Positions 1 to 64,000 of a stretch of DNA of 64,000 nt are shown here, in pieces. This DNA comes from Ruminiclostridium cellulolyticum H10. GTDB taxonomy: Bacteria; Bacillota; Clostridia; Acetivibrionales; DSM-1351. The position numbers were made by a program, and so were the translations under genes. The stretch's first letter is position 1, and each line of letters starts with the position of its first letter. The notes beneath the pieces were generated by a model. It saw only the letters and a program-made list of their open reading frames with translations. It was not told where the DNA came from and ran no database searches. The stretch lies in assembly GCF_000022065.1 (NCBI RefSeq), contig NC_011898.1:3785501-3849500 (forward strand), given 5' to 3'.

Positions 1-60
1 TGTCAGCAATAACGATAGTACTATCGCCAATGATAACATAACTAAACTTTTCTTCCTCAT
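1..60 (-). CDS. N-terminus of a secreted protein, cut by window edge
   Basis: An ATG at 58-60 on the minus strand is preceded by a GGAG site and opens a frame that stays open to the window edge. The 20 visible residues begin MRKKSLVMLSLAIVLS: a positive start followed by a hydrophobic run, as in a signal peptide. Only this leader is visible, so the product cannot be named. It lies just downstream of the sugar-uptake operon and could belong to it. Confidence 0.5.
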   Translation of the reverse strand, partial: MRKKSLVMLSLAIVLSLLLT

Positions 61-208
61 AGCGTTCTCCTTTTAATTTATTATAGTTTTTAATTTATGA
101 AGGTATCTGATTAGCCAAATATTATATGTTAACATAATTATATATTTTATTATCATGTAATAAAATCAGAATGTTCTTACTTTTCTTGTGTTTTTTTTAC
201 TTCTTCCT

Positions 209-1321
209 TTAATTAATAGCTTTTTCAATCAAGTTTTCCAATAATTGGATTGTCAAATTGTTAAAGACTACACCTATAATAAACCATGAATCTGCTTGAC
301 TACGTGGCTCAAGATATACCAGCTCTCCATCGATAGCCTTCTGGCATAAGGAATTTGGTCTTGTCTTGCATGGTTCTAAAGCATACATAGGTTCGTCAAT
401 GGCTCTCTTGGCAATAAGGGACCTTGGGAAACTTTCAAGGGGCCTTATGATATAAACTGCTCCTGTTTTTTCAGAATTTACTATCATTTCTGCCGTTATT
501 TTCCCATTTAACTGAACCATATCTGAATAATCAGAAAGCTCAATAAGTTTTTCCAGACCGCTTACTGGTTCCGGTACATACTGATAGCACCTTATGGGGT
601 CAAGGCTTGAACTGAATTCATATATCTCAAAAGGATTGTTTTCCGCAGGTGCCGAATCCCTAAGCAGCATTTTATCCCGCGAAACAGGGAGTACATATCT
701 TCCTCCCTTTGCAGCATATTCTCCGGCCAATTGAATATGATATCCGTCATCCAATGGCTGACGCTCTCCTGTAAGATTTATTGTGGAGTCCTTTCTTACT
801 ATCAGGGGTGAGTTGTATCTAGTAAAAATTTTGATATGCTTTTGATAAACAGGTTCGGCACTGTAGCCCTTTATAGGAACCGTACCCTCTATACAAATCT
901 GTTCTTTATCCCATAAAATACAAACGGATTGTAAATCTGTTTGTGAATAGGAGCCTGTTCCATGCACCGTTCTTACTTCATCAGGAGTTCCGAAGATTTC
1001 AGGACCTATAGCAGCAACGGCCGCATAAAATCCTTTTTCCCAACCACCGTTTTCATGTAGATTTACGCTATCAGGATGGAGGAGATATTCATCCTTTCGT
1101 TCCCAAGTGATTTTGTCCTGACCCAAAAATATTTCACCTATATCCATTCCTCTTTCTAGTATAACGGTGAAAATCAATAAACCATTGGATACGGTCAGGA
1201 TATTGATACTGAATCCATACCTGTCAATAAATATCTTCTTTTCTGCATAACCTCCTGCTGGTAGTTCCAGCCGATCACCCATCTTCAATTCTGCAAATTG
1301 CTTATGAGCTTTCCTATCCAT
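209..1321 (-). CDS. DUF4432 family aldose-epimerase-like protein
   Basis: A 370-residue protein of the DUF4432 family, which has the galactose-mutarotase (aldose 1-epimerase) beta-sandwich fold. The segment around ERGMDIGEIFLGQ and the later NPFEIYEF region are typical of the family. It has no signal peptide, so it should be cytoplasmic. It is the last gene of the operon with the GH65 phosphorylase and beta-phosphoglucomutase, so a role in binding or epimerising the released sugar is plausible but inferred. The ATG follows a GGGGGTAAAGGA ribosome site. Confidence 0.75.
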   Translation of the reverse strand: MDRKAHKQFAELKMGDRLELPAGGYAEKKIFIDRYGFSINILTVSNGLLIFTVILERGMDIGEIFLGQDKITWERKDEYLLHPDSVNLHENGGWEKGFYAAVAAIGPEIFGTPDEVRTVHGTGSYSQTDLQSVCILWDKEQICIEGTVPIKGYSAEPVYQKHIKIFTRYNSPLIVRKDSTINLTGERQPLDDGYHIQLAGEYAAKGGRYVLPVSRDKMLLRDSAPAENNPFEIYEFSSSLDPIRCYQYVPEPVSGLEKLIELSDYSDMVQLNGKITAEMIVNSEKTGAVYIIRPLESFPRSLIAKRAIDEPMYALEPCKTRPNSLCQKAIDGELVYLEPRSQADSWFIIGVVFNNLTIQLLENLIEKAIN

Positions 1322-1391
1322 AGTAATCCTTTACCCCCATTGCAAGACAAATATCCTTTATAATTATTTCTTAACTACAGATGCTATTTTC

Positions 1392-2051
1392 CTAATTAAT
1401 ATGACTTAACAGAATCACCGGTTCTATGTCTGGAAAACCTCTCACTACTATTTCCGCCTGATTCAATACTGTCGGTTCACCTATACCTACAACTCTCATG
1501 CCTGCCCTTTTTGCACCCTCTACTCCTGCCTGTGCATCTTCGAAAACAAAGCAATCGGACGGGGCAATTCCTAGCTGTTCTGCAGCCTTTAGGAACACCT
1601 CCGGATTCGGCTTTGCTTTTGATACGCTATTGCCGTCCACAATGGCATCAAATAAATCTGTGATATTAAGCTTTTCAAGTATAATTGGTGCATTCTTGCT
1701 TGCAGAGGCCAAAGCAATTCTTATTCCTCTAAGCCTCAGATATTTAAGGAAATCCTTTGCTCCCGGCAAAATCTCTGCCGGGGTCATCTTGTAAAGATAT
1801 TCCTTATACCATTCATTTTTTTTAGTAGCCAGCTCTTCTTTTTTTTCTGAAGACAGGTCTAAAAGGCCGCCCACTTCAAGCAGTACTTCAAGGGATTCCA
1901 TCCGGCTTACACCTTTTTGCCGTTCATTATCTTTTTCAGTAAACTCAAAGCCCAATTCTGCGGCCAGCCTGTGCCAGGCCAGAAAGTGGAACTTAGCTGT
2001 ATCAACAATTACTCCATCCAAATCAAAAATAGCCGCCTTAAATGGTTTCAT
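1392..2051 (-). CDS. pgmB: beta-phosphoglucomutase (HAD family)
   Basis: A 219-residue HAD-family protein. Motif I is FDLDGVIVD near residues 9-17, with two Asp residues (nucleophile and acid/base). A helical cap follows, then motif II with Ser (LASASKNA), motif III Lys (KAKPNPEVF) and motif IV FEDAQAGVEGAKRAGM. This is the beta-PGM pattern; the enzyme converts beta-glucose 1-phosphate to glucose 6-phosphate. It sits 29 bp after the GH65 phosphorylase, whose product is beta-glucose 1-phosphate. A GGAGG precedes the ATG. Length is normal for the family. Confidence 0.92.
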   Translation of the reverse strand: MKPFKAAIFDLDGVIVDTAKFHFLAWHRLAAELGFEFTEKDNERQKGVSRMESLEVLLEVGGLLDLSSEKKEELATKKNEWYKEYLYKMTPAEILPGAKDFLKYLRLRGIRIALASASKNAPIILEKLNITDLFDAIVDGNSVSKAKPNPEVFLKAAEQLGIAPSDCFVFEDAQAGVEGAKRAGMRVVGIGEPTVLNQAEIVVRGFPDIEPVILLSHIN

Positions 2052-2079
2052 ATTATTGCCTCCAGTCCTTTTGTATCAC

Positions 2080-4329
2080 TCAATATAATTCAGTAATCTC
2101 ATGCTTTTCTTTTGTAACAGTAATCCTATACCTTTTCCCATGCCATGCAAGTGTAAATTCCAGCTTGGTCCATTTGTCAGGAAGGTGCGGTGCTAATTGT
2201 ATTTCATCACACCACATTGCACTTTTAAGGCCGGCAAAGCCATATACAATCATCTGCCACAAACCTCCGCAGTTAGCTATGTGTATACCTTCCGCCGCCC
2301 CTTTCTTCTCCTCGGACATATCTATATCCATAACCTTTTTAAGGAATTTTTCCGCTTCCGGCATCCTTCCCATCCATGCAGCCACAATTCCGTGAACTGA
2401 TGCTGAAAGTGATGAGTCATGGGTTGTTATTGGTTCGTAATAGTCATAGGCATTAGTTAACTGTTCCCGGGTGAAATCATCGGGGTAAAGCAGCATTAGT
2501 TCAAGAACATCAGCCTGTTTTAAAGCTTTGGAACGGTAGTTTTTCTCCTGTGATATAAAGTTTCCAAAGGGCTTGGTCCTATCCTTCCAAATAGCATTAA
2601 AGTCAACATCTGCATAGCTTTCAAAATCCTCCGACTGCGGAACGATATCTGTATTTTCGTCATATGGGAGAATTAGCTTTTCTGCGACTTCCTTGATCTT
2701 TTCTATCTCCAATTCCTTTAAACCGAGTCGGTTTTCAATTTCCAGATATCCTTTTGCATCTTCCTGCTTAATTTTTTGGAGTAAGTCTGCTGTTTTTTCC
2801 AAGCTGAATTTAACCATACGGTTAGTAAATGCATTGTTCCTTGTAATGGGGAGGTACTCGTCAGGACCCATGACACCTAACAGCTCGTAATATCCGTCTT
2901 TGTTTCTGTCAACCCTTTGCACCCAATATCTTGCAGTTTCAACCATCATGTCGACACCGAAGTTTCTGACAAAAGCAATGTCTTCCGTAGAGTTTACATA
3001 ATGGTACATGGCGTATATAATATCTGCTGTAATATGTATTTCATGATCTGCATACTGCCAACAGGGACATTGCTCCTCTCCCGTAACCGATGCCTCCCAA
3101 GCATACTTTGCTCCTTCGTAGCCATTCTCCAGAGCGTTCTTCCGTGCACCTTCCAAAGTATTGTATCTATACATTAATAAGTTTCTTGCAGCTTGAGGGT
3201 TGGTATGAATAAAGAAGGGCAACATATTTATTTCCGTATCCCAGAAATAATGTCCGAAGTATGCCTCTCCGGCGTACCCCTTTGCACAAATGGCAACTCT
3301 TGAATCATTTTCAGAGTTTGCCCTGATAAGATGATATATGTATGTACGAATGGCAAGCTGTGCTTCATCATCCCCGGTTATTTCAATATCACTGTAAAGC
3401 CATTTACTGTCCCAAGCCCTTGAATGTCTCTCATATATTTTCTCCCAGCCTTCTTTAAAGAAATATTTGAGATATTTCTCTCCTCTTTCAATAAGAGTCC
3501 CTTCCTCAAGATCCCTGTCGGTGACAACCGACGTTACTTTCTGAATCTCTAGGCAATCTCCGGCCTTTAATAATCTTGATCCAGAAAAAAATATTCTTTG
3601 GTTTTGGGTTAACCTGCTCCAGCATATATTCTCGGAAGCACTAATACCAGACAGCATTAAAACACTGTTTCCTCCATCTGTAATAGTCTTTGTACAAATG
3701 TATTCAGAGTTATTATCCTCAGTCAGTACTTCTTTGAAATGATTAAAGCCGTTGGTTCTGACTTCCGGATTTATACCGCATCTGATGTCTAGAATCCCCT
3801 CGCCGGAGAGCACCTCTATCTGAACCTGCTGCAAACAAAGATGTTTCTCTTCCATACTGACAAAACGTTTATAACAAAGTTTAAGATCTATCCCTTGTTC
3901 CGTTTCCCATATGAGACTTCTATAAAGGCAGCCATCCCTCAAATCCAGCCATCTTTTGTATTCCCTGATGGTACTTGCCTCCATATTCAATTCTTCATCT
4001 GCTATGATTAAGTCTATACCCAGAAAATATGGAAGATTTATTATTTCCTCTTTTAGAAGCGGGTGCTTTCCCACAATACCCGGTATAAAGGTCCCCCATT
4101 TACTTTTTGTATGCCTTGGCTGTTCAAGGGTAACATTTGCAGGCATACGCATATACTCTTCATCTTGTGCTGCCCCCCGTAGCCCTTCCTCAAAGCTTCC
4201 TCTTACGTGCATATAGCCATTGCCTTGAGTAAATAGTCCTTCAAAATGCTTGTTTGTATCTTGGTTAAACCTGTTTTCTTCGATACACCATAAATTGTCT
4301 ACTACATGTGTTTGATTTTTTTTACTCAT
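2080..4329 (-). CDS. GH65 family disaccharide phosphorylase (kojibiose/nigerose/maltose-type)
   Basis: A protein of about 749 residues with typical GH65 length and order: N-terminal beta-sandwich, linker, (alpha/alpha)6 barrel and short C-terminal sheet. Hallmarks are FWDTEINMLPFF, the general-acid region MGPDEY, KQADVL, and the phosphate-binding region with HDSSLS and GIHIANCGG. Family enzymes split alpha-linked glucosides with phosphate to beta-glucose 1-phosphate, fitting the adjacent pgmB. Substrate cannot be fixed from sequence. No signal peptide. Start chosen at the fourth codon of the longest frame, which has better spacing from AAGGA. Confidence 0.88.
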   Translation of the reverse strand: MSKKNQTHVVDNLWCIEENRFNQDTNKHFEGLFTQGNGYMHVRGSFEEGLRGAAQDEEYMRMPANVTLEQPRHTKSKWGTFIPGIVGKHPLLKEEIINLPYFLGIDLIIADEELNMEASTIREYKRWLDLRDGCLYRSLIWETEQGIDLKLCYKRFVSMEEKHLCLQQVQIEVLSGEGILDIRCGINPEVRTNGFNHFKEVLTEDNNSEYICTKTITDGGNSVLMLSGISASENICWSRLTQNQRIFFSGSRLLKAGDCLEIQKVTSVVTDRDLEEGTLIERGEKYLKYFFKEGWEKIYERHSRAWDSKWLYSDIEITGDDEAQLAIRTYIYHLIRANSENDSRVAICAKGYAGEAYFGHYFWDTEINMLPFFIHTNPQAARNLLMYRYNTLEGARKNALENGYEGAKYAWEASVTGEEQCPCWQYADHEIHITADIIYAMYHYVNSTEDIAFVRNFGVDMMVETARYWVQRVDRNKDGYYELLGVMGPDEYLPITRNNAFTNRMVKFSLEKTADLLQKIKQEDAKGYLEIENRLGLKELEIEKIKEVAEKLILPYDENTDIVPQSEDFESYADVDFNAIWKDRTKPFGNFISQEKNYRSKALKQADVLELMLLYPDDFTREQLTNAYDYYEPITTHDSSLSASVHGIVAAWMGRMPEAEKFLKKVMDIDMSEEKKGAAEGIHIANCGGLWQMIVYGFAGLKSAMWCDEIQLAPHLPDKWTKLEFTLAWHGKRYRITVTKEKHEITELY

Positions 4330-4363
4330 CAAATCCATTCCTTTTTCTAATAATGAAGCTTAT

Positions 4364-5212
4364 TTAACCTTTGACTGCTCCTGCTGCCAATCCTGATACA
4401 ACCTGCTTTTGCAGTAGTACATAAACAATAATACTTGGAATAATAACAATAACTGTAGCAGCAAACATTACTCCATAATCACTGGCAAACTGACTTTTAA
4501 AGTAGTAAAGTGCCAGTGGAAGTGTACGGCTCTTATTACCTGTCGTAAGGGTGATTGCAAATTGAAATTCATTCCAGCAGAGCAGGAACTGGAGCACGGC
4601 GGCTGTTCCAAAGCCAGGCTTGGAAATTGGTAAAATGATAGAGACAAAGGTTCTGATAAAGCCTGCTCCATCTAAATAAGCGGACTCTTCCATTTCCTTT
4701 GGTATTGTATGAAAATAGCTTGAAATTATATATAAAGATGCGGGAAGTCCAAATCCAGCATATACAATAATCAACCCGATAAGCTTGTCGTACAGGCCCA
4801 ATGTGTTCACTGTCAGATACAACGGCTGCAGCATTGCTGCACCAGGTATTAAAAGAGACAATGACAAAACACCTATTAAAAGCTTCTTTCCTTTGAAATC
4901 AAATCTTGCTGTAACATACGCTGACATTCCAAGAATGAACAGATTCAATATGGTACCAAATACGGCTACCCAAACACTGTTCAAATAGAACTGTGCCAAC
5001 GGAGCTATTTTAAATGCCATCATATAATTGGAAAATCCAAAATTTTTGGGCCAGCCTATAGAATAATTTAGTATTTCCGCATTAGATTTGAATGATGACA
5101 GAAACACCCAGAAAAATGGTCCTATTGACAAAACAATAATTGTAAGAATGAATATGTATTTTAATAATGCTAAAACGAATTTTAAACCTTTCAATCCGGT
5201 CACCCCTTTCAC
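4364..5212 (-). CDS. ABC sugar transporter permease, MalG-like
   Basis: A 282-residue carbohydrate ABC importer inner-membrane subunit (CUT1/MalG type). It has about six membrane segments and the EAA loop at EMEESAYLDGAGFIRTFVSI followed by ILPISKPG, which docks to the ATPase. The C-terminus ends in VSGLAAGAVKG as in many MalG proteins. The start overlaps the stop of the MalF-like gene, showing translational coupling. A TTG at about 5194 behind AAAGGGG is an alternative start. Confidence 0.9.
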   Translation of the reverse strand: MKGVTGLKGLKFVLALLKYIFILTIIVLSIGPFFWVFLSSFKSNAEILNYSIGWPKNFGFSNYMMAFKIAPLAQFYLNSVWVAVFGTILNLFILGMSAYVTARFDFKGKKLLIGVLSLSLLIPGAAMLQPLYLTVNTLGLYDKLIGLIIVYAGFGLPASLYIISSYFHTIPKEMEESAYLDGAGFIRTFVSIILPISKPGFGTAAVLQFLLCWNEFQFAITLTTGNKSRTLPLALYYFKSQFASDYGVMFAATVIVIIPSIIVYVLLQKQVVSGLAAGAVKG

Positions 5213-6081
5213 ACCTCAGAACTGCCTATTTTAAATATTCTTCTGTATAGAAGCACTAGCATAATCCCAAATACCACAAGAAACGAACCAATTGCATTTG
5301 AATATCCAAAGTTATTATCCATTAAAGCCGTCTTGTAAATATACATTGGGAGATTCATCGTAAGGTTGCCGGGACCACCGCCTGTGGTCATAACAATTAT
5401 ATCCAGCTTTTGAAGCATACTTGTACCTGATAAAATTACACAGGTTCCGATAATATTTCTAAGTAATGGAAGTACAATATAAATGTTTATTTTAACTTCA
5501 TTTGCACCGTCAATCCTTGCCGCTTCGTAAATACCCTCGGGTATCGCCGCTATTTCGGCCAATACAAGTATTGTCACTATAGCCGCATATGGTAGCCATG
5601 TCATCGTTACGGAAAAGAAAGATGTTTTATGATCCATAAACCAGTTCTGTGAAAAATCCTCAAAGCCAAGTAACCGAACAATACTGTTCACCGCACCAAA
5701 CTCAGGATTTAATATGCAAAGAAACAGCATTCCAACCGCAGCCCCTGAAATGATATTGGGTATCATAAATACGGTTCTTGCAAACTTCCAATAAAACTCT
5801 TTCATGTTGAGAATAATAGCAAAAAGAACTCCTATCACAACGTGAACAGTAGACTGCAAAAAAATCCAAATACATGTATTAAGCAAACTTCTCCTAAAGT
5901 CTGAATCATTAGTAAACATATCAATATAATTTTTAAGACCGATAAAAACAGGCTTTGTTCCAGTGCTCCATTCAGTAAAGGAAGTAGAGAAAAGAATTGC
6001 AATTGATACCGTATACACTATTAAAAACAAAACCAATGTCGGTAAAAGGAACAAAGCTATATAACCCTTATTTTTCGCCAT
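5209..6081 (-). CDS. ABC sugar transporter permease, MalF-like
   Basis: An approximately 290-residue MalF-type permease with hydrophobic segments throughout and the EAA loop IPEGIYEAARIDGANEVK followed by LPLLRNI. It pairs with the MalG-like protein to form the membrane channel for the sugar taken up by the lipoprotein encoded just upstream. Start set at the ATG of MAKNKGY, which follows GGAGGTTAAA; the longer frame would place that ribosome site inside the gene. Confidence 0.9.
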   Translation of the reverse strand: MAKNKGYIALFLLPTLVLFLIVYTVSIAILFSTSFTEWSTGTKPVFIGLKNYIDMFTNDSDFRRSLLNTCIWIFLQSTVHVVIGVLFAIILNMKEFYWKFARTVFMIPNIISGAAVGMLFLCILNPEFGAVNSIVRLLGFEDFSQNWFMDHKTSFFSVTMTWLPYAAIVTILVLAEIAAIPEGIYEAARIDGANEVKINIYIVLPLLRNIIGTCVILSGTSMLQKLDIIVMTTGGGPGNLTMNLPMYIYKTALMDNNFGYSNAIGSFLVVFGIMLVLLYRRIFKIGSSEV

Positions 6082-6183
6082 TTTAACCTCCATGAGCTAC
6101 AATCAGCCCAATAATTGATGAAAATACTTTATGTCGACTTGAAAGACATTTGTCCATTTACCTTTCAAGCTAACATCTTCTAA

Positions 6184-6219
6184 AATACAATTCTCCTCGT
6201 ATTCGAGGAGAATTGTATT
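6184..6219. other. 16-bp perfect inverted repeat between binding-protein and permease genes
   Basis: A 16-bp stem (AATACAATTCTCCTCG and its complement) encloses a 4-nt loop. It lies downstream of the binding-protein gene and upstream of the permeases. It has no proper T-run, so an RNA-stabilising or partial-termination hairpin is likelier than a full terminator. Such hairpins often raise binding-protein mRNA over permease mRNA; that role is inferred here. Confidence 0.75.
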
Positions 6220-6253
6220 ACTGCCTTTATTTATGTTTATGGCTTAAGTAGTT

Positions 6254-7585
6254 TTATTTACTCTTTGCAGCTATCTCAGTAAGTTTCTTTGCCATTTCTT
6301 CAGCTGTCAACTTGTTAAATGCAAGTTCTGGATATAAGTTCTTCCAGGCATCAGTAACACTAGGATAAACAAGAGTATCAAAATACTGATATTTAAGCTT
6401 TGCATTATTTCCAACCTCTATTGTTTCCACGAATAACGGATATTTCTGCTTAAACTCTTCAGATGGTTGTACTTTTTCTGAAACAGGCAATACATTACCA
6501 AGTTCAAGACCTATAGACTGACCTTCAATACCGGTCTTGAATTTAATAAATTCAGCTGCAGCATCTTTTGCTTCCTGAGTTTGTGAACCAATCATATATC
6601 CAACTTCATATGAACAAAATGCTCCGCTTTCGGGATATGTCGCAACTCCAACCTTTTTATCAAAGCCTTCAGGTGATTTGGACTTGTCGCTGAAATCACC
6701 AATCATCCAAGGGCCGTTTGCTATAATAGCAGCCTTACCCTGGCAGAAATTGTTTGCAGCATTTGCATATACAGCTCCTAAAGCATCCTTGGTAGTGTAC
6801 TTCTGCAACATTATCTGCATTTTTTTAAGGGCATTAATAACTTCAGGAGTTTCAAAGTTTGTAGGATGTAAAGTATTCATATACTTATTTCCGGCTTCTC
6901 CGTTTGTACCAACAAGAGATGAAAGCATAAGGTTTGTTGTCCATGCGTTTTCACCTGTCATCAATGCTAAAGGAGTGAATCCCGCTGCTTTTAACTTATC
7001 ACAGTTTGCAAAGAAATCATCCCAGGTTTCTGCCGGTTTTATGCCTGCTTTATCAAATATTTCCTTATTATAGAAATAGCCTATTACCTGCTTTTGATCA
7101 CTAATGGACCATACTTTTCCGTCACGGGTATTTGCAGCTAATGCCTCATCTCCAATTTCACTCTTCCATTGGGTATCCTTATCTAGGTAATCATTGAAAG
7201 GTGTTGCAAGATTTCCTTTTAATAATATTTCATTTATTCCGTTTTTCCCCATAACTACATCTGGAAGATCTCCTGAAGCTGCCAATATTTTCATCTTGTC
7301 ATTATATGCTGTGTCACTTGGGATTTCTTCTACTTGTACCTTAATTCCGTTACCGAATTTATCATTAAACTTTTTGAGCTGTTCTTTTTCCATAGCAGCT
7401 GATGAATGCGTACCAACCTTATATGTAGGGTATTTTATTGTCACGGGTGCCTTTGCTTCAACACTTGTTTTCGAACTGGTTGATCCTGAGACCTCTGCCG
7501 TTTTGTCAGAAGTTCCGTTTGAACCGCATGCAGCTAAAGATACTACCATTGCTGCAGTTAATAAAAATGCTGCCGACCTCTTCAT
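6254..7585 (-). CDS. sugar ABC transporter substrate-binding lipoprotein
   Basis: A 443-residue family 1 extracellular solute-binding protein. Residues 1-20 form a lipoprotein signal with lipobox LAAC, so Cys20 should carry the lipid anchor. A Ser/Thr-rich linker follows, then the two-lobed binding fold with the typical DLPDVVMG and AAIIANGPWMIGDF segments. It captures an oligosaccharide or disaccharide for the MalF/MalG-like permeases. Strong AAGGAGG ribosome site. First gene of the operon, with its promoter about 55 bp upstream. Confidence 0.92.
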   Translation of the reverse strand: MKRSAAFLLTAAMVVSLAACGSNGTSDKTAEVSGSTSSKTSVEAKAPVTIKYPTYKVGTHSSAAMEKEQLKKFNDKFGNGIKVQVEEIPSDTAYNDKMKILAASGDLPDVVMGKNGINEILLKGNLATPFNDYLDKDTQWKSEIGDEALAANTRDGKVWSISDQKQVIGYFYNKEIFDKAGIKPAETWDDFFANCDKLKAAGFTPLALMTGENAWTTNLMLSSLVGTNGEAGNKYMNTLHPTNFETPEVINALKKMQIMLQKYTTKDALGAVYANAANNFCQGKAAIIANGPWMIGDFSDKSKSPEGFDKKVGVATYPESGAFCSYEVGYMIGSQTQEAKDAAAEFIKFKTGIEGQSIGLELGNVLPVSEKVQPSEEFKQKYPLFVETIEVGNNAKLKYQYFDTLVYPSVTDAWKNLYPELAFNKLTAEEMAKKLTEIAAKSK

Positions 7586-7623
7586 TCTATTTCCTCCTTA
7601 TTGGTTTTTTCATTGTATACTTA

Positions 7624-7645
7624 GTAGCGCTACACTAACATTATA
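7624..7645 (-). promoter_or_regulatory. -10 element and palindrome before the binding-protein gene
   Basis: On the minus strand a TATAAT sits at 7640-7645. Just downstream, near the expected transcription start, is the 10-bp palindrome GTAGCGCTAC (7624-7633). A palindrome with a central CG resembles LacI-family operators; this is inference. No clear -35 is seen, fitting activator dependence. Confidence 0.5.
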
Positions 7646-7657
7646 GGTTGTTGAATC

Positions 7658-7782
7658 TTAAAAGTTAATTTGTTATTTATACTTGTTTTTGTAATATTTC
7701 TAATTAAATATCCCCACTGACGGCAAATTTTTTAACAATTTTAAATTGCTTGTAATATTTTTACCATTGTATGACTTTTTTT
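7658..7782 (-). promoter_or_regulatory. conserved upstream block, copy 1 (putative response-regulator sites)
   Basis: This stretch closely matches 15,205-15,330 upstream of the SLH-enzyme gene. Both contain TTATTTATACTTGTTTTTG and two TTGTAATATT sites 61 bp apart (7689-7698 and 7750-7759 here). Non-coding identity at two promoters of one locus suggests shared activator sites, most simply for the YesN-like regulator at 17,238-18,833. Confidence 0.6.
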
Positions 7783-7797
7783 ACCTCTGCTGTGCTG

Positions 7798-7843
7798 AAA
7801 AAAAAAGCACCTTCAACTAATAAGTTGAGGTGCATTTTTTTCA
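7798..7843 (-). terminator. Rho-independent terminator after the SLH-enzyme gene
   Basis: On the minus strand, 20 nt after the stop, a stem of GCACCT..AACT pairs with AGTT..AGGTGC and is followed by nine T residues. Confidence 0.9.
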
Positions 7844-7862
7844 GGATTAACCCCTTATTTTA

Positions 7863-10800
7863 TTATATTCCTTGTCCGGAAAGCAGGTTATACATTACTT
7901 GTACTGCCTCGGCTCTGGATGTATCTGATTTTGGGTTCAATTGTTTATCATTCCCTATTACAATACCTGCTTTTACAAAAAGCTTCATTGCGTTTTCCGC
8001 ATAACCCGATATATCCTTTGTGTCGATGAAGCTGTCAAAATTTCCGGTTTTTGCATCTGGTAATTCACCAAGTATATCCAGTGCACGATAGAGTATAACA
8101 AGCATATCCTGTCTGCTTATCGCCGCCTCTGGCATGTATTTGTTATCTCCAGTTCCTGAAACAAGGCCCAGTCTTTTTGCAGTACCCAGATAACCAGTAT
8201 AGTATTTGCTTCCGGCATCAGAAAAGTTTTCTGTCACTGCCTTATCGGCCCTAATACCATATGAATTCATCACCATTATGAGAAAATCTGCTCTGGTAAC
8301 TTTATTCTGTGGTGCAAACCTACCGTCCCCTGTGCCACTTACCATCTCTCTTGCCGCCAGGAATCCTACAGCCTTTTCATACCAGGCATCCGCCTTGACA
8401 TCAGTGAAATTGACTTCATTGTAACCGACGACATACTGTAATGGCTGAGTGGCTTTGAAATCAACAGTTCCTGTAGCTGGGTTGTAAATGCTTCTGACTG
8501 TTCTCAGTTCTCCGGCATTGTCTATTCCGTAGATTATTATGGAACTATGCTTTTCATTTACTTTTGGAGCATAAGGTACACTAACCCTGACAGTTCCTCC
8601 TCCAAAATCTGATATCTCTTTATTATCAGCTTGAATTGAGAAATCATAAACTGTCCGTTCACTCACTTTATCCCTTATTTCTTCTGATAATGAAGAAGCT
8701 TGTACATTACTTATAATAATGTTTACATTACCGGATGAAGCAGAAGCATTGATTGTGTCTATTGCTTTTGCATCAAAAATAACACTTCCAATTCTTGTAT
8801 TAATCTTAATCTCGGCTCCAGCAGTTTCCGCAATTTCTTTTATCGACTCCGCAGGAACTCCTATCTTGACTGACTTTGTGTCTTTGACAGAATCAAGTTT
8901 TATTTCAACTGTTGCTTTCTGTCCGTTCTTTTCAGCTTCCTTAGCTTTTTGTACAAGCTCATTAACAATCGCTTTTCCAATATTAGCCGAAGCTGTTCCT
9001 GATTCGTTGCTGGCTTTTAATGAAACTGATAGTATTGTACGATCACCGTTTCTGATGGAATCAACGGGAATTACACTCTCTCCAGTGCTTCCATTAGTGT
9101 CTCCCGTACTACCCCCGGGCTGATTAGCAGGAGCTACAATAATACTTAATGTTTTACTAATACTCAATATCGGATTACTGCTGTCCTCTACTTTGATGTT
9201 GACAGTAAAAGTACCGCTTGCAGTAGGAATACCTTTTATTTCTCCCTCATTTGTGATTGTCAGACCTGCCGGAAGTCCTTCAGCACTCCATTTATACGGC
9301 ACCGTTCCGCCTGTCGCGGTTAATACATTTGAATATGCTTCCCCAACCTTGCCGTTTGGTAATGAAACAGTATCTATGGACATAGAACTTCCTAATAAAT
9401 CTTTAAGCACAATTGTAACTTCCTTTGTATCTATTGGAACGTTAACAATACCATTGGCATTATCTACTGTTCCAACAGAAGCGGAAGATATATTGTTTAC
9501 CATCGCCGGGAGCTGAATACTCCATTGTTCCACCGTACCCGCATCAACTTTGGAATTTGTCTTGTTGCAATCAAAAGTGATTTTCAGATTGCTGCCATTT
9601 CTTACAATTGTATATCCCGCTCTTCCGCCTTGAAGAATCGGATAGTTTTCAACAGCTGCAACTACGTTATTTTCATTTGTGGCATTAGTTACCCATTCTT
9701 TAGGAATACCGCGTCCGATAATAATTTCCGCATTTTTATTATCATTGTAGATTCTTTCAGCTATAAATGCATCATACAGAACTTTGGATGCGGTTGCCTG
9801 TCCCCACATATGTTGGCAAGAACCTCCGCCACCTGAAGCATTATCACGGTTCCAAAGTGGAGATGTAGGATCCTGCGATGGATAATCATTTCCTCCTGGT
9901 CCAACACCTTCCCACCAGCCGAACGGTGAGCTCATGGCACTGTTTACAGCAAATTCATAAGCTTTTATTCCTATATCTCTATAAGCTTCACCACGAAGTG
10001 CAGAAATACCGTATCCCGCATTGTATGCGCTTGAATACCAGCCATGAGGATATCCTCCAAAATTATAAGGTGAAGCACCCGGCAAGTCTTTACGTCTTTC
10101 AATACCATATGCATAAGTTTGGTCTATCATATCTATATTAGCCCCGGCCTTGCTTTGATCCGCACCATACAGATATCCATCCCATGGGAATGATCCGAAT
10201 AACAACATTGATGCCCAGTTTCCATCTCTGATATCATTACATCTGTTTGCAGTATTTGGTTCAACTATTGAAGCCGGAATATAGTTCAGATTATTTCTGT
10301 TAATTGTATTTTCAAGTGTTTCTGTTACCACCTTTAGTAAACTGTCGTATTCGGCATTTGCCCATTGAGCTTCTGCTAAGTAGTACTCTTTCTTGCTCTG
10401 GTCATTTTCCTTTATAGCCAATTCGTTACAGATATATTTATAAGCTATAAGTCCCATAAGTGCAGCCTGATCATCAACGGTCCATTGGCCGTAGGTATCG
10501 ATGGCGAGAGTACTTTTCATAATTCCGTCATGGTTTGGACCTGTACGGTCGTCATGAATAGAATGTGCCATCTTTTTAAGTACACCTTCATATTTCTCTT
10601 TTATAAAATCAATATCTCCGGTTTTACTTAAATATACCGAGTATGCCCATGGTAATTTCCAGTTTGCATCCCAATATAAGTCTGGATCTACTTCACCATT
10701 CTCAATGTTTATTCCGCCGGTCATGGGAACACTTTCAAGATAATCTTTTGCTTCTACAAAATCTCCTGCTGTAATCAAGGACTGCAAAATCCCGATTGTG

Positions 10801-13800
10801 TCGTGTGAAAACAGTCTATCATATCCATTTTCACCTACATGTAAAAATGTCTGATCCTTGATTATAAGAGTATAGATATACCCTGCCTTATATGCATTTA
10901 CCAAACTGTCTTTATTATTTGCATCTTTGCTGTTAGGCATCTTTATATCTATTATTCCTGCAAGTCTGTCATCCCAGTATGTCTTCATCGATGCATAATT
11001 ATTTTCAAATATACTGTTTTCACCAATGTCAGCAACTGCTTTTGCAGCTTCAAGAATTTTCTGATCCGCTGGGAACGGGGCTTTAGGTTCTACCTCGTGC
11101 CTCTCCCCTGTGTGTCCTTCATTCTCAAACCTGTCTGCTTTTATTGCATACTCTCTTACAACTGTTTCTCCTGCATTTATAACGTAAGATGATTCAGCTG
11201 CGTTATTCAGCGGCACTAATTCCTTTGATACAACAGGAAGCAAACGTTTTTCACTTGAATTGTTTATTGCCGTCATTTTTACATATGCAACTTCCACAGG
11301 GTTACCGTCTATTGTGTGCTTATTGGCAAACTCTTCAATTTTATATGTAACATCATCTACCGTGTATTCACTTACATAGCAAGGCAAATATCCGTCTCTA
11401 TTATACCAATCAATTGAAACTCCTTTTGCTTTAAGGCCTGTTACACCAAATCTGATCATCAGATTACCTCGGCTTGGCAACCTAAAGGAGCCGTCAATAA
11501 AGGCAATAGGAGCATTCATATCACCTTCAAAACCAAATGACCCAGTCAATCCTCCATCTGTCTCAGATGAATATTTTCCTGAAACCTGAAGTTTTGCAAT
11601 TGCATTTAGGACAGATACGTAGGCCTGTAACTTTTCATCATCAGAAGCACTGATGTCCAATTGTTTCGCATTTGTAATTGCATCCGTTAATATAGCTACA
11701 GAAGCATCTGTATAACCTTTAACTACCATATTATCAAAACTTGAAATAAAACTGCTGAAATCAGATATGTTTATATTGATAACTAAACTATCTTTTGCAG
11801 CCTGAAGCTTTCCGGTTTCAGCATCAATTTCCGCCTGCAATGCATCGAAGTTATTCAGGCAATTTCTTGCTTCCTCTGCCGCGTTGGCTAAATGCAGCCA
11901 GGATTCTACTGTGTAAATCTTTTCATTAAGATTGCTTACTTCTGATACCAGAGCTTCTAGAGCACTTCTATCCACATTTATTTTTTTTACAACTCTTAAC
12001 AAGCCTGTTCCAAGCCATGCCTCTGGTACAAACTTTCCTGATGTAATCTTACCGAAAAATTCATTCTTGCTATAATGATTTTTTTGCATAACTATCCAAT
12101 TATACATACCATTTTTCAAGGTAGTCTGAGTTACATCTATGGCATACCTTGTATTGGCTTTTACATCATATACAAGTTTTGCAGTAGTTAACCCGCCATT
12201 AATAACATCTTTTTTATTGACAGTTGTCTGAGCCAGTGGCGATCCGGTAGGAAGCCCATTATTGTCTGTTGCATACAGCTTTACAACCAAATCACTTCCG
12301 TCATCAGAATTTTTATATAATCCAACTTGAACATACTCCATTATAAAATCTTCACTAGATGTAAAGGTCTGATATCTATCCTGCTCATCTACAAGATTAC
12401 CCAGGCCATAACTAGAGCCCCTTTTGCCACCTGTGTAGTCAATCATCACATTTGTATCTTTTTTTACAAGATTATTCTGAGCCAAGATAAGGGCAGCTTT
12501 TGCATTATCAACCTCTGCCTGTGTCACAACGGCTTTTTCTAGGACTGCTTTTGCAGCTGTTCTTGCATCAATAAAGTTTGTCCATGATGCATCTGTAAAA
12601 AAGCTTTGGGTTATTCCGCTAAATTCATCATAAAATGCTTGTAATGAGGACTTGTCAGCAATCTCTTGGCTGCTAACTGCTATGGTTGACAATGAAGAAT
12701 TACCATCATAGGCATTTTTATATGTTTGAAGACCCACAACCTTTAACACTTTATTTGCCGGAACAACTACCTGATATTTGAATGCTTGGGCAGTGCCTCC
12801 AGCCTCCATACTTTTAGTTGAAACATATAAATCGTCCAGATAGAAGTTTACATTTACTTTTGCCTGCCAGAGACCAGTGCTGAATACAACGGTTGTCGAA
12901 GTAGGTTGTGCTGCTATAGTAAAATTCCAGCCTACATTTGCCTTACAGGCACCGGCACCTCTATCATCTGACAAAGGTAGGAAAACGCCGAATCCGGTAT
13001 CATTGGCTAATGCTTCATAACCTGACATTCCGTCTGTCCAAGACGCAGCCGTACGGTTAGTATCCCCATTAGTTTCTTTTCCCTCAGGAACAGTATTCTG
13101 GAGTGCACTGAATGTAATGGCATTCTGAGTATTCTTCTTAATTTGAATAATATTGTTTGAGCCATCCCCTCTCAAATGCAGCCAGTCAACATCTCCAACC
13201 GCAGTTAAATCAACGTTATACACCCCGTTTATTTGGCTTTGAGTAACGTTTAGTTCATTTGCATTATTGGTCACAAGAGCAGCCTGTGCCTGTTCCAATG
13301 ATGTTTTTGCGTTGTCAACCAGGGTCTGTGTTGCACTCGGATCGTCAAGTACAGCTTGAGCAGTAGTTCTTGCACTTTCAAAAACCGTCCAAGTTTCTTC
13401 CGTATAGGAACCTTGAACTATATCCTTGACATTATTGTATAAAGTTTGCAATGCCTCCTTATCAACAGGTACTACACTGCTTACGGCTATACTTGAGATT
13501 GAAGAATTACCGTCCTGCCATAAGATATCTGTTTGTATACCTTCAACCTTCAATACTTTATTTGCCGGTACCGTCACTTGGTATTTAAATGTCAGGGCAC
13601 CACCGCCTGCTGATATATTTTTCGTATCAACCTGCACGTCATCCATATAGAAATTTACACCTACATTTGCCTGCCAAAGTCCCAAAGTAAATATAACCGT
13701 TGTTTGGACAGGCTGTGCTGATACCGTAAAGTTCCAGCCCACGTTTTCAGTGCAGGTTCCAGCACCTCTATTATCGACAGGTGGTGATAAAACAGCAAAT

Positions 13801-14990
13801 CCCGTATCGTCAGTACCTGATTCATATCCGGCCATACCGTCTGACCATGTTTTAGCTATGCGGTCAGGATCCCCATTACTAACCTTACCCTCAGGAACGG
13901 AATTTGGCAGTATATTAAAGGATATTGCACTTGGATTTGTAGTATCCTTTTTGATCTGCACAATTCCGTTTGAGCCGTCACCCTTTAAATGCAGCCAGTC
14001 AATATCCCCAACCTGAGTCAGGTTAAATTTATACTCGCCGCTTACTTGACTTTGGGTAATTTTTAGTTCATTTGCATTATTGGTCACAAGAGCAGCCTGT
14101 GCTTGTTCCAATGCAGTTTTTGCGTTGTCAACCATGTCCTGTGTTGCACTCGGATCGTCAAGCACAGCTTGGGCAGTAGTTCTTGCACTTTCAAAAACTG
14201 TCCAGGTTTCTTCCGTATAGGAACCTTGTACTATATCCTTGACATTATTGTATAAAGTTTGAATTGCCTCCTTATCAACAAGTACCGCACTGCTTACGGC
14301 TATACTTGAGATTGAAGAATTACCATCCTGCCATAAGATATCTGTTTGTATACCTTCAACCTTCAATACTTTATTTGCCGGTACCGTTACTTGGTATTTA
14401 AAAGTCAGGGCACCACCGCCTGCTGATATATTTTTCGTATCAACCTGCACGTCATCCATATAGAAATTTACACCTACATTTGCCTGCCAAAGTCCCAAAG
14501 TAAATATAACCGTTGTTTGGACAGGCTGTGCTTGTACCGAAAAATTCCAGCCTACGTTTTCAGTGCAGGTTCCGGCACCTCTATTATCAGCAGGTGGTAA
14601 TAAAACAGCAAATCCCGTATCATCGGTACCTGATTCATACCCGGCCATGCCGTCTGACCATGTGTTAGCTATGCGGTCAGGATCCCCATTACTGACTTTA
14701 CCCTCGGGAACGGAATTTGGCAGTATATTAAAGGATATCGCACTTGGATTTGTAGTATCCTTTTTGATCTGCACAATTCCGTTTGAGCCGTCACCCTTTA
14801 AATGCAACCAGTCAATATCCCCAACCTGAGTCAGGTTAAATTTATACTCACCGCTTACTTGACTTTCGCTTATAACAAGGTTTGAAGCATCTTCGGCCGC
14901 ATATGCTATTCCGCTTTGAAATACTGTTGAAAGTAACATACAAACGCTTACTACTACCGCAACCATCTTCATAATAACTTTTTTAGACAT
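7863..14990 (-). CDS. large secreted SLH-anchored protein with glycosidase-like (alpha/alpha)6 region
   Basis: A 2375-residue surface protein. Residues 1-32 are a signal peptide ending AYA. Three ~270-residue repeats follow (about 35-850), each a beta-sandwich-like part plus a helical FIVAR-like segment (ESARTTAQAVLDDPSATQ). A further sandwich and helical linker lead to a ~600-residue region (about 1140-1770) with motifs such as YDRLFSHDTIGILQS, WTVDDQAALMG and WWEGVGPGG, resembling (alpha/alpha)6 glycosidases. Then come a putative Ig domain (about 1870-1960), an unassigned domain, and three SLH motifs (about 2190-2375) for wall anchoring. It probably cleaves a polysaccharide outside the cell and feeds the adjacent importer. 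GH family not assigned. Confidence 0.8.
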   Translation of the reverse strand: MSKKVIMKMVAVVVSVCMLLSTVFQSGIAYAAEDASNLVISESQVSGEYKFNLTQVGDIDWLHLKGDGSNGIVQIKKDTTNPSAISFNILPNSVPEGKVSNGDPDRIANTWSDGMAGYESGTDDTGFAVLLPPADNRGAGTCTENVGWNFSVQAQPVQTTVIFTLGLWQANVGVNFYMDDVQVDTKNISAGGGALTFKYQVTVPANKVLKVEGIQTDILWQDGNSSISSIAVSSAVLVDKEAIQTLYNNVKDIVQGSYTEETWTVFESARTTAQAVLDDPSATQDMVDNAKTALEQAQAALVTNNANELKITQSQVSGEYKFNLTQVGDIDWLHLKGDGSNGIVQIKKDTTNPSAISFNILPNSVPEGKVSNGDPDRIAKTWSDGMAGYESGTDDTGFAVLSPPVDNRGAGTCTENVGWNFTVSAQPVQTTVIFTLGLWQANVGVNFYMDDVQVDTKNISAGGGALTFKYQVTVPANKVLKVEGIQTDILWQDGNSSISSIAVSSVVPVDKEALQTLYNNVKDIVQGSYTEETWTVFESARTTAQAVLDDPSATQTLVDNAKTSLEQAQAALVTNNANELNVTQSQINGVYNVDLTAVGDVDWLHLRGDGSNNIIQIKKNTQNAITFSALQNTVPEGKETNGDTNRTAASWTDGMSGYEALANDTGFGVFLPLSDDRGAGACKANVGWNFTIAAQPTSTTVVFSTGLWQAKVNVNFYLDDLYVSTKSMEAGGTAQAFKYQVVVPANKVLKVVGLQTYKNAYDGNSSLSTIAVSSQEIADKSSLQAFYDEFSGITQSFFTDASWTNFIDARTAAKAVLEKAVVTQAEVDNAKAALILAQNNLVKKDTNVMIDYTGGKRGSSYGLGNLVDEQDRYQTFTSSEDFIMEYVQVGLYKNSDDGSDLVVKLYATDNNGLPTGSPLAQTTVNKKDVINGGLTTAKLVYDVKANTRYAIDVTQTTLKNGMYNWIVMQKNHYSKNEFFGKITSGKFVPEAWLGTGLLRVVKKINVDRSALEALVSEVSNLNEKIYTVESWLHLANAAEEARNCLNNFDALQAEIDAETGKLQAAKDSLVININISDFSSFISSFDNMVVKGYTDASVAILTDAITNAKQLDISASDDEKLQAYVSVLNAIAKLQVSGKYSSETDGGLTGSFGFEGDMNAPIAFIDGSFRLPSRGNLMIRFGVTGLKAKGVSIDWYNRDGYLPCYVSEYTVDDVTYKIEEFANKHTIDGNPVEVAYVKMTAINNSSEKRLLPVVSKELVPLNNAAESSYVINAGETVVREYAIKADRFENEGHTGERHEVEPKAPFPADQKILEAAKAVADIGENSIFENNYASMKTYWDDRLAGIIDIKMPNSKDANNKDSLVNAYKAGYIYTLIIKDQTFLHVGENGYDRLFSHDTIGILQSLITAGDFVEAKDYLESVPMTGGINIENGEVDPDLYWDANWKLPWAYSVYLSKTGDIDFIKEKYEGVLKKMAHSIHDDRTGPNHDGIMKSTLAIDTYGQWTVDDQAALMGLIAYKYICNELAIKENDQSKKEYYLAEAQWANAEYDSLLKVVTETLENTINRNNLNYIPASIVEPNTANRCNDIRDGNWASMLLFGSFPWDGYLYGADQSKAGANIDMIDQTYAYGIERRKDLPGASPYNFGGYPHGWYSSAYNAGYGISALRGEAYRDIGIKAYEFAVNSAMSSPFGWWEGVGPGGNDYPSQDPTSPLWNRDNASGGGGSCQHMWGQATASKVLYDAFIAERIYNDNKNAEIIIGRGIPKEWVTNATNENNVVAAVENYPILQGGRAGYTIVRNGSNLKITFDCNKTNSKVDAGTVEQWSIQLPAMVNNISSASVGTVDNANGIVNVPIDTKEVTIVLKDLLGSSMSIDTVSLPNGKVGEAYSNVLTATGGTVPYKWSAEGLPAGLTITNEGEIKGIPTASGTFTVNIKVEDSSNPILSISKTLSIIVAPANQPGGSTGDTNGSTGESVIPVDSIRNGDRTILSVSLKASNESGTASANIGKAIVNELVQKAKEAEKNGQKATVEIKLDSVKDTKSVKIGVPAESIKEIAETAGAEIKINTRIGSVIFDAKAIDTINASASSGNVNIIISNVQASSLSEEIRDKVSERTVYDFSIQADNKEISDFGGGTVRVSVPYAPKVNEKHSSIIIYGIDNAGELRTVRSIYNPATGTVDFKATQPLQYVVGYNEVNFTDVKADAWYEKAVGFLAAREMVSGTGDGRFAPQNKVTRADFLIMVMNSYGIRADKAVTENFSDAGSKYYTGYLGTAKRLGLVSGTGDNKYMPEAAISRQDMLVILYRALDILGELPDAKTGNFDSFIDTKDISGYAENAMKLFVKAGIVIGNDKQLNPKSDTSRAEAVQVMYNLLSGQGI
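13237..14862. repeat. tandem 813-bp duplication inside the SLH-enzyme gene
   Basis: Two adjacent copies with an 813-bp (271-codon) period are nearly identical in DNA, for example 14,563-14,829 against 13,750-14,016. A third, diverged copy lies at about 12,430-13,230. The period is a multiple of three, so recombination between copies would change domain number in frame. Boundaries are approximate. Confidence 0.9.
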
Positions 14991-15000
14991 TTTATCCCTC

Positions 15001-15179
15001 CATTAAAACTTTTTAAAAGATCTTATGTTTTTGTATTGCTGCTATCAATACTTCCTCACCTCTTGCTCAAGCTTACGCCTGTTTTAGTAAAGCTTATCGG
15101 CGTGTGTTCTTAAAGTACTGTTTATACTCCGATACTCCTTGACACGCCCGGATTCCATATACTCCTCTCATTTTAATGT
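15001..15179 (-). promoter_or_regulatory. long 5' leader of the SLH-enzyme mRNA with competing hairpins
   Basis: The leader between the -10 (15,180-15,185) and the ATG is about 175 nt. In the minus-strand RNA, GGCGTGT can pair with ACACGCC, and the same ACGCC can instead pair with a later GGCGT. An AAGCTT pair flanks that second stem. This could be an attenuator, but no known riboswitch class is recognised. Confidence 0.35.
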
Positions 15180-15330
15180 ATTATATTTTACTTCTCTGGT
15201 GACATAAAGTTAATTAGTTATTTATACTTGTTTTTGTAATATTTTTAATTTAAATGCCCTGATGAAGTAAATTTATTCAGCATTTCCAAATTGTTTGTAA
15301 TATCTTTACTTATGTATAATTTTTTTTACT
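15180..15330 (-). promoter_or_regulatory. promoter and conserved upstream block, copy 2, of the SLH-enzyme gene
   Basis: A minus-strand TATAAT lies at 15,180-15,185. Upstream is the block shared with 7,658-7,782, with TTGTAATATT at 15,234-15,243 and TTGTAATATC at 15,295-15,304, again exactly 61 bp apart. The block lies between divergent genes for the enzyme and the histidine kinase. Confidence 0.6.
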
Positions 15331-15368
15331 TTCTATTTTTTGTGGAAGGATTAAAACTTAATTTGTAG

Positions 15369-15378
15369 AATATTACAA
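15369..15378 (+). promoter_or_regulatory. inverted copy of the TTGTAATATT site before the kinase gene
   Basis: AATATTACAA is the exact reverse complement of the site found in the two upstream blocks. It lies 65 bp before the kinase start, so the system may also regulate itself. Confidence 0.45.
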
Positions 15379-15442
15379 TAAGGTTACATAATATATAATT
15401 ATATATGCCGCTTTTACATGATATAATTAGGGAGTTGAAACA

Positions 15443-17245
15443 TTGCTGGTGAATATTATCCAATACATACGAAAGACACCACTCAGGTATAAGATTACAT
15501 TAGCTGTAGTTCTTTTGCTCCTGTTATCCATGTCTCTAATTGGCTTTTATTTCTATTGGAACATGGCTTCAGTACTGACCAAAAACGCCAATGACAATTT
15601 GGTTAATCTCATTCAGCAAGCAAACGGAAATATTGAAAATTCCTTTAAAATAATTGATACTACATCGCTCCATTTTCTTTCCAATAAATCTATGAGATCC
15701 TGGACCTTGGACGATACATCTTTTGATGGAGATTTCTACAGTATTTTCATCAATAAAAGACATATTGAAGAAGACCTCAAGTACAGCCTGATGTTTAATA
15801 ACGCATGGGATATGAACCTTATTTCTACAGCTTATGTTTTTTTGAACGAAGACACATATTGTTCCATTTTCAAATCAACACCAAATATACAGTTGATAAA
15901 CGATAACCATATAAATATTTTTAAAAGAATAAGCGGCAGCAAAATCAGAGGCAAGACAATGATACCACCTTCCTTGAATGACAAGACCATTTATTTTACC
16001 CGTATAGTTACAAACATTAGTAACCCTAAGCAAAGATTGGTAATGATTTTTGGAACCGAAGAGGAAGAGTTCTATAAGAAATATTCTGAACTTCTTTCAT
16101 TTGAAGGGTCAATGGTATATATTACGGATGAAAAAGGTATTATCTACTCAAGTTCTCAGAGAGACAATCTTGGAAACAATGTACCTTCCTCTATCCTGAA
16201 TTTAAGGAACGATACAGGTGTTTCAGAAGTTGACATAGGAAATGTCACCTATTTAATTGCCCATAGGAAAATAAGTGACACCGGACTAGACTTTATAGCT
16301 GGAATTCCTAAAGAACAGGTTTTGGCAAAGCTGTCCGACAGTATGAAAAATTATATTGTCATTACAGCTATTATTGTATTTATATCCGTATTTTCCGGAA
16401 TTATTATTTCCCTAAGATTTACAAGGTTTGTAAGAGATATGCTCTCTGTTATCAACAGGGTAAAAGTAGGAGATTATGATGTAAAAATGCCTTATTACAA
16501 AGACAACGAACTCAAACTGGTGAGCAATACCTTCAACAATATGACATATGAAATAAAGTATCTTATAAATCAGGTTTATGAAAAGCAATTACTAATAAAA
16601 GAGACAGAATTCAAATTTCTTCAGTCTCAAATGAATCCGCATTTTCTTTTCAATACCCTAATCACCATTGGATATAAAGCCAAGTTGTCAAAAGATGAAA
16701 CAGTATATAAGATGGTCACATCCCTTACAGAGCTGTTACAGGCAGGTATTTATTCCAATAGCCAGGCAAAGATTCCTATAAGGCAGGAATTGGAGTTTAT
16801 AGACTTTTATCTCTACTTGCAGAAGATGAGGTTCGGCGACAAGCTTGAGTATAAAATTTATGTTTCTGATGAAAGTATTTTAAATTTTGTACTTCCAAAA
16901 CTGAGTATTGAACCTCTTATAGAGAATGCCGTAGTTCACGGACTTGAGGAAAAGGTTGGAAAAGGGACTATAGAATTGAATATCCGAAGGGAAAACGAAT
17001 CCATATTTTTTGTAGTTACAGATGACGGTGCCGGTTTTAAGACCGACAAAATAAATCTGGATGATAATGATACCATTAACATGCGCAAGAAGGGACATAA
17101 CAGTATAGGCCTTATGAATACCCACAAAAGAATCAAGCTGATGTATGGAGATCCCTATGGGGTTCAAATTGAAAGCCGGACCAACATAGGAGCAAAGGTA
17201 ACAGTACATATTCCCGTTGATAGGAGCGAAACAGATAATGTATAA
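15443..17245 (+). CDS. sensor histidine kinase, YesM-like
   Basis: A 600-residue membrane sensor. One membrane segment lies near residues 20-40 and another near 295-320, enclosing a ~260-residue extracellular sensing domain of the Cache type. HAMP follows, then the His_kinase domain with QSQMNPHFLFNTL (phospho-accepting His) and an HATPase domain with ENAVVHGLEEK and DDGAGF. YesM-type kinases with AraC-type partners control carbohydrate genes in Firmicutes. The start is TTG behind AGGGAG. The stop overlaps the regulator's start. It probably senses a saccharide outside the cell (inference). Confidence 0.88.
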   Translation: MLVNIIQYIRKTPLRYKITLAVVLLLLLSMSLIGFYFYWNMASVLTKNANDNLVNLIQQANGNIENSFKIIDTTSLHFLSNKSMRSWTLDDTSFDGDFYSIFINKRHIEEDLKYSLMFNNAWDMNLISTAYVFLNEDTYCSIFKSTPNIQLINDNHINIFKRISGSKIRGKTMIPPSLNDKTIYFTRIVTNISNPKQRLVMIFGTEEEEFYKKYSELLSFEGSMVYITDEKGIIYSSSQRDNLGNNVPSSILNLRNDTGVSEVDIGNVTYLIAHRKISDTGLDFIAGIPKEQVLAKLSDSMKNYIVITAIIVFISVFSGIIISLRFTRFVRDMLSVINRVKVGDYDVKMPYYKDNELKLVSNTFNNMTYEIKYLINQVYEKQLLIKETEFKFLQSQMNPHFLFNTLITIGYKAKLSKDETVYKMVTSLTELLQAGIYSNSQAKIPIRQELEFIDFYLYLQKMRFGDKLEYKIYVSDESILNFVLPKLSIEPLIENAVVHGLEEKVGKGTIELNIRRENESIFFVVTDDGAGFKTDKINLDDNDTINMRKKGHNSIGLMNTHKRIKLMYGDPYGVQIESRTNIGAKVTVHIPVDRSETDNV

Positions 17246-18833
17246 CGTAATGATTGTTGATGATGAACCGGTAATAAAGCAAGGACTTTTATGCTTTGTC
17301 AATTGGGAGGCCCTTGATTGCAAAGTGATTTGTGATGCAGAAAACGGGATAGATGCAATGGAAAAACTGGCTGTCCATCCCGTGAATATCGTCCTTACAG
17401 ATATTAAAATGCCTGGAATGGATGGCTTGGAATTGTCAAAACTCATTTACGAAAAGTATCCTTCTATAAAAGTCATTATTCTTACGGCCTTTTCAGACTT
17501 TACCTATGCACAAGCTGCAATTAAATACAATGTATTGGATTTTGTCATCAAGACCAACCCAACTGAAAAAATTCCGGATGCCATTCGTAAAGCAAAGGAC
17601 CTAATTGCACAGGAGAAAGAAAAAGAAGAAAAGCTGAAGCTTATGGAAGAAAAGGCAATTCTGAGGCTGTCAGAGATCAAGGAAAATTTTTTCAAAGATG
17701 TGTTTAATGGAATCATAGTGAATGATACCCTTCTTCAAAGCAAGCTAATTGAGCTTGAAATAAGTATCGAAAACTATTTTGTTGTTTTATTTGACATTCA
17801 CAATGCTTCAAACGGAGATTCATCAATCAGTCCTGAGGACTATAATAAATTCATACATTCAGTGAACAATCTTCTTAATATGGCATTTAAGAGCTATCCT
17901 CACTATACTGTGGCAATGGACAGAAATCTCCTTGTGGCCGTAATTTCCTTCAAGAACTACAATGTCCCTGTATGTACTCAAACACTGCTGATGACCTGCA
18001 ATGAAATTCTATCCATGGCAGACAGCTTCATGCGGTTTACTATCAGTATAGGGTTGAGCCAAATGCACCAAAAGGTCCAGGCTCTATCTGTTGCCTACCA
18101 GGAGGCCAGGGAAGCATTGAGAGGTGGATTTTATAATAACAACCACGTTTCTGTTTTCGTGCCCCGTACTCCGCCCATACCATCCTTAATAAATCAACCC
18201 CACTATATTGCCGACAAAATTGTAGGCAGCCTCAAATTGGAAAACCCCTCAGAGGCAATTATAAGCCTTGAAAACCTATTGGAGGAGTACAGGAGTAATA
18301 AGGAACCTATTGAAAATATCAAGGTTTCGTGCATGCTCATCGCCTCTTATTGTTACAGGCTTGTTGCGAGCTATAAGCTGTTTGCTCCGGAACTTGCCGA
18401 TAGCGAGCCCGAGGTATACAAGCAGATACAGTCTAGCAGAAATATCCAAAATCTATTAAATATTTTAAGGCAGTTAGTAGAGAATGTTTCACAGGTTGTG
18501 GAAAATAACGGGAATAAATTCAGTTGCTTGGTAAAGGAAACCCAAAAGTATATTCGCGATAATTATAACAAGAATATCAGCCTCCAGTCCATAGCTGACC
18601 ACATCCATGTCAACAGCAGCTATCTTAGCCGGTTGTATAAAAAGGAAACAGGGGAATCCATCGTGGATGCCATTAATAAGTATCGGATTGAAAACGCCAA
18701 AAAGCTTTTAAAAGACCCTGTCTACAAAGTGTTTGAGGTAGCGTGTGCTGTAGGCATAGAAGACCCTGCCTACTTTACTCATGTTTTTACCAAATATACT
18801 GGAATGAGTCCTAAGGAATACAAGAGTAAATAA
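17238..18833 (+). CDS. response regulator with AraC-type DNA-binding domain, YesN-like
   Basis: A 531-residue regulator. The receiver domain (1-120) has the acidic pair in VDDEP, phospho-acceptor Asp in LTDIKMPGMDG and Lys in VIKTN. A middle region contains a degenerate GGDEF-like or linker part. The C-terminal ~100 residues form an AraC double helix-turn-helix (SLQSIADHIHVNSSYLSRL and later GIEDPAYFTHVFTKYTGMSP). It is translationally coupled to the kinase by an 8-nt overlap at ATGTATAA. The likely targets are the repeated TTGTAATATT sites. Confidence 0.88.
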   Translation: MYNVMIVDDEPVIKQGLLCFVNWEALDCKVICDAENGIDAMEKLAVHPVNIVLTDIKMPGMDGLELSKLIYEKYPSIKVIILTAFSDFTYAQAAIKYNVLDFVIKTNPTEKIPDAIRKAKDLIAQEKEKEEKLKLMEEKAILRLSEIKENFFKDVFNGIIVNDTLLQSKLIELEISIENYFVVLFDIHNASNGDSSISPEDYNKFIHSVNNLLNMAFKSYPHYTVAMDRNLLVAVISFKNYNVPVCTQTLLMTCNEILSMADSFMRFTISIGLSQMHQKVQALSVAYQEAREALRGGFYNNNHVSVFVPRTPPIPSLINQPHYIADKIVGSLKLENPSEAIISLENLLEEYRSNKEPIENIKVSCMLIASYCYRLVASYKLFAPELADSEPEVYKQIQSSRNIQNLLNILRQLVENVSQVVENNGNKFSCLVKETQKYIRDNYNKNISLQSIADHIHVNSSYLSRLYKKETGESIVDAINKYRIENAKKLLKDPVYKVFEVACAVGIEDPAYFTHVFTKYTGMSPKEYKSK

Positions 18834-18843
18834 TTCTTTATAT

Positions 18844-19938
18844 TTACAAAGAAGCAATTTCTTGTATTCTCTCTATTATTGGCAAGTGTTGTGTACACAT
18901 TTTTTCACACTTGCCGCATTTTATACATCCTACTGCTGCTTTGGCTGATAGATGCCAATGCCTTCGTAAACGTTTTACGATAGAACGACCAAGAAGTTTA
19001 TCATTGTATGCATCCATAAATTTGGGAATCTCAATATTTTGTGGACAATGATTACAGTATCCGCATCCTGTACAAAGATCGTTCAAGATTATACCCTTGT
19101 TTTCATATTCTTTACATATCTCTGCCATTGGTTTTATTTCAAGATTTTCAATAGCTTTTACTGCATCATTAACATGCTTTTTTGTAGTAAATCCCGTCAT
19201 TGTTACCGATACTTCTTTCTGAGCAGCAACAAAACGCAGTCCTCCTTGTGCAACATTTAAGTTCGTACCTTCCGTCAGAAATTTAAAAACCCTCGGATTA
19301 TCAACGATAACTCCGCCTCCCAACGGATTCATAACCGAAATGCCCATACCGCTATTATAGGCTGCTTCAATGCCGCTTTTTCTGTAACGGTAGTTTAACG
19401 CATTGTAGCCGAGTGCTACTCCTTCGAAGAGTTTAGTATCCAATGCTCGTACCAAGTCGTCACCCTGCATATGCGAAGACATAACTATTCTCCTTATAAG
19501 TCCTTCTGACTTAGCTTGTTGGAAAAAACCAAACAGCTTCTCACAGTTTTCATAAAATGAGTTTAAATCCAACATACACCAAAGATAGTAAAAATCTAAA
19601 TAATCTACTTTCAAACGTTTTAACGATGTTTCAAGACGTCTACGAAATCCGTCTACCGTACATTCGTTTTGCAATGTGGCTAAATTTGTTTTTGAAGCTA
19701 CATAGTAGCTGCTACGAGGGAGTTGAGAAAGTGCCATGCCCGTTATAATTTCACTTTTGTCGTGACAGTAGAATGGTGCCGTATCGAAATAGTTAATTCC
19801 GTTCTCATGAGCATATAAAATTAATTCCACGTATTTTTCAAACTTGTTTTCTAAGATAACATGATCATCAAAACGCATACAGCCCATTCCAATAGCAGAC
19901 AATTCTACATCGGAGTTTCCATAGCGCTTATAAAGCAT
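18844..19938 (-). CDS. ctaK: aldo-keto reductase with C-terminal 4Fe-4S domain (closthioamide CtaK-like)
   Basis: A 364-residue protein. The AKR barrel has GMGCMRF near the start, YFDTAPFY (Asp and catalytic Tyr) and an HMQGDD segment. The C-terminus has two ferredoxin-like Cys clusters, CTGCGYCNHCPQ and CIKCGKCEKMC. In closthioamide biosynthesis an aldo-keto reductase is known to release a carrier-bound intermediate reductively. This is the last gene of the operon, 93 bp after the transglutaminase gene, so it probably makes the aldehyde later aminated to the diaminopropane end. The letter assignment rests on gene order as I recall it. Confidence 0.8.
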   Translation of the reverse strand: MLYKRYGNSDVELSAIGMGCMRFDDHVILENKFEKYVELILYAHENGINYFDTAPFYCHDKSEIITGMALSQLPRSSYYVASKTNLATLQNECTVDGFRRRLETSLKRLKVDYLDFYYLWCMLDLNSFYENCEKLFGFFQQAKSEGLIRRIVMSSHMQGDDLVRALDTKLFEGVALGYNALNYRYRKSGIEAAYNSGMGISVMNPLGGGVIVDNPRVFKFLTEGTNLNVAQGGLRFVAAQKEVSVTMTGFTTKKHVNDAVKAIENLEIKPMAEICKEYENKGIILNDLCTGCGYCNHCPQNIEIPKFMDAYNDKLLGRSIVKRLRRHWHLSAKAAVGCIKCGKCEKMCTQHLPIIERIQEIASL

Positions 19939-20031
19939 TTACAATCCTCCAACATTTCAATAAACATATATTAATAACATTGTTCAATATACATTTAGTA
20001 TTTTTAAATAACTTCCCTAGACATATCCTAT

Positions 20032-20967
20032 TTATCCGTTTGATGTAGATTCAAATAGCACTTTACTGTTATCCATAGTTCTAATAAGCGGAGCATTCAA
20101 AACACGGAATTTTCTGTTAGTTTCCCAAACGTTAACCAATTCTTTAAAGTTTTCATCCGGGTTAACCATCAATTCAGCCAATCCATCAATTTCTTTGGCT
20201 ATACCTTCGTCTATTTCTAATCTATTATTATCAATAAAGTATGGTATGAAATGGTAATTTACTTCATCATTCATCAATGCATGGAAATCGTACATCATTA
20301 TTTTTGCCAATGCCTTTAGCGATTTAGATCCATCCAGAAGTATATAGTTATTACCGTCCAGTTTACCGCTTCTAACATCTAACCAAAGTTGTGCAATCCA
20401 ATAAAACTGATCATCGGGAATATCATAAGTTGTAAACAACCCCTCGCACTCACGATACATTATTCCTTCCCCATCAAAATTAACCCATCTGTTTTCTTTT
20501 TCACTCCAGTATTGGTTAATCCAATGATCTACAGGCTTACCATGATATGCCCTTATTCCTGCCCTGCTACGGCAAGGAATACCTTTTGCTTTTAAAATTG
20601 CCCCTAATATAACAGTTATGTGTCTACAGGATATTACAATCCTCTCCTCAACTTGTCTGCCCGGGAAAAAACCTTTTTCGTTTAATCGAAATATTTCAGC
20701 TGTCATAGCAACAGCGGTTAACAATATATCGTCTTCACAACACATTCTGTACCAGGGAAACCTATCCATATCTCCGTATCGCAAATTTTCATTTTCCCCA
20801 CTGTTTCCGCATTTCAGTACAAACCTTTGTATATACTGTTGACCAACCAGTTCACTCAACTCTTTCAAATCATCCGGCAAGCTTTTAAAGTAGTCTTTGT
20901 AGACCCCTGCATATGTATATGTACTTGTTGACAGGTAATGATCCAAAACGGCTTTATCAATATTCAT
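20032..20967 (-). CDS. ctaJ: transglutaminase-like transthioamidating enzyme (CtaJ-like)
   Basis: About 311 residues with a transglutaminase-like core: Cys in VISCRHITVILGAIL, His in KPVDHWINQYW and Asp in RWVNFDGEG form the expected Cys-His-Asp triad. Closthioamide assembly uses a transthioamidating transglutaminase to join two polythioamide halves around diaminopropane. Context with AKR, ligase and carriers supports that role. Start set at the ATG after GGAGGGTTAATTG. Confidence 0.8.
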   Translation of the reverse strand: MNIDKAVLDHYLSTSTYTYAGVYKDYFKSLPDDLKELSELVGQQYIQRFVLKCGNSGENENLRYGDMDRFPWYRMCCEDDILLTAVAMTAEIFRLNEKGFFPGRQVEERIVISCRHITVILGAILKAKGIPCRSRAGIRAYHGKPVDHWINQYWSEKENRWVNFDGEGIMYRECEGLFTTYDIPDDQFYWIAQLWLDVRSGKLDGNNYILLDGSKSLKALAKIMMYDFHALMNDEVNYHFIPYFIDNNRLEIDEGIAKEIDGLAELMVNPDENFKELVNVWETNRKFRVLNAPLIRTMDNSKVLFESTSNG

Positions 20968-20992
20968 CAATTAACCCTCCATTTTAAATTAA

Positions 20993-22417
20993 CTATCTTT
21001 TTAATTTTCCAGTGCTTGTATATTCAAGTTTGTCTGTAAAGACAATATGTCTGGGAATTTTGTAATCGGATAAAAGTTCTTTGCAGCGGTTGAGCACCAA
21101 CTGCTCGGATATATCAGCACCATTTTCTACAACGACCTTTGCTGTTATAGTTTCACCGCTTAACGAATTTTTTTCTCCTTCTACCTTTACATCCAAAATT
21201 TTTTCAATCCCTTTTATTACTCTTTCTACTTCTTCCGGAGATACTTTCTTTCCGGCTATATTAATTACATTTTTCTTTCTGCCAGTTATAAAAAGAACAC
21301 CTTTATCATTGATATAGCCTAAATCTCCCGAGTAAAACCACCCGTCTTCAATATAAGCATCTGTTTTTGAAACCTCACTAACGCCGACATAACCAATAGT
21401 GCAATAAGGACTTCTTAAAACAATCTCTCCTATCTGATTATTTTCAAGTACTCTGTTTTCGCTATCAATTATTTTAATTTGGACCTCTGGCAAAGGCTTT
21501 CCAACTGCATCATATTCAAAAGATTTGGATATATCAATATTTATAGCAGTTGCACCTAGCTCTGAAGAACCATAGATTTGCGTTACCGGAATACCAAAGA
21601 GACTATATATTGCAGCATTTACATCTTTTTTTAATGGTGCACCTGCGGAAAGGAAGTAGCGTAGTTTATTTACCGGTACCTTTTTATTTACTTTGGTTAA
21701 AAGCTCATACTGAAATGGAACACCTACCACTACTGAACATTTTCCATTTTCAATAAAATTAATAACTTCCGTATGAGAAAAGTTTTTTTGTACTACCAGA
21801 GTTGCACCACTATAAATTGCTCCCAAAACATTTTCTAGACCAAATGCGTGCTGTGGTTGGACTAAACACAGAAAAGTATCATTACTACTTAAATTATATG
21901 TTCGTTGAAGCATTTTTGAATGCTCAAACAATATTCGGTTACTCCGTATAACCCCTTTGGGTTTGGATGTACTTCCTGAAGTATATATAATACACCCCTC
22001 GGAATTCATTTCGCAGCTTATCCTACTATCCTTTTCTTCTGTCAAGTTCTTTAAACTAAATTCTGTAATTGTAACATCATAGCTGCTTAAATCACTGCCC
22101 ATATACTGGTCTGTAAGAATAATTTTACTATCTATCTGCTCTAATATTTCAATGATTTCCTTTGGCTTTTTACTGGTTTCAATTAACACTGCACATGCAC
22201 CCAATGATATTATTGATAGCAAGCCAACAATAAAGTGAAGAGGGTCATTACATAAAATTGGTACTCTTTGATTTATCTTAATCCCTTTCTCTTTAAAATC
22301 AACTCGAGCTCTGGATATTAAATTCCATAGCTGGGCATATGAGTATTTATTTTCTCCGTCAATATAAAAAACCTGGGTACTTTGGCTATCCAATACTGAA
22401 TAGAAACAGTCGCTCAT
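20993..22417 (-). CDS. ctaI: AMP-forming acyl ligase (adenylation enzyme, CtaI-like)
   Basis: About 474 residues of the ANL superfamily. Visible motifs are the P-loop IIYTSGSTSKPKGVI, QIYGSSELGA, the YSGDLGY Asp motif and a C-terminal TGKLKR with the catalytic Lys. It most likely activates 4-hydroxybenzoate and loads it on a carrier protein as the starter unit (inference from the chorismate lyase and carriers in the operon). A longer frame to 22,465 overlaps the carrier gene but lacks a ribosome site; the ATG at 22,417 follows AAAGGAG. Confidence 0.82.
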   Translation of the reverse strand: MSDCFYSVLDSQSTQVFYIDGENKYSYAQLWNLISRARVDFKEKGIKINQRVPILCNDPLHFIVGLLSIISLGACAVLIETSKKPKEIIEILEQIDSKIILTDQYMGSDLSSYDVTITEFSLKNLTEEKDSRISCEMNSEGCIIYTSGSTSKPKGVIRSNRILFEHSKMLQRTYNLSSNDTFLCLVQPQHAFGLENVLGAIYSGATLVVQKNFSHTEVINFIENGKCSVVVGVPFQYELLTKVNKKVPVNKLRYFLSAGAPLKKDVNAAIYSLFGIPVTQIYGSSELGATAINIDISKSFEYDAVGKPLPEVQIKIIDSENRVLENNQIGEIVLRSPYCTIGYVGVSEVSKTDAYIEDGWFYSGDLGYINDKGVLFITGRKKNVINIAGKKVSPEEVERVIKGIEKILDVKVEGEKNSLSGETITAKVVVENGADISEQLVLNRCKELLSDYKIPRHIVFTDKLEYTSTGKLKR

Positions 22418-22448
22418 ATTAAATATGTTCTCCTTTCTAAATGTATGG

Positions 22449-22727
22449 TTATACTTCCAGCTCATTATATTGATTTGAAGTTCTTAATAAGTCCATATAT
22501 GCAATCATGGACCGTACCGTTTTAAACTCGTCAGCATCAATATTGACTTTACTGAATGTAAAATTGAAGGCCTGTTCCAAACTTACAATTAAGGTATAGA
22601 AGGAGATTGAATCTAAAAATAAATCCTCTTTTAAATCGCTATCCAGTGTAATCTCCATATCCTTCAGATTTTCGTAAAGCATTTCTCTTAATATGTTAAG
22701 AAATTTATCATAGTCAGAATAATTCAA
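22449..22727 (-). CDS. ctaH: acyl/peptidyl carrier protein (CtaH-like)
   Basis: About 92 residues with the phosphopantetheine site LFLDSISFYTL, where Ser is the attachment residue. It is acidic and helical as expected for a carrier. Start chosen as TTG at 22,725-22,727 because AGGAGG lies 7 nt upstream; the upstream ATG frame has no ribosome site. It is one of two carriers in the operon, so starter and extender intermediates may be held on different carriers. Confidence 0.85.
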   Translation of the reverse strand: MNYSDYDKFLNILREMLYENLKDMEITLDSDLKEDLFLDSISFYTLIVSLEQAFNFTFSKVNIDADEFKTVRSMIAYMDLLRTSNQYNELEV

Positions 22728-22805
22728 TTTATAACCTCCTCTTGCACTTTGATAAAACCTGTCCAGTATTAGGCATAACGACACTTATTTGACTATATGT
22801 TATTC

Positions 22806-23735
22806 TTATAATACCTTCAAAACCTCTTGTGCAAACTGCTCCTCAGAAGAAGCTACTTTACATATTAAATTCGATATTTCTTCGGTATTGTAACTACCTC
22901 TGCTATAATACTCAAATAGCTTTTTACGTATAAGTGCCCAATTATCCAGTAATTCTTGCAGATTCGGCGGCATCTCTAAACTGAACTTTTTTTGCAGGTT
23001 TATTAAATTTTGGTGTTGATAAACTACAGAATTCAAACAATTGTACCCTGTGAATGCCCATTTACGATCTTTGTTATCCAATTGTTTTTTCACAACCTGA
23101 CCGAATTGTGTAATCTTACCGAACATTTTTTCTTGTAAATACCTATTAAAACGATAGTATAACAATTCTTTAATATTACTTTTTTTTGTACCGTTACTGA
23201 ATATCTCGTACGAATTAAAGCTAATCTTACCTTGTTTCGTCATAGAGTTTCTTGATTTAATAAAATCCTCCATTGACATATTTTCTTCATGATGATAGTA
23301 CGGATCAATTATATGAACGCTGTTTTCGTTTATTTGTGTAAGAACAGCAAAATGCGGATCGTGTTCTCTGGTTACATTAAACCGACTTAATGATTTCCAA
23401 TTAAACGAATTCATATAGTAAAAATCCATTAAAACAATCTGAAGGCCATGCTTCTCTAAAACTTTCCTGCCTTCATCAATAGCCTGACTCTCTGAGGATA
23501 TATGTTCTAATACCTCAATGTTGGCAAAATTTCTTAAATCCTCATTTAAAACCACATCAACCGGGCCATCAGCGGCACCTGTATACCATTGATTTTTGTA
23601 AAATTGCTCTTCATCGAAAAAAAATGACCATTGAGACAAAATTATATTTTCGACTTGGTCAATATTTTTTTGCTTTGCATACTCTCCCAATGCTGACGAA
23701 TAACAATTATATCCTTGAAATGTATCCAGTAACAT
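22806..23735 (-). CDS. ctaG: BtrH-type papain-like amide synthase (CtaG-like)
   Basis: About 309 residues with the BtrH N-terminal fold (butirosin acyltransferase family). Cys in FQGYNCYSSALGEYA, His in REHDPHFAVLTQ and Asp in HIIDPYYHH form a papain-like triad. Family members transfer an acyl group from a carrier protein to an amine. In closthioamide a protease-like protein makes the amide bonds between carrier-bound beta-alanine units; same role inferred here. The ATG at 23,735 follows AGGTGAT; a GTG three codons upstream is possible. Confidence 0.82.
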   Translation of the reverse strand: MLLDTFQGYNCYSSALGEYAKQKNIDQVENIILSQWSFFFDEEQFYKNQWYTGAADGPVDVVLNEDLRNFANIEVLEHISSESQAIDEGRKVLEKHGLQIVLMDFYYMNSFNWKSLSRFNVTREHDPHFAVLTQINENSVHIIDPYYHHEENMSMEDFIKSRNSMTKQGKISFNSYEIFSNGTKKSNIKELLYYRFNRYLQEKMFGKITQFGQVVKKQLDNKDRKWAFTGYNCLNSVVYQHQNLINLQKKFSLEMPPNLQELLDNWALIRKKLFEYYSRGSYNTEEISNLICKVASSEEQFAQEVLKVL

Positions 23736-23783
23736 TCTTATCACCTGACCTCAGACTTTTATCACAATTGTAATCTGCTTTCT

Positions 23784-25031
23784 TTATAATTCAATTATCT
23801 CTTGACCATTTAGAATATTTTTAAATACGCCATGCTTTTTTAAATAATACTCATTGTTTTTGTAAATAAGTACTTCACAGGGTGCAGGATGCCCCAAAAA
23901 GCCTAACGGACTAAATGAGCTTCCATATGCCCCTGTGTTTTTAATACAGAGAATATCCCCTCTATCCGCCTTATTTAAGGTTACATTTCTACCTAGTATG
24001 TCTTCAGGGGTACAAAGTGGGCCAGCCACAGTTACCGTCTCTTCTTCATTTCTGTTATCCAATATTTTCATTAAGAAATTGCCTCGAATTTTCTTTTCTC
24101 GGAAGGTTGAAAGTGAATTATGGTTCATACCGCCGTCAGTTATCAAGAATACCTTGTCATGAAGTACTTTTCTGTATTGTACCTCGGTTAAAAATACCCC
24201 GCTTTCGGCAAGTAATAACCTTCCTGACTCGAAAACAAGTTTCTTGCCCTGAAAAAAGTCTTCATATTTGTGATACAATTTATTTATTTCTGCTCCAAAA
24301 TACTCAAAATCGTAAGGTTTATTCTTCCCATCGTAAGAAACCCCAAATCCACCTCCGAAATCCAGTACTTTGATATGTAAATCATTTTTTTCAATTAATT
24401 CTTTAAATATGTTTATTGTCTGTTCAAAATAGGCAAGTGTCGTATCCGGCTGAAATATCTGGGACCCTGCATATACATGAAAGCATACAAGATTGAGATT
24501 TTTTGAGGACTTAATATATTTGAGTATTTCGGGAATCTCATCAATATCTACACCAAATTGAGTTCCTGTACCCATCATGGAGATTGCAGGGTTTTTAGAT
24601 TCAATTTTAAAGTTTGGATGTATCCGTAAACCTACATCAACAATCTTGTTTTTCGCTTTAGCAATATCATCAATTAACATAATCTCCTTGTAGGATTCTG
24701 CATTGATGGCCAGTATTTTACTATCTACTGCAAATTCTAGTTCACTGTACGTTTTACCTGGCCCGGTAAAAAGAATTTTTTTGTTATCGAATCCGGCCTC
24801 CAGAGCCAAATGAAGTTCACCCGCTGAAGCTACTTCTATCCCACTAGAACACTTCTGTAAGATTCTACATATGCCATACGAAGGATTAGCTTTTACCGAA
24901 TAGAAAAATTCAAAGGCATCCGGCAACACTTTTTTCATGTTGAAATAAGTCTCTTCCAGCCTATCTCCATCAAAAAGGTACAGTGGAGTTTTATATTTAT
25001 GTGCAATATTAATTATTTGCCTATCATCCAC
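23784..25031 (-). CDS. ctaF: PLP-dependent decarboxylase, LysA/BtrK-like (CtaF-like)
   Basis: About 415 residues of the fold III (alanine-racemase type) decarboxylase family. The PLP Lys is in FFYSVKANPS; a Gly-rich phosphate site is at DFGGGFGVSYD; GPLCTPEDILG is the conserved C-terminal active-site loop. BtrK decarboxylates glutamyl carrier protein to the GABA thioester. By analogy this enzyme may convert carrier-bound aspartate to beta-alanyl carrier (inference). The GTG start has a GGAAGGG nine nt upstream; TTG three codons earlier is less well placed. Confidence 0.82.
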   Translation of the reverse strand: MDDRQIINIAHKYKTPLYLFDGDRLEETYFNMKKVLPDAFEFFYSVKANPSYGICRILQKCSSGIEVASAGELHLALEAGFDNKKILFTGPGKTYSELEFAVDSKILAINAESYKEIMLIDDIAKAKNKIVDVGLRIHPNFKIESKNPAISMMGTGTQFGVDIDEIPEILKYIKSSKNLNLVCFHVYAGSQIFQPDTTLAYFEQTINIFKELIEKNDLHIKVLDFGGGFGVSYDGKNKPYDFEYFGAEINKLYHKYEDFFQGKKLVFESGRLLLAESGVFLTEVQYRKVLHDKVFLITDGGMNHNSLSTFREKKIRGNFLMKILDNRNEEETVTVAGPLCTPEDILGRNVTLNKADRGDILCIKNTGAYGSSFSPLGFLGHPAPCEVLIYKNNEYYLKKHGVFKNILNGQEIIEL

Positions 25032-25058
25032 ATTTATCAACCCTTCCTGTAAAATTCT

Positions 25059-25310
25059 CTAAACAGATTTTACCGATACATATTTCCCAACTGTTTTTAG
25101 TATTTTGTCTATTGTTTCAAAATTAACTAATAACATATCCTCGTCATAAAACGAGAAATTAAATTCTTCTTCAATCTCTCCAATAATATAAACTACATTT
25201 ATGGAATCTAATCCCAATTCTGTAAGTTTGTCATTGTCTCCTATTGAATCCAGATCTTCCCTTTTAATGTAAGTATGAGAACATATAATCTCCTTGATTT
25301 TTTCTTTCAT
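25059..25310 (-). CDS. ctaE: acyl/peptidyl carrier protein (CtaE-like)
   Basis: An 83-residue carrier protein with phosphopantetheine site LGLDSINVVYI. It is acidic and helical. It lies between the ATP-grasp ligase and the decarboxylase, the order expected if this carrier holds the amino-acid extender unit. AGGAGG precedes the ATG. Confidence 0.88.
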   Translation of the reverse strand: MKEKIKEIICSHTYIKREDLDSIGDNDKLTELGLDSINVVYIIGEIEEEFNFSFYDEDMLLVNFETIDKILKTVGKYVSVKSV

Positions 25311-25339
25311 AGTAAATACCTCCTATAAAATATTTGTAT

Positions 25340-26653
25340 TTAATTGATTACTTTAATCAAATTATCCATTTCTTCATAACGACTATCATCTTTGTCGTTT
25401 TTATCATAAACATTTGCCAGATATATTCTATTATCATATTGTCCGTCTGAATCTTTATCTATGGACAGACAACTAGAATTTAAAATTATAATTCCTTTTT
25501 TACTTTCATTGCAATAAAGCAATTTGTTCTCACGTAAAATCTCTTTTAACCTAACATAATTCAGACTGTTATTGGTTTTAACATCATAGCTTCTGATAAG
25601 AATTCTCTTACTATGATTTCTAAAATAGTTAAGAAAAGGAATATAGAATGTTGATTGGTTGAACCGTGCATTGAACTCTATAGCGGGAAATATTGTCCCA
25701 TCCTTATCAATAATTGAGTCTATGCCAATAATTCCACTAAACCCCATCTGGTATAATTTAGTTCCTAATTTTTGGGCACAGTCATTGTAGTAATCCTCTT
25801 GCTGCTTTGTTAATTTCGGTGGGTATAAAGAACCCTTGTATGCTGTTACCGAAATGATTTGCTCTGTAATTGCAATTAACTTGACCTCTCCCTCTTTTGA
25901 TATTTCGATTTGATAATTGATATCCCGTTTATCATCAATCCAGCCTTCGATTATTACTTCGAAATTCTTATTCTCATTATTAAATCTCATCATTTTGAGG
26001 AAACTATAGAATTGTTTTTCATCCTTTATAAAGAAAACACCTTTTCCGGCAGAATTATAGGGTTCCTTTAGTACAAATCTCATGTACCCTTTGCCCTTTA
26101 GTTTATTATACTGCTCCTCCAATTCCTCTTTGGAAGAACATATTCCACCCTCAATACAGGATAAACCTATTTCTTCTACTATTCTTCGAGCATTGGCTTT
26201 ATTATTCAATTTTGTAATCAGGTCTGACGAAGACCCATAAATAGCAAAGTTACAATACTCGCTTATTTTTTCATCATGGCTACTCAATATATATGGAACA
26301 TATAATACCTTTTGTCCTGCAAATCTCGTTTTGAGATCTTGCAAGATATCTTCGTTCTCAACAATAATTTTAGAAATTGGTAAATCCAAATCAGGAATCA
26401 CGACGGTTTTGGGCTTACTTATACCAAAAACTTCCATATCTTTTAAAAACTCAGGATCTGATTCTTTCACAACGTAAACGGTATCTTCGGCATTAGAGAT
26501 AAAAAAAAGTAATTCTGCCTGCCTATTCAGGATTTTTTGTTCTTTAAGATTATTAACTTTTCTTACGCCAGTCTTCTTGTCTTCCCATTCATGCTCGATT
26601 CCTGAATTATAAATTAATATTTTTTGGTTACCTGAATCTTTAATTATACTCAT
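25340..26653 (-). CDS. ctaD: ATP-grasp ligase (CtaD-like)
   Basis: A 437-residue ATP-grasp family protein. The central part has GYMRFVLKEPYNSAGKGVFFIKD (nucleotide-binding Lys and Gly loop) and the Mg-binding end FPAIEFNARFNQSTF. Like BtrJ in butirosin assembly, such ligases load an amino acid on a carrier protein through an acyl phosphate. Its start overlaps the preceding gene by 4 nt (ATGA). It probably loads aspartate or beta-alanine on the adjacent carrier. Confidence 0.83.
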   Translation of the reverse strand: MSIIKDSGNQKILIYNSGIEHEWEDKKTGVRKVNNLKEQKILNRQAELLFFISNAEDTVYVVKESDPEFLKDMEVFGISKPKTVVIPDLDLPISKIIVENEDILQDLKTRFAGQKVLYVPYILSSHDEKISEYCNFAIYGSSSDLITKLNNKANARRIVEEIGLSCIEGGICSSKEELEEQYNKLKGKGYMRFVLKEPYNSAGKGVFFIKDEKQFYSFLKMMRFNNENKNFEVIIEGWIDDKRDINYQIEISKEGEVKLIAITEQIISVTAYKGSLYPPKLTKQQEDYYNDCAQKLGTKLYQMGFSGIIGIDSIIDKDGTIFPAIEFNARFNQSTFYIPFLNYFRNHSKRILIRSYDVKTNNSLNYVRLKEILRENKLLYCNESKKGIIILNSSCLSIDKDSDGQYDNRIYLANVYDKNDKDDSRYEEMDNLIKVIN

Positions 26654-27717
26654 TTTTCACCTACCCAAAATAGCTTCTCTTTGGATGTAGATAGTAAATC
26701 GATTATTTCCTGTATCTCTCCTTCATCGTCTACTCTACTTTCAATAATTTTTATAACATCCTCTTTTGATAATGAGCCGCGTCGGATTTGATCACTGAAT
26801 TCTCTTTCTACATATGTAGTTGAACCGTTTTTAGTGGCGATATATTCCATAAGTTTGCCGAGTTTACATCCTGACGAGATATATTTCTTGGTAAAATGGG
26901 TATCCGCTACCCATCCTAATTCCTTACTAAGTAACTCGACAATTTCGATAGGCTTGTACTCAAAGTATTGCAAGGGATAAATGAACCTGTCAAAATTTAA
27001 AGTCTCAAGATTATCATCAAATAGATAAGAGATAGACTCCTTGCTCTTTTCCTTTAAAAGATCTAATGCCTTTTTATAATTTTGAACTGAATAATTCTGT
27101 ATGTAACGCCTACGAATATCGAAACTTTTATCTTTACCTTCTTCATCTCCCAAAGCCCTTATCTGTTCCAGTGTATGGCCGGAAAATACAGCCGTAACAT
27201 TCAGCATCTTTGCTACTTTTATAGAAATTGTTTTCAGGAGTCTCCCGCAGAAGAAACATAATTGGCTGCAATCCTGCAACTTTAAAGTATCTTCAGTCAG
27301 TAAGAAATTATAGTACTCCCTCATATCTTCAAAAGGCAGGCGATAAATGAAATGTGATATTCCCAGTTTCTTAGCTATATCGTATGAATTGTCAAATGTA
27401 CTTTGATATTCGAATCCATTATCGATTGTTAATCCGACAATATTTAGCTTGTAGACTTTTGATAGTATGTAAGCAACATATATACTGTCTTTTCCCCCGC
27501 TTAACATTACCAATCCGTCAAAAGTTCCTTTTGCTCTTCGGACCTCTTCGATTTTTTCTTGGAGTTCCTGCTCCTTTTCCATCCAGTCAATGGATTGAGC
27601 TTTTAATTCATCATTGTAACATTCCAAGCACAGACCATTCTTAGCCATTGATTTTCCTTCTGAATCAACCGGAATCTGTTTAAGACACTTTTTACACTTT
27701 ACCTCACATTCAATCAT
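26650..27717 (-). CDS. ctaC: AANH/PP-loop thionation enzyme (CtaC-like)
   Basis: A 355-residue protein. The N-terminal CKKC..CLEC pattern suggests a zinc site (residues ~8-36). The PP-loop is LSGGKDSIYVAYIL near residue 70. A second Cys pair lies at QLCFFCGRLL, with another Cys at SSGCKLGKL. The family adenylates a carbonyl and replaces oxygen with nitrogen or sulfur. In closthioamide biosynthesis an alpha-hydrolase-type enzyme installs the thioamides. The sulfur donor cannot be told from sequence. Confidence 0.83.
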   Translation of the reverse strand: MIECEVKCKKCLKQIPVDSEGKSMAKNGLCLECYNDELKAQSIDWMEKEQELQEKIEEVRRAKGTFDGLVMLSGGKDSIYVAYILSKVYKLNIVGLTIDNGFEYQSTFDNSYDIAKKLGISHFIYRLPFEDMREYYNFLLTEDTLKLQDCSQLCFFCGRLLKTISIKVAKMLNVTAVFSGHTLEQIRALGDEEGKDKSFDIRRRYIQNYSVQNYKKALDLLKEKSKESISYLFDDNLETLNFDRFIYPLQYFEYKPIEIVELLSKELGWVADTHFTKKYISSGCKLGKLMEYIATKNGSTTYVEREFSDQIRRGSLSKEDVIKIIESRVDDEGEIQEIIDLLSTSKEKLFWVGEK

Positions 27718-27780
27718 AATTATAAAACTCCTTCCTTCATATGATTTATTATAGGGTTTTTGTCTGATATGAAAAAACTT

Positions 27781-29091
27781 TTAGATACCACTACTATTGC
27801 TTATAGCTGTTTTAACTATTTTGACTATGTTGTCCAAGTCGCTTTCCGTTGCTATGTATTGTGGAAAAATCAGAATTGATGATGTAATGTCTTTTGTATA
27901 GGAGATTCCTGCAAAACAGCCTAAAGAATAAATGGTTGATATAACTTTAATAAGCTGCTCATGACTTATAGGATTGTTTGTTTCTCTATCCGCTAAATCA
28001 ATGGCTGCCATTAACCCGTGTATGCGTATTTCAAAAACCATACTCAGATTAGAAAGGTCATCATTCAATATTTTTTTGAAATAAGTACTTTTTGCGTTTA
28101 CAACTTCTAAAATATTATCTCTTTCCATTTTGTCTATTGTCGCCAATGCAGCAGCCAAACAAATAGGATTAGCATTTTGTGTAGATAAATGGAATAATAT
28201 CTGATTTTCCTTTAAAAAAGCACTTTCTATTTTTTCAGAAATACATACTGCACCCAGCGGCAGATAGCCATTATTTATACCTTTTGACATAGTAATAATG
28301 TCCGGTTTTAAATCAAATTTTTGAAATCTGAACATTGTGCCTGTTCTTCCGAAACCCGTAGCAACTTCATCACAAACAAAGAGAACATTATTTTCTCTGC
28401 AAAAACTGTTTATCCTGGACAGATACTCTTCAAATAATGGAATGACTCCACCAGAAGCTAATATCGGTTCTACAATAATAGCACATAGTTTATCTTTGTT
28501 ATTTTGTAAAGTTTCCTCTAGTTTTTGCATAACCTTATTTTTTTCGTCTATTGTCATTTCTTCTGTTTTACATCTTCTTGAAAATGGTAGAACCAATTTA
28601 ATAAAGCCATCAACCATTGGTCCATAACCCTGTTTTTCATTTTCATCATAGAAAGACGCTGACATTGATCCATAATAACTTCCATGATAGGATTCTGAAA
28701 TTACTGCTATATGATATTGCTTTTTGCCTATCAGGTTGTTATATTTACGCGAAATCTTGATGGCAGCTTCTATGGCTTCTGAACCGGAACAAGTAAAAAG
28801 TACTTTTGTTATTTCATCGTGTGTTATACTACATAGTTTATCTGCAAGTTCAGATGCTTTTGGGTTCCCCAGAGTGATAGGATTAATATACGGTAGTTCC
28901 TCAATCTGTGTCTTAATAGCTTTCTTAATATCGTTATCACTATAACCATAATTCATATTCCACAGACCGCTATACGCATCTTGAAACCTTCTACCGGAGT
29001 CATCGTATAGAAATATCCCCTCGCCTTTTACTATATTAATTACGTTCTCACCATCAGCCCTGTTGAATGGTCTCCAGTATGTGCTCCCCAT
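27781..29091 (-). CDS. ctaB: class III PLP aminotransferase (CtaB-like)
   Basis: A 436-residue fold type I, class III aminotransferase. Motifs include CSGSEAIEAAIKISRKY, SYHGSYYGS, LFVCDEVATGFGRTGT and the PLP Lys in ITMSKGINNGYLPLGAV. It probably aminates the aldehyde released by the aldo-keto reductase to give the diaminopropane-terminated half (inference from published pathway logic). An alternative is DABA-type amine supply. The symbol rests on gene order. Confidence 0.8.
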   Translation of the reverse strand: MGSTYWRPFNRADGENVINIVKGEGIFLYDDSGRRFQDAYSGLWNMNYGYSDNDIKKAIKTQIEELPYINPITLGNPKASELADKLCSITHDEITKVLFTCSGSEAIEAAIKISRKYNNLIGKKQYHIAVISESYHGSYYGSMSASFYDENEKQGYGPMVDGFIKLVLPFSRRCKTEEMTIDEKNKVMQKLEETLQNNKDKLCAIIVEPILASGGVIPLFEEYLSRINSFCRENNVLFVCDEVATGFGRTGTMFRFQKFDLKPDIITMSKGINNGYLPLGAVCISEKIESAFLKENQILFHLSTQNANPICLAAALATIDKMERDNILEVVNAKSTYFKKILNDDLSNLSMVFEIRIHGLMAAIDLADRETNNPISHEQLIKVISTIYSLGCFAGISYTKDITSSILIFPQYIATESDLDNIVKIVKTAISNSSGI

Positions 29092-29137
29092 TATTTTTCC
29101 GTCCCCTTTCTTAAAACCCAGAATCTTGCAATTGATA

Positions 29138-29707
29138 CTAGTTCCAAAAAAACTTTGCTATTTCCTTAATATTAAAGACCTCCAGCAAACAAAAGCAACA
29201 ATTATCGTTAACATAAATCAAATACTTTTTAAACGGATATTCCAATAATGAAAATCTCTGTTCACCAAAAATGGCATTAAGTTCATTTTTGTTTAAATAA
29301 CCACTCCAGAGTATTTCTCTTTTTGTTTCGTTATCTTTTATTATTTTGCCTAAAGGAGTTTTACTACGGAGTAGAGCGTTTTTAATCTCATCAGAAATGT
29401 TGTCGAATGAAGCTATTACAATATTGTCAGAGAAGATATTGCCATGACTATGAAGTGATACTGTACGTTTTAGATATTTTTCAGACTTTTTAAGAGGTGA
29501 AATGTAATCATAATAATTTTCTGAAAGATCCTTTTCCTCAGTTACCTTCTGACTTGTGACATTAATCTCTACTTCTCTCCCTGTCATTATCTCCAGCAAC
29601 CTAGTGGTAGAACTCTTGGACACTAGTAGGATATCCGCCAACTTTCTTTCAGTCTGAGTTATTTCAGTCAGCAGCATCCGGTTTGTGGAATTATTCATCT
29701 GCATCAT
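29138..29707 (-). CDS. ctaA: chorismate pyruvate-lyase family protein (CtaA-like)
   Basis: A 189-residue protein resembling the DUF98/Rv2949c-type chorismate lyases: a TERKLADILLVSKSSTTRLLE region, then conserved Arg in LKRTVSL and the SKTPLGKIIKD segment. The enzyme makes 4-hydroxybenzoate from chorismate, the aromatic starter of closthioamide. First gene of the operon, ~95 nt after the predicted transcription start. ATG codons at 29,707 and 29,704 are both possible behind GAGGGG. Confidence 0.82.
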   Translation of the reverse strand: MMQMNNSTNRMLLTEITQTERKLADILLVSKSSTTRLLEIMTGREVEINVTSQKVTEEKDLSENYYDYISPLKKSEKYLKRTVSLHSHGNIFSDNIVIASFDNISDEIKNALLRSKTPLGKIIKDNETKREILWSGYLNKNELNAIFGEQRFSLLEYPFKKYLIYVNDNCCFCLLEVFNIKEIAKFFWN

Positions 29708-29809
29708 ATTACCCCTCTGTTTTGCCTGTATTTTTTATAAAATAATCAAAACTAATATAAAAAACTTAGTGTATATTTAATTTTTGTAATTAATTTACAT
29801 CTAATGCAA

Positions 29810-29838
29810 ATTATAAAATAATTGGATTATCCTGTCAA
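29810..29838 (-). promoter_or_regulatory. consensus promoter of the cta-type operon
   Basis: The minus strand has TTGACA (29,833-29,838), a 17-nt spacer and TATAAT (29,810-29,815), a perfect sigma-A match. The -35 lies inside an interrupted palindrome CCTGTTGACAGG that could be an operator. Confidence 0.8.
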
Positions 29839-29955
29839 CAGGTTTGTGTTAAATAAAGTTGGTTTTTTGATTAATACAGTAAATATGGACATTTGTAGTA
29901 GAATCCGTTTTAAAACAGTAATAATATGTCATGTTTTGGAAATATTATATTTTAT

Positions 29956-29991
29956 AAAAAAAGTGCCTCTAAAGTTAACCTTTGGAGACAC
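29956..29991 (-). terminator. terminator of the exporter operon
   Basis: Minus-strand stem GTGTCTCCAAAG pairs with CTTTAGAGGCAC (few mismatches), followed by seven T residues. It isolates the exporter genes from the biosynthesis operon. Confidence 0.85.
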
Positions 29992-30009
29992 CCTTTGAAA
30001 TATCATAAA

Positions 30010-30759
30010 CTATTGGAGAGTTTCTTTTTTCAGTTTCCACATTGCAAGCATAAAACTCCCAAGGCACATTACGGTAAAGAGTATAATTACGGGGAGTATG
30101 TCTGCTATTAATAGCTCCCCTCCCAATATTATTCTTCTGAGAGAATTGATTATATGAGTAAATGGATTTAGATTTACAGCAATGGCGAGTCCGCCGGATA
30201 AACTTTCAGGTGGAAAAAGGGCAGTACTTAAGAAGAAAATAGGAAGTACAATTGCATTCATTATTGTTTCATAGATGACTTCGTTGGGAAGTAAAAGGCT
30301 TATAAAATATGCGAGGCCCGACATGAAAAAAGCTGTTAAAAAGATAAGCAATATTATTAGTAAAACTCCTAAAAACCCTGAGCCTACTCTTACAGAAAAC
30401 AACAAACTTATAACAAATAGAATAGTTACCTCTATAAAAGATACCAGTATTGCCTCCAGCATCTGTCCCAGTACTACATCTTTTCTTTTAACAGGTGCAA
30501 TCAGAATCCTGTAAAAGCTTCCATTAGATTTCATAATAAAATTAATTATTCCTCCGCTGCTACAGGCAGAAAAGGTGACCAAAACCACGATACCGGGTAA
30601 TATGAAAGCAGTATAATTGCCGATGCCCGTTTTTTTCATCGCCTGTCCTGCAACAGCACTATACATTACAAGCCAAATCAGCGGCTGCAATATAGTAACT
30701 ATAATGGAAAGAGGATTTTGAAAGCGCCACTTTATATTTCTCCACAGAATGTTTAGCAC
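30010..30759 (-). CDS. ABC-2 type exporter permease
   Basis: A 249-residue membrane protein with about six membrane segments, of the DrrB/ABC-2 family. It overlaps the ATPase gene by 7 nt, so the two form one exporter. Position next to an antibiotic pathway suggests drug efflux, probably of the thioamide product (inference). Confidence 0.85.
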   Translation of the reverse strand: MLNILWRNIKWRFQNPLSIIVTILQPLIWLVMYSAVAGQAMKKTGIGNYTAFILPGIVVLVTFSACSSGGIINFIMKSNGSFYRILIAPVKRKDVVLGQMLEAILVSFIEVTILFVISLLFSVRVGSGFLGVLLIILLIFLTAFFMSGLAYFISLLLPNEVIYETIMNAIVLPIFFLSTALFPPESLSGGLAIAVNLNPFTHIINSLRRIILGGELLIADILPVIILFTVMCLGSFMLAMWKLKKETLQ

Positions 30760-31715
30760 ACCCGTTCCTCCTCCCTTTGCTCTCTTGAACTTATTAACGA
30801 CAAAAATACGTCTTCCAAACTAGGCTCTACTATCTCGATAGCATTTAACTCAGCATCTTTATCCAACAACCATTTATTGACTGTTTTAAAATCTTTTCTG
30901 CTGTCATCAACCCCTGCTAAAATGAATCTATCTTCTATTTTAGTAAACCTGGTAAGTCCAGAATCATCAAGAGCTTTTTTATATTTTTTTGTCTCTTCAA
31001 CACTGCTAAATCCTATTCGGAGCATATTTTGCCTGGTATGATTTCGCAAATCCGCTGGTGTCCCCTGAGCTATTTCCTTCCCATCTTTCATAATACAAAT
31101 CGTATCGCTCAGCTGATCAGCTTCTTCGAGATAGTGTGTTGTAAGAAAAATAGTTGTTCCGTAGTCTTCTCGAATTTTCAGCAACATTTTCCACATTGCT
31201 TTTCTGGATTCAACATCCATAGCAACTGTCGGCTCATCTAAAAAAAGAATTTTAGGAGCCGAAATCATATTCATCGCAATATCCAATCTCCGCTTTACAC
31301 CTCCAGAGTATGAAGATGTGGGGTATTTAAGATATCCGGATAGTTCAAAATTGTCAATCAGAGATGCGATTCTTTCTTTAGCAAGGTGCTTATCTACTTT
31401 GTATAGCTTACTTTGAAACATCATATTTTCCATAAGAGACAAATGAGCATCAATTGAAACATGCTGTGCAACACATGCAATCTGCGTACGAACCCAGCCC
31501 GGTTCCTTGCATAAATCTTTCCCTAGCACAGTTATCTTTCCTGATGTTGGTTCGTAATAAGTGGTTAGAATATTAATTAATGAGGATTTCCCCGCACCAT
31601 TTGGTCCTAATAAGGAAAAAATTTCCCCCTGATTTACTTTGAGACTCAAGTTATCAAGTGCTTTGACACCATTTTTGTACTGCTTATTTAAGTTTACAAC
31701 CTCTATTGCAAGCAT
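30753..31715 (-). CDS. ABC exporter ATPase, DrrA-like
   Basis: A 320-residue ABC ATPase: Walker A GPNGAGKSSL, signature SSYSGGVKRRLDIA, Walker B ILFLDEPTVAMD and H-loop LTTHYLEEA. A ~100-residue C-terminal extension is typical of DrrA-type drug exporters. It is 6 bp after the GyrI-like gene and coupled to the permease. Confidence 0.9.
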   Translation of the reverse strand: MLAIEVVNLNKQYKNGVKALDNLSLKVNQGEIFSLLGPNGAGKSSLINILTTYYEPTSGKITVLGKDLCKEPGWVRTQIACVAQHVSIDAHLSLMENMMFQSKLYKVDKHLAKERIASLIDNFELSGYLKYPTSSYSGGVKRRLDIAMNMISAPKILFLDEPTVAMDVESRKAMWKMLLKIREDYGTTIFLTTHYLEEADQLSDTICIMKDGKEIAQGTPADLRNHTRQNMLRIGFSSVEETKKYKKALDDSGLTRFTKIEDRFILAGVDDSRKDFKTVNKWLLDKDAELNAIEIVEPSLEDVFLSLISSREQREEERVC

Positions 31716-31720
31716 TCGAA

Positions 31721-32176
31721 CTACTCCTCCTTAATGGGAAACAGAACTTCAGTTATATACTTATTAGGATTACCTTTTAGTATCATTCCCGGTCCTTTTA
31801 TAAAAACTTCCCGGAAAGGAGGCTGTAAAATTAGATTTTTTTCACGTGCATAACTTTCAATTGCCTCGTATACAGGCTGCATTGTTTCATACGGTCCAAT
31901 ATGCGTAGCACTTATTGCTTTTATTCTTGGCATATCTTTTACTGCGATACCATTTCCAACGGGGTTCTCCGCTGTAGGAACACATAGATCCATCTCGCCT
32001 GTCATTGTTTGCTGATCCATTACATAATAGCATATAAAAGGTGCTCCATTTGCTTTTCCCTGTATTGACTTGAAAACATTAGGCATGACTTTCGATGCTC
32101 CTGCCGCAGGCCCCTTATAGTGCATAAATGCTACTCTAATCGGCTCAACGTCCTTAACTTCAATTTCATAATTCAT
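31721..32176 (-). CDS. GyrI-like effector-binding protein
   Basis: A 151-residue stand-alone GyrI-like domain; typical pieces are [13 protein letters not shown], then CVPTAENP and [19 protein letters not shown]. The fold binds small hydrophobic molecules; E. coli GyrI (SbmC) protects gyrase from inhibitors. Closthioamide targets gyrase, so either drug sequestration or gyrase protection is an attractive role, but the fold is also common in general multidrug loci. Confidence 0.8.
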
Positions 32177-32197
32177 AGATTCTTCCTCCTAAATAAA

Positions 32198-33061
32198 TTA
32201 TTTTTTTGCTGTTTTAACTGCAATCCAGACCTCAGAATGCCCCCCTATCATCTTTTTCTCGCTGATAGGATAGACCTCTATATCTGGTAATTCAGCATAA
32301 TCATACCCGGAAAACGGAAGCCATTCCGTAAGAAATCTTCTAAATATTGTTTGGACAGACTCCGGGAAATGCCCATCACATTCAAAAATGACCCAGGTAG
32401 CTGCCGGAATTTCATATTCTACTAAATCTTCCGGGACAGGTTTATCTGTAGAAGTAGCTATATAATAATAAATTTCCTTTGGATTTTCATATGCGGTAAT
32501 ACCCAATATGCCATGAGGATCTTTATTTGTTAATTCAATAATTTTAGAAAAAACACTGCTTTTTAATGTGTTATCCCAAAATGCAGGAACAATCTCAAAA
32601 TTCTGTTCAGGCTCCTCTTCTAGCGGAACCCTTACACCAACAATTCTAATGCGGTCTCTCGTTTCAATGCGATACCTCATTCTTTCACCCCCAGTTATAT
32701 TAATTGTAAAGCTGATGGGAGTATAAGCATTTAGTTTAGTTCCTTTCACACGTGCAACAGTCGGAGCAACTCCATGAACACTATGAAAAGCACGATTAAA
32801 TGCCGCTGCTGTAGAATATCCATACTTTACAGCGATTTCCATAACTCTCGCACCACTTAACTGAAGTTCAAAAGCAGCTTTTGTCATTCTCCTGCGACGG
32901 ATATATTCAGATAGCGGAATACCGGCTATATAAGAAAATATCCGCTGAAAATAGTATGTTGAACAGCAGGCAATACCTGCGACCTCATCATAAGATATAT
33001 CATTAGTCAAGTTGTTTTCTATATAATCAACAGCCCGACTCATTTGATTTAACCATTCCAT
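32198..33061 (-). CDS. AraC family regulator with C-terminal GyrI-like domain
   Basis: About 287 residues. The N-terminus (1-110) has an AraC double helix-turn-helix (SYDEVAGIACCSTYYFQRIF and YGYSTAAAFNRAFHSVHGVAP). The C-terminal ~160 residues are a GyrI-like ligand pocket (RIRIVGVRVPLEEE, YEIPAATWVIFECDG). Rob-type proteins of this layout activate efflux genes when a drug binds. It heads the leftward exporter operon. Start set at the ATG with an upstream AGAGG; a longer frame to 33,094 lacks one. Confidence 0.85.
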   Translation of the reverse strand: MEWLNQMSRAVDYIENNLTNDISYDEVAGIACCSTYYFQRIFSYIAGIPLSEYIRRRRMTKAAFELQLSGARVMEIAVKYGYSTAAAFNRAFHSVHGVAPTVARVKGTKLNAYTPISFTINITGGERMRYRIETRDRIRIVGVRVPLEEEPEQNFEIVPAFWDNTLKSSVFSKIIELTNKDPHGILGITAYENPKEIYYYIATSTDKPVPEDLVEYEIPAATWVIFECDGHFPESVQTIFRRFLTEWLPFSGYDYAELPDIEVYPISEKKMIGGHSEVWIAVKTAKK

Positions 33062-33188
33062 ATTTTCCAATCCTCTTAAGGCGTATTCTAACATAATCTG
33101 TAAATTATATCTTTTCTTTTGATGTCCTGTTTTGTAAACAAATAATTTAGTATTTAGGCTCTAGCATACCGATAAAAAATTATTCCGC

Positions 33189-36170
33189 TCATAAACATAT
33201 CTTATCACCAGTAAAATACCCCTCCTGAGGATTGATTGACGATTTTAATGCCTGCCCGGTATAACTGTTTGGATTGTTTAAAATATCCTCTACAGTTCCT
33301 TGTGCAATAATTTCTCCGCCATCTGCACCTCCCTCGGGTCCCAGATCTATAACCCAATCTGCCATTTTGATAATATTCAGATCGTGTTCAATAACCACCA
33401 GTGTATGCCCGATATCTACTAGCCTTTGAAATACTTTCAGCAGGTGTTGTATATCATTAAAATGCAGCCCTGTCGTAGGCTCATCCAAAATGTAAATCAT
33501 ACTTCCCTTCACCTTTGTGCTTAGTTCTTTTGCGAGTTTAACACGTTGTGCTTCTCCTCCGCTCAAAGTAGTAGCACTTTGTCCAAGTTTGATATAGTCA
33601 AGTCCTACATCCTTAAGCGTCTGCAATATACCAACAATGTCCTTATAACCGATAAAAAATGATAAAGCTTTTTCAACATCCATCTCGAGTACTTCCGATA
33701 TGTCCTTATCTTTGAATTTTGCCTTTAATATATCAGCTTTAAACCTTTTACCACCACATTCCGTACATGGAATCCATACATCCGGCAAAAAGTGCATCTC
33801 AATTTTTATTTGTCCTTGACCTTCACAGATTTCACATCTTCCTTTATTGGAGTTAAAGCTGAAATACTCGGAATTAAAACCTTTTTCCTTGGCATATTCC
33901 GTATTAGCAAAGACTTTTCTTATTTTATCGAACAATCCTGTATAAGTGGCCGGATTAGAAGTTGGTCTTCTTCCAATAGGTGATTGCGAAACATTTACAA
34001 GCTTATCCAAGTATTCATCCCCGGTAAGCGACTCGTACTTTCCTACAGGATCTAATCCACCGTTTATACGTCTATTCAGAAGTGGTTCAAGAACGCCGCC
34101 GATAAGACTACTCTTCCCACTGCCACTAACACCGGTAATACAAGTCAAGCTGCCAATCGGTATGCGTGCAGTAACATTCTTGAGGTTATTGTACTTAACA
34201 CCTTTTAGTATCAGCCACTTGCCCTGGTTTCTCACATCTTTTGGAACTCTCTTAAGCCCCACCTTTAGCTTCCCACACAAATATTGAGCTGTTAATGAGT
34301 TATTGTCTGCCAGTACTACATCCGGAGTTCCTTCAGCCATTACATATCCGCCTCCGTTACCAGCTTTTGGCCCGATATCAACTAACCAATCAGCATTTTT
34401 CATAATATCCTGTTCATGTTCTACAACAAGAACTGTATTTCCCAAATCTCTGAGTCTTTGCATTGTTTGGATTAATTTTTTCGTATCTTTAGGGTGTAAG
34501 CCTGTAGAAGGCTCATCTAATACATAGAGTACATCTACAATTCCACTGTTGAGCTGACACGCAAGCCTAACTCTCTGCCCCTCTCCACCGGATAAAGTAG
34601 GTGCCGTTCTGTTAAGTGACAAGTAATTTAGTCCCACATCAACTAACAATGACAATCTGTTATATATTTCCATAAGTAATTCCTTGCTAAGTTCCCATGT
34701 CTTGTTATCCAGTGAATTATATATTTCCAGAATCCATTTCATTGCATCATCTATTGATAGTGCATTTACTTCTGAAATAGTAAGGTTCCCCACTTTTATC
34801 GATCTAGCTTCTGGGCATAACCTTGTACCTTTACAAGCTTTACATGGCTTGGAAACCATATAATCGCCATATTTCTTTCTTGTATGTTCTGAGTCAGTAT
34901 CATAATAGAGTCGGGTTAATTCCGGCACTAAACCTTTAACTGCTTTATAGTTATCCTTCATCCCCTGAGCTGACCTGTATTTTAGTTTTTCTTCACCTGA
35001 TCCATACAGAATTATATTTCTGAACCACTCAGGTAATTTACTCCACGGAGTTTCTATATCTAAATTGTAATGTTCAAATAGTATGTCAAGAGGACCTGTA
35101 GGCCATGTTGATTTCTTACCATCCCTTAAATTTCCAAACCATTTTAAAGCACCATCCAAAATAGATACATTTTCATCATCTATAAGAAGTAATGGCGAAA
35201 TTTCCTGCTCCACACCCAACCCTCGACAGTCAGGACACATACCGATAGGCGTATTATAACTAAAGTGTTGTATTGTAATCTCCGGGAAAACCGTATGACA
35301 TCTGGCACAGATTTGCTCTGCAGAATAATATAAAATCTTGCCGCTATTGCTTACTATTTCGAGAGTACCTTTTGTATATAATAATAAATTTCTTATTTCT
35401 GCGGTTACTCTGTCAATAAATTCTGTGTTGTTTTCCTTACCAAGTACATTCGGTAAAAAAAACTCTTTAGAAATTACGTCGATTGAAAGGTTTCCAGTCT
35501 GGGATATCCGTGTTTCCTCAGTTATATCAATAATGTTGGAATCCAGTCTCAATTTACGAAATCCGCCCTGAAATAACTCGCGAATTGAAGAGTTAATATC
35601 ATTTGTTTTTTGAGTTAGAAGAGGTGCATATATAATAAAGGACTCTCCAGCAGAGAACTTTTTGCATATACTTTCTGCAATTTCTCTTGGTGTTTGCTTA
35701 TAAATCGGTGTTCCACAATTCAGGCAATAGGGTATTCCTATTTTCTCATAAAGAATCCTTAAATAATCCGATATTTCTGTAAGTGTTCCCACCGTTGAAC
35801 GTGGATTATTTCCTAAACTTTTCTGTTGTATAGCAATAGCGGGACTTAGCCCATATATCTTATCGACACTGGGTTTACCAACCTTCTCAAAATGTCTCTT
35901 TGATGTAGATGACAGTCCGTCAACAAATCTTCTTTGTGCTTCAGCATAAATTGTATCAAACACAAGTGTAGATTTCCCGCTTCCGCTTACGCCGGTAAAA
36001 ACAATTAGCTTATTTTTGGGCAACGTAATATTAATATTCTTAAGATTATGGTGACAAGCTCCTTCAACAACTATCTCTTTAGAGCTACACCTTTCATCAG
36101 ATATTATTTTCCTTGGAAAACTTCTTCGGCTTGTAAATTCTCTTTTTACTATCTCAATATCTTCATTCAT
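33189..36170 (-). CDS. UvrA-like ABC ATPase (UvrA paralogue)
   Basis: A 993-residue UvrA family protein with two ABC modules. Walker A motifs are TGVSGSGKSTL and TGVSGSGKSSL; signatures LSGGEGQRVRLA and LSGGEAQRVKLA; Walker B LYVLDEPSTGLH and IYILDEPTTGLH. Cys pairs include CLNCG, CARCH and CEICEGQG for zinc. Differences such as PTSNPATYTGLFDKIR and location in an antibiotic/exporter locus suggest the secondary UvrA class, some of which (DrrC) give self-resistance to DNA-acting drugs. The housekeeping uvrA would normally sit beside uvrB, absent here. Confidence 0.82.
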   Translation of the reverse strand: MNEDIEIVKREFTSRRSFPRKIISDERCSSKEIVVEGACHHNLKNINITLPKNKLIVFTGVSGSGKSTLVFDTIYAEAQRRFVDGLSSTSKRHFEKVGKPSVDKIYGLSPAIAIQQKSLGNNPRSTVGTLTEISDYLRILYEKIGIPYCLNCGTPIYKQTPREIAESICKKFSAGESFIIYAPLLTQKTNDINSSIRELFQGGFRKLRLDSNIIDITEETRISQTGNLSIDVISKEFFLPNVLGKENNTEFIDRVTAEIRNLLLYTKGTLEIVSNSGKILYYSAEQICARCHTVFPEITIQHFSYNTPIGMCPDCRGLGVEQEISPLLLIDDENVSILDGALKWFGNLRDGKKSTWPTGPLDILFEHYNLDIETPWSKLPEWFRNIILYGSGEEKLKYRSAQGMKDNYKAVKGLVPELTRLYYDTDSEHTRKKYGDYMVSKPCKACKGTRLCPEARSIKVGNLTISEVNALSIDDAMKWILEIYNSLDNKTWELSKELLMEIYNRLSLLVDVGLNYLSLNRTAPTLSGGEGQRVRLACQLNSGIVDVLYVLDEPSTGLHPKDTKKLIQTMQRLRDLGNTVLVVEHEQDIMKNADWLVDIGPKAGNGGGYVMAEGTPDVVLADNNSLTAQYLCGKLKVGLKRVPKDVRNQGKWLILKGVKYNNLKNVTARIPIGSLTCITGVSGSGKSSLIGGVLEPLLNRRINGGLDPVGKYESLTGDEYLDKLVNVSQSPIGRRPTSNPATYTGLFDKIRKVFANTEYAKEKGFNSEYFSFNSNKGRCEICEGQGQIKIEMHFLPDVWIPCTECGGKRFKADILKAKFKDKDISEVLEMDVEKALSFFIGYKDIVGILQTLKDVGLDYIKLGQSATTLSGGEAQRVKLAKELSTKVKGSMIYILDEPTTGLHFNDIQHLLKVFQRLVDIGHTLVVIEHDLNIIKMADWVIDLGPEGGADGGEIIAQGTVEDILNNPNSYTGQALKSSINPQEGYFTGDKICL

Positions 36171-36586
36171 TTTTTTAACTCACTCTCCTGTATAACTTAT
36201 TGTGTAAATTAATAATTTCTATGTTATTACTTTTATGTATAATATTATCAAATAAATAAATTTACTTCTATACATTTCGTACTTTTAATGAATTCGATTA
36301 AACTATTTCCATAAGTCTGAAAAACGGTGAATTTGTTAGATACTATAAAAAAAGCTCACTGAGTTGAGCACCTGTAGCATGCATAGTCTTTAAACAATTT
36401 TCAAAGCCAAATTTATTTCACTGTGTTCAGCGACTTCTACTGCCTTTGATACTGCTCATGATATATTGTTGTTGTAAACCTCTCTATTTTCTCTTCTTAA
36501 TTATTTGATATGATAAAAACCTTTGCAGGCTCTGCCCGGCAGAGTGCCGTATATTATGAATTGAGGTCAGTACTTGAATCCGAGTT
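36171..36586. other. gene-poor stretch with a terminator and a gene remnant
   Basis: No intact gene is seen. On the minus strand a short frame ending KAVEVAEHSEINLALKIV (around 36,395-36,465) stops just before a terminator, which looks like the 3' end of a lost gene. A small GC-rich hairpin CTCTGCC/GGCAGAG lies near 36,531-36,547. Confidence 0.4.
36347..36369 (-). terminator. terminator hairpin with T-run
   Basis: Minus-strand GCTCA pairs with TGAGC around a 6-nt loop, followed by seven T residues. It appears to belong to the gene remnant just upstream on that strand. Confidence 0.7.
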
Positions 36587-36643
36587 AGAGCGCACCCATG
36601 GTAAGGGACATATTCACAAGTTTAATTCTATTAAAAGTCAAAA
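36587..36643. repeat. tRNA-Thr-derived repeat, copy A
   Basis: This ~57-bp segment matches 37,643-37,700 with few changes. It begins AGAGCGCACCCATGGTAAGGG, which resembles the D-arm and anticodon arm of tRNA-Thr(GGU) on the plus strand. Copy A is cut from its terminator by the IS200-type element. Confidence 0.7.
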
Positions 36644-36784
36644 CCACCCGTAAAACGGGTGGCTTGTGTTAGCCCTATAAGGGCTTGTTACCGGCCAGCG
36701 CCTCAAGACGCTGGCTTTCACTTTGTTCAAGCTACTATTGCCTTTGCCACCTTTGCCGCCCCTGAAGGGACAACTTACTACTTG

Positions 36785-37240
36785 CTACCCCTTGAAGGGG
36801 TCTTCATACTCTTTCACGCTTAGTTTATCTACCATAATATCGTGCTTTTCCTGCTCTTGGATATACTTTCTAATAGTTGCTTCATTAAGCCCTACAGTAC
36901 TCACATAGAAGCCCTCTGCCCAAAAATGTCTATTTCCGAACTTATACTTTAGGTTTGCATGCTTATCGAATATCATCAATGCACTTTTTCCCTTAAGATA
37001 ACCCATAAATGTTGAAACTGATATCTTTGGTGGTATACTTACTAACATGTGTATATGATCTGGCATTAGATGCCCTTCAAGTATTTCTACTCCCTTATAC
37101 TTGCATAATCGTATCAATATTTCTCGTATGCTTTGTTTGTATTGATTGTATATTACTTTTCGTCTATACTTTGGAGTGAATACTATGTGATACTTACACA
37201 TCCATTTGGTATGTGCTAAACTATTTTCTTTATTTGCCAT
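36785..37240 (-). CDS. tnpA: IS200/IS605 family TnpA transposase (Y1 HUH)
   Basis: A ~151-residue single-strand transposase. The HUH motif is in MPDHIHMLVSIPP, and the nucleophile Tyr is in TIRKYIQEQ near residue 128. CKYHIVFTPKYRRK is the usual N-terminal strand. No tnpB accompanies it, so this is the IS200 type. Start set at MANKEN behind AAGGTGAT. Full length, likely active. Confidence 0.93.
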   Translation of the reverse strand: MANKENSLAHTKWMCKYHIVFTPKYRRKVIYNQYKQSIREILIRLCKYKGVEILEGHLMPDHIHMLVSIPPKISVSTFMGYLKGKSALMIFDKHANLKYKFGNRHFWAEGFYVSTVGLNEATIRKYIQEQEKHDIMVDKLSVKEYEDPFKG

Positions 37241-37302
37241 TAAAATCACCTTTTCCCTCGTTAATCTAGCAGCTTGAACAACTCTATTTTAACGAAAAGG
37301 TG
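37239..37302 (-). promoter_or_regulatory. IS200 leader hairpin over the tnpA ribosome site
   Basis: AAAATCACCTTTTCGTTAA pairs with TTAACG..GAAAAGGTGATTTT in the tnpA leader. The stem covers the ribosome site, as in IS200 where it blocks read-through and translation. Confidence 0.75.
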
Positions 37303-37420
37303 ATTTTTTTGTATAACTACTGTCGCGCACCCGCATAGCGGGTGGTTTATTATTTCGTATGTCTCCGTTTCTCTGTTGAGAAACTCCAACATACTCAACA
37401 GGCTAAAGCCCATAATTTAA

Positions 37421-37462
37421 AAAAAGAAATACCTCCGAAACTTCGTCGGAGGTATTTCTTTT
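37421..37462 (-). terminator. tRNA-associated terminator, copy 1
   Basis: Minus-strand AAGAAATACCTCCGA hairpin with T-run, directly after the tRNA-like 3' end. Near identical to 37,700-37,740. Confidence 0.8.
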
Positions 37463-37510
37463 TGGAGCTCCCAATCAGAGTCGAACCTGACCCCATCCTT
37501 ACCATCGGAT
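37463..37510 (-). pseudogene. degenerate 3' half of tRNA-Thr, copy 1
   Basis: The minus strand ends TGATTGGGAGCTCCA like copy 2, but its T-arm has an extra base and no 5' acceptor or D-arm is found upstream. It looks like an old, decayed attachment-site half. Confidence 0.6.
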
Positions 37511-37642
37511 GTTCTGAGGCCCGCTAACCTTCGTGCTGCGTCGTCATTTGTCGCCCCTTCGGTGCTCACATATTTCATATGCTCCGCTCCTCGCGGCTCA
37601 AATTCCTTGCAGCACTCGCTTATCGAACCTCGGCCAACTTTA
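37511..37642. other. GC-rich spacer between the two tRNA-derived copies
   Basis: About 130 bp, more GC-rich than its surroundings, with AGCGGAGCATATG facing CATATGTGAGCACC as an imperfect inverted repeat. No gene is seen. It may be a small dispersed repeat. Confidence 0.45.
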
Positions 37643-37700
37643 AGAGCGCACCCATGGTAAGGGACACATTCATAAGTTTAATCCTATTAAAAATTCAAAA
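37643..37700. repeat. tRNA-Thr-derived repeat, copy B
   Basis: Second copy of the segment at 36,587-36,643. Here it runs straight into the terminator, showing the uninterrupted arrangement. Confidence 0.7.
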
Positions 37701-37740
37701 AAAGAAATACCTCCGATACTTCGTCGGAGGTATTTCTTTT
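37700..37740 (-). terminator. tRNA-associated terminator, copy 2
   Basis: Minus-strand stem AAAAGAAATACCTCCGA pairs fully with its complement over a 7-nt loop, followed by T residues, right after the tRNA CCA end. Confidence 0.9.
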
Positions 37741-37787
37741 TGGAGCTCCCAATCAGAGTCGAACTGATGACCTCATCCTTACCATGG
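37741..37787 (-). other. prophage attachment site: 3' half of tRNA-Thr(GGU)
   Basis: On the minus strand the sequence runs from anticodon-loop CCATGGTAAGGATG through an intact T-arm (ATCAG TTCGACT CTGAT) to GGGAGCTCCA. Homology stops at the anticodon loop, where prophage DNA begins. This is the host-side tRNA remnant left by an integrase using the tRNA 3' half. The restored tRNA should lie at the other prophage end beyond the window. Confidence 0.75.
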
Positions 37788-37795
37788 AGGTAACA

Positions 37796-37834
37796 TAAAA
37801 ACCCCGTATACATTTGATTTACTGGTATACGGGG
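37796..37834 (-). terminator. terminator at the left prophage end
   Basis: Minus-strand CCCCGTATAC pairs with GTATACGGGG around a 13-nt loop, followed by five T residues. It ends leftward transcription at the prophage boundary. Confidence 0.88.
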
Positions 37835-37868
37835 TGTAATATTTTTAACGGTAGCCATTAAGTAGCCA

Positions 37869-38045
37869 TTAAATATAACTATGTATTTCTATCTTTTTTT
37901 CACTCTGTAGAATTTTCAGAGCATCCTGAAATCCCGCTTGATAAATTCCTTTAAAATCATTTAATTGTTCTTCAGTAATATTTTCGGTGTTCTTAATATA
38001 TTGTTCACAACGTTTCATTATAAAGCTATCAAACTGTTTATCCAC
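37869..38045 (-). CDS. small hypothetical prophage protein (58 aa)
   Basis: A GTG-started frame behind AGGAGG encodes 58 residues beginning MDKQFDSFIMKRCEQYIK and containing EEQLNDFKGIYQAGFQDALK. It is charged, probably helical and cytoplasmic. It is read from the leftward promoter at 38,176-38,204 after a hairpin-rich leader. No family recognised. Confidence 0.65.
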   Translation of the reverse strand: MDKQFDSFIMKRCEQYIKNTENITEEQLNDFKGIYQAGFQDALKILQSEKKIEIHSYI

Positions 38046-38087
38046 TTATTTTTATCCTCCTAAGATTTAAATAATAAATTTCATCCA

Positions 38088-38231
38088 AAAGAGGGTATCA
38101 CTTTTGTGTATATAATTTAGTTTATCGTATTAAACTAATTTGGTTGAATATTGACAACCAAATTAAAATGCTATAGTATTATCAATATAGACATACAAAG
38201 TCAACACTATATGTATAGTGATACCCTCTTT
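38088..38231. promoter_or_regulatory. overlapping opposed promoters flanked by 15-bp inverted repeats
   Basis: Rightward: TTGACA at 38,151-38,156 with TAGTAT at 38,174-38,179. Leftward: TTGACT at 38,199-38,204 with TAATAC at 38,176-38,181 (17-nt spacers). The -10 boxes overlap. Perfect 15-bp copies AAAGAGGGTATCACT (38,088-38,102) and its complement (38,217-38,231) flank them. Two more inverted repeats, TTAGTTTA/TAAACTAA and AATTTGGTTG/CAACCAAATT, lie at 38,117-38,164. Confidence 0.6.
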
Positions 38232-38297
38232 AGGGGTACTGCGGTTATAAAAGAGAACCTGATCTAATCTTGCCGGAATAGGAAGGCTCTCTTTTAT
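38186..38297 (+). ncRNA. candidate ~110-nt small RNA ending in a terminator
   Basis: From the rightward promoter a short RNA would carry hairpins CACTATATGTATAGTG and TACCC/GGGGTA, then a terminator-like stem AAAAGAGAACC/GGCTCTCTTTT (38,249-38,295) with following T residues. No rightward frame of useful length is present. Inferred from promoter and folding only. Confidence 0.4.
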
Positions 38298-38487
38298 TTT
38301 GTTCATTTTTAATTACATTCAATTGACAACACCTCCATTCATATTTAATATTACCAGATGCTTTAGCAATGTCTAAACAAATCACATTACAAAATAGATA
38401 TTAAGCATCCTTTGATACTATTTAAAAAAACATTTGCATTGAACAAACTATTCTTCAGCGGAATGTTTTGTTCTAAACCTATTATAT

Positions 38488-38553
38488 ACCACTTATTGGC
38501 TTCTGCCAATATAATACCATATATTTTTTAAAAAGCGTATGGTACCAAGTGGT
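38488..38553. other. possible three-way-junction RNA or cruciform
   Basis: ACCACTT pairs with AAGTGGT (outer stem); inside are ATTGGC-ttct-GCCAAT and TACCATA/TATGGTA. Three nested perfect stems in 66 bp are unlikely to be random. Confidence 0.45.
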
Positions 38554-38689
38554 TGATTTTCATATTTATACTTGATGTACCTATTTCATATAACTAGCTT
38601 ATAGTATTGTGCCTTGTTGCTTCTGATTTCATCAGCATTATTAACTAATAGTCAACAATACTCATAGTAACCATGCAATATATGAATAT

Positions 38690-38703
38690 CGAACATATGT
38701 TCT
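38690..38703. promoter_or_regulatory. LexA/DinR-type SOS box
   Basis: CGAACATATGTTCT fits the Gram-positive SOS consensus (GAAC-N4-GTTC). A rightward TATAAT lies 9 bp beyond it at 38,712-38,717. A LexA-controlled transcript in the prophage would link it to DNA damage, but no gene follows directly. Confidence 0.6.
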
Positions 38704-38946
38704 ATTATGAGTATAATACTGTTTCCTATGTTTTTCAATACCTATTATCAACATAATACATCTGTTCAATGGTTAAATCAAAGGCAACCTATCGACATTA
38801 TTCTACATAATTTTATAGGCGAACACTAGAATACTTTATTTCGATTACAGTATTGTATTATTTTGTAATTTAATGTATAATTTTTGTAACACATCTTATT
38901 TCACATCTTAAAAAATATTTAAAATTTATAAGACTAGGACAAAAGG

Positions 38947-38970
38947 CGAGCTTCGGCTCGTTTTTTGTTT
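38947..38970 (+). terminator. rightward terminator
   Basis: Stem CGAGC-ttcg-GCTCG followed by six T residues. It could end a transcript from the SOS-box region. Confidence 0.85.
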
Positions 38971-39100
38971 GTATTCCATTTCAGGCTTATACGAAGTAGA
39001 TAAGTTTGATATATTATAAAGAAATTATATCCATCACTTACATTTATTGATATAATCTAATTGAATGTGGCACATCCTGAATAAATGAGGAGTGCATAAC

Positions 39101-39265
39101 ATGACTATTTTAACTTTAATTCTGGCAGTGGTTGTAGGTTTTAATGAGATTGGCATATACATATGCCAAAAAAGAAATATAGATGATGATTTATTCAGAA
39201 TAATAAAACTTTGTGTTATTTTTATGACATTAGGTTGTAATTTTGCAGCATTTATTCTTAGTTAA
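39101..39265 (+). CDS. small membrane peptide (54 aa)
   Basis: ATG behind GAGGAG opens a 54-residue frame starting MTILTLILAVVVGFNEIGIY. Two hydrophobic segments (about 1-21 and 36-54) flank a charged centre QKRNIDDD, so it should sit in the membrane. Structured RNA and a terminator follow immediately. It resembles small prophage membrane peptides, some of which are type I toxins; function unknown. Confidence 0.6.
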   Translation: MTILTLILAVVVGFNEIGIYICQKRNIDDDLFRIIKLCVIFMTLGCNFAAFILS

Positions 39266-39273
39266 AAATTTTT

Positions 39274-39400
39274 AAGAGGCTGTACGATTGCTTCTGTTTT
39301 GTCCCAAGCAGAAGTGGTCTTTACACAAATATCAGGTAATGTGCTACTGTACAGACTCTTTTTACAAGAAAAGAAGCACCATTTAAGGTGCCTCTTTTTC
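39274..39400 (+). terminator. structured 3' region and terminator after the membrane peptide
   Basis: AAGAG-CTGTAC pairs with GTACAG-CTCTT across 63 nt and encloses CTTCTG/CAGAAG; T residues follow. A second hairpin GCACC-atttaa-GGTGC (39,376-39,391) with a T-run closes the unit. Confidence 0.6.
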
Positions 39401-39866
39401 TTTGCTTTTATACCAGTTGTCCCTACTGATATCCTTTAGCCATAATGACTATTACCCTAGATGATCACAATATCCTTTTTAATACTGCGACATTAGCGAA
39501 ACCAGACTTAATCCGGTAAGCTGATTTCATTTTTGATCACTCCCTTTCGTATTTACGCTTTTTGTTCGATATCCGAAAGAGGGCAATAACACTTTGACTA
39601 ATAACTTTATCCTAGCAATATAATTATACACCAATAATTGGTAATAATATAGTTCTATATAATTTCTTCCAACATTTATTTAAAACTTTTGTTGTCATGA
39701 TTAATATTACTTTATATTCTTAAGAAGCTTTGGCTAATATTTAGCATGATTATTTATTCCGTCTTATTAAAAATATAAGCAGATTGCGTTATTTATGGTA
39801 TATGATATGATTATCTCATACAGATTTTTCTAATATATGTTAAAATCAGGGTAAGGAGTTGATATT
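39401..39866. other. intergenic stretch before the HEPN-like gene
   Basis: No gene recognised. CCCTTTCG and CGAAAGAGGG form a spaced inverted repeat near 39,542-39,585. A weak promoter TTGCGT-N16-TATGAT lies near 39,785-39,812. Confidence 0.35.
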
Positions 39867-40706
39867 TTGAGCAAGAATGCTATGAATTATATTTATATTT
39901 GCCCATTTTGCGGCAATGTAAATAAGTATCCTGAAAATTGCAAACATCAAATTTGTTTATGCGGTAATTTGATGCAGATAGAACATTCATATCCGAATTT
40001 ACAAGCAGTTGACTCAATTCGTACAGTACAATATATGTTCGATGCGTGTAAAAATATAGATAAAAATAATAGGTTAGCAATACAAAATTTTTTGAAACAA
40101 CCTAAAGTTGGCGTTAATATTTTAGATGAAGATTTAATTAAATACATCTCGCTCTATGAGGCAGTTAGATCAAAATATCGTGATAATTTTGTTGATGATT
40201 TTATTAATATAGATGATGAATTTGAAAAAAAGATGTTGGATAAATATAATGTTGATTTCAGTGTGATTGATTCATTTATAGCCTCTTCAAGGTTATTTCT
40301 AAGAAACTATTTTAGAAAATCTTTCATTATAATGTTAGCAACAAGTATTGAATTGCTTTTTAATGATTATTTCGGTTCATTGGTTTTATCTAAATTAGGT
40401 AACAATGGGGGAGAAGTATTTTTATCTAGCTATGAATATGCTAGCATTAAAGATTGTATTGAGGTATGTAGTGCCTTTACAGATAAGCCTATTGATTACA
40501 TAATGAATAGCTTAAGTCTAGGTTTTTTTGACAGGTGGAGTACCTTAAGAAATGAGAGAAATTCTATCATTCATAGTAATAATAGATATATATCAAGCAA
40601 AAGAATAAACGATGCATATAAACTAATTGAAGAAAGTATTCTAGTTTTTTCAAATTTGAAGAGTTTAATATATAAGCAAAATAAAACCAACAAAACAATA
40701 CTATGA
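39867..40706 (+). CDS. zinc-ribbon protein with HEPN-like C-terminus (prophage cargo)
   Basis: A 279-residue protein read against the phage genes. The N-terminus has a zinc ribbon, CPFCGN..C-H..CLCGN (about 12-34). The middle is helical. Near residue 228 the segment RNERNSIIHSN fits the R-X4-6-H signature of HEPN ribonucleases, and the following helix (INDAYKLIEESILVFSNL) fits the end of such domains. HEPN proteins often act in abortive infection or RNA-cleaving toxin systems. Start TTG behind AAGGAG. AT-rich, typical of cargo genes. HEPN call is moderate. Confidence 0.6.
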   Translation: MSKNAMNYIYICPFCGNVNKYPENCKHQICLCGNLMQIEHSYPNLQAVDSIRTVQYMFDACKNIDKNNRLAIQNFLKQPKVGVNILDEDLIKYISLYEAVRSKYRDNFVDDFINIDDEFEKKMLDKYNVDFSVIDSFIASSRLFLRNYFRKSFIIMLATSIELLFNDYFGSLVLSKLGNNGGEVFLSSYEYASIKDCIEVCSAFTDKPIDYIMNSLSLGFFDRWSTLRNERNSIIHSNNRYISSKRINDAYKLIEESILVFSNLKSLIYKQNKTNKTIL

Positions 40707-40793
40707 GAATTTTGGGTAATTTATGTAGTAGCCCCCAGAGAACGTTTCATTTTCTGTGTTTGATTAACCATAACCACTTTTGGGGATAGTATC

Positions 40794-40861
40794 AAAAAAC
40801 ACAAATCCATCAAGGCTATATATAACGGAAATAATCCGGCCTTGACAAATTTGTGTTTTTT
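40794..40861. terminator. bidirectional hairpin after the HEPN-like gene
   Basis: AAAAAACACAAAT pairs perfectly over 13 bp with ATTTGTGTTTTTT, enclosing TCAAGGC/GCCTTGA. A/T runs on both sides allow termination from both strands. Confidence 0.75.
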
Positions 40862-40964
40862 AATTCATAGGTTATCAAGTGGTTTATGTCAAATTATTGG
40901 TAACCATATTTACACAAAATCTTAAACGCACCCAGCCCCAGGATTCCCCCCTGAGGGCTATAGT

Positions 40965-41306
40965 CTACTTCATACCTGGAGGCTTTATTGAATTATTTAC
41001 AATGCCATCGTCCAGACTGTCCTTTATCTTATCAAACCATTCCTGAAGCTTTTTTTCAAGCAAGCTTTGTGTAATAAAAAGCCTTAGCCATGGGGGTATT
41101 ATCATGTACAGCTGTGTCATAACCTGTTCAAATCTCTCCCGTCCTTTTTTTGTGCCTGTGATGGTTGTTTCTGCTTGCCTTATCAGTTTATAAGCAATTT
41201 CCCTAAGTTTTCTCCAGCGTTGTTTTACGATTAAATAGGCTATATATATTATACATGCAATCAAAATGATAATAGTAACCAAGTTATTTAATAAAAACTC
41301 TCTCAT
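40965..41306 (-). CDS. holin-like protein, LLH type
   Basis: 113 residues with one N-terminal membrane segment (NNLVTIIILIACIIYIAYLIV) and a charged helical tail. Together with the NlpC/P60 lysin 14 bp upstream it looks like a holin of the LLH group that lets lysin reach the wall. It is the last gene of the lysis module. Confidence 0.6.
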   Translation of the reverse strand: MREFLLNNLVTIIILIACIIYIAYLIVKQRWRKLREIAYKLIRQAETTITGTKKGRERFEQVMTQLYMIIPPWLRLFITQSLLEKKLQEWFDKIKDSLDDGIVNNSIKPPGMK

Positions 41307-41319
41307 AATAAATTCTCCT

Positions 41320-41973
41320 TTATTTTTTAAGTTTCTTTGCTATCTTTATAAATAGTGCGGGTAGGCTTGATGCGGACTTTTTTGCTTTATCTTCTGGCAG
41401 TTTTGGCAGCCAATACTCATATGGTGATCCAACCTCTTCACATATGATTTTCAATGCTTCATTGTAAGTCATTTCAGGTTCAATGTACTGTATGTACGGG
41501 CATTTTAGCCAATGTGTCCATGGCGTAGAACCTTTGAGCGGTGTTTTTATTACGCCTGCTTTTGTCCCATGAGCTTCAATAACCTGTCCCCCGCCGATAT
41601 AGACTCCAATGTGTCCCTTGTGCCAGACACATATACCCGGTATATCAGGAATAGTGTTTAATAACCCTTTTTCTTTTGCAGCCGTGTACATACCGTCAGC
41701 GTTTACATCATACTTACTTGTGTAAACTGGATTGCTTTTTCCTGAATCCCACCACAGATATGATTTAATGAGGTTAACGCAGTCCGCTGTACGCCGCCCA
41801 ATGTAATGCCCTTTAATAAAATCCAGATACCTCCCTACATCATCCCCGCATTGTTTCAGTTTTGCTTGTAAAATTGATTCTGTTAGTACTTGCCCGTAAG
41901 TTCCTCGGACATACCCCCATTTCTCATTTAATGCCTTTTTGACATGTTCGACCAATCCTATGTTTGTTAACAT
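41320..41973 (-). CDS. prophage endolysin, NlpC/P60 family
   Basis: 217 residues. The catalytic Cys is in TADCVNLIKSYLWW and the His in VWHKGHIGVYIGGGQVIEAHGT, the NlpC/P60 cysteine peptidase pattern. It cleaves peptidoglycan peptides during lysis. No signal peptide, so it depends on a holin. The C-terminal ~60 residues may bind the wall. Confidence 0.85.
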   Translation of the reverse strand: MLTNIGLVEHVKKALNEKWGYVRGTYGQVLTESILQAKLKQCGDDVGRYLDFIKGHYIGRRTADCVNLIKSYLWWDSGKSNPVYTSKYDVNADGMYTAAKEKGLLNTIPDIPGICVWHKGHIGVYIGGGQVIEAHGTKAGVIKTPLKGSTPWTHWLKCPYIQYIEPEMTYNEALKIICEEVGSPYEYWLPKLPEDKAKKSASSLPALFIKIAKKLKK

Positions 41974-41985
41974 GTGTTATCCCTC

Positions 41986-42240
41986 CTATTTTCCCGTAAA
42001 TTTTAAAACCCCTACTATAGCACCGATAACGGTTATTGCTGTAGTAAGGGTTTTTATAAGCTCCAATACGATCGGCGACCAAGCTTTATTGTCGCTCTCG
42101 TTTCTTTTTTTAATATCTGCCTTTATCTCTGTCAAATCCTCCTTAATAGCTTTAACGTATACTTTTGTTTCAGAATGATTTTGCTCCAGCGTTCTGATCC
42201 GTTCCTCGTTGAGGCAGCGGTACCCGCATTCTCCTGTCAT
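41986..42240 (-). CDS. XhlA-like haemolysin/holin accessory
   Basis: 84 residues: a coiled-coil first half (RIRTLEQNHSETKVYVKAIKED) and a C-terminal membrane segment (TLTTAITVIGAIVGVLKF). This is the XhlA layout of PBSX-like lysis cassettes. Confidence 0.8.
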   Translation of the reverse strand: MTGECGYRCLNEERIRTLEQNHSETKVYVKAIKEDLTEIKADIKKRNESDNKAWSPIVLELIKTLTTAITVIGAIVGVLKFTGK

Positions 42241-42270
42241 AAGTAGTCCTCCCTTGATGTATTCGGTAAA

Positions 42271-42561
42271 TTATGTTGTACCTTGCATATTTAATAAGCA
42301 GTCAACCGCATTTGACACCTGTTCAATCTTAGCTCTTAATTCTGCGTTCTCGGCCTGCAGTTGTTCAATCGCTGTTTGTTCGGCCTCGAGTTTAACTCCG
42401 TTTCTATAAAAAAAACCATCCCTATAGATATCTCCTATACCAACAGGCACAGTACCACAAACGATAAGACCATTAGCATAAGCAAAACTCTGGTCTGCTA
42501 TTACAATGTTTTCGACTGTAGTTCCATCTTGTGCTAGCACTGCACATCTTAAAGCTTCCAT
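42271..42561 (-). CDS. small tail-region protein with C-terminal coiled coil
   Basis: 96 residues, not assigned. The first half is beta-like (GTTVENIVIADQSFAYANG); the second half is a coiled coil (EAEQTAIEQLQAENAELRAK). Located between fibre and lysis genes, so probably a fibre or baseplate accessory. Confidence 0.6.
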   Translation of the reverse strand: MEALRCAVLAQDGTTVENIVIADQSFAYANGLIVCGTVPVGIGDIYRDGFFYRNGVKLEAEQTAIEQLQAENAELRAKIEQVSNAVDCLLNMQGTT

Positions 42562-42577
42562 GATAAAACCTCCTTAA

Positions 42578-43438
42578 TTATGTTGGATATCCCCATCTAA
42601 CAATTACTATACCGGATCCACCTGTTCCTCCAGTTCCTCTATTACTACTTCCATAACCACCTCCACCACCTCCTCCACCATATCCACCACCACCGTTACC
42701 TCCGGCACATCCCATGACTCCTACACTACCCATTTGTCCAGCACTTCCAGACCCAGCTGTAAAAGATGATATCCCGGGGTCTCCAGACGCTCCTACACCA
42801 GTTGAAGTATTACCTCCTGCACCTCCAGCACCACCCCCTGCATGTATCCTACCCCAAAAATCTGTAGTAGGTGTACCTTGTCCTGTACCATTGGATCCGG
42901 CTCCGGAAGAACCAGTATTATAATAAGGAGGAGTACCGTTGCCGCCATTAGAACCAGCCACACCACCACTAGACCAAGCACTAGTAGATAATATCATACC
43001 TCCCCCACCAGCACTTCCCCCATTTGCTCCATTACTGCTTGTTGCTCCGTTTCCACCAGCAGCGGGGGTTAATCCTGTATAGGTGCTAGAACCTCCAGAA
43101 GACCCCGCTGTTCCTCCTGAACCCACATAAATAGTTACGGGAGTAGTAGGAGACACTCCATAATAAATTTTGGTATACCCACTTGCTCCCCCACCGCCCC
43201 CTACATATGAACTTCCAGAACTACTACCGCCACCACCAGCACCAACCAGAAACACATCTAATTTTGCAGGTAACCGCCCTTCAAAAGAAAGCGTACCCGA
43301 GGAAGTGCATTCTATATAGCCTCTTGAAGCACTTTCTGTTACAATTTTGCAAGAGCCTGTATAGTTAACTTTGATAGGTGTACCTTGTACTTTTTCGCCC
43401 TTTGGTCTGATAAAACTTTCACCAAAGCTTCTACTCAT
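42578..43438 (-). CDS. glycine-rich tail-tip/fibre protein
   Basis: 286 residues. The first ~75 are beta-rich; the rest is Gly/Ser-rich with many GGGG and GGAGG runs, ending GGSGIVIVRWGYPT. Phage adhesins such as those of the gp38 type use polyglycine-II helix bundles to display receptor loops; similar composition and tail position support a receptor-binding role (inference). Confidence 0.65.
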   Translation of the reverse strand: MSRSFGESFIRPKGEKVQGTPIKVNYTGSCKIVTESASRGYIECTSSGTLSFEGRLPAKLDVFLVGAGGGGSSSGSSYVGGGGGASGYTKIYYGVSPTTPVTIYVGSGGTAGSSGGSSTYTGLTPAAGGNGATSSNGANGGSAGGGGMILSTSAWSSGGVAGSNGGNGTPPYYNTGSSGAGSNGTGQGTPTTDFWGRIHAGGGAGGAGGNTSTGVGASGDPGISSFTAGSGSAGQMGSVGVMGCAGGNGGGGYGGGGGGGGYGSSNRGTGGTGGSGIVIVRWGYPT

Positions 43439-43882
43439 TTAGTAATCCCCTCCCATAAAGGTTACAGAATAACCTGATGCCACAGTAGTGCCTAAGGATA
43501 CATATATTTTTTCTCCACTTTTTAATGCAGGAGGCAATACTCCATTACCATCGTTGGCATAGTTGATTGGTAATAGTACAGTGTCCACTCCTGTGATAGC
43601 AGCTGTCTGAGCCGTTGAAGCTGCTAATGCCACCTCATGGATTAGTTTAAAATTAACCTCTGCTGTGCCTTGTCCATCATTCCAATAAATTCTTAATACT
43701 GAAGCAACATTAGTTCCAAGGGCTCTTATCTTAATGGCATCCACTCTTGTACCATTAGTACCTCCAGTAGCTAAAACCATCCCATTTGTTACAGGAGCTT
43801 TTATATTTGTATCAGCAGTTTGTATATATACACCTGATATATTAGGACTTGCAGGATAAATTGGTATCGTATTTGCTGGCAT
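43439..43882 (-). CDS. phage tail/fibre accessory protein
   Basis: 147 residues, beta-rich, ending VTFMGGDY. Contains VLRIYWNDGQGTAEVNFKL, common in small virion proteins of Firmicutes phages. Adjacent to fibre genes on both sides with almost no spacing. Precise role unknown. Confidence 0.6.
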   Translation of the reverse strand: MPANTIPIYPASPNISGVYIQTADTNIKAPVTNGMVLATGGTNGTRVDAIKIRALGTNVASVLRIYWNDGQGTAEVNFKLIHEVALAASTAQTAAITGVDTVLLPINYANDGNGVLPPALKSGEKIYVSLGTTVASGYSVTFMGGDY

Positions 43883-44700
43883 TATAAAGCACCTCCTATG
43901 TTTTTATATGCATATAATATAGAAGATACATGAGACGTACCTCCAATATAGTTATTAAACTCTGACTTATCCAACTTATTATTTAAACCGTGAGCATCAG
44001 TGCTATTATTAATGTGTTGTTCTAGGCTAGTTTCTTTTGCATAGTAACCAGGTAACTGTCCCCCGAGTTTATCTGCATTACCCGAATTAAGGGCGTTATT
44101 GGCGGTATTTGCAGTATCTATTATGCCGTCGTCATCCTGATCTATATCAGCCCACAACACATCACCAGCACCCGTACCATCTTGTCCCTTAGGTATTGCA
44201 AAGTCAAATACAGGTGACTCATTAGGGCTTCCGGCTTGTCTTGTCACAGTAACCAGTTTACCCGGTTGTAAGGTTGTAACTGTACCTACTGTTATGTTTG
44301 GTACCGTCCCGGCATCTCCTTTGTCACCTTTCTTTCCAACTAGTTTCCAATGCTCGTTTTCTTCTACGGGATATGTAGGTGGAGTAAAACCCTGCGATTC
44401 CAATATAGTACCGTCAGGGTTTTCTTTAAGCATATATGAGCAACCATCTATAGATACTATGTTGTTTGTGTGATACACAAAATCAGGGTCGTATTGTCCG
44501 TAGTGTTTAGTGTTGGAGTACCTTAGTTGTCGGTCTACTTCGTTTACTTCTCTATCTGTCTCGGCTGTTTCACGGTCAGATTCGGAGTTAAGCACTCCTG
44601 TTATGTCAGTTTCTACTTCTGAGAATCCTATATTTATCTTGTCGTAATCATCCTTTATTTTGTTTTCCCCGTAGAGATTACAGTACTTGTTTATCGCCAT
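43882..44700 (-). CDS. tail fibre-like protein
   Basis: About 272 residues. The N-terminus is helical (repeated ETDREVNEVDRQ), the centre has a short collagen-like part (GKKGDKGDAGTVP) and PKGQDGTGAGD, and the C-terminus has DADKLGGQLPGYY-like fibre repeats. Typical phage fibre. Start set at MAINKYCN; a TTG 18 codons upstream is the longest frame but lies inside the preceding gene. Confidence 0.75.
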   Translation of the reverse strand: MAINKYCNLYGENKIKDDYDKINIGFSEVETDITGVLNSESDRETAETDREVNEVDRQLRYSNTKHYGQYDPDFVYHTNNIVSIDGCSYMLKENPDGTILESQGFTPPTYPVEENEHWKLVGKKGDKGDAGTVPNITVGTVTTLQPGKLVTVTRQAGSPNESPVFDFAIPKGQDGTGAGDVLWADIDQDDDGIIDTANTANNALNSGNADKLGGQLPGYYAKETSLEQHINNSTDAHGLNNKLDKSEFNNYIGGTSHVSSILYAYKNIGGAL

Positions 44701-44959
44701 TCTGTCCCCCACCCCTGCCACCAAGAAGGTTAAGTCTTGCAACCATATCGTCAATTTCTTTTATTGATTCATCTATAGCCTTAGACTGTTTTTGCAGCTC
44801 TGTAACTTGATTTGACAACTGTGTCTGCCTGTTAAGCAACTGTATCTTTTGTGCTTGTAATTCCGCTTTATTAAGCTGTTTTTGCGTTGTCTCGACTATT
44901 GTCACGACACCTCCCTCTTCTATCTTGTAGTTTCTGTCTAAAATTCTTTGTGTAGCCAT
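44678..44959 (-). CDS. small coiled-coil tail protein
   Basis: 93 residues, mostly heptad repeats (QLNKAELQAQKIQLLNRQ) with a Gly-rich end. Its 3' end overlaps the fibre gene by 23 nt. Probably a virion accessory. Confidence 0.6.
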   Translation of the reverse strand: MATQRILDRNYKIEEGGVVTIVETTQKQLNKAELQAQKIQLLNRQTQLSNQVTELQKQSKAIDESIKEIDDMVARLNLLGGRGGGQNGDKQVL

Positions 44960-45072
44960 GGTTTCTTCATCCTTTCTGTTTAATGTTTACAAATAACTCG
45001 GTAATGGAATATAATGCAATTAATAAGTAAATAATTTCCCATGAGTAATAATTTCTCAAAGGAGGTCATATA

Positions 45073-45639
45073 ATGAAAAAATTTTTTGCCGGATTGATCA
45101 CCGGAATAATTGTTGCAATATCTTTTACAGCTTTTGCAGCAGTTCAATTAAAAGTAGTCCCAAATCCATACCCGGTGTATATAAATAATGTAAAATCAGA
45201 TGTTAGTGGATATAATATCAATGGTTCGACTTATCTTAAGACCACCGATTTTAAGTCGGCTGGACTTGACGTAAAGTATAATAAGAACAAAAAGCAAATC
45301 GAAGTAAAATCTACTACTACAGGATTAACAAATAACAATTCAGGCACAACTGGAAACAATCAAAACCCTGTATTCCTTTATGAGGGTGACGCAAAAGATA
45401 CAACGTATAGAGGATATAAAGCAATATTGTATAATGGAGATACATTTATTAATGCAGTTGAATTCTTAAAAAAATTAAAAATGACTATTAAATATAATAC
45501 TAAGCAAGATTCCTATCAATTTTATAAAAATGAAGTTAAAATATTAGAAACACTAAATTCAACCTCGGAATATTATATCGTTTATGAAAATCGCCCTTAT
45601 TTTAATGTGAAGTTTTTAGGGGAATACCTAGAGGGATAG
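45073..45639 (+). CDS. secreted stalk-domain protein (copper amine oxidase N-terminal type), prophage cargo
   Basis: 188 residues read opposite to the virion genes. A signal peptide (1-22, ending FTAFA) precedes KVVPNPYPVYINNVKSDVSGYNI and a second beta-rich part with FINAVEFLKKLKM, as in copper amine oxidase N-terminal/stalk domains common on clostridial surfaces. Strong AAAGGAGG site and its own terminator suggest expression in the lysogen. Surface modification is inferred. Confidence 0.7.
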   Translation: MKKFFAGLITGIIVAISFTAFAAVQLKVVPNPYPVYINNVKSDVSGYNINGSTYLKTTDFKSAGLDVKYNKNKKQIEVKSTTTGLTNNNSGTTGNNQNPVFLYEGDAKDTTYRGYKAILYNGDTFINAVEFLKKLKMTIKYNTKQDSYQFYKNEVKILETLNSTSEYYIVYENRPYFNVKFLGEYLEG

Positions 45640-45652
45640 TCCTCTAGGTATT
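45623..45652. terminator. shared hairpin between convergent genes
   Basis: A 12-bp perfect stem (AATACCTAGAGG and complement) with a 6-nt loop overlaps the stop codons of the rightward cargo gene and the leftward tail gene, so it can serve both. Confidence 0.75.
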
Positions 45653-47645
45653 AATACATATCATGCCAATGCGAGAATCCACCACTTTCAACGAATGTCA
45701 CATACCCAGTTATATTGTTGCTTGTATCTACAACGGCAAGCCTTGTGCCAGAAGGAATACCATGATTATGATTCTGTTGCACAAATGGTTCTGTACTTAA
45801 TCCCCACACGCTTGCACTACTAAAATCCACCGAATAGAATTTACAGTCATGGTTGAATTTTACCTCTCCATTTACTTCTATGAAATCATTTCCGTTCATG
45901 CCAATGTCAACCCAATTTGAGCCACCAGTTATATTTACTCCGTTATAAGAATCTAAAAGCAAAGCCCCGTTTATGTCTAATGACAACCCGCTCCAGGAAG
46001 AACTTGAAGCATCATTGTAAAAATTGAGTGATTTAGGCATAAGTGAGTTGGGGTTACCAATATTAACTTCATCATTTAAGTTTGCCACTCCTCCATTGAT
46101 TTGATGAGCATAAATACTTCCTGTGTACATTCCGAATGCATCAATGTGCGTTGCATATCCGCTATCTTCCCACGCAGACACTGCTCCGGCATTAGAGCCT
46201 ATGACTTTGCTCCACGATATTGTTGCATTTGGCCCCATAGTTACGTTGTTTCCTACTATTAAATCTTCTATCTGTGCGACCGATATTTTCGCATTTGTTG
46301 TGTCAATGTTCTCTGCCAATACTGTTCCGTCGAAGCGTCCGTCTACCGCTTCAAGAGTGCCGTTTATACGATACTTGCCAGTGAGGTAATCAAAGTATAT
46401 ACCGCTGTCACTTGATGCCCCTAGCTCGATTTTGTCGCCGTTAAAAATTGCGGAACTCCCAGAGGTACTGTCTACCTTTATTCCAACGTCCTGGTTGATT
46501 GTTACGCCATAGTAGTTCTTAGTTTCTTTTACAGCCTCTTTGTCTAACTGGTCAACCTTGCGAGTTAGTGGTCCTTTAAACTTTGTCTCACTCTGCTGTG
46601 CGGATGCTGCCGAAGCTGAGGACGAAGCTTTTAGGCCACCTTTATATGATATAGTGTTTTTCATTAACACTGTGTTAAAAGTCGGCAAATCCCTCCAAGG
46701 GAAATCTGCATCCTGCCATGGCATTGTTGCCTCAAGCCAACTTAATGTCTGGAACTGCTCTATGTCTATTGTGTCTCCTACTTCTAACCAAGGATAACAA
46801 AACCACTCCATACTGTAAGGAACATACCTGAACCCGTTCAGAGTGGCATACATATCATTAAGTATGTTCTGGTTTATGTATGGGTTATTAATGGTTAATG
46901 TCTTGCTTTCGTCACCTTCACCAGCTTCTAATTGCGATGTATCCCCATTGTCATTTTGATGTACAACGATTCTGGTTATCGTTTTAGCCGGGTTTGTTAC
47001 CGGGGCTTTAATGTAGTTAGATGCCGTTACTTTCTCGACCGTTTGGCTGCTTTTATTAAACTTGATTAAACCCATTGTTCCATCTTTCATGATTTTTGCA
47101 CTAGCGACATGTGCTGAAGCTATAAGCCCCGTAACCTCCCTTATTTTATATCCAGAGGGGGCTACCCGGAACATATATTCCGGGTTTAAATTTGCTGACG
47201 ATTCAACACCAAGTATTCCGCAGCACTCGTCCCAAACGGCCTGATAACTTGCAGGATAAGTAAGGCTTGATGTAAAATTTTGCTCGCCGTATATCATCCT
47301 GTCAAAGCAGGTAAGTTTCCAGACCTTCTGCTCGATAATTCGTGAGTCAATGAAGTATTCCCCCAACTTAAACCACTCGGATTCACCTTCATTGCCTAAA
47401 AACCTTATATATGGGATGATTTTTGCATTTACAGGTATAGTCTCCACCGTTCGTAAGTATAGATTAAGCTTCGACGCTGTGGCAGTGCCAATAGAAAAAT
47501 CACCAGATGGAGCAATGTCATCCTCAATAGTAAATTCAACAACGGCACTTGAAGTAAGCGTCAAGTCGTCTATTAGAACCTTTGCATCTAAGGTCCTATC
47601 ATAATTTCTTGCATATTTTTTAAATAAATCTGATACCTGATACAT
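45651..47645 (-). CDS. phage tail/minor structural protein
   Basis: 664 residues. The N-terminal ~380 resemble the tail endopeptidase/baseplate hub family (LFKKYARNYDRTLDAKVLIDD; IPYIRFLG). The C-terminal half is fibre-like with NGDKIELGASS and IEVNGEVKFNHDCKF repeats. It follows the tape measure and distal-tail-like genes in standard siphovirus order, so it is the tail tip or adsorption hub. Confidence 0.75.
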   Translation of the reverse strand: MYQVSDLFKKYARNYDRTLDAKVLIDDLTLTSSAVVEFTIEDDIAPSGDFSIGTATASKLNLYLRTVETIPVNAKIIPYIRFLGNEGESEWFKLGEYFIDSRIIEQKVWKLTCFDRMIYGEQNFTSSLTYPASYQAVWDECCGILGVESSANLNPEYMFRVAPSGYKIREVTGLIASAHVASAKIMKDGTMGLIKFNKSSQTVEKVTASNYIKAPVTNPAKTITRIVVHQNDNGDTSQLEAGEGDESKTLTINNPYINQNILNDMYATLNGFRYVPYSMEWFCYPWLEVGDTIDIEQFQTLSWLEATMPWQDADFPWRDLPTFNTVLMKNTISYKGGLKASSSASAASAQQSETKFKGPLTRKVDQLDKEAVKETKNYYGVTINQDVGIKVDSTSGSSAIFNGDKIELGASSDSGIYFDYLTGKYRINGTLEAVDGRFDGTVLAENIDTTNAKISVAQIEDLIVGNNVTMGPNATISWSKVIGSNAGAVSAWEDSGYATHIDAFGMYTGSIYAHQINGGVANLNDEVNIGNPNSLMPKSLNFYNDASSSSWSGLSLDINGALLLDSYNGVNITGGSNWVDIGMNGNDFIEVNGEVKFNHDCKFYSVDFSSASVWGLSTEPFVQQNHNHGIPSGTRLAVVDTSNNITGYVTFVESGGFSHWHDMY

Positions 47646-47649
47646 ATTA

Positions 47650-48009
47650 CTACCTCTCAGTTAGAGTAAATTTTAGGCCTTTCCAGTATAATTTCCCTTT
47701 CTGTTCTACCGCAGCTTGGCATGGCCTATTGTTTACGTAGAACGTTTTTGTCACATATTTACCCTCCATCGGATCTGGATAGTAGACCTCAAAGTATGGA
47801 TTGCTCATAGATTGTAATAGAGTAGCCATTACCGGCCACTCTATTAATCCAAAGCTCATATCAATTTGTCGTTTTACCGCTATTCTATCCCTATGCAGAG
47901 TAGCATCCGCTGCTCTATTAGTTGTTTCAGCATTATCAACATCAAGAGGAGTGACAGTAAACTCCGTAGGATATGCAGCAATCTCAATACCATTAATTTT
48001 TAATTGCAT
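47650..48009 (-). CDS. DUF6711-like tail protein
   Basis: 119 residues, beta-rich, with AYPTEFTVTPLDVDNAETTNRAADATLHRDRI split across strands. It occupies the distal-tail position between tape measure and hub. Family assignment is from general resemblance. Confidence 0.6.
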   Translation of the reverse strand: MQLKINGIEIAAYPTEFTVTPLDVDNAETTNRAADATLHRDRIAVKRQIDMSFGLIEWPVMATLLQSMSNPYFEVYYPDPMEGKYVTKTFYVNNRPCQAAVEQKGKLYWKGLKFTLTER

Positions 48010-48022
48010 TTACTATCACTCC

Positions 48023-50548
48023 TTATACCTCGAATAGGGTATAGCCTGATTGCCTATTGGCTACATTTGCAGTTCTTATCACGGCCTTGCCGAATTCAGT
48101 TTCCCCTACTTTCATAATTACAGGTGTTTGCAAGTTTCGGATAAGTTCCATTAGCTCATTTATAGCAGCAACAACTTCCTGATTACCTCCGTTTAACATA
48201 CCCTGCAGCTTTGACAAAGGACTAACTACCTCTGGGTCTGCTTGAGCGTTACGGTTATCTCCGACCATGGCCAGTGTTGGAGCTGATACCAACCCCCCGT
48301 TTGCAAGCTTAGGGATTTTGGGTATATTTATGCCAAAGGATTTGCCCCCACCTATAGGTGACCAATCAGGAATTTTTATCTGAATATTATTTAAGGCTCC
48401 AATCATGAAGTTAAATGCATCAACAATTAGGTTTATAGCTCCCTTAAAAATACCAACAATACTGTCGAATATTCCTTTAAAGAAATCTTTTATACCTGTC
48501 CAGGCTCTCTTCCAGTCACCAGTGAATACTCCTGCAATAAAGTCTACCAATCCACCAAGAGATTTTATCAACCCCTTAATGACATCAACAATAGTTCCGA
48601 CCACCGTACCGATTACATTAACAATACCGTTGAAAATATTAGACCAAGTAGGGCCGAGAACTTTTATCAGCATATTTACCAGTGGGGTAATAAACTTGTT
48701 GGTGATATCAAGTACGGCGGTAACCAATTTTCCAACGAAGTCTGTAATCTCTTTTATCAGTCCCTTTAAATGCTTGCTCCATAGCCAGCTGATAGTTTCG
48801 CAAATGTTTTGCCAAATTGGTTGTAAAAAGTTCTGCCACAGATTTGTCATAACACTTTTTATAGAACCAACCAGTCCGTTAAGCCCTTCAAATATTTTGC
48901 CTCCCCAGTCATCCCAGAAGCCTTTTATAATGTTCAACGTATCGAGTATCATCCCTGATACAACTCTCAGGCCCGGAGCGACTCCCTGATCCCATAACAT
49001 ATCGAAGATCTGTTTTGTACTGTCGAACATATTCTGAAACAGATTACCCCACTGTGTTGTAAACTGAGATATCATTGGTAATCCGTCGGTTACAAACCAT
49101 GATACAATCGGAAAAGCTACTTCTTTTATAGTGTTGAACACTTTTAGCCCAGTATCAAGCAACCCCGCTAAGACATTGCCTGTTACTCTAATACCCGTCT
49201 GTATCTGTGTTGTAAAATCTCCTACAAACCATTGTTTCAGAGGCTCTCCAAGTGTTTGAAATTGGGAAAAAGCATCAGCAATAGCAGTTTTCCAGCCTTG
49301 TAACGGTACCGATATAGCAGAAATAGCTTGAGCTATTGGAGGGCCAAAGTTCGCAACAAAATATCCAGCCACCTGACTTGCAATTGACTTAATATTATTA
49401 AGTATGTCTTGTAGGGGTTTGAGCTTACTAGGGTCAATCCCAATGTCTATATTGCCCCCACCAAGATTCATATCCCCCATGCCGCCCATATCTGCAAGAC
49501 CTCCGGCGGCAGAGCCAGCATCGTCCATTGAATCAGCCGCAGACATGGCTAATGTGTTTAACTGGTCAAAGCCACCCAATGCTCCTTTAACATCTTTCCC
49601 AGCTTTTTTGACCTCTTTCCCTGCTCCTCCGGCGGCTGTTCCCATATCAGATGTAGCTGATGCCGCATTGTTTGCCGCACCGCTTACTGAACCTCCTGAA
49701 GCATCCCCAAATAATAGAGCGGTAAAAGCTTTAAAGTACTGAGCTGCAATCTGCAATTTTGAAATAAGGAAGTTAAGTCCCCGGACTATAGGTGCAAGGA
49801 TATTAATAAAACCTGCACCCATGCTGCCTTTAAATATATTCCACTGCTCTCCAAGCAGTTTTATCTGATTTGCCCATGAACCAGATGTCCTTGCAAAATC
49901 TCCTTGGGAATCCTTTGTAACCGAAAGCAGGTAGTTATACCGTAATAAGGTTTGTTGAGCTTGATTCATTTCTGAATACTGTTTTTTGATACCTTGAGTT
50001 AATGCATAAGCCTCCATGTTTGCAACCGACATATTAACGCCTAATTGCTTCAAGGGTTCTGTTTCTCCTGAAATACCCGAGCGGATTTTCTCGAACGCCT
50101 CATCGTTTGACAAATTATAAAAGGATGCCATATCAGCTGATAGTTCCGTCAGCTTCTTTGACATCCCCTCCATTTGCACCCCTGCAAGACCTGAGCTTTT
50201 CATCATGGCACCAAGAGTGGAAGAGTATTTCTTTGCAGACAATTCCGATAGGCCAAATCCAGACAACATATTTTTAGACCAGGCATTTATATCTGCCGCC
50301 ATGGATCCGAACGTAACATCTACAACGTTTTGCACCTCTGTGAGGTTCGATGCAAGCTCCATGGACTTTTTACTAAAATCGATAAGTTTGTCTACAGCAA
50401 AGGCTGCAGCGACTATTCCACCAAGCTTTTTGAATGTACCCCCCACCATATTTGTGGCGTTACCGGCAATGCCGCTTAATTGCTTGTTAAAGCCGTCATA
50501 GTTTACTCCAAGGTCTAAAGCTATTTGGCCTACACTTCCATTAGACAT
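48023..50548 (-). CDS. tail tape measure protein
   Basis: About 841 residues. Long helical N-terminus (MSNGSVGQIALDLGVNYDGF, then KKLGGIVAAAF) with conserved EVQNVVDVTFGS, a Gly/Ala-rich linker, then hydrophobic helices and Trp-rich repeats. Length sets tail length. Start set at MSNGSVG because ATGTCTAA overlaps the stop of the preceding gene. Confidence 0.9.
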   Translation of the reverse strand: MSNGSVGQIALDLGVNYDGFNKQLSGIAGNATNMVGGTFKKLGGIVAAAFAVDKLIDFSKKSMELASNLTEVQNVVDVTFGSMAADINAWSKNMLSGFGLSELSAKKYSSTLGAMMKSSGLAGVQMEGMSKKLTELSADMASFYNLSNDEAFEKIRSGISGETEPLKQLGVNMSVANMEAYALTQGIKKQYSEMNQAQQTLLRYNYLLSVTKDSQGDFARTSGSWANQIKLLGEQWNIFKGSMGAGFINILAPIVRGLNFLISKLQIAAQYFKAFTALLFGDASGGSVSGAANNAASATSDMGTAAGGAGKEVKKAGKDVKGALGGFDQLNTLAMSAADSMDDAGSAAGGLADMGGMGDMNLGGGNIDIGIDPSKLKPLQDILNNIKSIASQVAGYFVANFGPPIAQAISAISVPLQGWKTAIADAFSQFQTLGEPLKQWFVGDFTTQIQTGIRVTGNVLAGLLDTGLKVFNTIKEVAFPIVSWFVTDGLPMISQFTTQWGNLFQNMFDSTKQIFDMLWDQGVAPGLRVVSGMILDTLNIIKGFWDDWGGKIFEGLNGLVGSIKSVMTNLWQNFLQPIWQNICETISWLWSKHLKGLIKEITDFVGKLVTAVLDITNKFITPLVNMLIKVLGPTWSNIFNGIVNVIGTVVGTIVDVIKGLIKSLGGLVDFIAGVFTGDWKRAWTGIKDFFKGIFDSIVGIFKGAINLIVDAFNFMIGALNNIQIKIPDWSPIGGGKSFGINIPKIPKLANGGLVSAPTLAMVGDNRNAQADPEVVSPLSKLQGMLNGGNQEVVAAINELMELIRNLQTPVIMKVGETEFGKAVIRTANVANRQSGYTLFEV

Positions 50549-50927
50549 TGCCGCCACCCCCAAACATCCGGGCAAATTCCATTTCTAAGTCCTTCATCTT
50601 TTGATCGAGAACATTAGGATTATCAAGCTGTTTGTTTGCCCTTTTTAACCGCCAATCGTTATATATTTTTCGCTGTGAAGGTGTAAAGTTTTTTATAACC
50701 TTCCTGTCTTTTTCTGACCTGATAGTTACGATGTTTCCAAGTGGAGTATCTGGCATCAATCCGGCTACAAGTGTACAAAATTCATCCCAAGGCATATCTG
50801 TATGTTGTCGTATACGTATTCCGTATTGAGTCGCAAGGCTGGCTTCTATCAGTGCCCAATCTTCTCTTATATCATAAAAAGATTCTTCGTTATTACTTCT
50901 TTTGAAATCGGGCAGCCGCTTCCTCAT
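50541..50927 (-). CDS. Gp15 family tail assembly chaperone (downstream part)
   Basis: About 128 residues from MRKRLPDF, with DWALIEASLATQYGIR, MPWDEFCTLVAGLMPDTPLG and SEKDRKVIKNF, the Gp15 family pattern. The open frame overlaps the 3' end of the upstream chaperone gene in the +1 frame. It may be made by internal initiation or as a frameshift fusion. Confidence 0.75.
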   Translation of the reverse strand: MRKRLPDFKRSNNEESFYDIREDWALIEASLATQYGIRIRQHTDMPWDEFCTLVAGLMPDTPLGNIVTIRSEKDRKVIKNFTPSQRKIYNDWRLKRANKQLDNPNVLDQKMKDLEMEFARMFGGGGNV

Positions 50928-51198
50928 ATTCCATATCCTGCATAGCAGCAATTACGGCAGTAGCCAACACTTTAAAACTTTGAATAGTCATTTTTTCTAC
51001 ACTAAGTTCCTTTGCAGCTTTAGAGCCTAAAGCTAGGGATATGGCCTCTACCATTGCGGAAGAGGTTCCTATATTGGCAAGCTCCTCAAATTTCAATACG
51101 TTTGTGATAGTATCATCAACCGAATATGTTTTGTCCCCAATTTGTATTGAAGGCTTTTCCTTACTCAATTTATCTGTAATATTAATAACTTTTGACAT
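50893..51198 (-). CDS. tail assembly chaperone (upstream part)
   Basis: 101 residues, mainly helical (KFEELANIGTSSAMVEAISLALG), directly after the tail tube gene and before the Gp15 gene and tape measure, the position of gpG-type chaperones. Its end, TTT CAA AAG AAG TAA, contains a possible +1 slip at TTT-C (50,904-50,907). Confidence 0.75.
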   Translation of the reverse strand: MSKVINITDKLSKEKPSIQIGDKTYSVDDTITNVLKFEELANIGTSSAMVEAISLALGSKAAKELSVEKMTIQSFKVLATAVIAAMQDMEYEEAAARFQKK

Positions 51199-51236
51199 TT
51201 TCTAAATCTCCTCTCAAAAAATAACACCGACTACAA

Positions 51237-51716
51237 TCAAGTAGCCGGTGCTGGTGTGAATGTTGGAAGTCCGTCACTCAAGACTTCAAACTCCAGTGTA
51301 TCAATATTGGTGCTGTCCCCGCCCGCAGGTGTTGTAAGGTTAATAACACAATCCATTGTTAACTTTGCACCTGACGGCATCTCCCATTCAAACTTGCTTT
51401 CGACATCCTGTCCAGTACCTAAAAGCAGACCACCGATGTAATCGTTCCCCGGGTCCCCATATCTACGTTTACCAGAAAAACTAAATGTAAGGCCCTTACC
51501 GGTAACCGCCCTACGTGTCCACCCGCTCTGATCCATTGGCGTCCACTCTTCCGTGTTTGCATCAATAGATGGACTAAACGTCTCCAGATCTTTGACTATA
51601 GCCATATCCTCGGGTAACTCGGTACGCCCTTTTATGTTGATTTTGAACTTATTATTATGAACCGGAAACACACCCGTTCCAGCGGCAAAAAGCTGAATGT
51701 TAATATTTTTAAGCAC
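51237..51716 (-). CDS. major tail tube protein
   Basis: 159 residues, beta-rich; segments such as MLKNINIQLFAAG, WTRRAVTGKGLTFSFSGKRRYGD and DTLEFEVLSDG are typical of siphovirus tube proteins. Located between tail terminator and chaperones as expected. Confidence 0.85.
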   Translation of the reverse strand: MLKNINIQLFAAGTGVFPVHNNKFKINIKGRTELPEDMAIVKDLETFSPSIDANTEEWTPMDQSGWTRRAVTGKGLTFSFSGKRRYGDPGNDYIGGLLLGTGQDVESKFEWEMPSGAKLTMDCVINLTTPAGGDSTNIDTLEFEVLSDGLPTFTPAPAT

Positions 51717-52119
51717 TTGTCACTACCTCCTTTTCATAAAAGATCACTGTTTCAATTACATACTCAAATATGTTGTTATCATCTGTACCCACACTTACGG
51801 GCTCAGATGTACGCATATTAAACTGTATAACTCTTTTACCGCCTATTTCGGCTGATTGACCAAACATACAGTTGTATACCTCTTGTGCCTTTTGCTCGGC
51901 TATATCGGCATTCTTGCCCCAGTGTATCAGGATAGAAATAGCTTTAGTCGCATAGCTTGTATTTTCAATTCCTCCAAGGGCAATCATCGGGGGAGGGCCT
52001 GCAACATTATAAATCCCTATGCACTGTTCCTTACTACCGTCTATTTTGCCGATGTACCAATTAGGGCAGCTTATTATTTGGGTTTTTAGCCAGTCTTTTA
52101 CCTCTGCCAGTGTCATCAT
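51709..52119 (-). CDS. tail terminator / minor capsid 3-like protein
   Basis: 136 residues with YIGKIDGSKEQCIGIYN and ending FEYVIETVIFYEK. Overlaps both neighbours by a few bases. Fits the tail-completion position before the tube protein. Confidence 0.7.
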   Translation of the reverse strand: MMTLAEVKDWLKTQIISCPNWYIGKIDGSKEQCIGIYNVAGPPPMIALGGIENTSYATKAISILIHWGKNADIAEQKAQEVYNCMFGQSAEIGGKRVIQFNMRTSEPVSVGTDDNNIFEYVIETVIFYEKEVVTSA

Positions 52120-52499
52120 TTAACCACACCCCCGGTCAGTTTTCTGTAAAGCTTCCTGAATGCATTTTTGGCAAAATTCTTTTTAGGCCCATCAACATAG
52201 GTTTGCATCCATTTGCCTTGAGCGTTTGGGTTTTTATCAGTCCTAAAGTCATATTCAGGATGCCAATATAACTTCCGGGCATAAGGTGTATCAAAGCCAA
52301 TACTTGTTTTTCCCTTCGATATCTGGGAGATATCAACATAAGCACTACGTTCCAGTTCCCCAGTTTCTTTAGGTATTGTTCCAGACAAAGTAACATCAGA
52401 CTTGACAGCTTCTGTTGTCATTTCTAGGGCTTGTTTCTGTGCATTACTCAACCTGCCTAGTGCTGCATGATTCATTTTTACATTTACCCTTATAGCCAT
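52116..52499 (-). CDS. minor capsid protein 2-like (gp10 type)
   Basis: 127 residues; SDVTLSGTIPKETGELERSAY and YARKLYWHPEYDFR are characteristic of the HK97-gp10/minor capsid 2 group joining head and tail. Coupled to neighbours. Confidence 0.72.
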   Translation of the reverse strand: MAIRVNVKMNHAALGRLSNAQKQALEMTTEAVKSDVTLSGTIPKETGELERSAYVDISQISKGKTSIGFDTPYARKLYWHPEYDFRTDKNPNAQGKWMQTYVDGPKKNFAKNAFRKLYRKLTGGVVK

Positions 52500-52816
52500 T
52501 AAATCAGCTCCAATTCAGTACTAAATACAGACCCATCAGGATTCCTAGGCCGTGTTGTACGGTAAATAGTTTTTTTTGACTCTCCAAGCATTACATACCC
52601 AGATATCAAATCATCCGGGTAGATATCACCTTTAAGAATTATTTTTCCAGCCAAAGTAACAAGCCTTCTCTCAGCATCAAGGGCCTGTTTTGTTTTATCA
52701 TCATAGCAGCATTTTCCGTCAAATATTAATTCCTCTGATATTCCGTTTTCTCCTTGGGTTTCCTGATAGACTTTAACTGGGGTAACCAGTACCCAGTCTG
52801 GAAAAGGTAACTTCAT
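52499..52816 (-). CDS. minor capsid protein 1-like (head-tail adaptor)
   Basis: About 105 residues beginning MKLPFPDWVL with FDGKCCYDDKTKQALDAERR and GDIYPDD. Matches putative minor capsid 1 proteins of Firmicutes phages. ATG chosen 8 nt after GGAGG; a GTG two codons earlier overlaps the previous stop. Confidence 0.72.
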   Translation of the reverse strand: MKLPFPDWVLVTPVKVYQETQGENGISEELIFDGKCCYDDKTKQALDAERRLVTLAGKIILKGDIYPDDLISGYVMLGESKKTIYRTTRPRNPDGSVFSTELELI

Positions 52817-52818
52817 AC

Positions 52819-53181
52819 TCACAACCTCCTATCCGTCAAACCGGTAGGTTTAAGTAAGTTCGTTACATCCTCGGAGGTCTTTATTCCTCCGGCCTCTACA
52901 GATTTAAAGGACAAGCTTATGCTACCTGCAGAGTAACCTGACACCGGCATATCAAGATAAGGACCGTACTGGTAAACAAAGTCTGCATGTACGCAAACGG
53001 CCTTTTTTACCCGTTCTTGCTGGAAGGATGTAAGATTGTCCAAACCCTTACCTACAATCCGATTAAAAGTCATGCTATCTATTTGGTCAGAAGCTTTGTC
53101 AAGTTGCCTTGGGAGTTCTGCATCAGGAATAACAGTGCTACCATATGTATTTTTGTAGTACTCTACATCAACATAAGACAT
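52819..53181 (-). CDS. head-tail connector protein
   Basis: 120 residues, helical, with YVDVEYYKNTYGSTVIPD and ASDQIDSMTFNRI, like gp6/gp15-type connectors, followed by a Gly/Ser-rich loop. Position after capsid genes agrees. Confidence 0.72.
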   Translation of the reverse strand: MSYVDVEYYKNTYGSTVIPDAELPRQLDKASDQIDSMTFNRIVGKGLDNLTSFQQERVKKAVCVHADFVYQYGPYLDMPVSGYSAGSISLSFKSVEAGGIKTSEDVTNLLKPTGLTDRRL

Positions 53182-53193
53182 AAAATCACGTCC

Positions 53194-53427
53194 TTACTGT
53201 GCATCTTTCTTAGCCTTTTTCAATTCATCTTTCAAGTCTTTGTTTTCCTTAACCAGTTTTGTTAGTTTTTCTTTCAGATCATTGTACTTTTTTAGGTCAA
53301 CCTTCTTTCCGACCCCTTGTTCAATCACATTTCCATCATCATCTACAATGTCATACCCTTGCCCTACGTAAAAGGCCTTGTTGGTCTCATCTACACTGTA
53401 GACCTTATTTCCCTTTGTCGCTTTCAT
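53194..53427 (-). CDS. small head-region protein
   Basis: 77 residues: KVYSVDETNKAFYVGQGYDIVDDDG followed by a Lys-rich coiled coil. Resembles small capsid accessory or head-fibre proteins found after the capsid gene in Firmicutes phages. Role not certain. Confidence 0.6.
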   Translation of the reverse strand: MKATKGNKVYSVDETNKAFYVGQGYDIVDDDGNVIEQGVGKKVDLKKYNDLKEKLTKLVKENKDLKDELKKAKKDAQ

Positions 53428-53438
53428 ACTAGCCCCTC

Positions 53439-54344
53439 CTATAATTCCGCCTCAGCATTAATAGCAACGCCACAAGCTTTGTTTTGAATCAAGAATGTAT
53501 CTGTGTAATATCTGTTCTGATAAACATACTTATCTGCGGTCCTTGAATCAGTTCCAGGAGTGAACACCTTCATGTAAGCATATTTATCCCTTGAAACAAC
53601 ACAGGATGGATGGATAAGTATCATATTGATTTGTTTTGCATCGGCAGCAGGTACACACCCATTAGTAAAATCATACTTAGTTTTTAGTCTGGCACTAGGT
53701 ACTTTAACAATCGTAACGTCATCTAAGGAATAGACCCTTCTGTCGATATTGCCGTTGTTGGAATTTACATCTATGTTCCTTGTCAGCCCACTGGCATTTT
53801 TAAGTAGTTTATTTATTGCCGGAGTGACATATAGGATCCTGCCCTCTGACGGAACTCCTTCGTCATCCATCTTTTCCATTTGTGTATCAAACCAATCCAA
53901 CACATTTGAAACAGTTAAAGCAGTGTTATCTATCACCGCACCATCTGCTGCATAAGTTTTAGCTTCTGCATAAAGCTTAGAATATCTGTAGGAATCCTTT
54001 TCTGGGATGGCCTGTTCTGTTTCGAAAACATTCTGAATATTCGCCATCTCTATAACTAATTTGGTTTCGTCTATATCCATCGGGTCTATGGCGAATTCTA
54101 CGTCCCTGTCATGTTCAAGCTTTTTGGGTTCCCAGTCGTTGCTTATAGATCCTGTGTTAAAACCCATACCTCCTCTGTTGTGGTCCTTATACCCACTTAG
54201 AGTTAACCTTGGCAACTTAATTGTTTGTGCATTAATAAACTTAATGCCTTGATTAGATTGCGTTAATGCATACGACGTTAATTCCCTTGCATACTTTTGT
54301 TGTAATTGTCCATCAAATTGTTCAGCATAGCTGTATACTGGCAT
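53439..54344 (-). CDS. major capsid protein
   Basis: 301 residues following the scaffold gene. Contains QTIKLPRLTLSGYKDHNR, the FAIDPMDIDETKLV segment and GRILYVTPAINKLLKNA, as in HK97-fold capsids of siphoviruses. Forms the head shell. Confidence 0.88.
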   Translation of the reverse strand: MPVYSYAEQFDGQLQQKYARELTSYALTQSNQGIKFINAQTIKLPRLTLSGYKDHNRGGMGFNTGSISNDWEPKKLEHDRDVEFAIDPMDIDETKLVIEMANIQNVFETEQAIPEKDSYRYSKLYAEAKTYAADGAVIDNTALTVSNVLDWFDTQMEKMDDEGVPSEGRILYVTPAINKLLKNASGLTRNIDVNSNNGNIDRRVYSLDDVTIVKVPSARLKTKYDFTNGCVPAADAKQINMILIHPSCVVSRDKYAYMKVFTPGTDSRTADKYVYQNRYYTDTFLIQNKACGVAINAEAEL

Positions 54345-54358
54345 TCTTCATCTCTCCT

Positions 54359-54940
54359 TTATTTTGTTGTTGTGTTTCCGAAAATTGAAGCGAGTTGAGT
54401 ATCTACATCTGCACCCGCCCCTTTACTACCATCAGTACCTACCTTAAATCCAGGTTTTTGGCTACCAGATGGATCTTCCTCTTTAAACAAAAAAGCTTTT
54501 GACTCTTTCAAACCTTTAATCTGATCGTCAAGCCCAACAACCTTATCTCCGTCAACAACCAATTTTGATTTATCAAACAAACCGGACACTATACCTTCAT
54601 CGTGCACCTTTCCATTTATCGCCATCTTTATTGCATTCGTAAGGGTAATGTCCTTCATATCAGCGGCATATTTGTCTGCGGCTTCCTTATTTTCCTGCTG
54701 AAGCTTCTCAATTTCTGCTTGTAAGCCAGCTGCATCAACCTTTTTTAAATCCTCAATTTGCTTGTCTCTGGTCGAAACGTCTTTTTCAAGCTGCTTTTTT
54801 GTTTCCGCCAAGGCGTTGTATGTGTCCTTGGGTACTGCGTTCTTAGGAAACTCTGTATTTATTTGAGCCATAAGAGCCCCAACATCCAGTTTCCCGTCTT
54901 TAATCTGTGCTGCTTCAATCAATTTCTTTAACCATTCCAT
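54359..54940 (-). CDS. capsid scaffolding protein (GP20 family)
   Basis: About 193 residues beginning MEWLKKL, with a long coiled coil (ALAETKKQLEKDVSTRDKQ) and an acidic, Gly-rich end. Matches phage GP20 scaffold proteins, directly upstream of the capsid gene. Start chosen where GGAGG gives normal spacing; the longer frame includes that site. Confidence 0.87.
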   Translation of the reverse strand: MEWLKKLIEAAQIKDGKLDVGALMAQINTEFPKNAVPKDTYNALAETKKQLEKDVSTRDKQIEDLKKVDAAGLQAEIEKLQQENKEAADKYAADMKDITLTNAIKMAINGKVHDEGIVSGLFDKSKLVVDGDKVVGLDDQIKGLKESKAFLFKEEDPSGSQKPGFKVGTDGSKGAGADVDTQLASIFGNTTTK

Positions 54941-55089
54941 TTTCATTACCTCCATAGATTTTTTATAGTCGCTCTCCGACTTAGGAGTTGCTTTGTTCTT
55001 TATGCTCTACAAACCTGTAAAAAGAGCAAAATAAAAAAGCACCCTCTTTCTTGAAAGTACTTTCGGCAACTTAAGTACTGATATAAGTT

Positions 55090-55323
55090 TTATCTGCTTA
55101 CGGAATATACCTTAAACCCAGCCTTGCGATATTCAGCCGCCTTTTCTTGCATCAGCTTCGATGATAAAAAGGTTTCTCTTTTCATTTCGAGCATATCGTT
55201 CTTTTCAACTCCATATATCGCGTTGCTGCGTTCTTTCTTATACTTTTCTTTAGCAACCTTTAAAATAGCATCTGCATACTGTCTATCACCTTCATAAATA
55301 TTCCCATTTATATGGATTAACAT
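55090..55323 (-). CDS. small hypothetical protein (77 aa)
   Basis: 77 residues, starting MLIHINGNIYEGDRQYADAIL and containing ERSNAIYGVEKNDMLEMKRE. Not recognised. It lies between the MuF/toxin-like unit and the scaffold gene, outside the usual head-gene set, so cargo or immunity is possible. Confidence 0.6.
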   Translation of the reverse strand: MLIHINGNIYEGDRQYADAILKVAKEKYKKERSNAIYGVEKNDMLEMKRETFLSSKLMQEKAAEYRKAGFKVYSVSR

Positions 55324-55344
55324 ATAGCCAACTCCTTATACAAC

Positions 55345-55378
55345 AAAAGCACCTACTGATTTATTCAGCAAATGCTTT
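55345..55378 (-). terminator. hairpin after the 72-residue gene
   Basis: Minus-strand AAAGCA..CTGA pairs with TCAG..TGCTTTT, 2 nt after the stop. It partly separates the portal/MuF unit from the scaffold unit. Confidence 0.6.
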
Positions 55379-55380
55379 CC

Positions 55381-55599
55381 TTAGTTCCAGGTTTTAATTA
55401 TTTCTTTTGCTTGTTCTTCTGTAATCTCATCATAAAATGTGTCTTCACCAATGTAAATACAGCATTGCTCTGGGGCCGACTCCCATAATCTTTTCTGTGG
55501 TATAAACCGCTGAAATTGATCGTCTATTCTTCGATACAGACGTGAAGCAGTTCCCTTTGTCCCATCATAATCATATGCAAAATAAAAATCTTCTCCCAT
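55381..55599 (-). CDS. small acidic protein after the MuF fusion; candidate immunity
   Basis: 72 residues starting MGEDFYFAYDYDGTKG, with CCIYIGEDTFYDEITEEQ; acidic and cytoplasmic. Real start is the ATG behind GGAGGTAAAGCT, 4 nt after the MuF-fusion stop. Tight coupling to a toxin-like gene and the extra position in the head module suggest an immunity or antitoxin role (inference). Confidence 0.6.
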   Translation of the reverse strand: MGEDFYFAYDYDGTKGTASRLYRRIDDQFQRFIPQKRLWESAPEQCCIYIGEDTFYDEITEEQAKEIIKTWN

Positions 55600-55603
55600 A
55601 GCT

Positions 55604-57535
55604 TTACCTCCTTGGTTTGATTGTCTCAATGCCTTGTGGTCGTGTAAGTTTAGCTGACAGCTTGAACATCTCGGTGATGATCTCTGCTTTTCTCTGAGGC
55701 AGAATACTATCGTCACGGGCTTCTTCGTATAACTTGTGGAGTTCGCCGTCTTTCAAAGCAAAACTCTCAGGTGTATGAAATTGAACTTCAAATTTCTGTC
55801 CTTGTGGACTCATATAGCAACAATTAACACCGTTATAGGGATTCCGCTTATCCATCCAAAAATTTTTAACCTTTACTTCAGAATATCCTTTCCCTAACAG
55901 ATTACCCTTTACCTGCCTATAAGATTCCACCAGTCTTTCTGGGTTGTCTTGATAAGTATATCTGATAACGTCGTTAGTGGAAGCGATGGTATCAGTAATT
56001 ACCTTTGTATCCAAGCTATGTAGACTATCCGTATTGACCTTACGCAAAAAGGACTCTTTAGTCTTCACCCTATATTCCAACCCTACCATATTTACGCCAG
56101 TTATTTCTGATACCTCTTTCAAATCATTTGTTATGGCAGGTTCGTTCTCAATAATTTTATTATAGGCATTAAGCTTCCGGTAATCAGCCTTAATAACGGC
56201 CCATTTATCACTTTCATTATACTTGAGATACTGAAAATCTTCCAGTGAATTTGGTACTCTATTTCCAAGAATTTGTTTGTATCTTGAAAACTGCTTCTTG
56301 TCCCTGGCACCATTTATCTGGTTAACACTCCGAATATCCGTTTGCACTTTACTCGGATCTCTTCTAAGATATGTATTATCCTTTAAGTGCTGCCTTAAAG
56401 CTCCTTGCCATTCCTGAACCTTAGCTCCGTACTTCGCTTGATTCTGAGGGTCAACACTTCCTTCTTCCAACCTTTTATACTTTCTTATTTTTCGTTCAAT
56501 ACCTCTCTGTTTCTGTTCGGCTTGATACCTCTCGACTGCCTTTTCATCATTAACAGGAGGTTTTGGTAATTCTGTTATACCCTCGAAGTAAATAGCCCTG
56601 CTGTGCCGACAATTCGGATGAAACAACCCCTCATCTATGGCAGTTGATAGGAGAGTATGTACCCCATCAGGCTTACCGGATGAATAAACGTCATCAATCA
56701 GGATCTTACCCTGCCAAGGCAGACATAGTTCGCAGGTATTCCCATGGGCTGTTATGACTACAAGGTGCATATCCCACTCATCCATTTTTGAACCCTCGCC
56801 GAGCATGGTAGCTCTATGGCTTGCAGTCCTTAACGCCATTTCTGCCCAAGAGGCTACATTGACCATTTTACCGTCTTTGTACTGGATACAATTAATACCT
56901 TGTTCAAGGAAGTCCTTAGTAGCCATGTCTATTGCTTGGTCAAGAGTAGTAGCACCACTACCCATATATACCTGAGCTTTATATATTGTTTGTCGATAAA
57001 CATCGTCCATTTTTCTAAGTACTGCATTTTGAGCTTTTCCCATGTCTTTTTTGACTGCTTTTTGTAGGGCTTTAAGCTTCTTCCTATTTACCGAAAAAAA
57101 TGTGTCTGTTCCGGTTGCTTTGGGTAGCTTTGCAGCTTCTTCGATTATCGTCTCTGCTTCTCTTAACGCTGCTATTTCATCAGGTGTATATTTTTTTAAG
57201 TTGTCAGTATCTATGCCACTATCTGGGGTATCAATAACAAAGTTTTTTATTTCACTTATAGTTTTCTCAACATTGTTTTCACCCTTTCTGAAACTTGATT
57301 TCAGTGTTTCGTCTATCAATGACATTATTTCATCACTATAGCCCCCTATAATTTTCTTATTTGTCTGCCGGTATTTGTTAAGTTCACGAAGCTTTCCGAG
57401 CTGCCACTGTTCCCATTGAAATCCTTCTTTTAACTGTTCACCTTGGTGCCGAAGAAATGTTCTTTTTTGTGATCTGATAAGGTCCAGAGCCATATCATCA
57501 AATATTTTTCGGATATCATACTTCTCCGTCGCCAT
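55604..57535 (-). CDS. MuF-like minor head protein with RelA/SpoT-like C-terminal domain
   Basis: 643 residues. The N-terminal ~330 are a phage minor capsid 2/MuF-type head protein (ALRTASHRATMLGEG, then HGNTCELCLPWQGK and FHPNCRHSRAIYF with Cys/His residues). A linker follows. The last ~150 resemble RelA/SpoT synthetases: EYRVKTKESFLRKV (RxK), TNDVIRYTYQ (Asp), NPYNGVNCCY and KFEVQFHTPESF (Glu), with HKLYEEAR at the end. Such fusions are known among MuF polymorphic toxins. Catalytic acid residues look kept; the usual Tyr of GYxSxH is replaced by Val. Confidence 0.8.
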   Translation of the reverse strand: MATEKYDIRKIFDDMALDLIRSQKRTFLRHQGEQLKEGFQWEQWQLGKLRELNKYRQTNKKIIGGYSDEIMSLIDETLKSSFRKGENNVEKTISEIKNFVIDTPDSGIDTDNLKKYTPDEIAALREAETIIEEAAKLPKATGTDTFFSVNRKKLKALQKAVKKDMGKAQNAVLRKMDDVYRQTIYKAQVYMGSGATTLDQAIDMATKDFLEQGINCIQYKDGKMVNVASWAEMALRTASHRATMLGEGSKMDEWDMHLVVITAHGNTCELCLPWQGKILIDDVYSSGKPDGVHTLLSTAIDEGLFHPNCRHSRAIYFEGITELPKPPVNDEKAVERYQAEQKQRGIERKIRKYKRLEEGSVDPQNQAKYGAKVQEWQGALRQHLKDNTYLRRDPSKVQTDIRSVNQINGARDKKQFSRYKQILGNRVPNSLEDFQYLKYNESDKWAVIKADYRKLNAYNKIIENEPAITNDLKEVSEITGVNMVGLEYRVKTKESFLRKVNTDSLHSLDTKVITDTIASTNDVIRYTYQDNPERLVESYRQVKGNLLGKGYSEVKVKNFWMDKRNPYNGVNCCYMSPQGQKFEVQFHTPESFALKDGELHKLYEEARDDSILPQRKAEIITEMFKLSAKLTRPQGIETIKPRR

Positions 57536-59018
57536 CTATCTCACCATCCTGCCCTGCTACACTTGGTTCATCAAATGCCGGTGCCTGTTCAGACTTTAAT
57601 CTGGCTACTTCCTTAGCCTTATCTTCATCAGTCCAGGTATCTCCATACAATTCTTCCACACATCTCTCGAGAGACATTATTCCGTATGACTTTGCCTTAC
57701 CCACAGTCTCAACCACAGTGTCAAACGACGGACTTGCATATTCTCCGAAAGCCACGCTTGCTTCGTATTCACCAGCGGTATGCTCTTGCATTAAGTCGTA
57801 CACTTTCAGTACTATAGCAACCAACTGAGGTATAACTTCGTTCAAGGCATCAATTATTTTGCCCCTAGTGTACAGTGTGGCTTTTTCCTTTTCTCGTTGT
57901 GCCTCCGCATTGTCCGTTTTTTTAAGGTCTATCCCTAGTGTGCTGGGACTTATAATGCCCTGTAAACACACATCAAGGATAGATGCATAACTGGCAACAA
58001 ATGCTTCGAACATGATCTGAGGTTGTACTGTAGATATTTGAGTTTTCGCATCCTCCGCCAAGCTACTACCAATTTTAATAAACTGATTATCAAACGCATT
58101 TGGCTTTAGTAGTTCTCCTGTGTTCGGGTTCTTTGGTATTAAGTCTTCCGGAATGTATTTCTGAACCCTGCCTGATCTGATGGCATCAATCCACTGTGAT
58201 ATAACCTCATCCAAAGCGTCAAAGTCGTCTGACTTACCACCATCAAATAAACTCTTACCTCTACCCTGCCATTTAGGCGATTTAAAGAACATCAGCGGCA
58301 CAGCCATTATAAAGTCACCTGTGTATGTAATATCTTTTAAAGCAGCTGTTTCAGGCACCATAGTCAGTGCAACTTCTTTTCCGTAAGAATCAAAAAGCTT
58401 ATACCGGATATACCCTTTACCATATGTCTCTGCAAGCCTATATTCCTTTGCCTTGACTGCATAATCAGTGTAAAATATTACTTCCTGCAGACGACCTCGC
58501 ATGTATGTGTAGTCAACACGCTCACCGCTGTAAAACTCAATTAGCGGGTACTGTGAAACGTCTGTATCAATTGTTATCTTAAAAGCTCCGTCACCCTCGA
58601 CAAGCGTTTCAGTTATTGCCTCGCCCAGAAGCTTGTTTGCCTTATTGTCCTTACTTATCTCATCCCACAGGTCTGTTTCAGCCTGGTTCTTAAGCTCTAT
58701 CCCGTCCAAGTCCGCAATGACTATATCAGATAGGCGGTCAGCAATCATAGAAGGTAATCCGGAATGTATCTTCCTTATGCCCAACCCTACACTCGGTACT
58801 GCAGCCCAGAAACGACCTTTGCTTACTGAATCGAAAGCTGTCTGTTTAAAGAACTGCTCCAGTTCCGAGGGTTCACCTCGGTACCACAGCCTATTACGCA
58901 GGGCATTTGTCTCGAATGAAAAAGGCTCTCTAACGGTTATATTCCTGTTTTCCAGTGCCGGTTGAATCTTTAGTATTTTTATAGCTGCCTTTGTCACCAT
59001 ATCTCTTATCCACCCCAT
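57516..59018 (-). CDS. phage portal protein (SPP1 gp6-like)
   Basis: 500 residues of the SPP1-type portal family: EPFSFETNALRNRLWYRGEP near the start, LVEGDGAFKITIDTD, then SPSTLGIDLKKTDNAEAQREKEK. Forms the DNA gate. Overlaps the MuF gene by 20 nt and follows terminase, the standard order. Confidence 0.87.
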   Translation of the reverse strand: MGWIRDMVTKAAIKILKIQPALENRNITVREPFSFETNALRNRLWYRGEPSELEQFFKQTAFDSVSKGRFWAAVPSVGLGIRKIHSGLPSMIADRLSDIVIADLDGIELKNQAETDLWDEISKDNKANKLLGEAITETLVEGDGAFKITIDTDVSQYPLIEFYSGERVDYTYMRGRLQEVIFYTDYAVKAKEYRLAETYGKGYIRYKLFDSYGKEVALTMVPETAALKDITYTGDFIMAVPLMFFKSPKWQGRGKSLFDGGKSDDFDALDEVISQWIDAIRSGRVQKYIPEDLIPKNPNTGELLKPNAFDNQFIKIGSSLAEDAKTQISTVQPQIMFEAFVASYASILDVCLQGIISPSTLGIDLKKTDNAEAQREKEKATLYTRGKIIDALNEVIPQLVAIVLKVYDLMQEHTAGEYEASVAFGEYASPSFDTVVETVGKAKSYGIMSLERCVEELYGDTWTDEDKAKEVARLKSEQAPAFDEPSVAGQDGEIDGDGEV

Positions 59019-59021
59019 CCT

Positions 59022-60374
59022 TTATGCCTCCTTGTAATCACCTATCTTTGTTTTAAACGGTATCCATGCATATTGACTTGCATTAATCGTGTGATCGTTT
59101 GCATCCTCAGGCTCATACTTATCTTCCTTCCAGCTATAACTCTCTAACTCTCCGATATGATTTTTACAGGTCTCGACAACTTCGTAAAACACGCTACCGT
59201 TACAGTTAATCCATCCAAGCTGTAAATGTATACGGTCGATAATGGTTATCTTTTTGTATGCGTTCAGGAAGTTGTACAAACAAGCATGTTCACGCTTATA
59301 TTTATTAAGCTCTGTAATAGTTGCTTGGTCAGCACTATCAACAAAAGTGTCTCTTGCGAATCCCCAGACCTTTCTATTTTTCTCCAGAAACTTAAAAAAC
59401 CTCGGAGCAATGTCCGAAGGTGCCAGAGGTATATCAAGGTTAGCATTGTTGTAAACTTCTTCATCAAGCACTACAACTTTTCGCTTGTCTGTTATCCCTA
59501 TGTAAATAAAGGCAAAGGTATCCGGGCTTTCTTGAGAGTATGATGTATCAAGACCTGCTGAAAAGTAGATGAATTTATATTTCTTAGCCTGTTCCCTTGT
59601 GATAACATTTTTTCCCCGTGTAAAGTTGCCAAATATAAGCCCTGTTGCCCTGCCGCGTAATCCCTGTATTTTGTTCTTATATAGCTTTGTACCTTTCGGT
59701 ACATTCATGATAATCTGGTCAATCTTTTCTTTACTCAATCCAAGGTTATGTATAAAAGAAAAGAACCAATGTACCCAACCGGGTTTTGGTTCTTCCTTAA
59801 GCATACTATTTATTTCAGGCGGTGCGTCATTTTTATATTCTGGCAACGGTCGGCTGCAGTTTATGTATTCTTTATACACTGGCAGGTTCGGATCGTCGGG
59901 ATTAAGTGTCGCCATTACATAATCAGCACGCATAAATGATTCCCTTACGAAATCTATATCAGCTGTGTTAATTTCGTCTATATAAAGGCATCCATACTGA
60001 CCCCCAAGAGCCTTTTGCCATTTCTTTTTATCACCATATCCCATTACATAAATAATTTTATCACCTTTGCTAGTATGGTAGAGGATATGGGGTATCTTTT
60101 CGTCTTTAGTTCCGTTCCCGTTGTACTCTGTAAGTACTCCAAAGTCGTCTATAATACCAAGGTCCTTGTTTATTATATTCTTTTCAGCAGTACCGGTATC
60201 TTTTGCGGCTATGATGTGATATTTCTTTTTGCTCTCAGCTACCAGCAGCATGAATTTAAATATGCCTACAGTGGTTTTACCTGCTGCTGTTGTACCCTCC
60301 AAGAATTCAACCGGTGCAGAATGCCTTATAAATGCTTTGTACTTATCGGATAGTATTAAATTCTCTTGACTCAA
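59022..60374 (-). CDS. terminase large subunit
   Basis: 450 residues. ATPase part: EGTTAAGKTTVGIFKF (Walker A) and YGCLYIDEINTAD (Walker B). Nuclease part: IYFSAGLDTSYSQESPDTFAF (Asp), VDSADQ and EDANDHTINASQYAW. Packages DNA with the small subunit encoded just upstream. Confidence 0.92.
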   Translation of the reverse strand: MSQENLILSDKYKAFIRHSAPVEFLEGTTAAGKTTVGIFKFMLLVAESKKKYHIIAAKDTGTAEKNIINKDLGIIDDFGVLTEYNGNGTKDEKIPHILYHTSKGDKIIYVMGYGDKKKWQKALGGQYGCLYIDEINTADIDFVRESFMRADYVMATLNPDDPNLPVYKEYINCSRPLPEYKNDAPPEINSMLKEEPKPGWVHWFFSFIHNLGLSKEKIDQIIMNVPKGTKLYKNKIQGLRGRATGLIFGNFTRGKNVITREQAKKYKFIYFSAGLDTSYSQESPDTFAFIYIGITDKRKVVVLDEEVYNNANLDIPLAPSDIAPRFFKFLEKNRKVWGFARDTFVDSADQATITELNKYKREHACLYNFLNAYKKITIIDRIHLQLGWINCNGSVFYEVVETCKNHIGELESYSWKEDKYEPEDANDHTINASQYAWIPFKTKIGDYKEA

Positions 60375-60376
60375 TG

Positions 60377-60889
60377 CTACCCACCCCGCATTTGCTCTAT
60401 TACACTGTCAAGCTTACTCTTTTCTTTGTCAAGTACTGATATCTCCACCTTGTCCTTAAACATTCCTAAATGCTTACCTAGAAGCTCTAAAGACTTAACC
60501 TTGTCATTCATTCTAACTTCTCGCTCTGTTGTCTCTCCGGTATCACTGAACGATTTCTTTACCTTCACAGAGAGTATCGCTGCTGTATCATCCTTTTTAG
60601 CTGTACTGCTTACGGTCGCATTATCAAAATCCATGACATCAGCTGGGTTTACAAATGCTATTTTTGCTAATTCATTTACCACCCTATCCTGACTAATACC
60701 CAAACGTCGTGACCGTTCAGCAAGGGCCTCGTCTATACGCGTGCGAATACTAGGTTTCGTTAAGTTCTCGGCTCCAATTTCATTTGCTGTCTTTGTACTA
60801 TATCCTGCTCTAATTGCAGCCTGAGTAGCATTTAGGTCTATCAGGTATTCCTGTATAAACATTTCTTGTTTTGCAGTTAATTTAGCCAT
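60377..60889 (-). CDS. terminase small subunit
   Basis: 170 residues. MAKLTAKQEMFIQEYLIDLNATQ and YSTKTANEIGAENLTKP are the terminase_2 family helix-turn-helix region; a helical oligomerisation part follows. Two nt before the large subunit. Confidence 0.93.
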   Translation of the reverse strand: MAKLTAKQEMFIQEYLIDLNATQAAIRAGYSTKTANEIGAENLTKPSIRTRIDEALAERSRRLGISQDRVVNELAKIAFVNPADVMDFDNATVSSTAKKDDTAAILSVKVKKSFSDTGETTEREVRMNDKVKSLELLGKHLGMFKDKVEISVLDKEKSKLDSVIEQMRGG

Positions 60890-60942
60890 TCAGGCTCACA
60901 TCCTTTCTTAACGCATTAAAAAAAGAGCCCGAAGGCTCAAGT

Positions 60943-61239
60943 TTAAAATAGTATTCTTTCCAATTTCTGTCTTTTAACATTTAAAAGTCTCAACTTCTTT
61001 TCAAGGGCATCCAACTGTGAATAAAATTCACTGTTTAAATTAGTGTATTCATCGCCACTTGCATTTTCAATATCAAGCATTAATTGCTTTTTAGCATTAT
61101 TAAATTTTAAATCATGAATTTCTGTTTCTACCTCACTAATTTCTGCGTCAAACTCACTAAATAAACTAGTCCTCGCTTCTTCAAATATTACTTTTTCTTC
61201 TTGTTTCATGCCTTCTCTTACCCCCCTTTCTATTTCCAT
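60943..61239 (-). CDS. small coiled-coil prophage protein
   Basis: 98 residues, acidic N-terminus and continuous coiled coil (ALEKKLRLLNVKRQKLERI). Not recognised. An inner start at MKQEEK is possible. Located between the late regulator and terminase. Confidence 0.55.
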   Translation of the reverse strand: MEIERGVREGMKQEEKVIFEEARTSLFSEFDAEISEVETEIHDLKFNNAKKQLMLDIENASGDEYTNLNSEFYSQLDALEKKLRLLNVKRQKLERILF

Positions 61240-61390
61240 AATTCTCCATTAAAAGGGGATATTCCTGCAAAACAGCAGCAAAAAGGAGAGTATATTTCAC
61301 CCCTCCCTGCTTTTGTCTTTTGTCTTTTGTATAAGTCCCTTGAATATATAATTTTTGATAATACGATAATACATGATTTGTTAGCGACAA

Positions 61391-61819
61391 TCACCGACAA
61401 CTTTTATACCACTTCTCTAACCTTCTTTCAATGGTTCTGCTTGTCCACCCCAAATATTCTCCTATCTCCTCAGAGCTTAGCCCGTCTATGTATTTGTACT
61501 GTAGAATCTGCCGTATTTCGCTATCATCTATACCAAGTATATAATCATATGCCTTATTAATTCTGCAGTTAAGCTCATAGTACTTATCACTTATCTTTTT
61601 GCCTATTTCATTTCGTTTTTGTATGCACTTATCTGACATTTGCTCCAAGCCAACCAGATTGAAAGACCTCGCTGAATATGGATACTCCGACATACTACCC
61701 CGAACCTTGTCCGATACAACGGTTTCATCATCACCATAATTGAGTTCCTGAAGCTTTTGGCTAAGCTGCTTTACTTCTTTTTTTAACTTTAATATTTCGT
61801 TTAGTTCTGCTTTTTTCAT
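61391..61819 (-). CDS. late transcription regulator, ArpU/sigma-like (DUF1492 type)
   Basis: About 142 residues. Helical N-terminus, then a sigma-70 region 4-like helix-turn-helix: IRQILQYKYIDGLSSEEIGEYLGWTSRTIERRLEKW. Such proteins activate late phage genes just before terminase, as here. Start is MKKAEL behind GGAGGTGCCT; a longer frame lacks a site. Confidence 0.8.
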   Translation of the reverse strand: MKKAELNEILKLKKEVKQLSQKLQELNYGDDETVVSDKVRGSMSEYPYSARSFNLVGLEQMSDKCIQKRNEIGKKISDKYYELNCRINKAYDYILGIDDSEIRQILQYKYIDGLSSEEIGEYLGWTSRTIERRLEKWYKSCR

Positions 61820-61860
61820 AGGCACCTCCAGTGCAATGTGAGTATTATTTGAGTTTTGCA

Positions 61861-61965
61861 TTATCCTCTCTTCTCAAATACTCTCCCGCATCTGTTACAC
61901 TTCCACATTGTCCGATAAACATTCTCTGTATCATGAGTTTCACAGTCTGGACATTCTTTATTCAT
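61861..61965 (-). CDS. 34-residue zinc-ribbon protein
   Basis: ATG overlapping the previous stop (ATGAATAA) opens a frame starting MNKECPDCETHDTENVYR and containing CNRCGRVF. Two CxxC pairs define a minimal zinc ribbon. Small proteins of this kind are common in phage early/middle operons; function unknown. Confidence 0.7.
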   Translation of the reverse strand: MNKECPDCETHDTENVYRTMWKCNRCGRVFEKRG

Positions 61966-62377
61966 CTGACTCACTCCTTTGCCATTCTTCAACAACATGT
62001 TCACTGATATCATCTATGTAAAAGAATCCTGGATGGTTTTTAGTTTCATCTAACCATTTCGTTAAGGCTTCATTGAGCAATTCCTCAAGGCGGTCTGTCT
62101 CTTCTTTAGGCACACAATCCAAATAATCGTTCGCTACTTCCCCGCAGTTATCCATTGCATTCTCGGCTATTTGTTCTATCGCCCAATCAGCATCTAAACT
62201 TGGAGTAAAAGTAATAATCTGCCCTACCTGATAACTGTCTTCACCACGTTTAATAGCTTCAATCCTTCCCATGCCTATTGCTTCCTCTTTGGTATCAAAG
62301 TATTCTTCCTCGTTCCAGATTTCTTTTCCCCCGAAATTATACATCCATAGTCCATTATTCCAATTATCATGTTTCAT
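61958..62377 (-). CDS. hypothetical prophage protein (139 aa)
   Basis: 139 acidic residues with YFDTKEEAIGMGRIEAIKRGED, VGQIITFTP and repeated Asp/Glu helices. Resembles small proteins found near RusA in Firmicutes phages. No catalytic motif visible. Confidence 0.6.
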   Translation of the reverse strand: MKHDNWNNGLWMYNFGGKEIWNEEEYFDTKEEAIGMGRIEAIKRGEDSYQVGQIITFTPSLDADWAIEQIAENAMDNCGEVANDYLDCVPKEETDRLEELLNEALTKWLDETKNHPGFFYIDDISEHVVEEWQRSESDE

Positions 62378-62417
62378 AAAATCCTCGCTTTCCGGCCTCT
62401 GGCCTATTATGATAAGA

Positions 62418-62921
62418 TCAACTCAACTCTTCAATTGCAATGAATATCCCAGGTACTTCCGCCCAAAACTTTTCAACTATCTCTGAGGCAACCAGTGCAT
62501 CGTCTTTCCAGAATCTTAAGTCAGTCATTACATCCTTTAGAAGTTTCTGCAGGTTATCTGTATCAGGCTTACTTGTCTTGTATTCACCGTTTTTATGTTT
62601 GCCTGTAACAGGGAAGCACCACTTTACCATTAACCTTACAGGTCCTGTGTATGGCTTATCAGGTACATATTTTGCTAGGTGTGCCTGTAATTTTGCTCTT
62701 GCAGCTTTAAGTTTGTCTGGTTCGTAAAATACCGGCTTGCCATTAACAACCTTCACTTGCTTTTCCTGATGAGTCACAGTAGGAACTTTTTTCATCGGCA
62801 AGAAGAATTCTGTTTTTACAGGGAACATTTCTCTGCACTCTTTTAATCCATCACACTGGGAGCATTCTTCCTCCCAGTAATCAAGCTGATGTTTACAATT
62901 CGGAATACCATTTTTGCTCAT
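62418..62921 (-). CDS. RusA family Holliday junction resolvase
   Basis: 167 residues. The conserved acidic motif is KPDTDNLQKLLKDVM followed by FWKDDALV, the RusA active-site Asp cluster. The N-terminus has four Cys residues (CKHQ..CSQCDGLKEC), possibly zinc-binding. Resolves branched DNA during phage replication. Coupled to the next upstream gene. Confidence 0.88.
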   Translation of the reverse strand: MSKNGIPNCKHQLDYWEEECSQCDGLKECREMFPVKTEFFLPMKKVPTVTHQEKQVKVVNGKPVFYEPDKLKAARAKLQAHLAKYVPDKPYTGPVRLMVKWCFPVTGKHKNGEYKTSKPDTDNLQKLLKDVMTDLRFWKDDALVASEIVEKFWAEVPGIFIAIEELS

Positions 62922-63187
62922 ATGTACACCTCAACTATAACCGGATCATCTTTTTCAGAGGGAGGAATACAGGTCATGTTCTTAGGTACCAATCTTCTTA
63001 TATTCTCGAGTGTGTCAGCCACAACAACAAATCTTGTAGGTTTGTTATTTATATCCCATAGCCTCGCTATATATTTGTCGGGGTAATCCTTCGGCTTTTT
63101 ATATACTGTGATAATTGGCACGGTTGACATAGTATTTAATTTAATTCCAACAAACGTGTCCAAAATCATGTCTGCTTTGTTTTGCAT
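62918..63187 (-). CDS. hypothetical prophage replication-module protein
   Basis: About 89 residues from MQNKADMILDTFVGIKL, with KDYPDKYIARLWDIN and FVVVADTLENIRRL. Beta-rich, no known motif. Overlaps RusA by 4 nt. Start chosen behind GGAAGGTGAT; a start 5 codons earlier is possible. Confidence 0.65.
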   Translation of the reverse strand: MQNKADMILDTFVGIKLNTMSTVPIITVYKKPKDYPDKYIARLWDINNKPTRFVVVADTLENIRRLVPKNMTCIPPSEKDDPVIVEVYI

Positions 63188-63248
63188 TTTATCACCTTCC
63201 ATTTATTTACATTTAACTTTCTGAGATAAAATTCTTTTGTCAAAGGAT

Positions 63249-63296
63249 AGGGGAAGAAGTACGTCGTGCGAAAGCTAACGCACGACTTCTTTCCCC
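63249..63296. other. long hairpin beside the iteron array
   Basis: GTCGTGCG (63,263-63,270) pairs with CGCACGAC (63,279-63,286), extended by GGGGAAGAAG and CTTCTTTCCCC. Could be a terminator for the replication gene or part of an origin. Confidence 0.6.
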
Positions 63297-63302
63297 TTTT
63301 GA

Positions 63303-63546
63303 CCGTGAGGGAAAAACGGAATATATATATACGTAGTATATATAGTTTTTTCTTCCCTAGGGAAAATCTCGATTTTTACCGACTTTTTCCCTGCTGAATT
63401 TTTGAGGGAAATTCTCGAGGTTTTTTATTTTCCTAAATGAGGGAAATTTACGATAAAATCGACTTTTTCTCTTTTAGGGAAATTCTCGAAGTTTACCGAC
63501 TTTTTCCCTGCTTAAGAAAATCACTTTTTACCGACTTTTTCCCTGC
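63303..63546. repeat. iteron-like repeat array, candidate prophage replication origin
   Basis: Five related ~36-bp units begin near 63,359, 63,404, 63,440, 63,475 and 63,516. The core is AGGGAAATTCTCGA then TTTACCGACTTTTTCCCTGC; the second half is exact at 63,375-63,394, 63,492-63,511 and 63,527-63,546. To the left is an AT-rich near-palindrome (ATATATATACGTAGTATATATA-like, ~63,321-63,344). Iterons plus an unwinding region next to a replication gene suggest an origin. Confidence 0.65.
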
Positions 63547-63547
63547 A

Positions 63548-64000
63548 TTATTTACTCTTTTTACCAATTTCACTACCATCAATCCAATAGCCACCATGCT
63601 CTTTTATCCTGTTTCTTATCGACTTGTCAGTAATACCCATGTATTCAGCCATTGCTTGAACTGTCACTGCACCATTCATACTACAAGCCTCAAAAGCTGT
63701 TTCCAGAGACATATTCCTTTCTTTTTTCCGGGCTTCGGGTGACTTTTTCTTTGCAAAGTTCTTTTTCCATGGAGGGGCTTCACCCTCTGTCTCAACATCC
63801 TTGAGACTTCCAACAGAATCAACTATATGCACCGGATAATTAAACCACAAATTAACTGGAGGAAACTTAGGGAACTCTCTTAACGTGCCTTCTATTCTCC
63901 AGGCTGTACGCTGCTGAACGGCTTTTCTAGCTGCTTCAACAGCAATCTGCATGGCTTGATATGTCTCTGCCTTAAGAAGCCGTTTTGAAGCTTCCATCAT
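63548..64000 (-). CDS. C-terminal part of a phage replication-type protein with helix-turn-helix
   Basis: 150 residues reach the window edge without a clear ribosome site, so the gene probably begins outside. The visible end has a winged-helix or helix-turn-helix (AVTVQAMAEYMGITDKSIRNRIKEHGG). The middle is Lys-rich (KKSPEARKKER). This resembles the C-terminus of phage RepA/AAA helicase-loader proteins; the ATPase part is not visible. Confidence 0.5.
   Translation of the reverse strand: MMEASKRLLKAETYQAMQIAVEAARKAVQQRTAWRIEGTLREFPKFPPVNLWFNYPVHIVDSVGSLKDVETEGEAPPWKKNFAKKKSPEARKKERNMSLETAFEACSMNGAVTVQAMAEYMGITDKSIRNRIKEHGGYWIDGSEIGKKSK

Follow-up and report, generated by a model that had tools for sequence, protein, structure and literature searches.

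In the window, a 64-kb stretch of DNA from Ruminiclostridium cellulolyticum, eleven open reading frames occupy positions 18844-29707 of the minus strand at an intergenic spacing of -17 to +93 bp (Table 1). In gene kind and gene order all eleven agree with the roles published for CtaA-K (PMC6772006, in the sections available to us), and the original prediction of a closthioamide-type pathway in 11 consecutive genes is thereby supported gene for gene. Its inventory assigned the pathway correctly and overlooked the class-III aminotransferase gene (27781-29091). Its coordinates, 18844-29838, cover ctaA-K and end at the start of the promoter ahead of ctaA; the ABC pair and the GyrI-like, AraC and UvrA-like genes (30010-36170) lie outside and were not listed.

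Table 1. Features at the locus and directly upstream of it, in the order of transcription; positions are those of the window.
Feature	Position	Strand	Evidence
UvrA paralogue (putative cluster member), 993 aa, candidate for a second factor in self-protection	33189..36170	-	identities, tree
AraC regulator, Cass2/GyrI-like effector domain	32198..33094	-	PF14526 1.7e-20, PF12833 3.8e-16
GyrI-like binding protein	31721..32176	-	151/151 vs 7zhd_A; PF06445
ABC ATPase, DrrA1-3-like C-terminus	30753..31715	-	PF00005 2.2e-31, PF13732 6.6e-07
ABC-2 type permease, probable exporter	30010..30759	-	PF01061 5.6e-28
Hairpin and T-run, probable terminator	29950..30010	-	folding energy
Sigma-70-type promoter, TTGACA-17-TATAAT, exact	29810..29838	-	consensus match only
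ctaA, 189 aa, chorismate lyase for the 4-hydroxybenzoate starter	29138..29707	-	PF01947 3.1e-10; role PMC6772006
ctaB, 436 aa, class-III aminotransferase with a proposed part in supplying diaminopropane	27781..29091	-	PF00202 9.8e-86
ctaC, AANH thioamide synthetase, 355 aa	26650..27717	-	D77, S78, C154, C157, C284 at published positions
ctaD, ATP-grasp ligase, predicted beta-alanine loader of CtaE	25340..26653	-	PF02222 6.6e-09; role PMC6772006
ctaE, carrier protein, site of chain thionation	25059..25310	-	PF00550 9e-11; DS motif at 35
ctaF, PLP decarboxylase (Orn/DAP decarboxylase family)	23784..25040	-	PF02784 1.2e-42, PF00278 5.9e-17
ctaG, papain/C39-like peptidyl transferase, BtrH N-terminal-like	22806..23744	-	9quz_A identity; weak PF03412
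ctaH, second carrier protein (hydroxybenzoyl carrier)	22449..22784	-	PF00550 1.2e-09
ctaI, AMP-forming acyl ligase for 4-hydroxybenzoate	20993..22465	-	PF00501 7.6e-53
ctaJ, transglutaminase-like protein, C115/H149/D166 intact	20032..20970	-	PF01841 2.9e-04, 21.5 bits (cutoff 23); alignment
ctaK, aldo-keto reductase carrying a 4Fe-4S dicluster motif at the C-terminus	18844..19938	-	PF00248 5.4e-27, PF13534 4.9e-06

The gene set combines free-standing carriers, an ATP-grasp ligase and a BtrH-like transferase with a chorismate lyase (PF01947) and an aryl ligase (PF00501), for which 4-hydroxybenzoate is the predicted substrate. As anticipated, neither the Condensation nor the Thioesterase Pfam model matched any of the 11 proteins at E<=0.001. 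The Pfam matches of the PP-loop/AANH, C39/BtrH-like and transglutaminase-like proteins stay below the cutoffs; nevertheless, CtaC is secured by its residues and CtaG by identity to a PDB entry. The thionation and transglutaminase residues, singled out in the original prediction as the points where the assignment could fail, are all in place: CtaJ, just below its Pfam cutoff, carries an intact Cys-His-Asp triad, and CtaC has the ATP motif (D77/S78) and the three Fe-S cysteines at exactly the positions numbered for the residues mutated in the published protein (PMC6772006). The five residues are kept in all eight aligned homologues and therefore do not decide the matter; the same genome encodes two further AANH proteins that have them (L002 and L003, 29% and 23% identical to CtaC). 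What gives the test its weight is the exact numbering and not any rarity of the residues.

The comparison with deposited sequences is more telling. CtaG is identical to PDB entry 9quz_A in 310 of 312 residues, which would make 9quz the CtaG of R. cellulolyticum; it is the only member of CtaA-K compared as a whole protein, and the proposed check, by which identity above about 95% indicates the known cluster, thus gave a clear answer for one of the eleven. The mismatches are confined to residues 2-3 of the longest reading frame, and the true start of ctaG is probably the ATG at 23735, three codons inside. The GyrI-like neighbour is identical to 7zhd_A over 151 of 151 residues; we take 7zhd/7zhe to be CtaZ, and the gene at 31721..32176 presumably is ctaZ, with a role in self-resistance. 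Resistance conferred by CtaZ has been shown experimentally. No close solved relative of CtaJ, CtaK, CtaA or the AraC protein was found in the PDB search, and no mention of CtaZ was met in the literature searched, each query requiring at least two terms together.

Homologues of the key enzymes are scarce in the genomes sampled, where strict cutoffs hide distant ones. Among the ten other genomes of the family, a CtaC homologue at E<=1e-30 was found only in R. sufflavum (NZ_QKMR01000019.1), where the protein is 39% identical and adjoined by NRPS genes. At E<=1e-45 two genomes in the class sample of 391 had CtaC, and at E<=1e-40 one in the phylum sample of 398, the own genome included in both counts; CtaG was detected in the own genome alone (1/391 in the class sample, E<=1e-10), and a plasmid search with CtaG gave no match. 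In the named genomes the single CtaC sequence retrieved nothing and a two-sequence CtaC alignment retrieved seven loci, none of which has a match to CtaG, CtaD, CtaF or CtaJ (E<=1e-3) within the stretches of 8.7-21 kb around them. The NRPS clusters that encode an AANH protein (R. sufflavum L007/L018/L019; L068 on contig C5 of genome G785, with AANH proteins 39% and 29% identical to CtaC, respectively) carry equivalents of the five CtaC residues. Unlike the cta cluster they contain condensation/adenylation enzymes, and in the stretches searched they gave no match to CtaG, CtaD or CtaF at E<=1e-3.

It appears almost certain that the locus is the published closthioamide cluster of R. cellulolyticum: no difference was found in A-K content, gene order or CtaC residue numbering relative to the available sections of PMC6772006, and the window's CtaG and GyrI-like protein match deposited structures. 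Since it is taken to be the published cluster, closthioamide, a sulfur-rich antibiotic of this cellulose-degrading anaerobe, is the product to be expected from the sequence. A close variant cluster of another Ruminiclostridium, yielding a different polythioamide, is conceivable in that the diamine and coupling steps are only proposed and the sequence by itself is compatible with an altered end product; the near-complete identity of CtaG, the complete identity of the GyrI-like protein, the exact numbering of CtaC and the fact that the only strong CtaC homologue in the family is a distant one beside NRPS genes make it highly improbable. The closthioamide locus is thus already known, real but not new. 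That it could be recognised in the bare sequence makes it a sound positive control, and one modest, testable lead remains in the adjoining uvrA-like gene.

Chain assembly by CtaD and CtaG has been shown experimentally. The cta enzymes share with butirosin BtrJ/BtrK/BtrH/BtrI the ATP-grasp loading of a carrier, PLP-dependent decarboxylation and BtrH-like acyl/peptidyl transfer; closthioamide differs in repeated beta-alanine extension and chain thionation, whereas in butirosin a single side chain is added. Following PMC6772006, 4-hydroxybenzoate from CtaA would be loaded onto CtaH by CtaI, and beta-alanine would be loaded by CtaD and built into a tri-beta-alanine chain on CtaE. CtaF may be the source of beta-alanine, from aspartate. 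CtaG would move the hydroxybenzoyl group onto the tri-beta-alanine chain, CtaC would replace three amide oxygens with sulfur, and two trithioamide chains would be joined via 1,3-diaminopropane. The chemistry of CtaC on CtaE has been shown experimentally, and the published proposal assigns CtaK, CtaB and CtaF to the diamine, as free diaminopropane derived from aspartate, and CtaJ to the coupling, with the suggestion that a terminal beta-alanine remains on CtaE as the priming residue (PMC6772006). We infer the same diaminopropane route and CtaJ coupling step for the window.

The diamine could also be formed in place, CtaK and CtaB turning the terminal beta-alanyl thioester on CtaE into an aldehyde and then an amine, to which CtaJ would add the second thioacyl chain. 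Daptide-type aminotransferases act on a peptide-end carbonyl, and it is such a model that scores best for CtaB in NCBIfam, but its 350.7 bits lie below the cutoff of 450, with bioA following at 309. Formation in place would agree with a priming beta-alanine that stays on CtaE and requires no second use of CtaF; however, thioesters are not ordinarily reduced by aldo-keto reductases and the published proposal of free diaminopropane stands, and we consider this variant of the route unlikely.

Upstream of ctaA, the ABC pair, the GyrI-like protein, the AraC regulator and perhaps the UvrA paralogue would provide export and self-protection. These genes probably form a transcription unit separate from ctaA-K. 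Between the exporter genes and ctaA lie the exact promoter, unique in the 64 kb as a 12/12 match (Markov simulations give an expectation of 0.09 per window), and a terminator-like hairpin of -18.7 kcal/mol (z -3.68; 1 of 200 shuffles equally low), which is absent from the listing of the terminator scan.

The uvrA-like gene (33189-36170), not mentioned in the available sections of PMC6772006, is not of the housekeeping type. The protein shares 59% identity with the UvrA half of a transglutaminase-UvrA fusion of R. sufflavum and 46% with the other full-length UvrA of its own genome, and in the tree it groups with transglutaminase-UvrA fusions from NRPS/PKS clusters of three relatives. The tree has 19 rows, namely 16 of the 23 UvrA loci and three longer fusion loci, with L031 and L032 replaced by L019 and L021; L038, L045, L046, L048 and L049 were left out, although L047 and L051, whose stops are like those of L048 and L049, stayed in. 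Of the four members seen in the branch, three are fused to a transglutaminase domain, the catalytic cysteine of which is lost in two of the three fusions. ABC ATPase sites and the insertion/DNA-binding domain are present (PF17755 8.5e-22, PF00005 2.9e-20), with Walker A and signature motifs, two of each, recognisable by eye in the alignment, as is the UvrB-binding region (PF17760 at 159-237, 39.4 bits against a cutoff of 23.3), together with CxxC pairs. Ecm16 and DrrC are likewise UvrA paralogues near antibiotic clusters that keep the ATPase and signature motifs (PMC10192343 and PMC10413001, in the sections available), but Ecm16 lacks the UvrB-binding domain and zinc module 1 (PMC10192343). 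Because the UvrB-binding region is present in the window's protein, an assignment to the Ecm16/DrrC type was rejected.

The UvrA paralogue may be a second self-protection factor. On this reading it would be a part of the closthioamide system that has gone unrecognised and would belong to a clostridial branch of UvrA accompanying NRPS/PKS and thioamide antibiotic clusters; together with CtaZ and the exporter it would shield the DNA or gyrase of the producer from closthioamide. We hold this reading only tentatively. The chance that the uvrA-like and AraC genes are neighbours unrelated to closthioamide is about even. In favour of chance, UvrA-type genes occur in 11 of 11 genomes of the family, the GC content of 30010-33094 (0.376) and of the uvrA-like gene (0.377) is close to that of the window (0.376) while that of ctaA-K is 0.340, the UvrB-binding region is retained, unlike in Ecm16, and closthioamide, a polythioamide made without an NRPS, has gyrase as its known target (PMC6772006), not DNA itself. 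Against a chance neighbourhood, the uvrA-like gene is encoded on the same strand at a distance of 94 bp from the AraC gene, and the family search gave as its closest relative the UvrA half of a fusion on the very contig that carries the only other CtaC homologue of the genus (E<=1e-30).

That contig is also where the link between the UvrA branch and thioamides is firm, in this one relative only. A firm tie for the branch as a whole is weakened by G785 and G008. In G785, the contig with the fusion encodes an AANH domain that is 29% identical to CtaC (3.0e-19), no closer than L003, the own-genome AANH protein without an assigned role (23%, 3.0e-18), and the better CtaC match of G785 (35%) is on a different contig; G008 (92% complete, 360 contigs) has no CtaC match at E<=1e-5. 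The weakened tie accounts for our caution about a closthioamide role of the UvrA paralogue. A UvrA branch that marks clostridial NRPS/PKS and thioamide clusters would offer a handle on further antibiotics of anaerobes. It would also pose the problem of why a bacterium that makes a gyrase inhibitor should require a UvrA paralogue with its UvrB-binding region retained. The literature search found no paper that combines UvrA, transglutaminase and a biosynthetic gene cluster.

Since CtaJ matches the N-terminal domain of the three fusions and the uvrA-like gene their C-terminal part, the idea that CtaJ is the split-off half of such a fusion was attractive at first. It is not borne out by the transglutaminase tree (12 rows, omitting L013 and L015 as short, L009, L010 and L016 as duplicates, and of L058 the weaker piece at 57 bits), in which the partners of CtaJ are free-standing proteins from G307 and G108 (100/100) and the fused domains stand elsewhere; the link between CtaJ and the fusions is therefore one at the family level only. 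The three fused domains do not form a single group (2 changes; in 5% of 200 bootstrap trees, 1 change). Neither G307 (82% complete) nor G108 gave a CtaC match at E<=1e-5, and relatives of CtaJ thus occur without CtaC. Most of them are unfused: CtaJ found 10 matches in 9 of 58 genomes of the order (E<=1e-10), three of these in frames of ~1300 aa, and the CtaJ family alignment found eight in 6 of 391 genomes of the class (E<=1e-20), one in such a frame. A plasmid search with CtaJ returned 18 records of less than 60% identity, 11 of them from Rhizobium.

Eleven minus-strand genes, spaced by at most 93 bp and overlapping twice, make up the closthioamide (cta) stretch of the window, which covers C1:3785501-3849500 in a one-contig genome of 4,068,724 bases. 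The original prediction had read them as a complete closthioamide pathway without an NRPS, and this reading is correct: the eleven genes parallel the roles of CtaA-K in order, and the gene-by-gene description was right, apart from the aminotransferase missing from its list. The absence of a condensation domain and a thioesterase, claimed at the same time, agrees with the Pfam search of all eleven proteins, in which models of either kind gave no match (E<=0.001). CtaC, CtaG and CtaJ gave only weak Pfam matches, below the cutoff. In the alignment the C115/H149/D166 triad of the transglutaminase-like CtaJ is complete, which would be compatible with catalysis.

Features of the cta region and of related loci (window coordinates unless a locus L or contig C1 is named)
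Feature	Position	Remark
Eleven cta genes	18844-29707	minus strand
cta genes 1-4 (5'->3' of transcription)		chorismate lyase; class-III aminotransferase; AANH (PP-loop) enzyme; ATP-grasp ligase
cta genes 5-8		carrier protein; PLP decarboxylase; C39/BtrH-like protein; second carrier
cta genes 9-11		AMP-forming ligase; transglutaminase-like protein; aldo-keto reductase with C-terminal 4Fe-4S dicluster region
Promoter, sigma-70 type	29838-29810	exact match
Hairpin, then T-run	29950-30010	
GyrI-like protein	31721-32176	
AraC regulator	32198-33094	
UvrA paralogue	33189-36170	
Hairpin cluster	36537-37344	
2375-aa protein	7863-14990	
Sensor/regulator pair	15443-18833	
Fusion	L019:14308-18201	TG-UvrA branch member
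Fusion	L021:8209-12150	TG-UvrA branch member
Fusion	L022:9667-13578	TG-UvrA branch member
CtaJ relative, G307	L064:5441-6624 and 8744-9781	two pieces
3503-aa NRPS, G785	L068:5192-15703	
Own-genome loci L070, L071	C1:1164001-1180000, C1:1205001-1222000	

According to the accessible text of PMC6772006, CtaC is Ccel_3258 of R. cellulolyticum, with mutants D77A, S78A, C154A, C157A and C284A, and the roles of CtaA-K are those of the eleven window genes, in the same order. In the window AANH protein, the CtaC positions 77, 78, 154, 157 and 284 are occupied by D, S, C, C and C, respectively, so that the key residues of the thionation enzyme, to which the original prediction had drawn attention, are the same at all five published positions; they are also kept in all eight aligned homologues, two AANH proteins of the own genome included. 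PDB 9quz_A and the CtaG-like protein agree in 310 of 312 residues. Only positions 2 and 3 of the longest ORF differ, which makes codon 4, an ATG, the probable native start. The GyrI-like protein matches PDB 7zhd_A, which we take to be CtaZ, in 151 of 151 residues. There can hardly be any doubt that the window region is the published closthioamide cluster; the finding is real, rightly interpreted and already known.

In the assembly scheme, taken from the accessible part of PMC6772006, CtaA would supply 4-hydroxybenzoate, which CtaI would load on CtaH, and CtaE would receive via CtaD beta-alanine derived from CtaF or primary metabolism. CtaG would move the hydroxybenzoyl group to a tri-beta-alanine chain, CtaC would thionate the three amides on CtaE, and diaminopropane would bridge two thionated chains. 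The same text presents the CtaC reaction, which needs CtaE-bound substrate, ATP and an Fe-S cluster, as demonstrated, and the formation of diaminopropane by CtaK, CtaB and CtaF with coupling by CtaJ as the authors' proposal.

Counting the own genome each time, CtaC was found in two of the 11 family genomes (E<=1e-30), two of the 391 genomes of the class sample (E<=1e-45) and one of the 398 of the phylum sample (E<=1e-40), and CtaG in one of the 391 (E<=1e-10). The second CtaC of the family, in R. sufflavum (39% identity), adjoins NRPS enzymes with condensation domains. Because PMC6772006, as far as accessible, already covers 100 CtaC homologues, with a small number of closthioamide-like clusters reported, the rarity seen here is an effect of strict cutoffs and of the sample. 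Elsewhere in the own genome, CtaC-like AANH sequences go with the NRPS/PKS genes of L070 and L071. One of them (29% identical) is free-standing, adjoins a radical SAM gene and an NRPS gene, and has D77/S78 and the three Fe-S cysteines, without the N-terminal CxxC pairs; an NRPS with a radical SAM domain holds a partial, weak CtaC-like match (6.5e-6).

UvrA-type matches occur in all 11 family genomes (E<=1e-100). The UvrA paralogue of the window shows 45-47% identity with the full-length UvrA of each genome, taken as housekeeping, and 48% with a fusion in genome G008; the family has a single closer relative (59%), which forms the C-terminal part of a 1297-aa protein encoded on the CtaC-bearing contig of R. 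sufflavum. This 1297-aa protein and one protein each of G008 and G785 carry a transglutaminase domain at the N-terminus. The maximum-likelihood tree (19 rows, midpoint root; the window protein and the three fusions are long branches) pairs the window protein and the fusion of R. sufflavum (100/100), adds the fusions of G008 and G785 to this pair (99/97) and keeps the housekeeping copies separate. Three of the four members seen in this branch are thus fusions. In actinobacteria, clusters for DNA intercalators are known to carry UvrA-like genes as markers of self-resistance (PMC10413001, accessible part), while closthioamide is a gyrase inhibitor (PMC6772006, likewise); a role of the paralogue in closthioamide self-protection is possible, if rather doubtful.

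The fusions of R. sufflavum and G785 are surrounded by NRPS genes, the former adjoining a MATE exporter gene, and that of G008 by a PKS, an AMP-binding region and two ABC exporters. The branch is tied to thioamides firmly in R. sufflavum only: in G785 the AANH domain (29% identity to CtaC) lies inside an NRPS about 30 kb from the fusion, and G008 gave no CtaC match (E<=1e-5). In G785, a 3503-aa NRPS has a mid-protein AANH region in which all five CtaC residues have equivalents, and a nitroreductase domain within its last adenylation module.

The catalytic cysteine of the fused transglutaminase domain is missing in two of the three fusions: Ser takes its place in R. sufflavum and Ile in G785 (there with Arg for His), but G008 keeps it. 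CtaJ groups with free-standing proteins of genomes G307 and G108, not with the fused domains, and joint work of CtaJ and the UvrA paralogue is therefore not shown by the fusion. CtaC was not detected in the G307 and G108 genomes (E<=1e-5), and none of ten ORFs scanned near their CtaJ relatives codes for a carrier, an adenylating enzyme or an NRPS; among those by the G307 relative is one for DAHP synthase (aromatic pathway). The G307 relative (51-59% identical) is split around an assembly gap, with the DAHP synthase gene about 2 kb away; the contig also carries an AraC regulator. At loci L011-L014 free-standing CtaJ relatives adjoin an AraC regulator resembling that of the window (tblastn 1e-28 to 1e-32).

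The ABC pair and the genes for the GyrI-like protein, the AraC regulator and the UvrA paralogue follow each other on the same strand with gaps of -7, 5, 21 and 94 bp. The 302-bp gap upstream of ctaA contains a hairpin followed by a T-run (-18.7 kcal/mol, z -3.68; absent from the terminator-scan list) and an exact promoter, unique in the window as a 12/12 match (0.09 expected); looser 9/12 matches are at chance level (77 found, 77.2 expected). Given this hairpin and promoter, the five genes look like a separate upstream unit. Several G+C-rich hairpins cluster upstream of the uvrA-like gene. Elsewhere in the window, a sensor/regulator pair adjoins the gene of a secreted-looking 2375-aa protein with long internal near-repeats and, judged by eye, C-terminal S-layer-like repeats.
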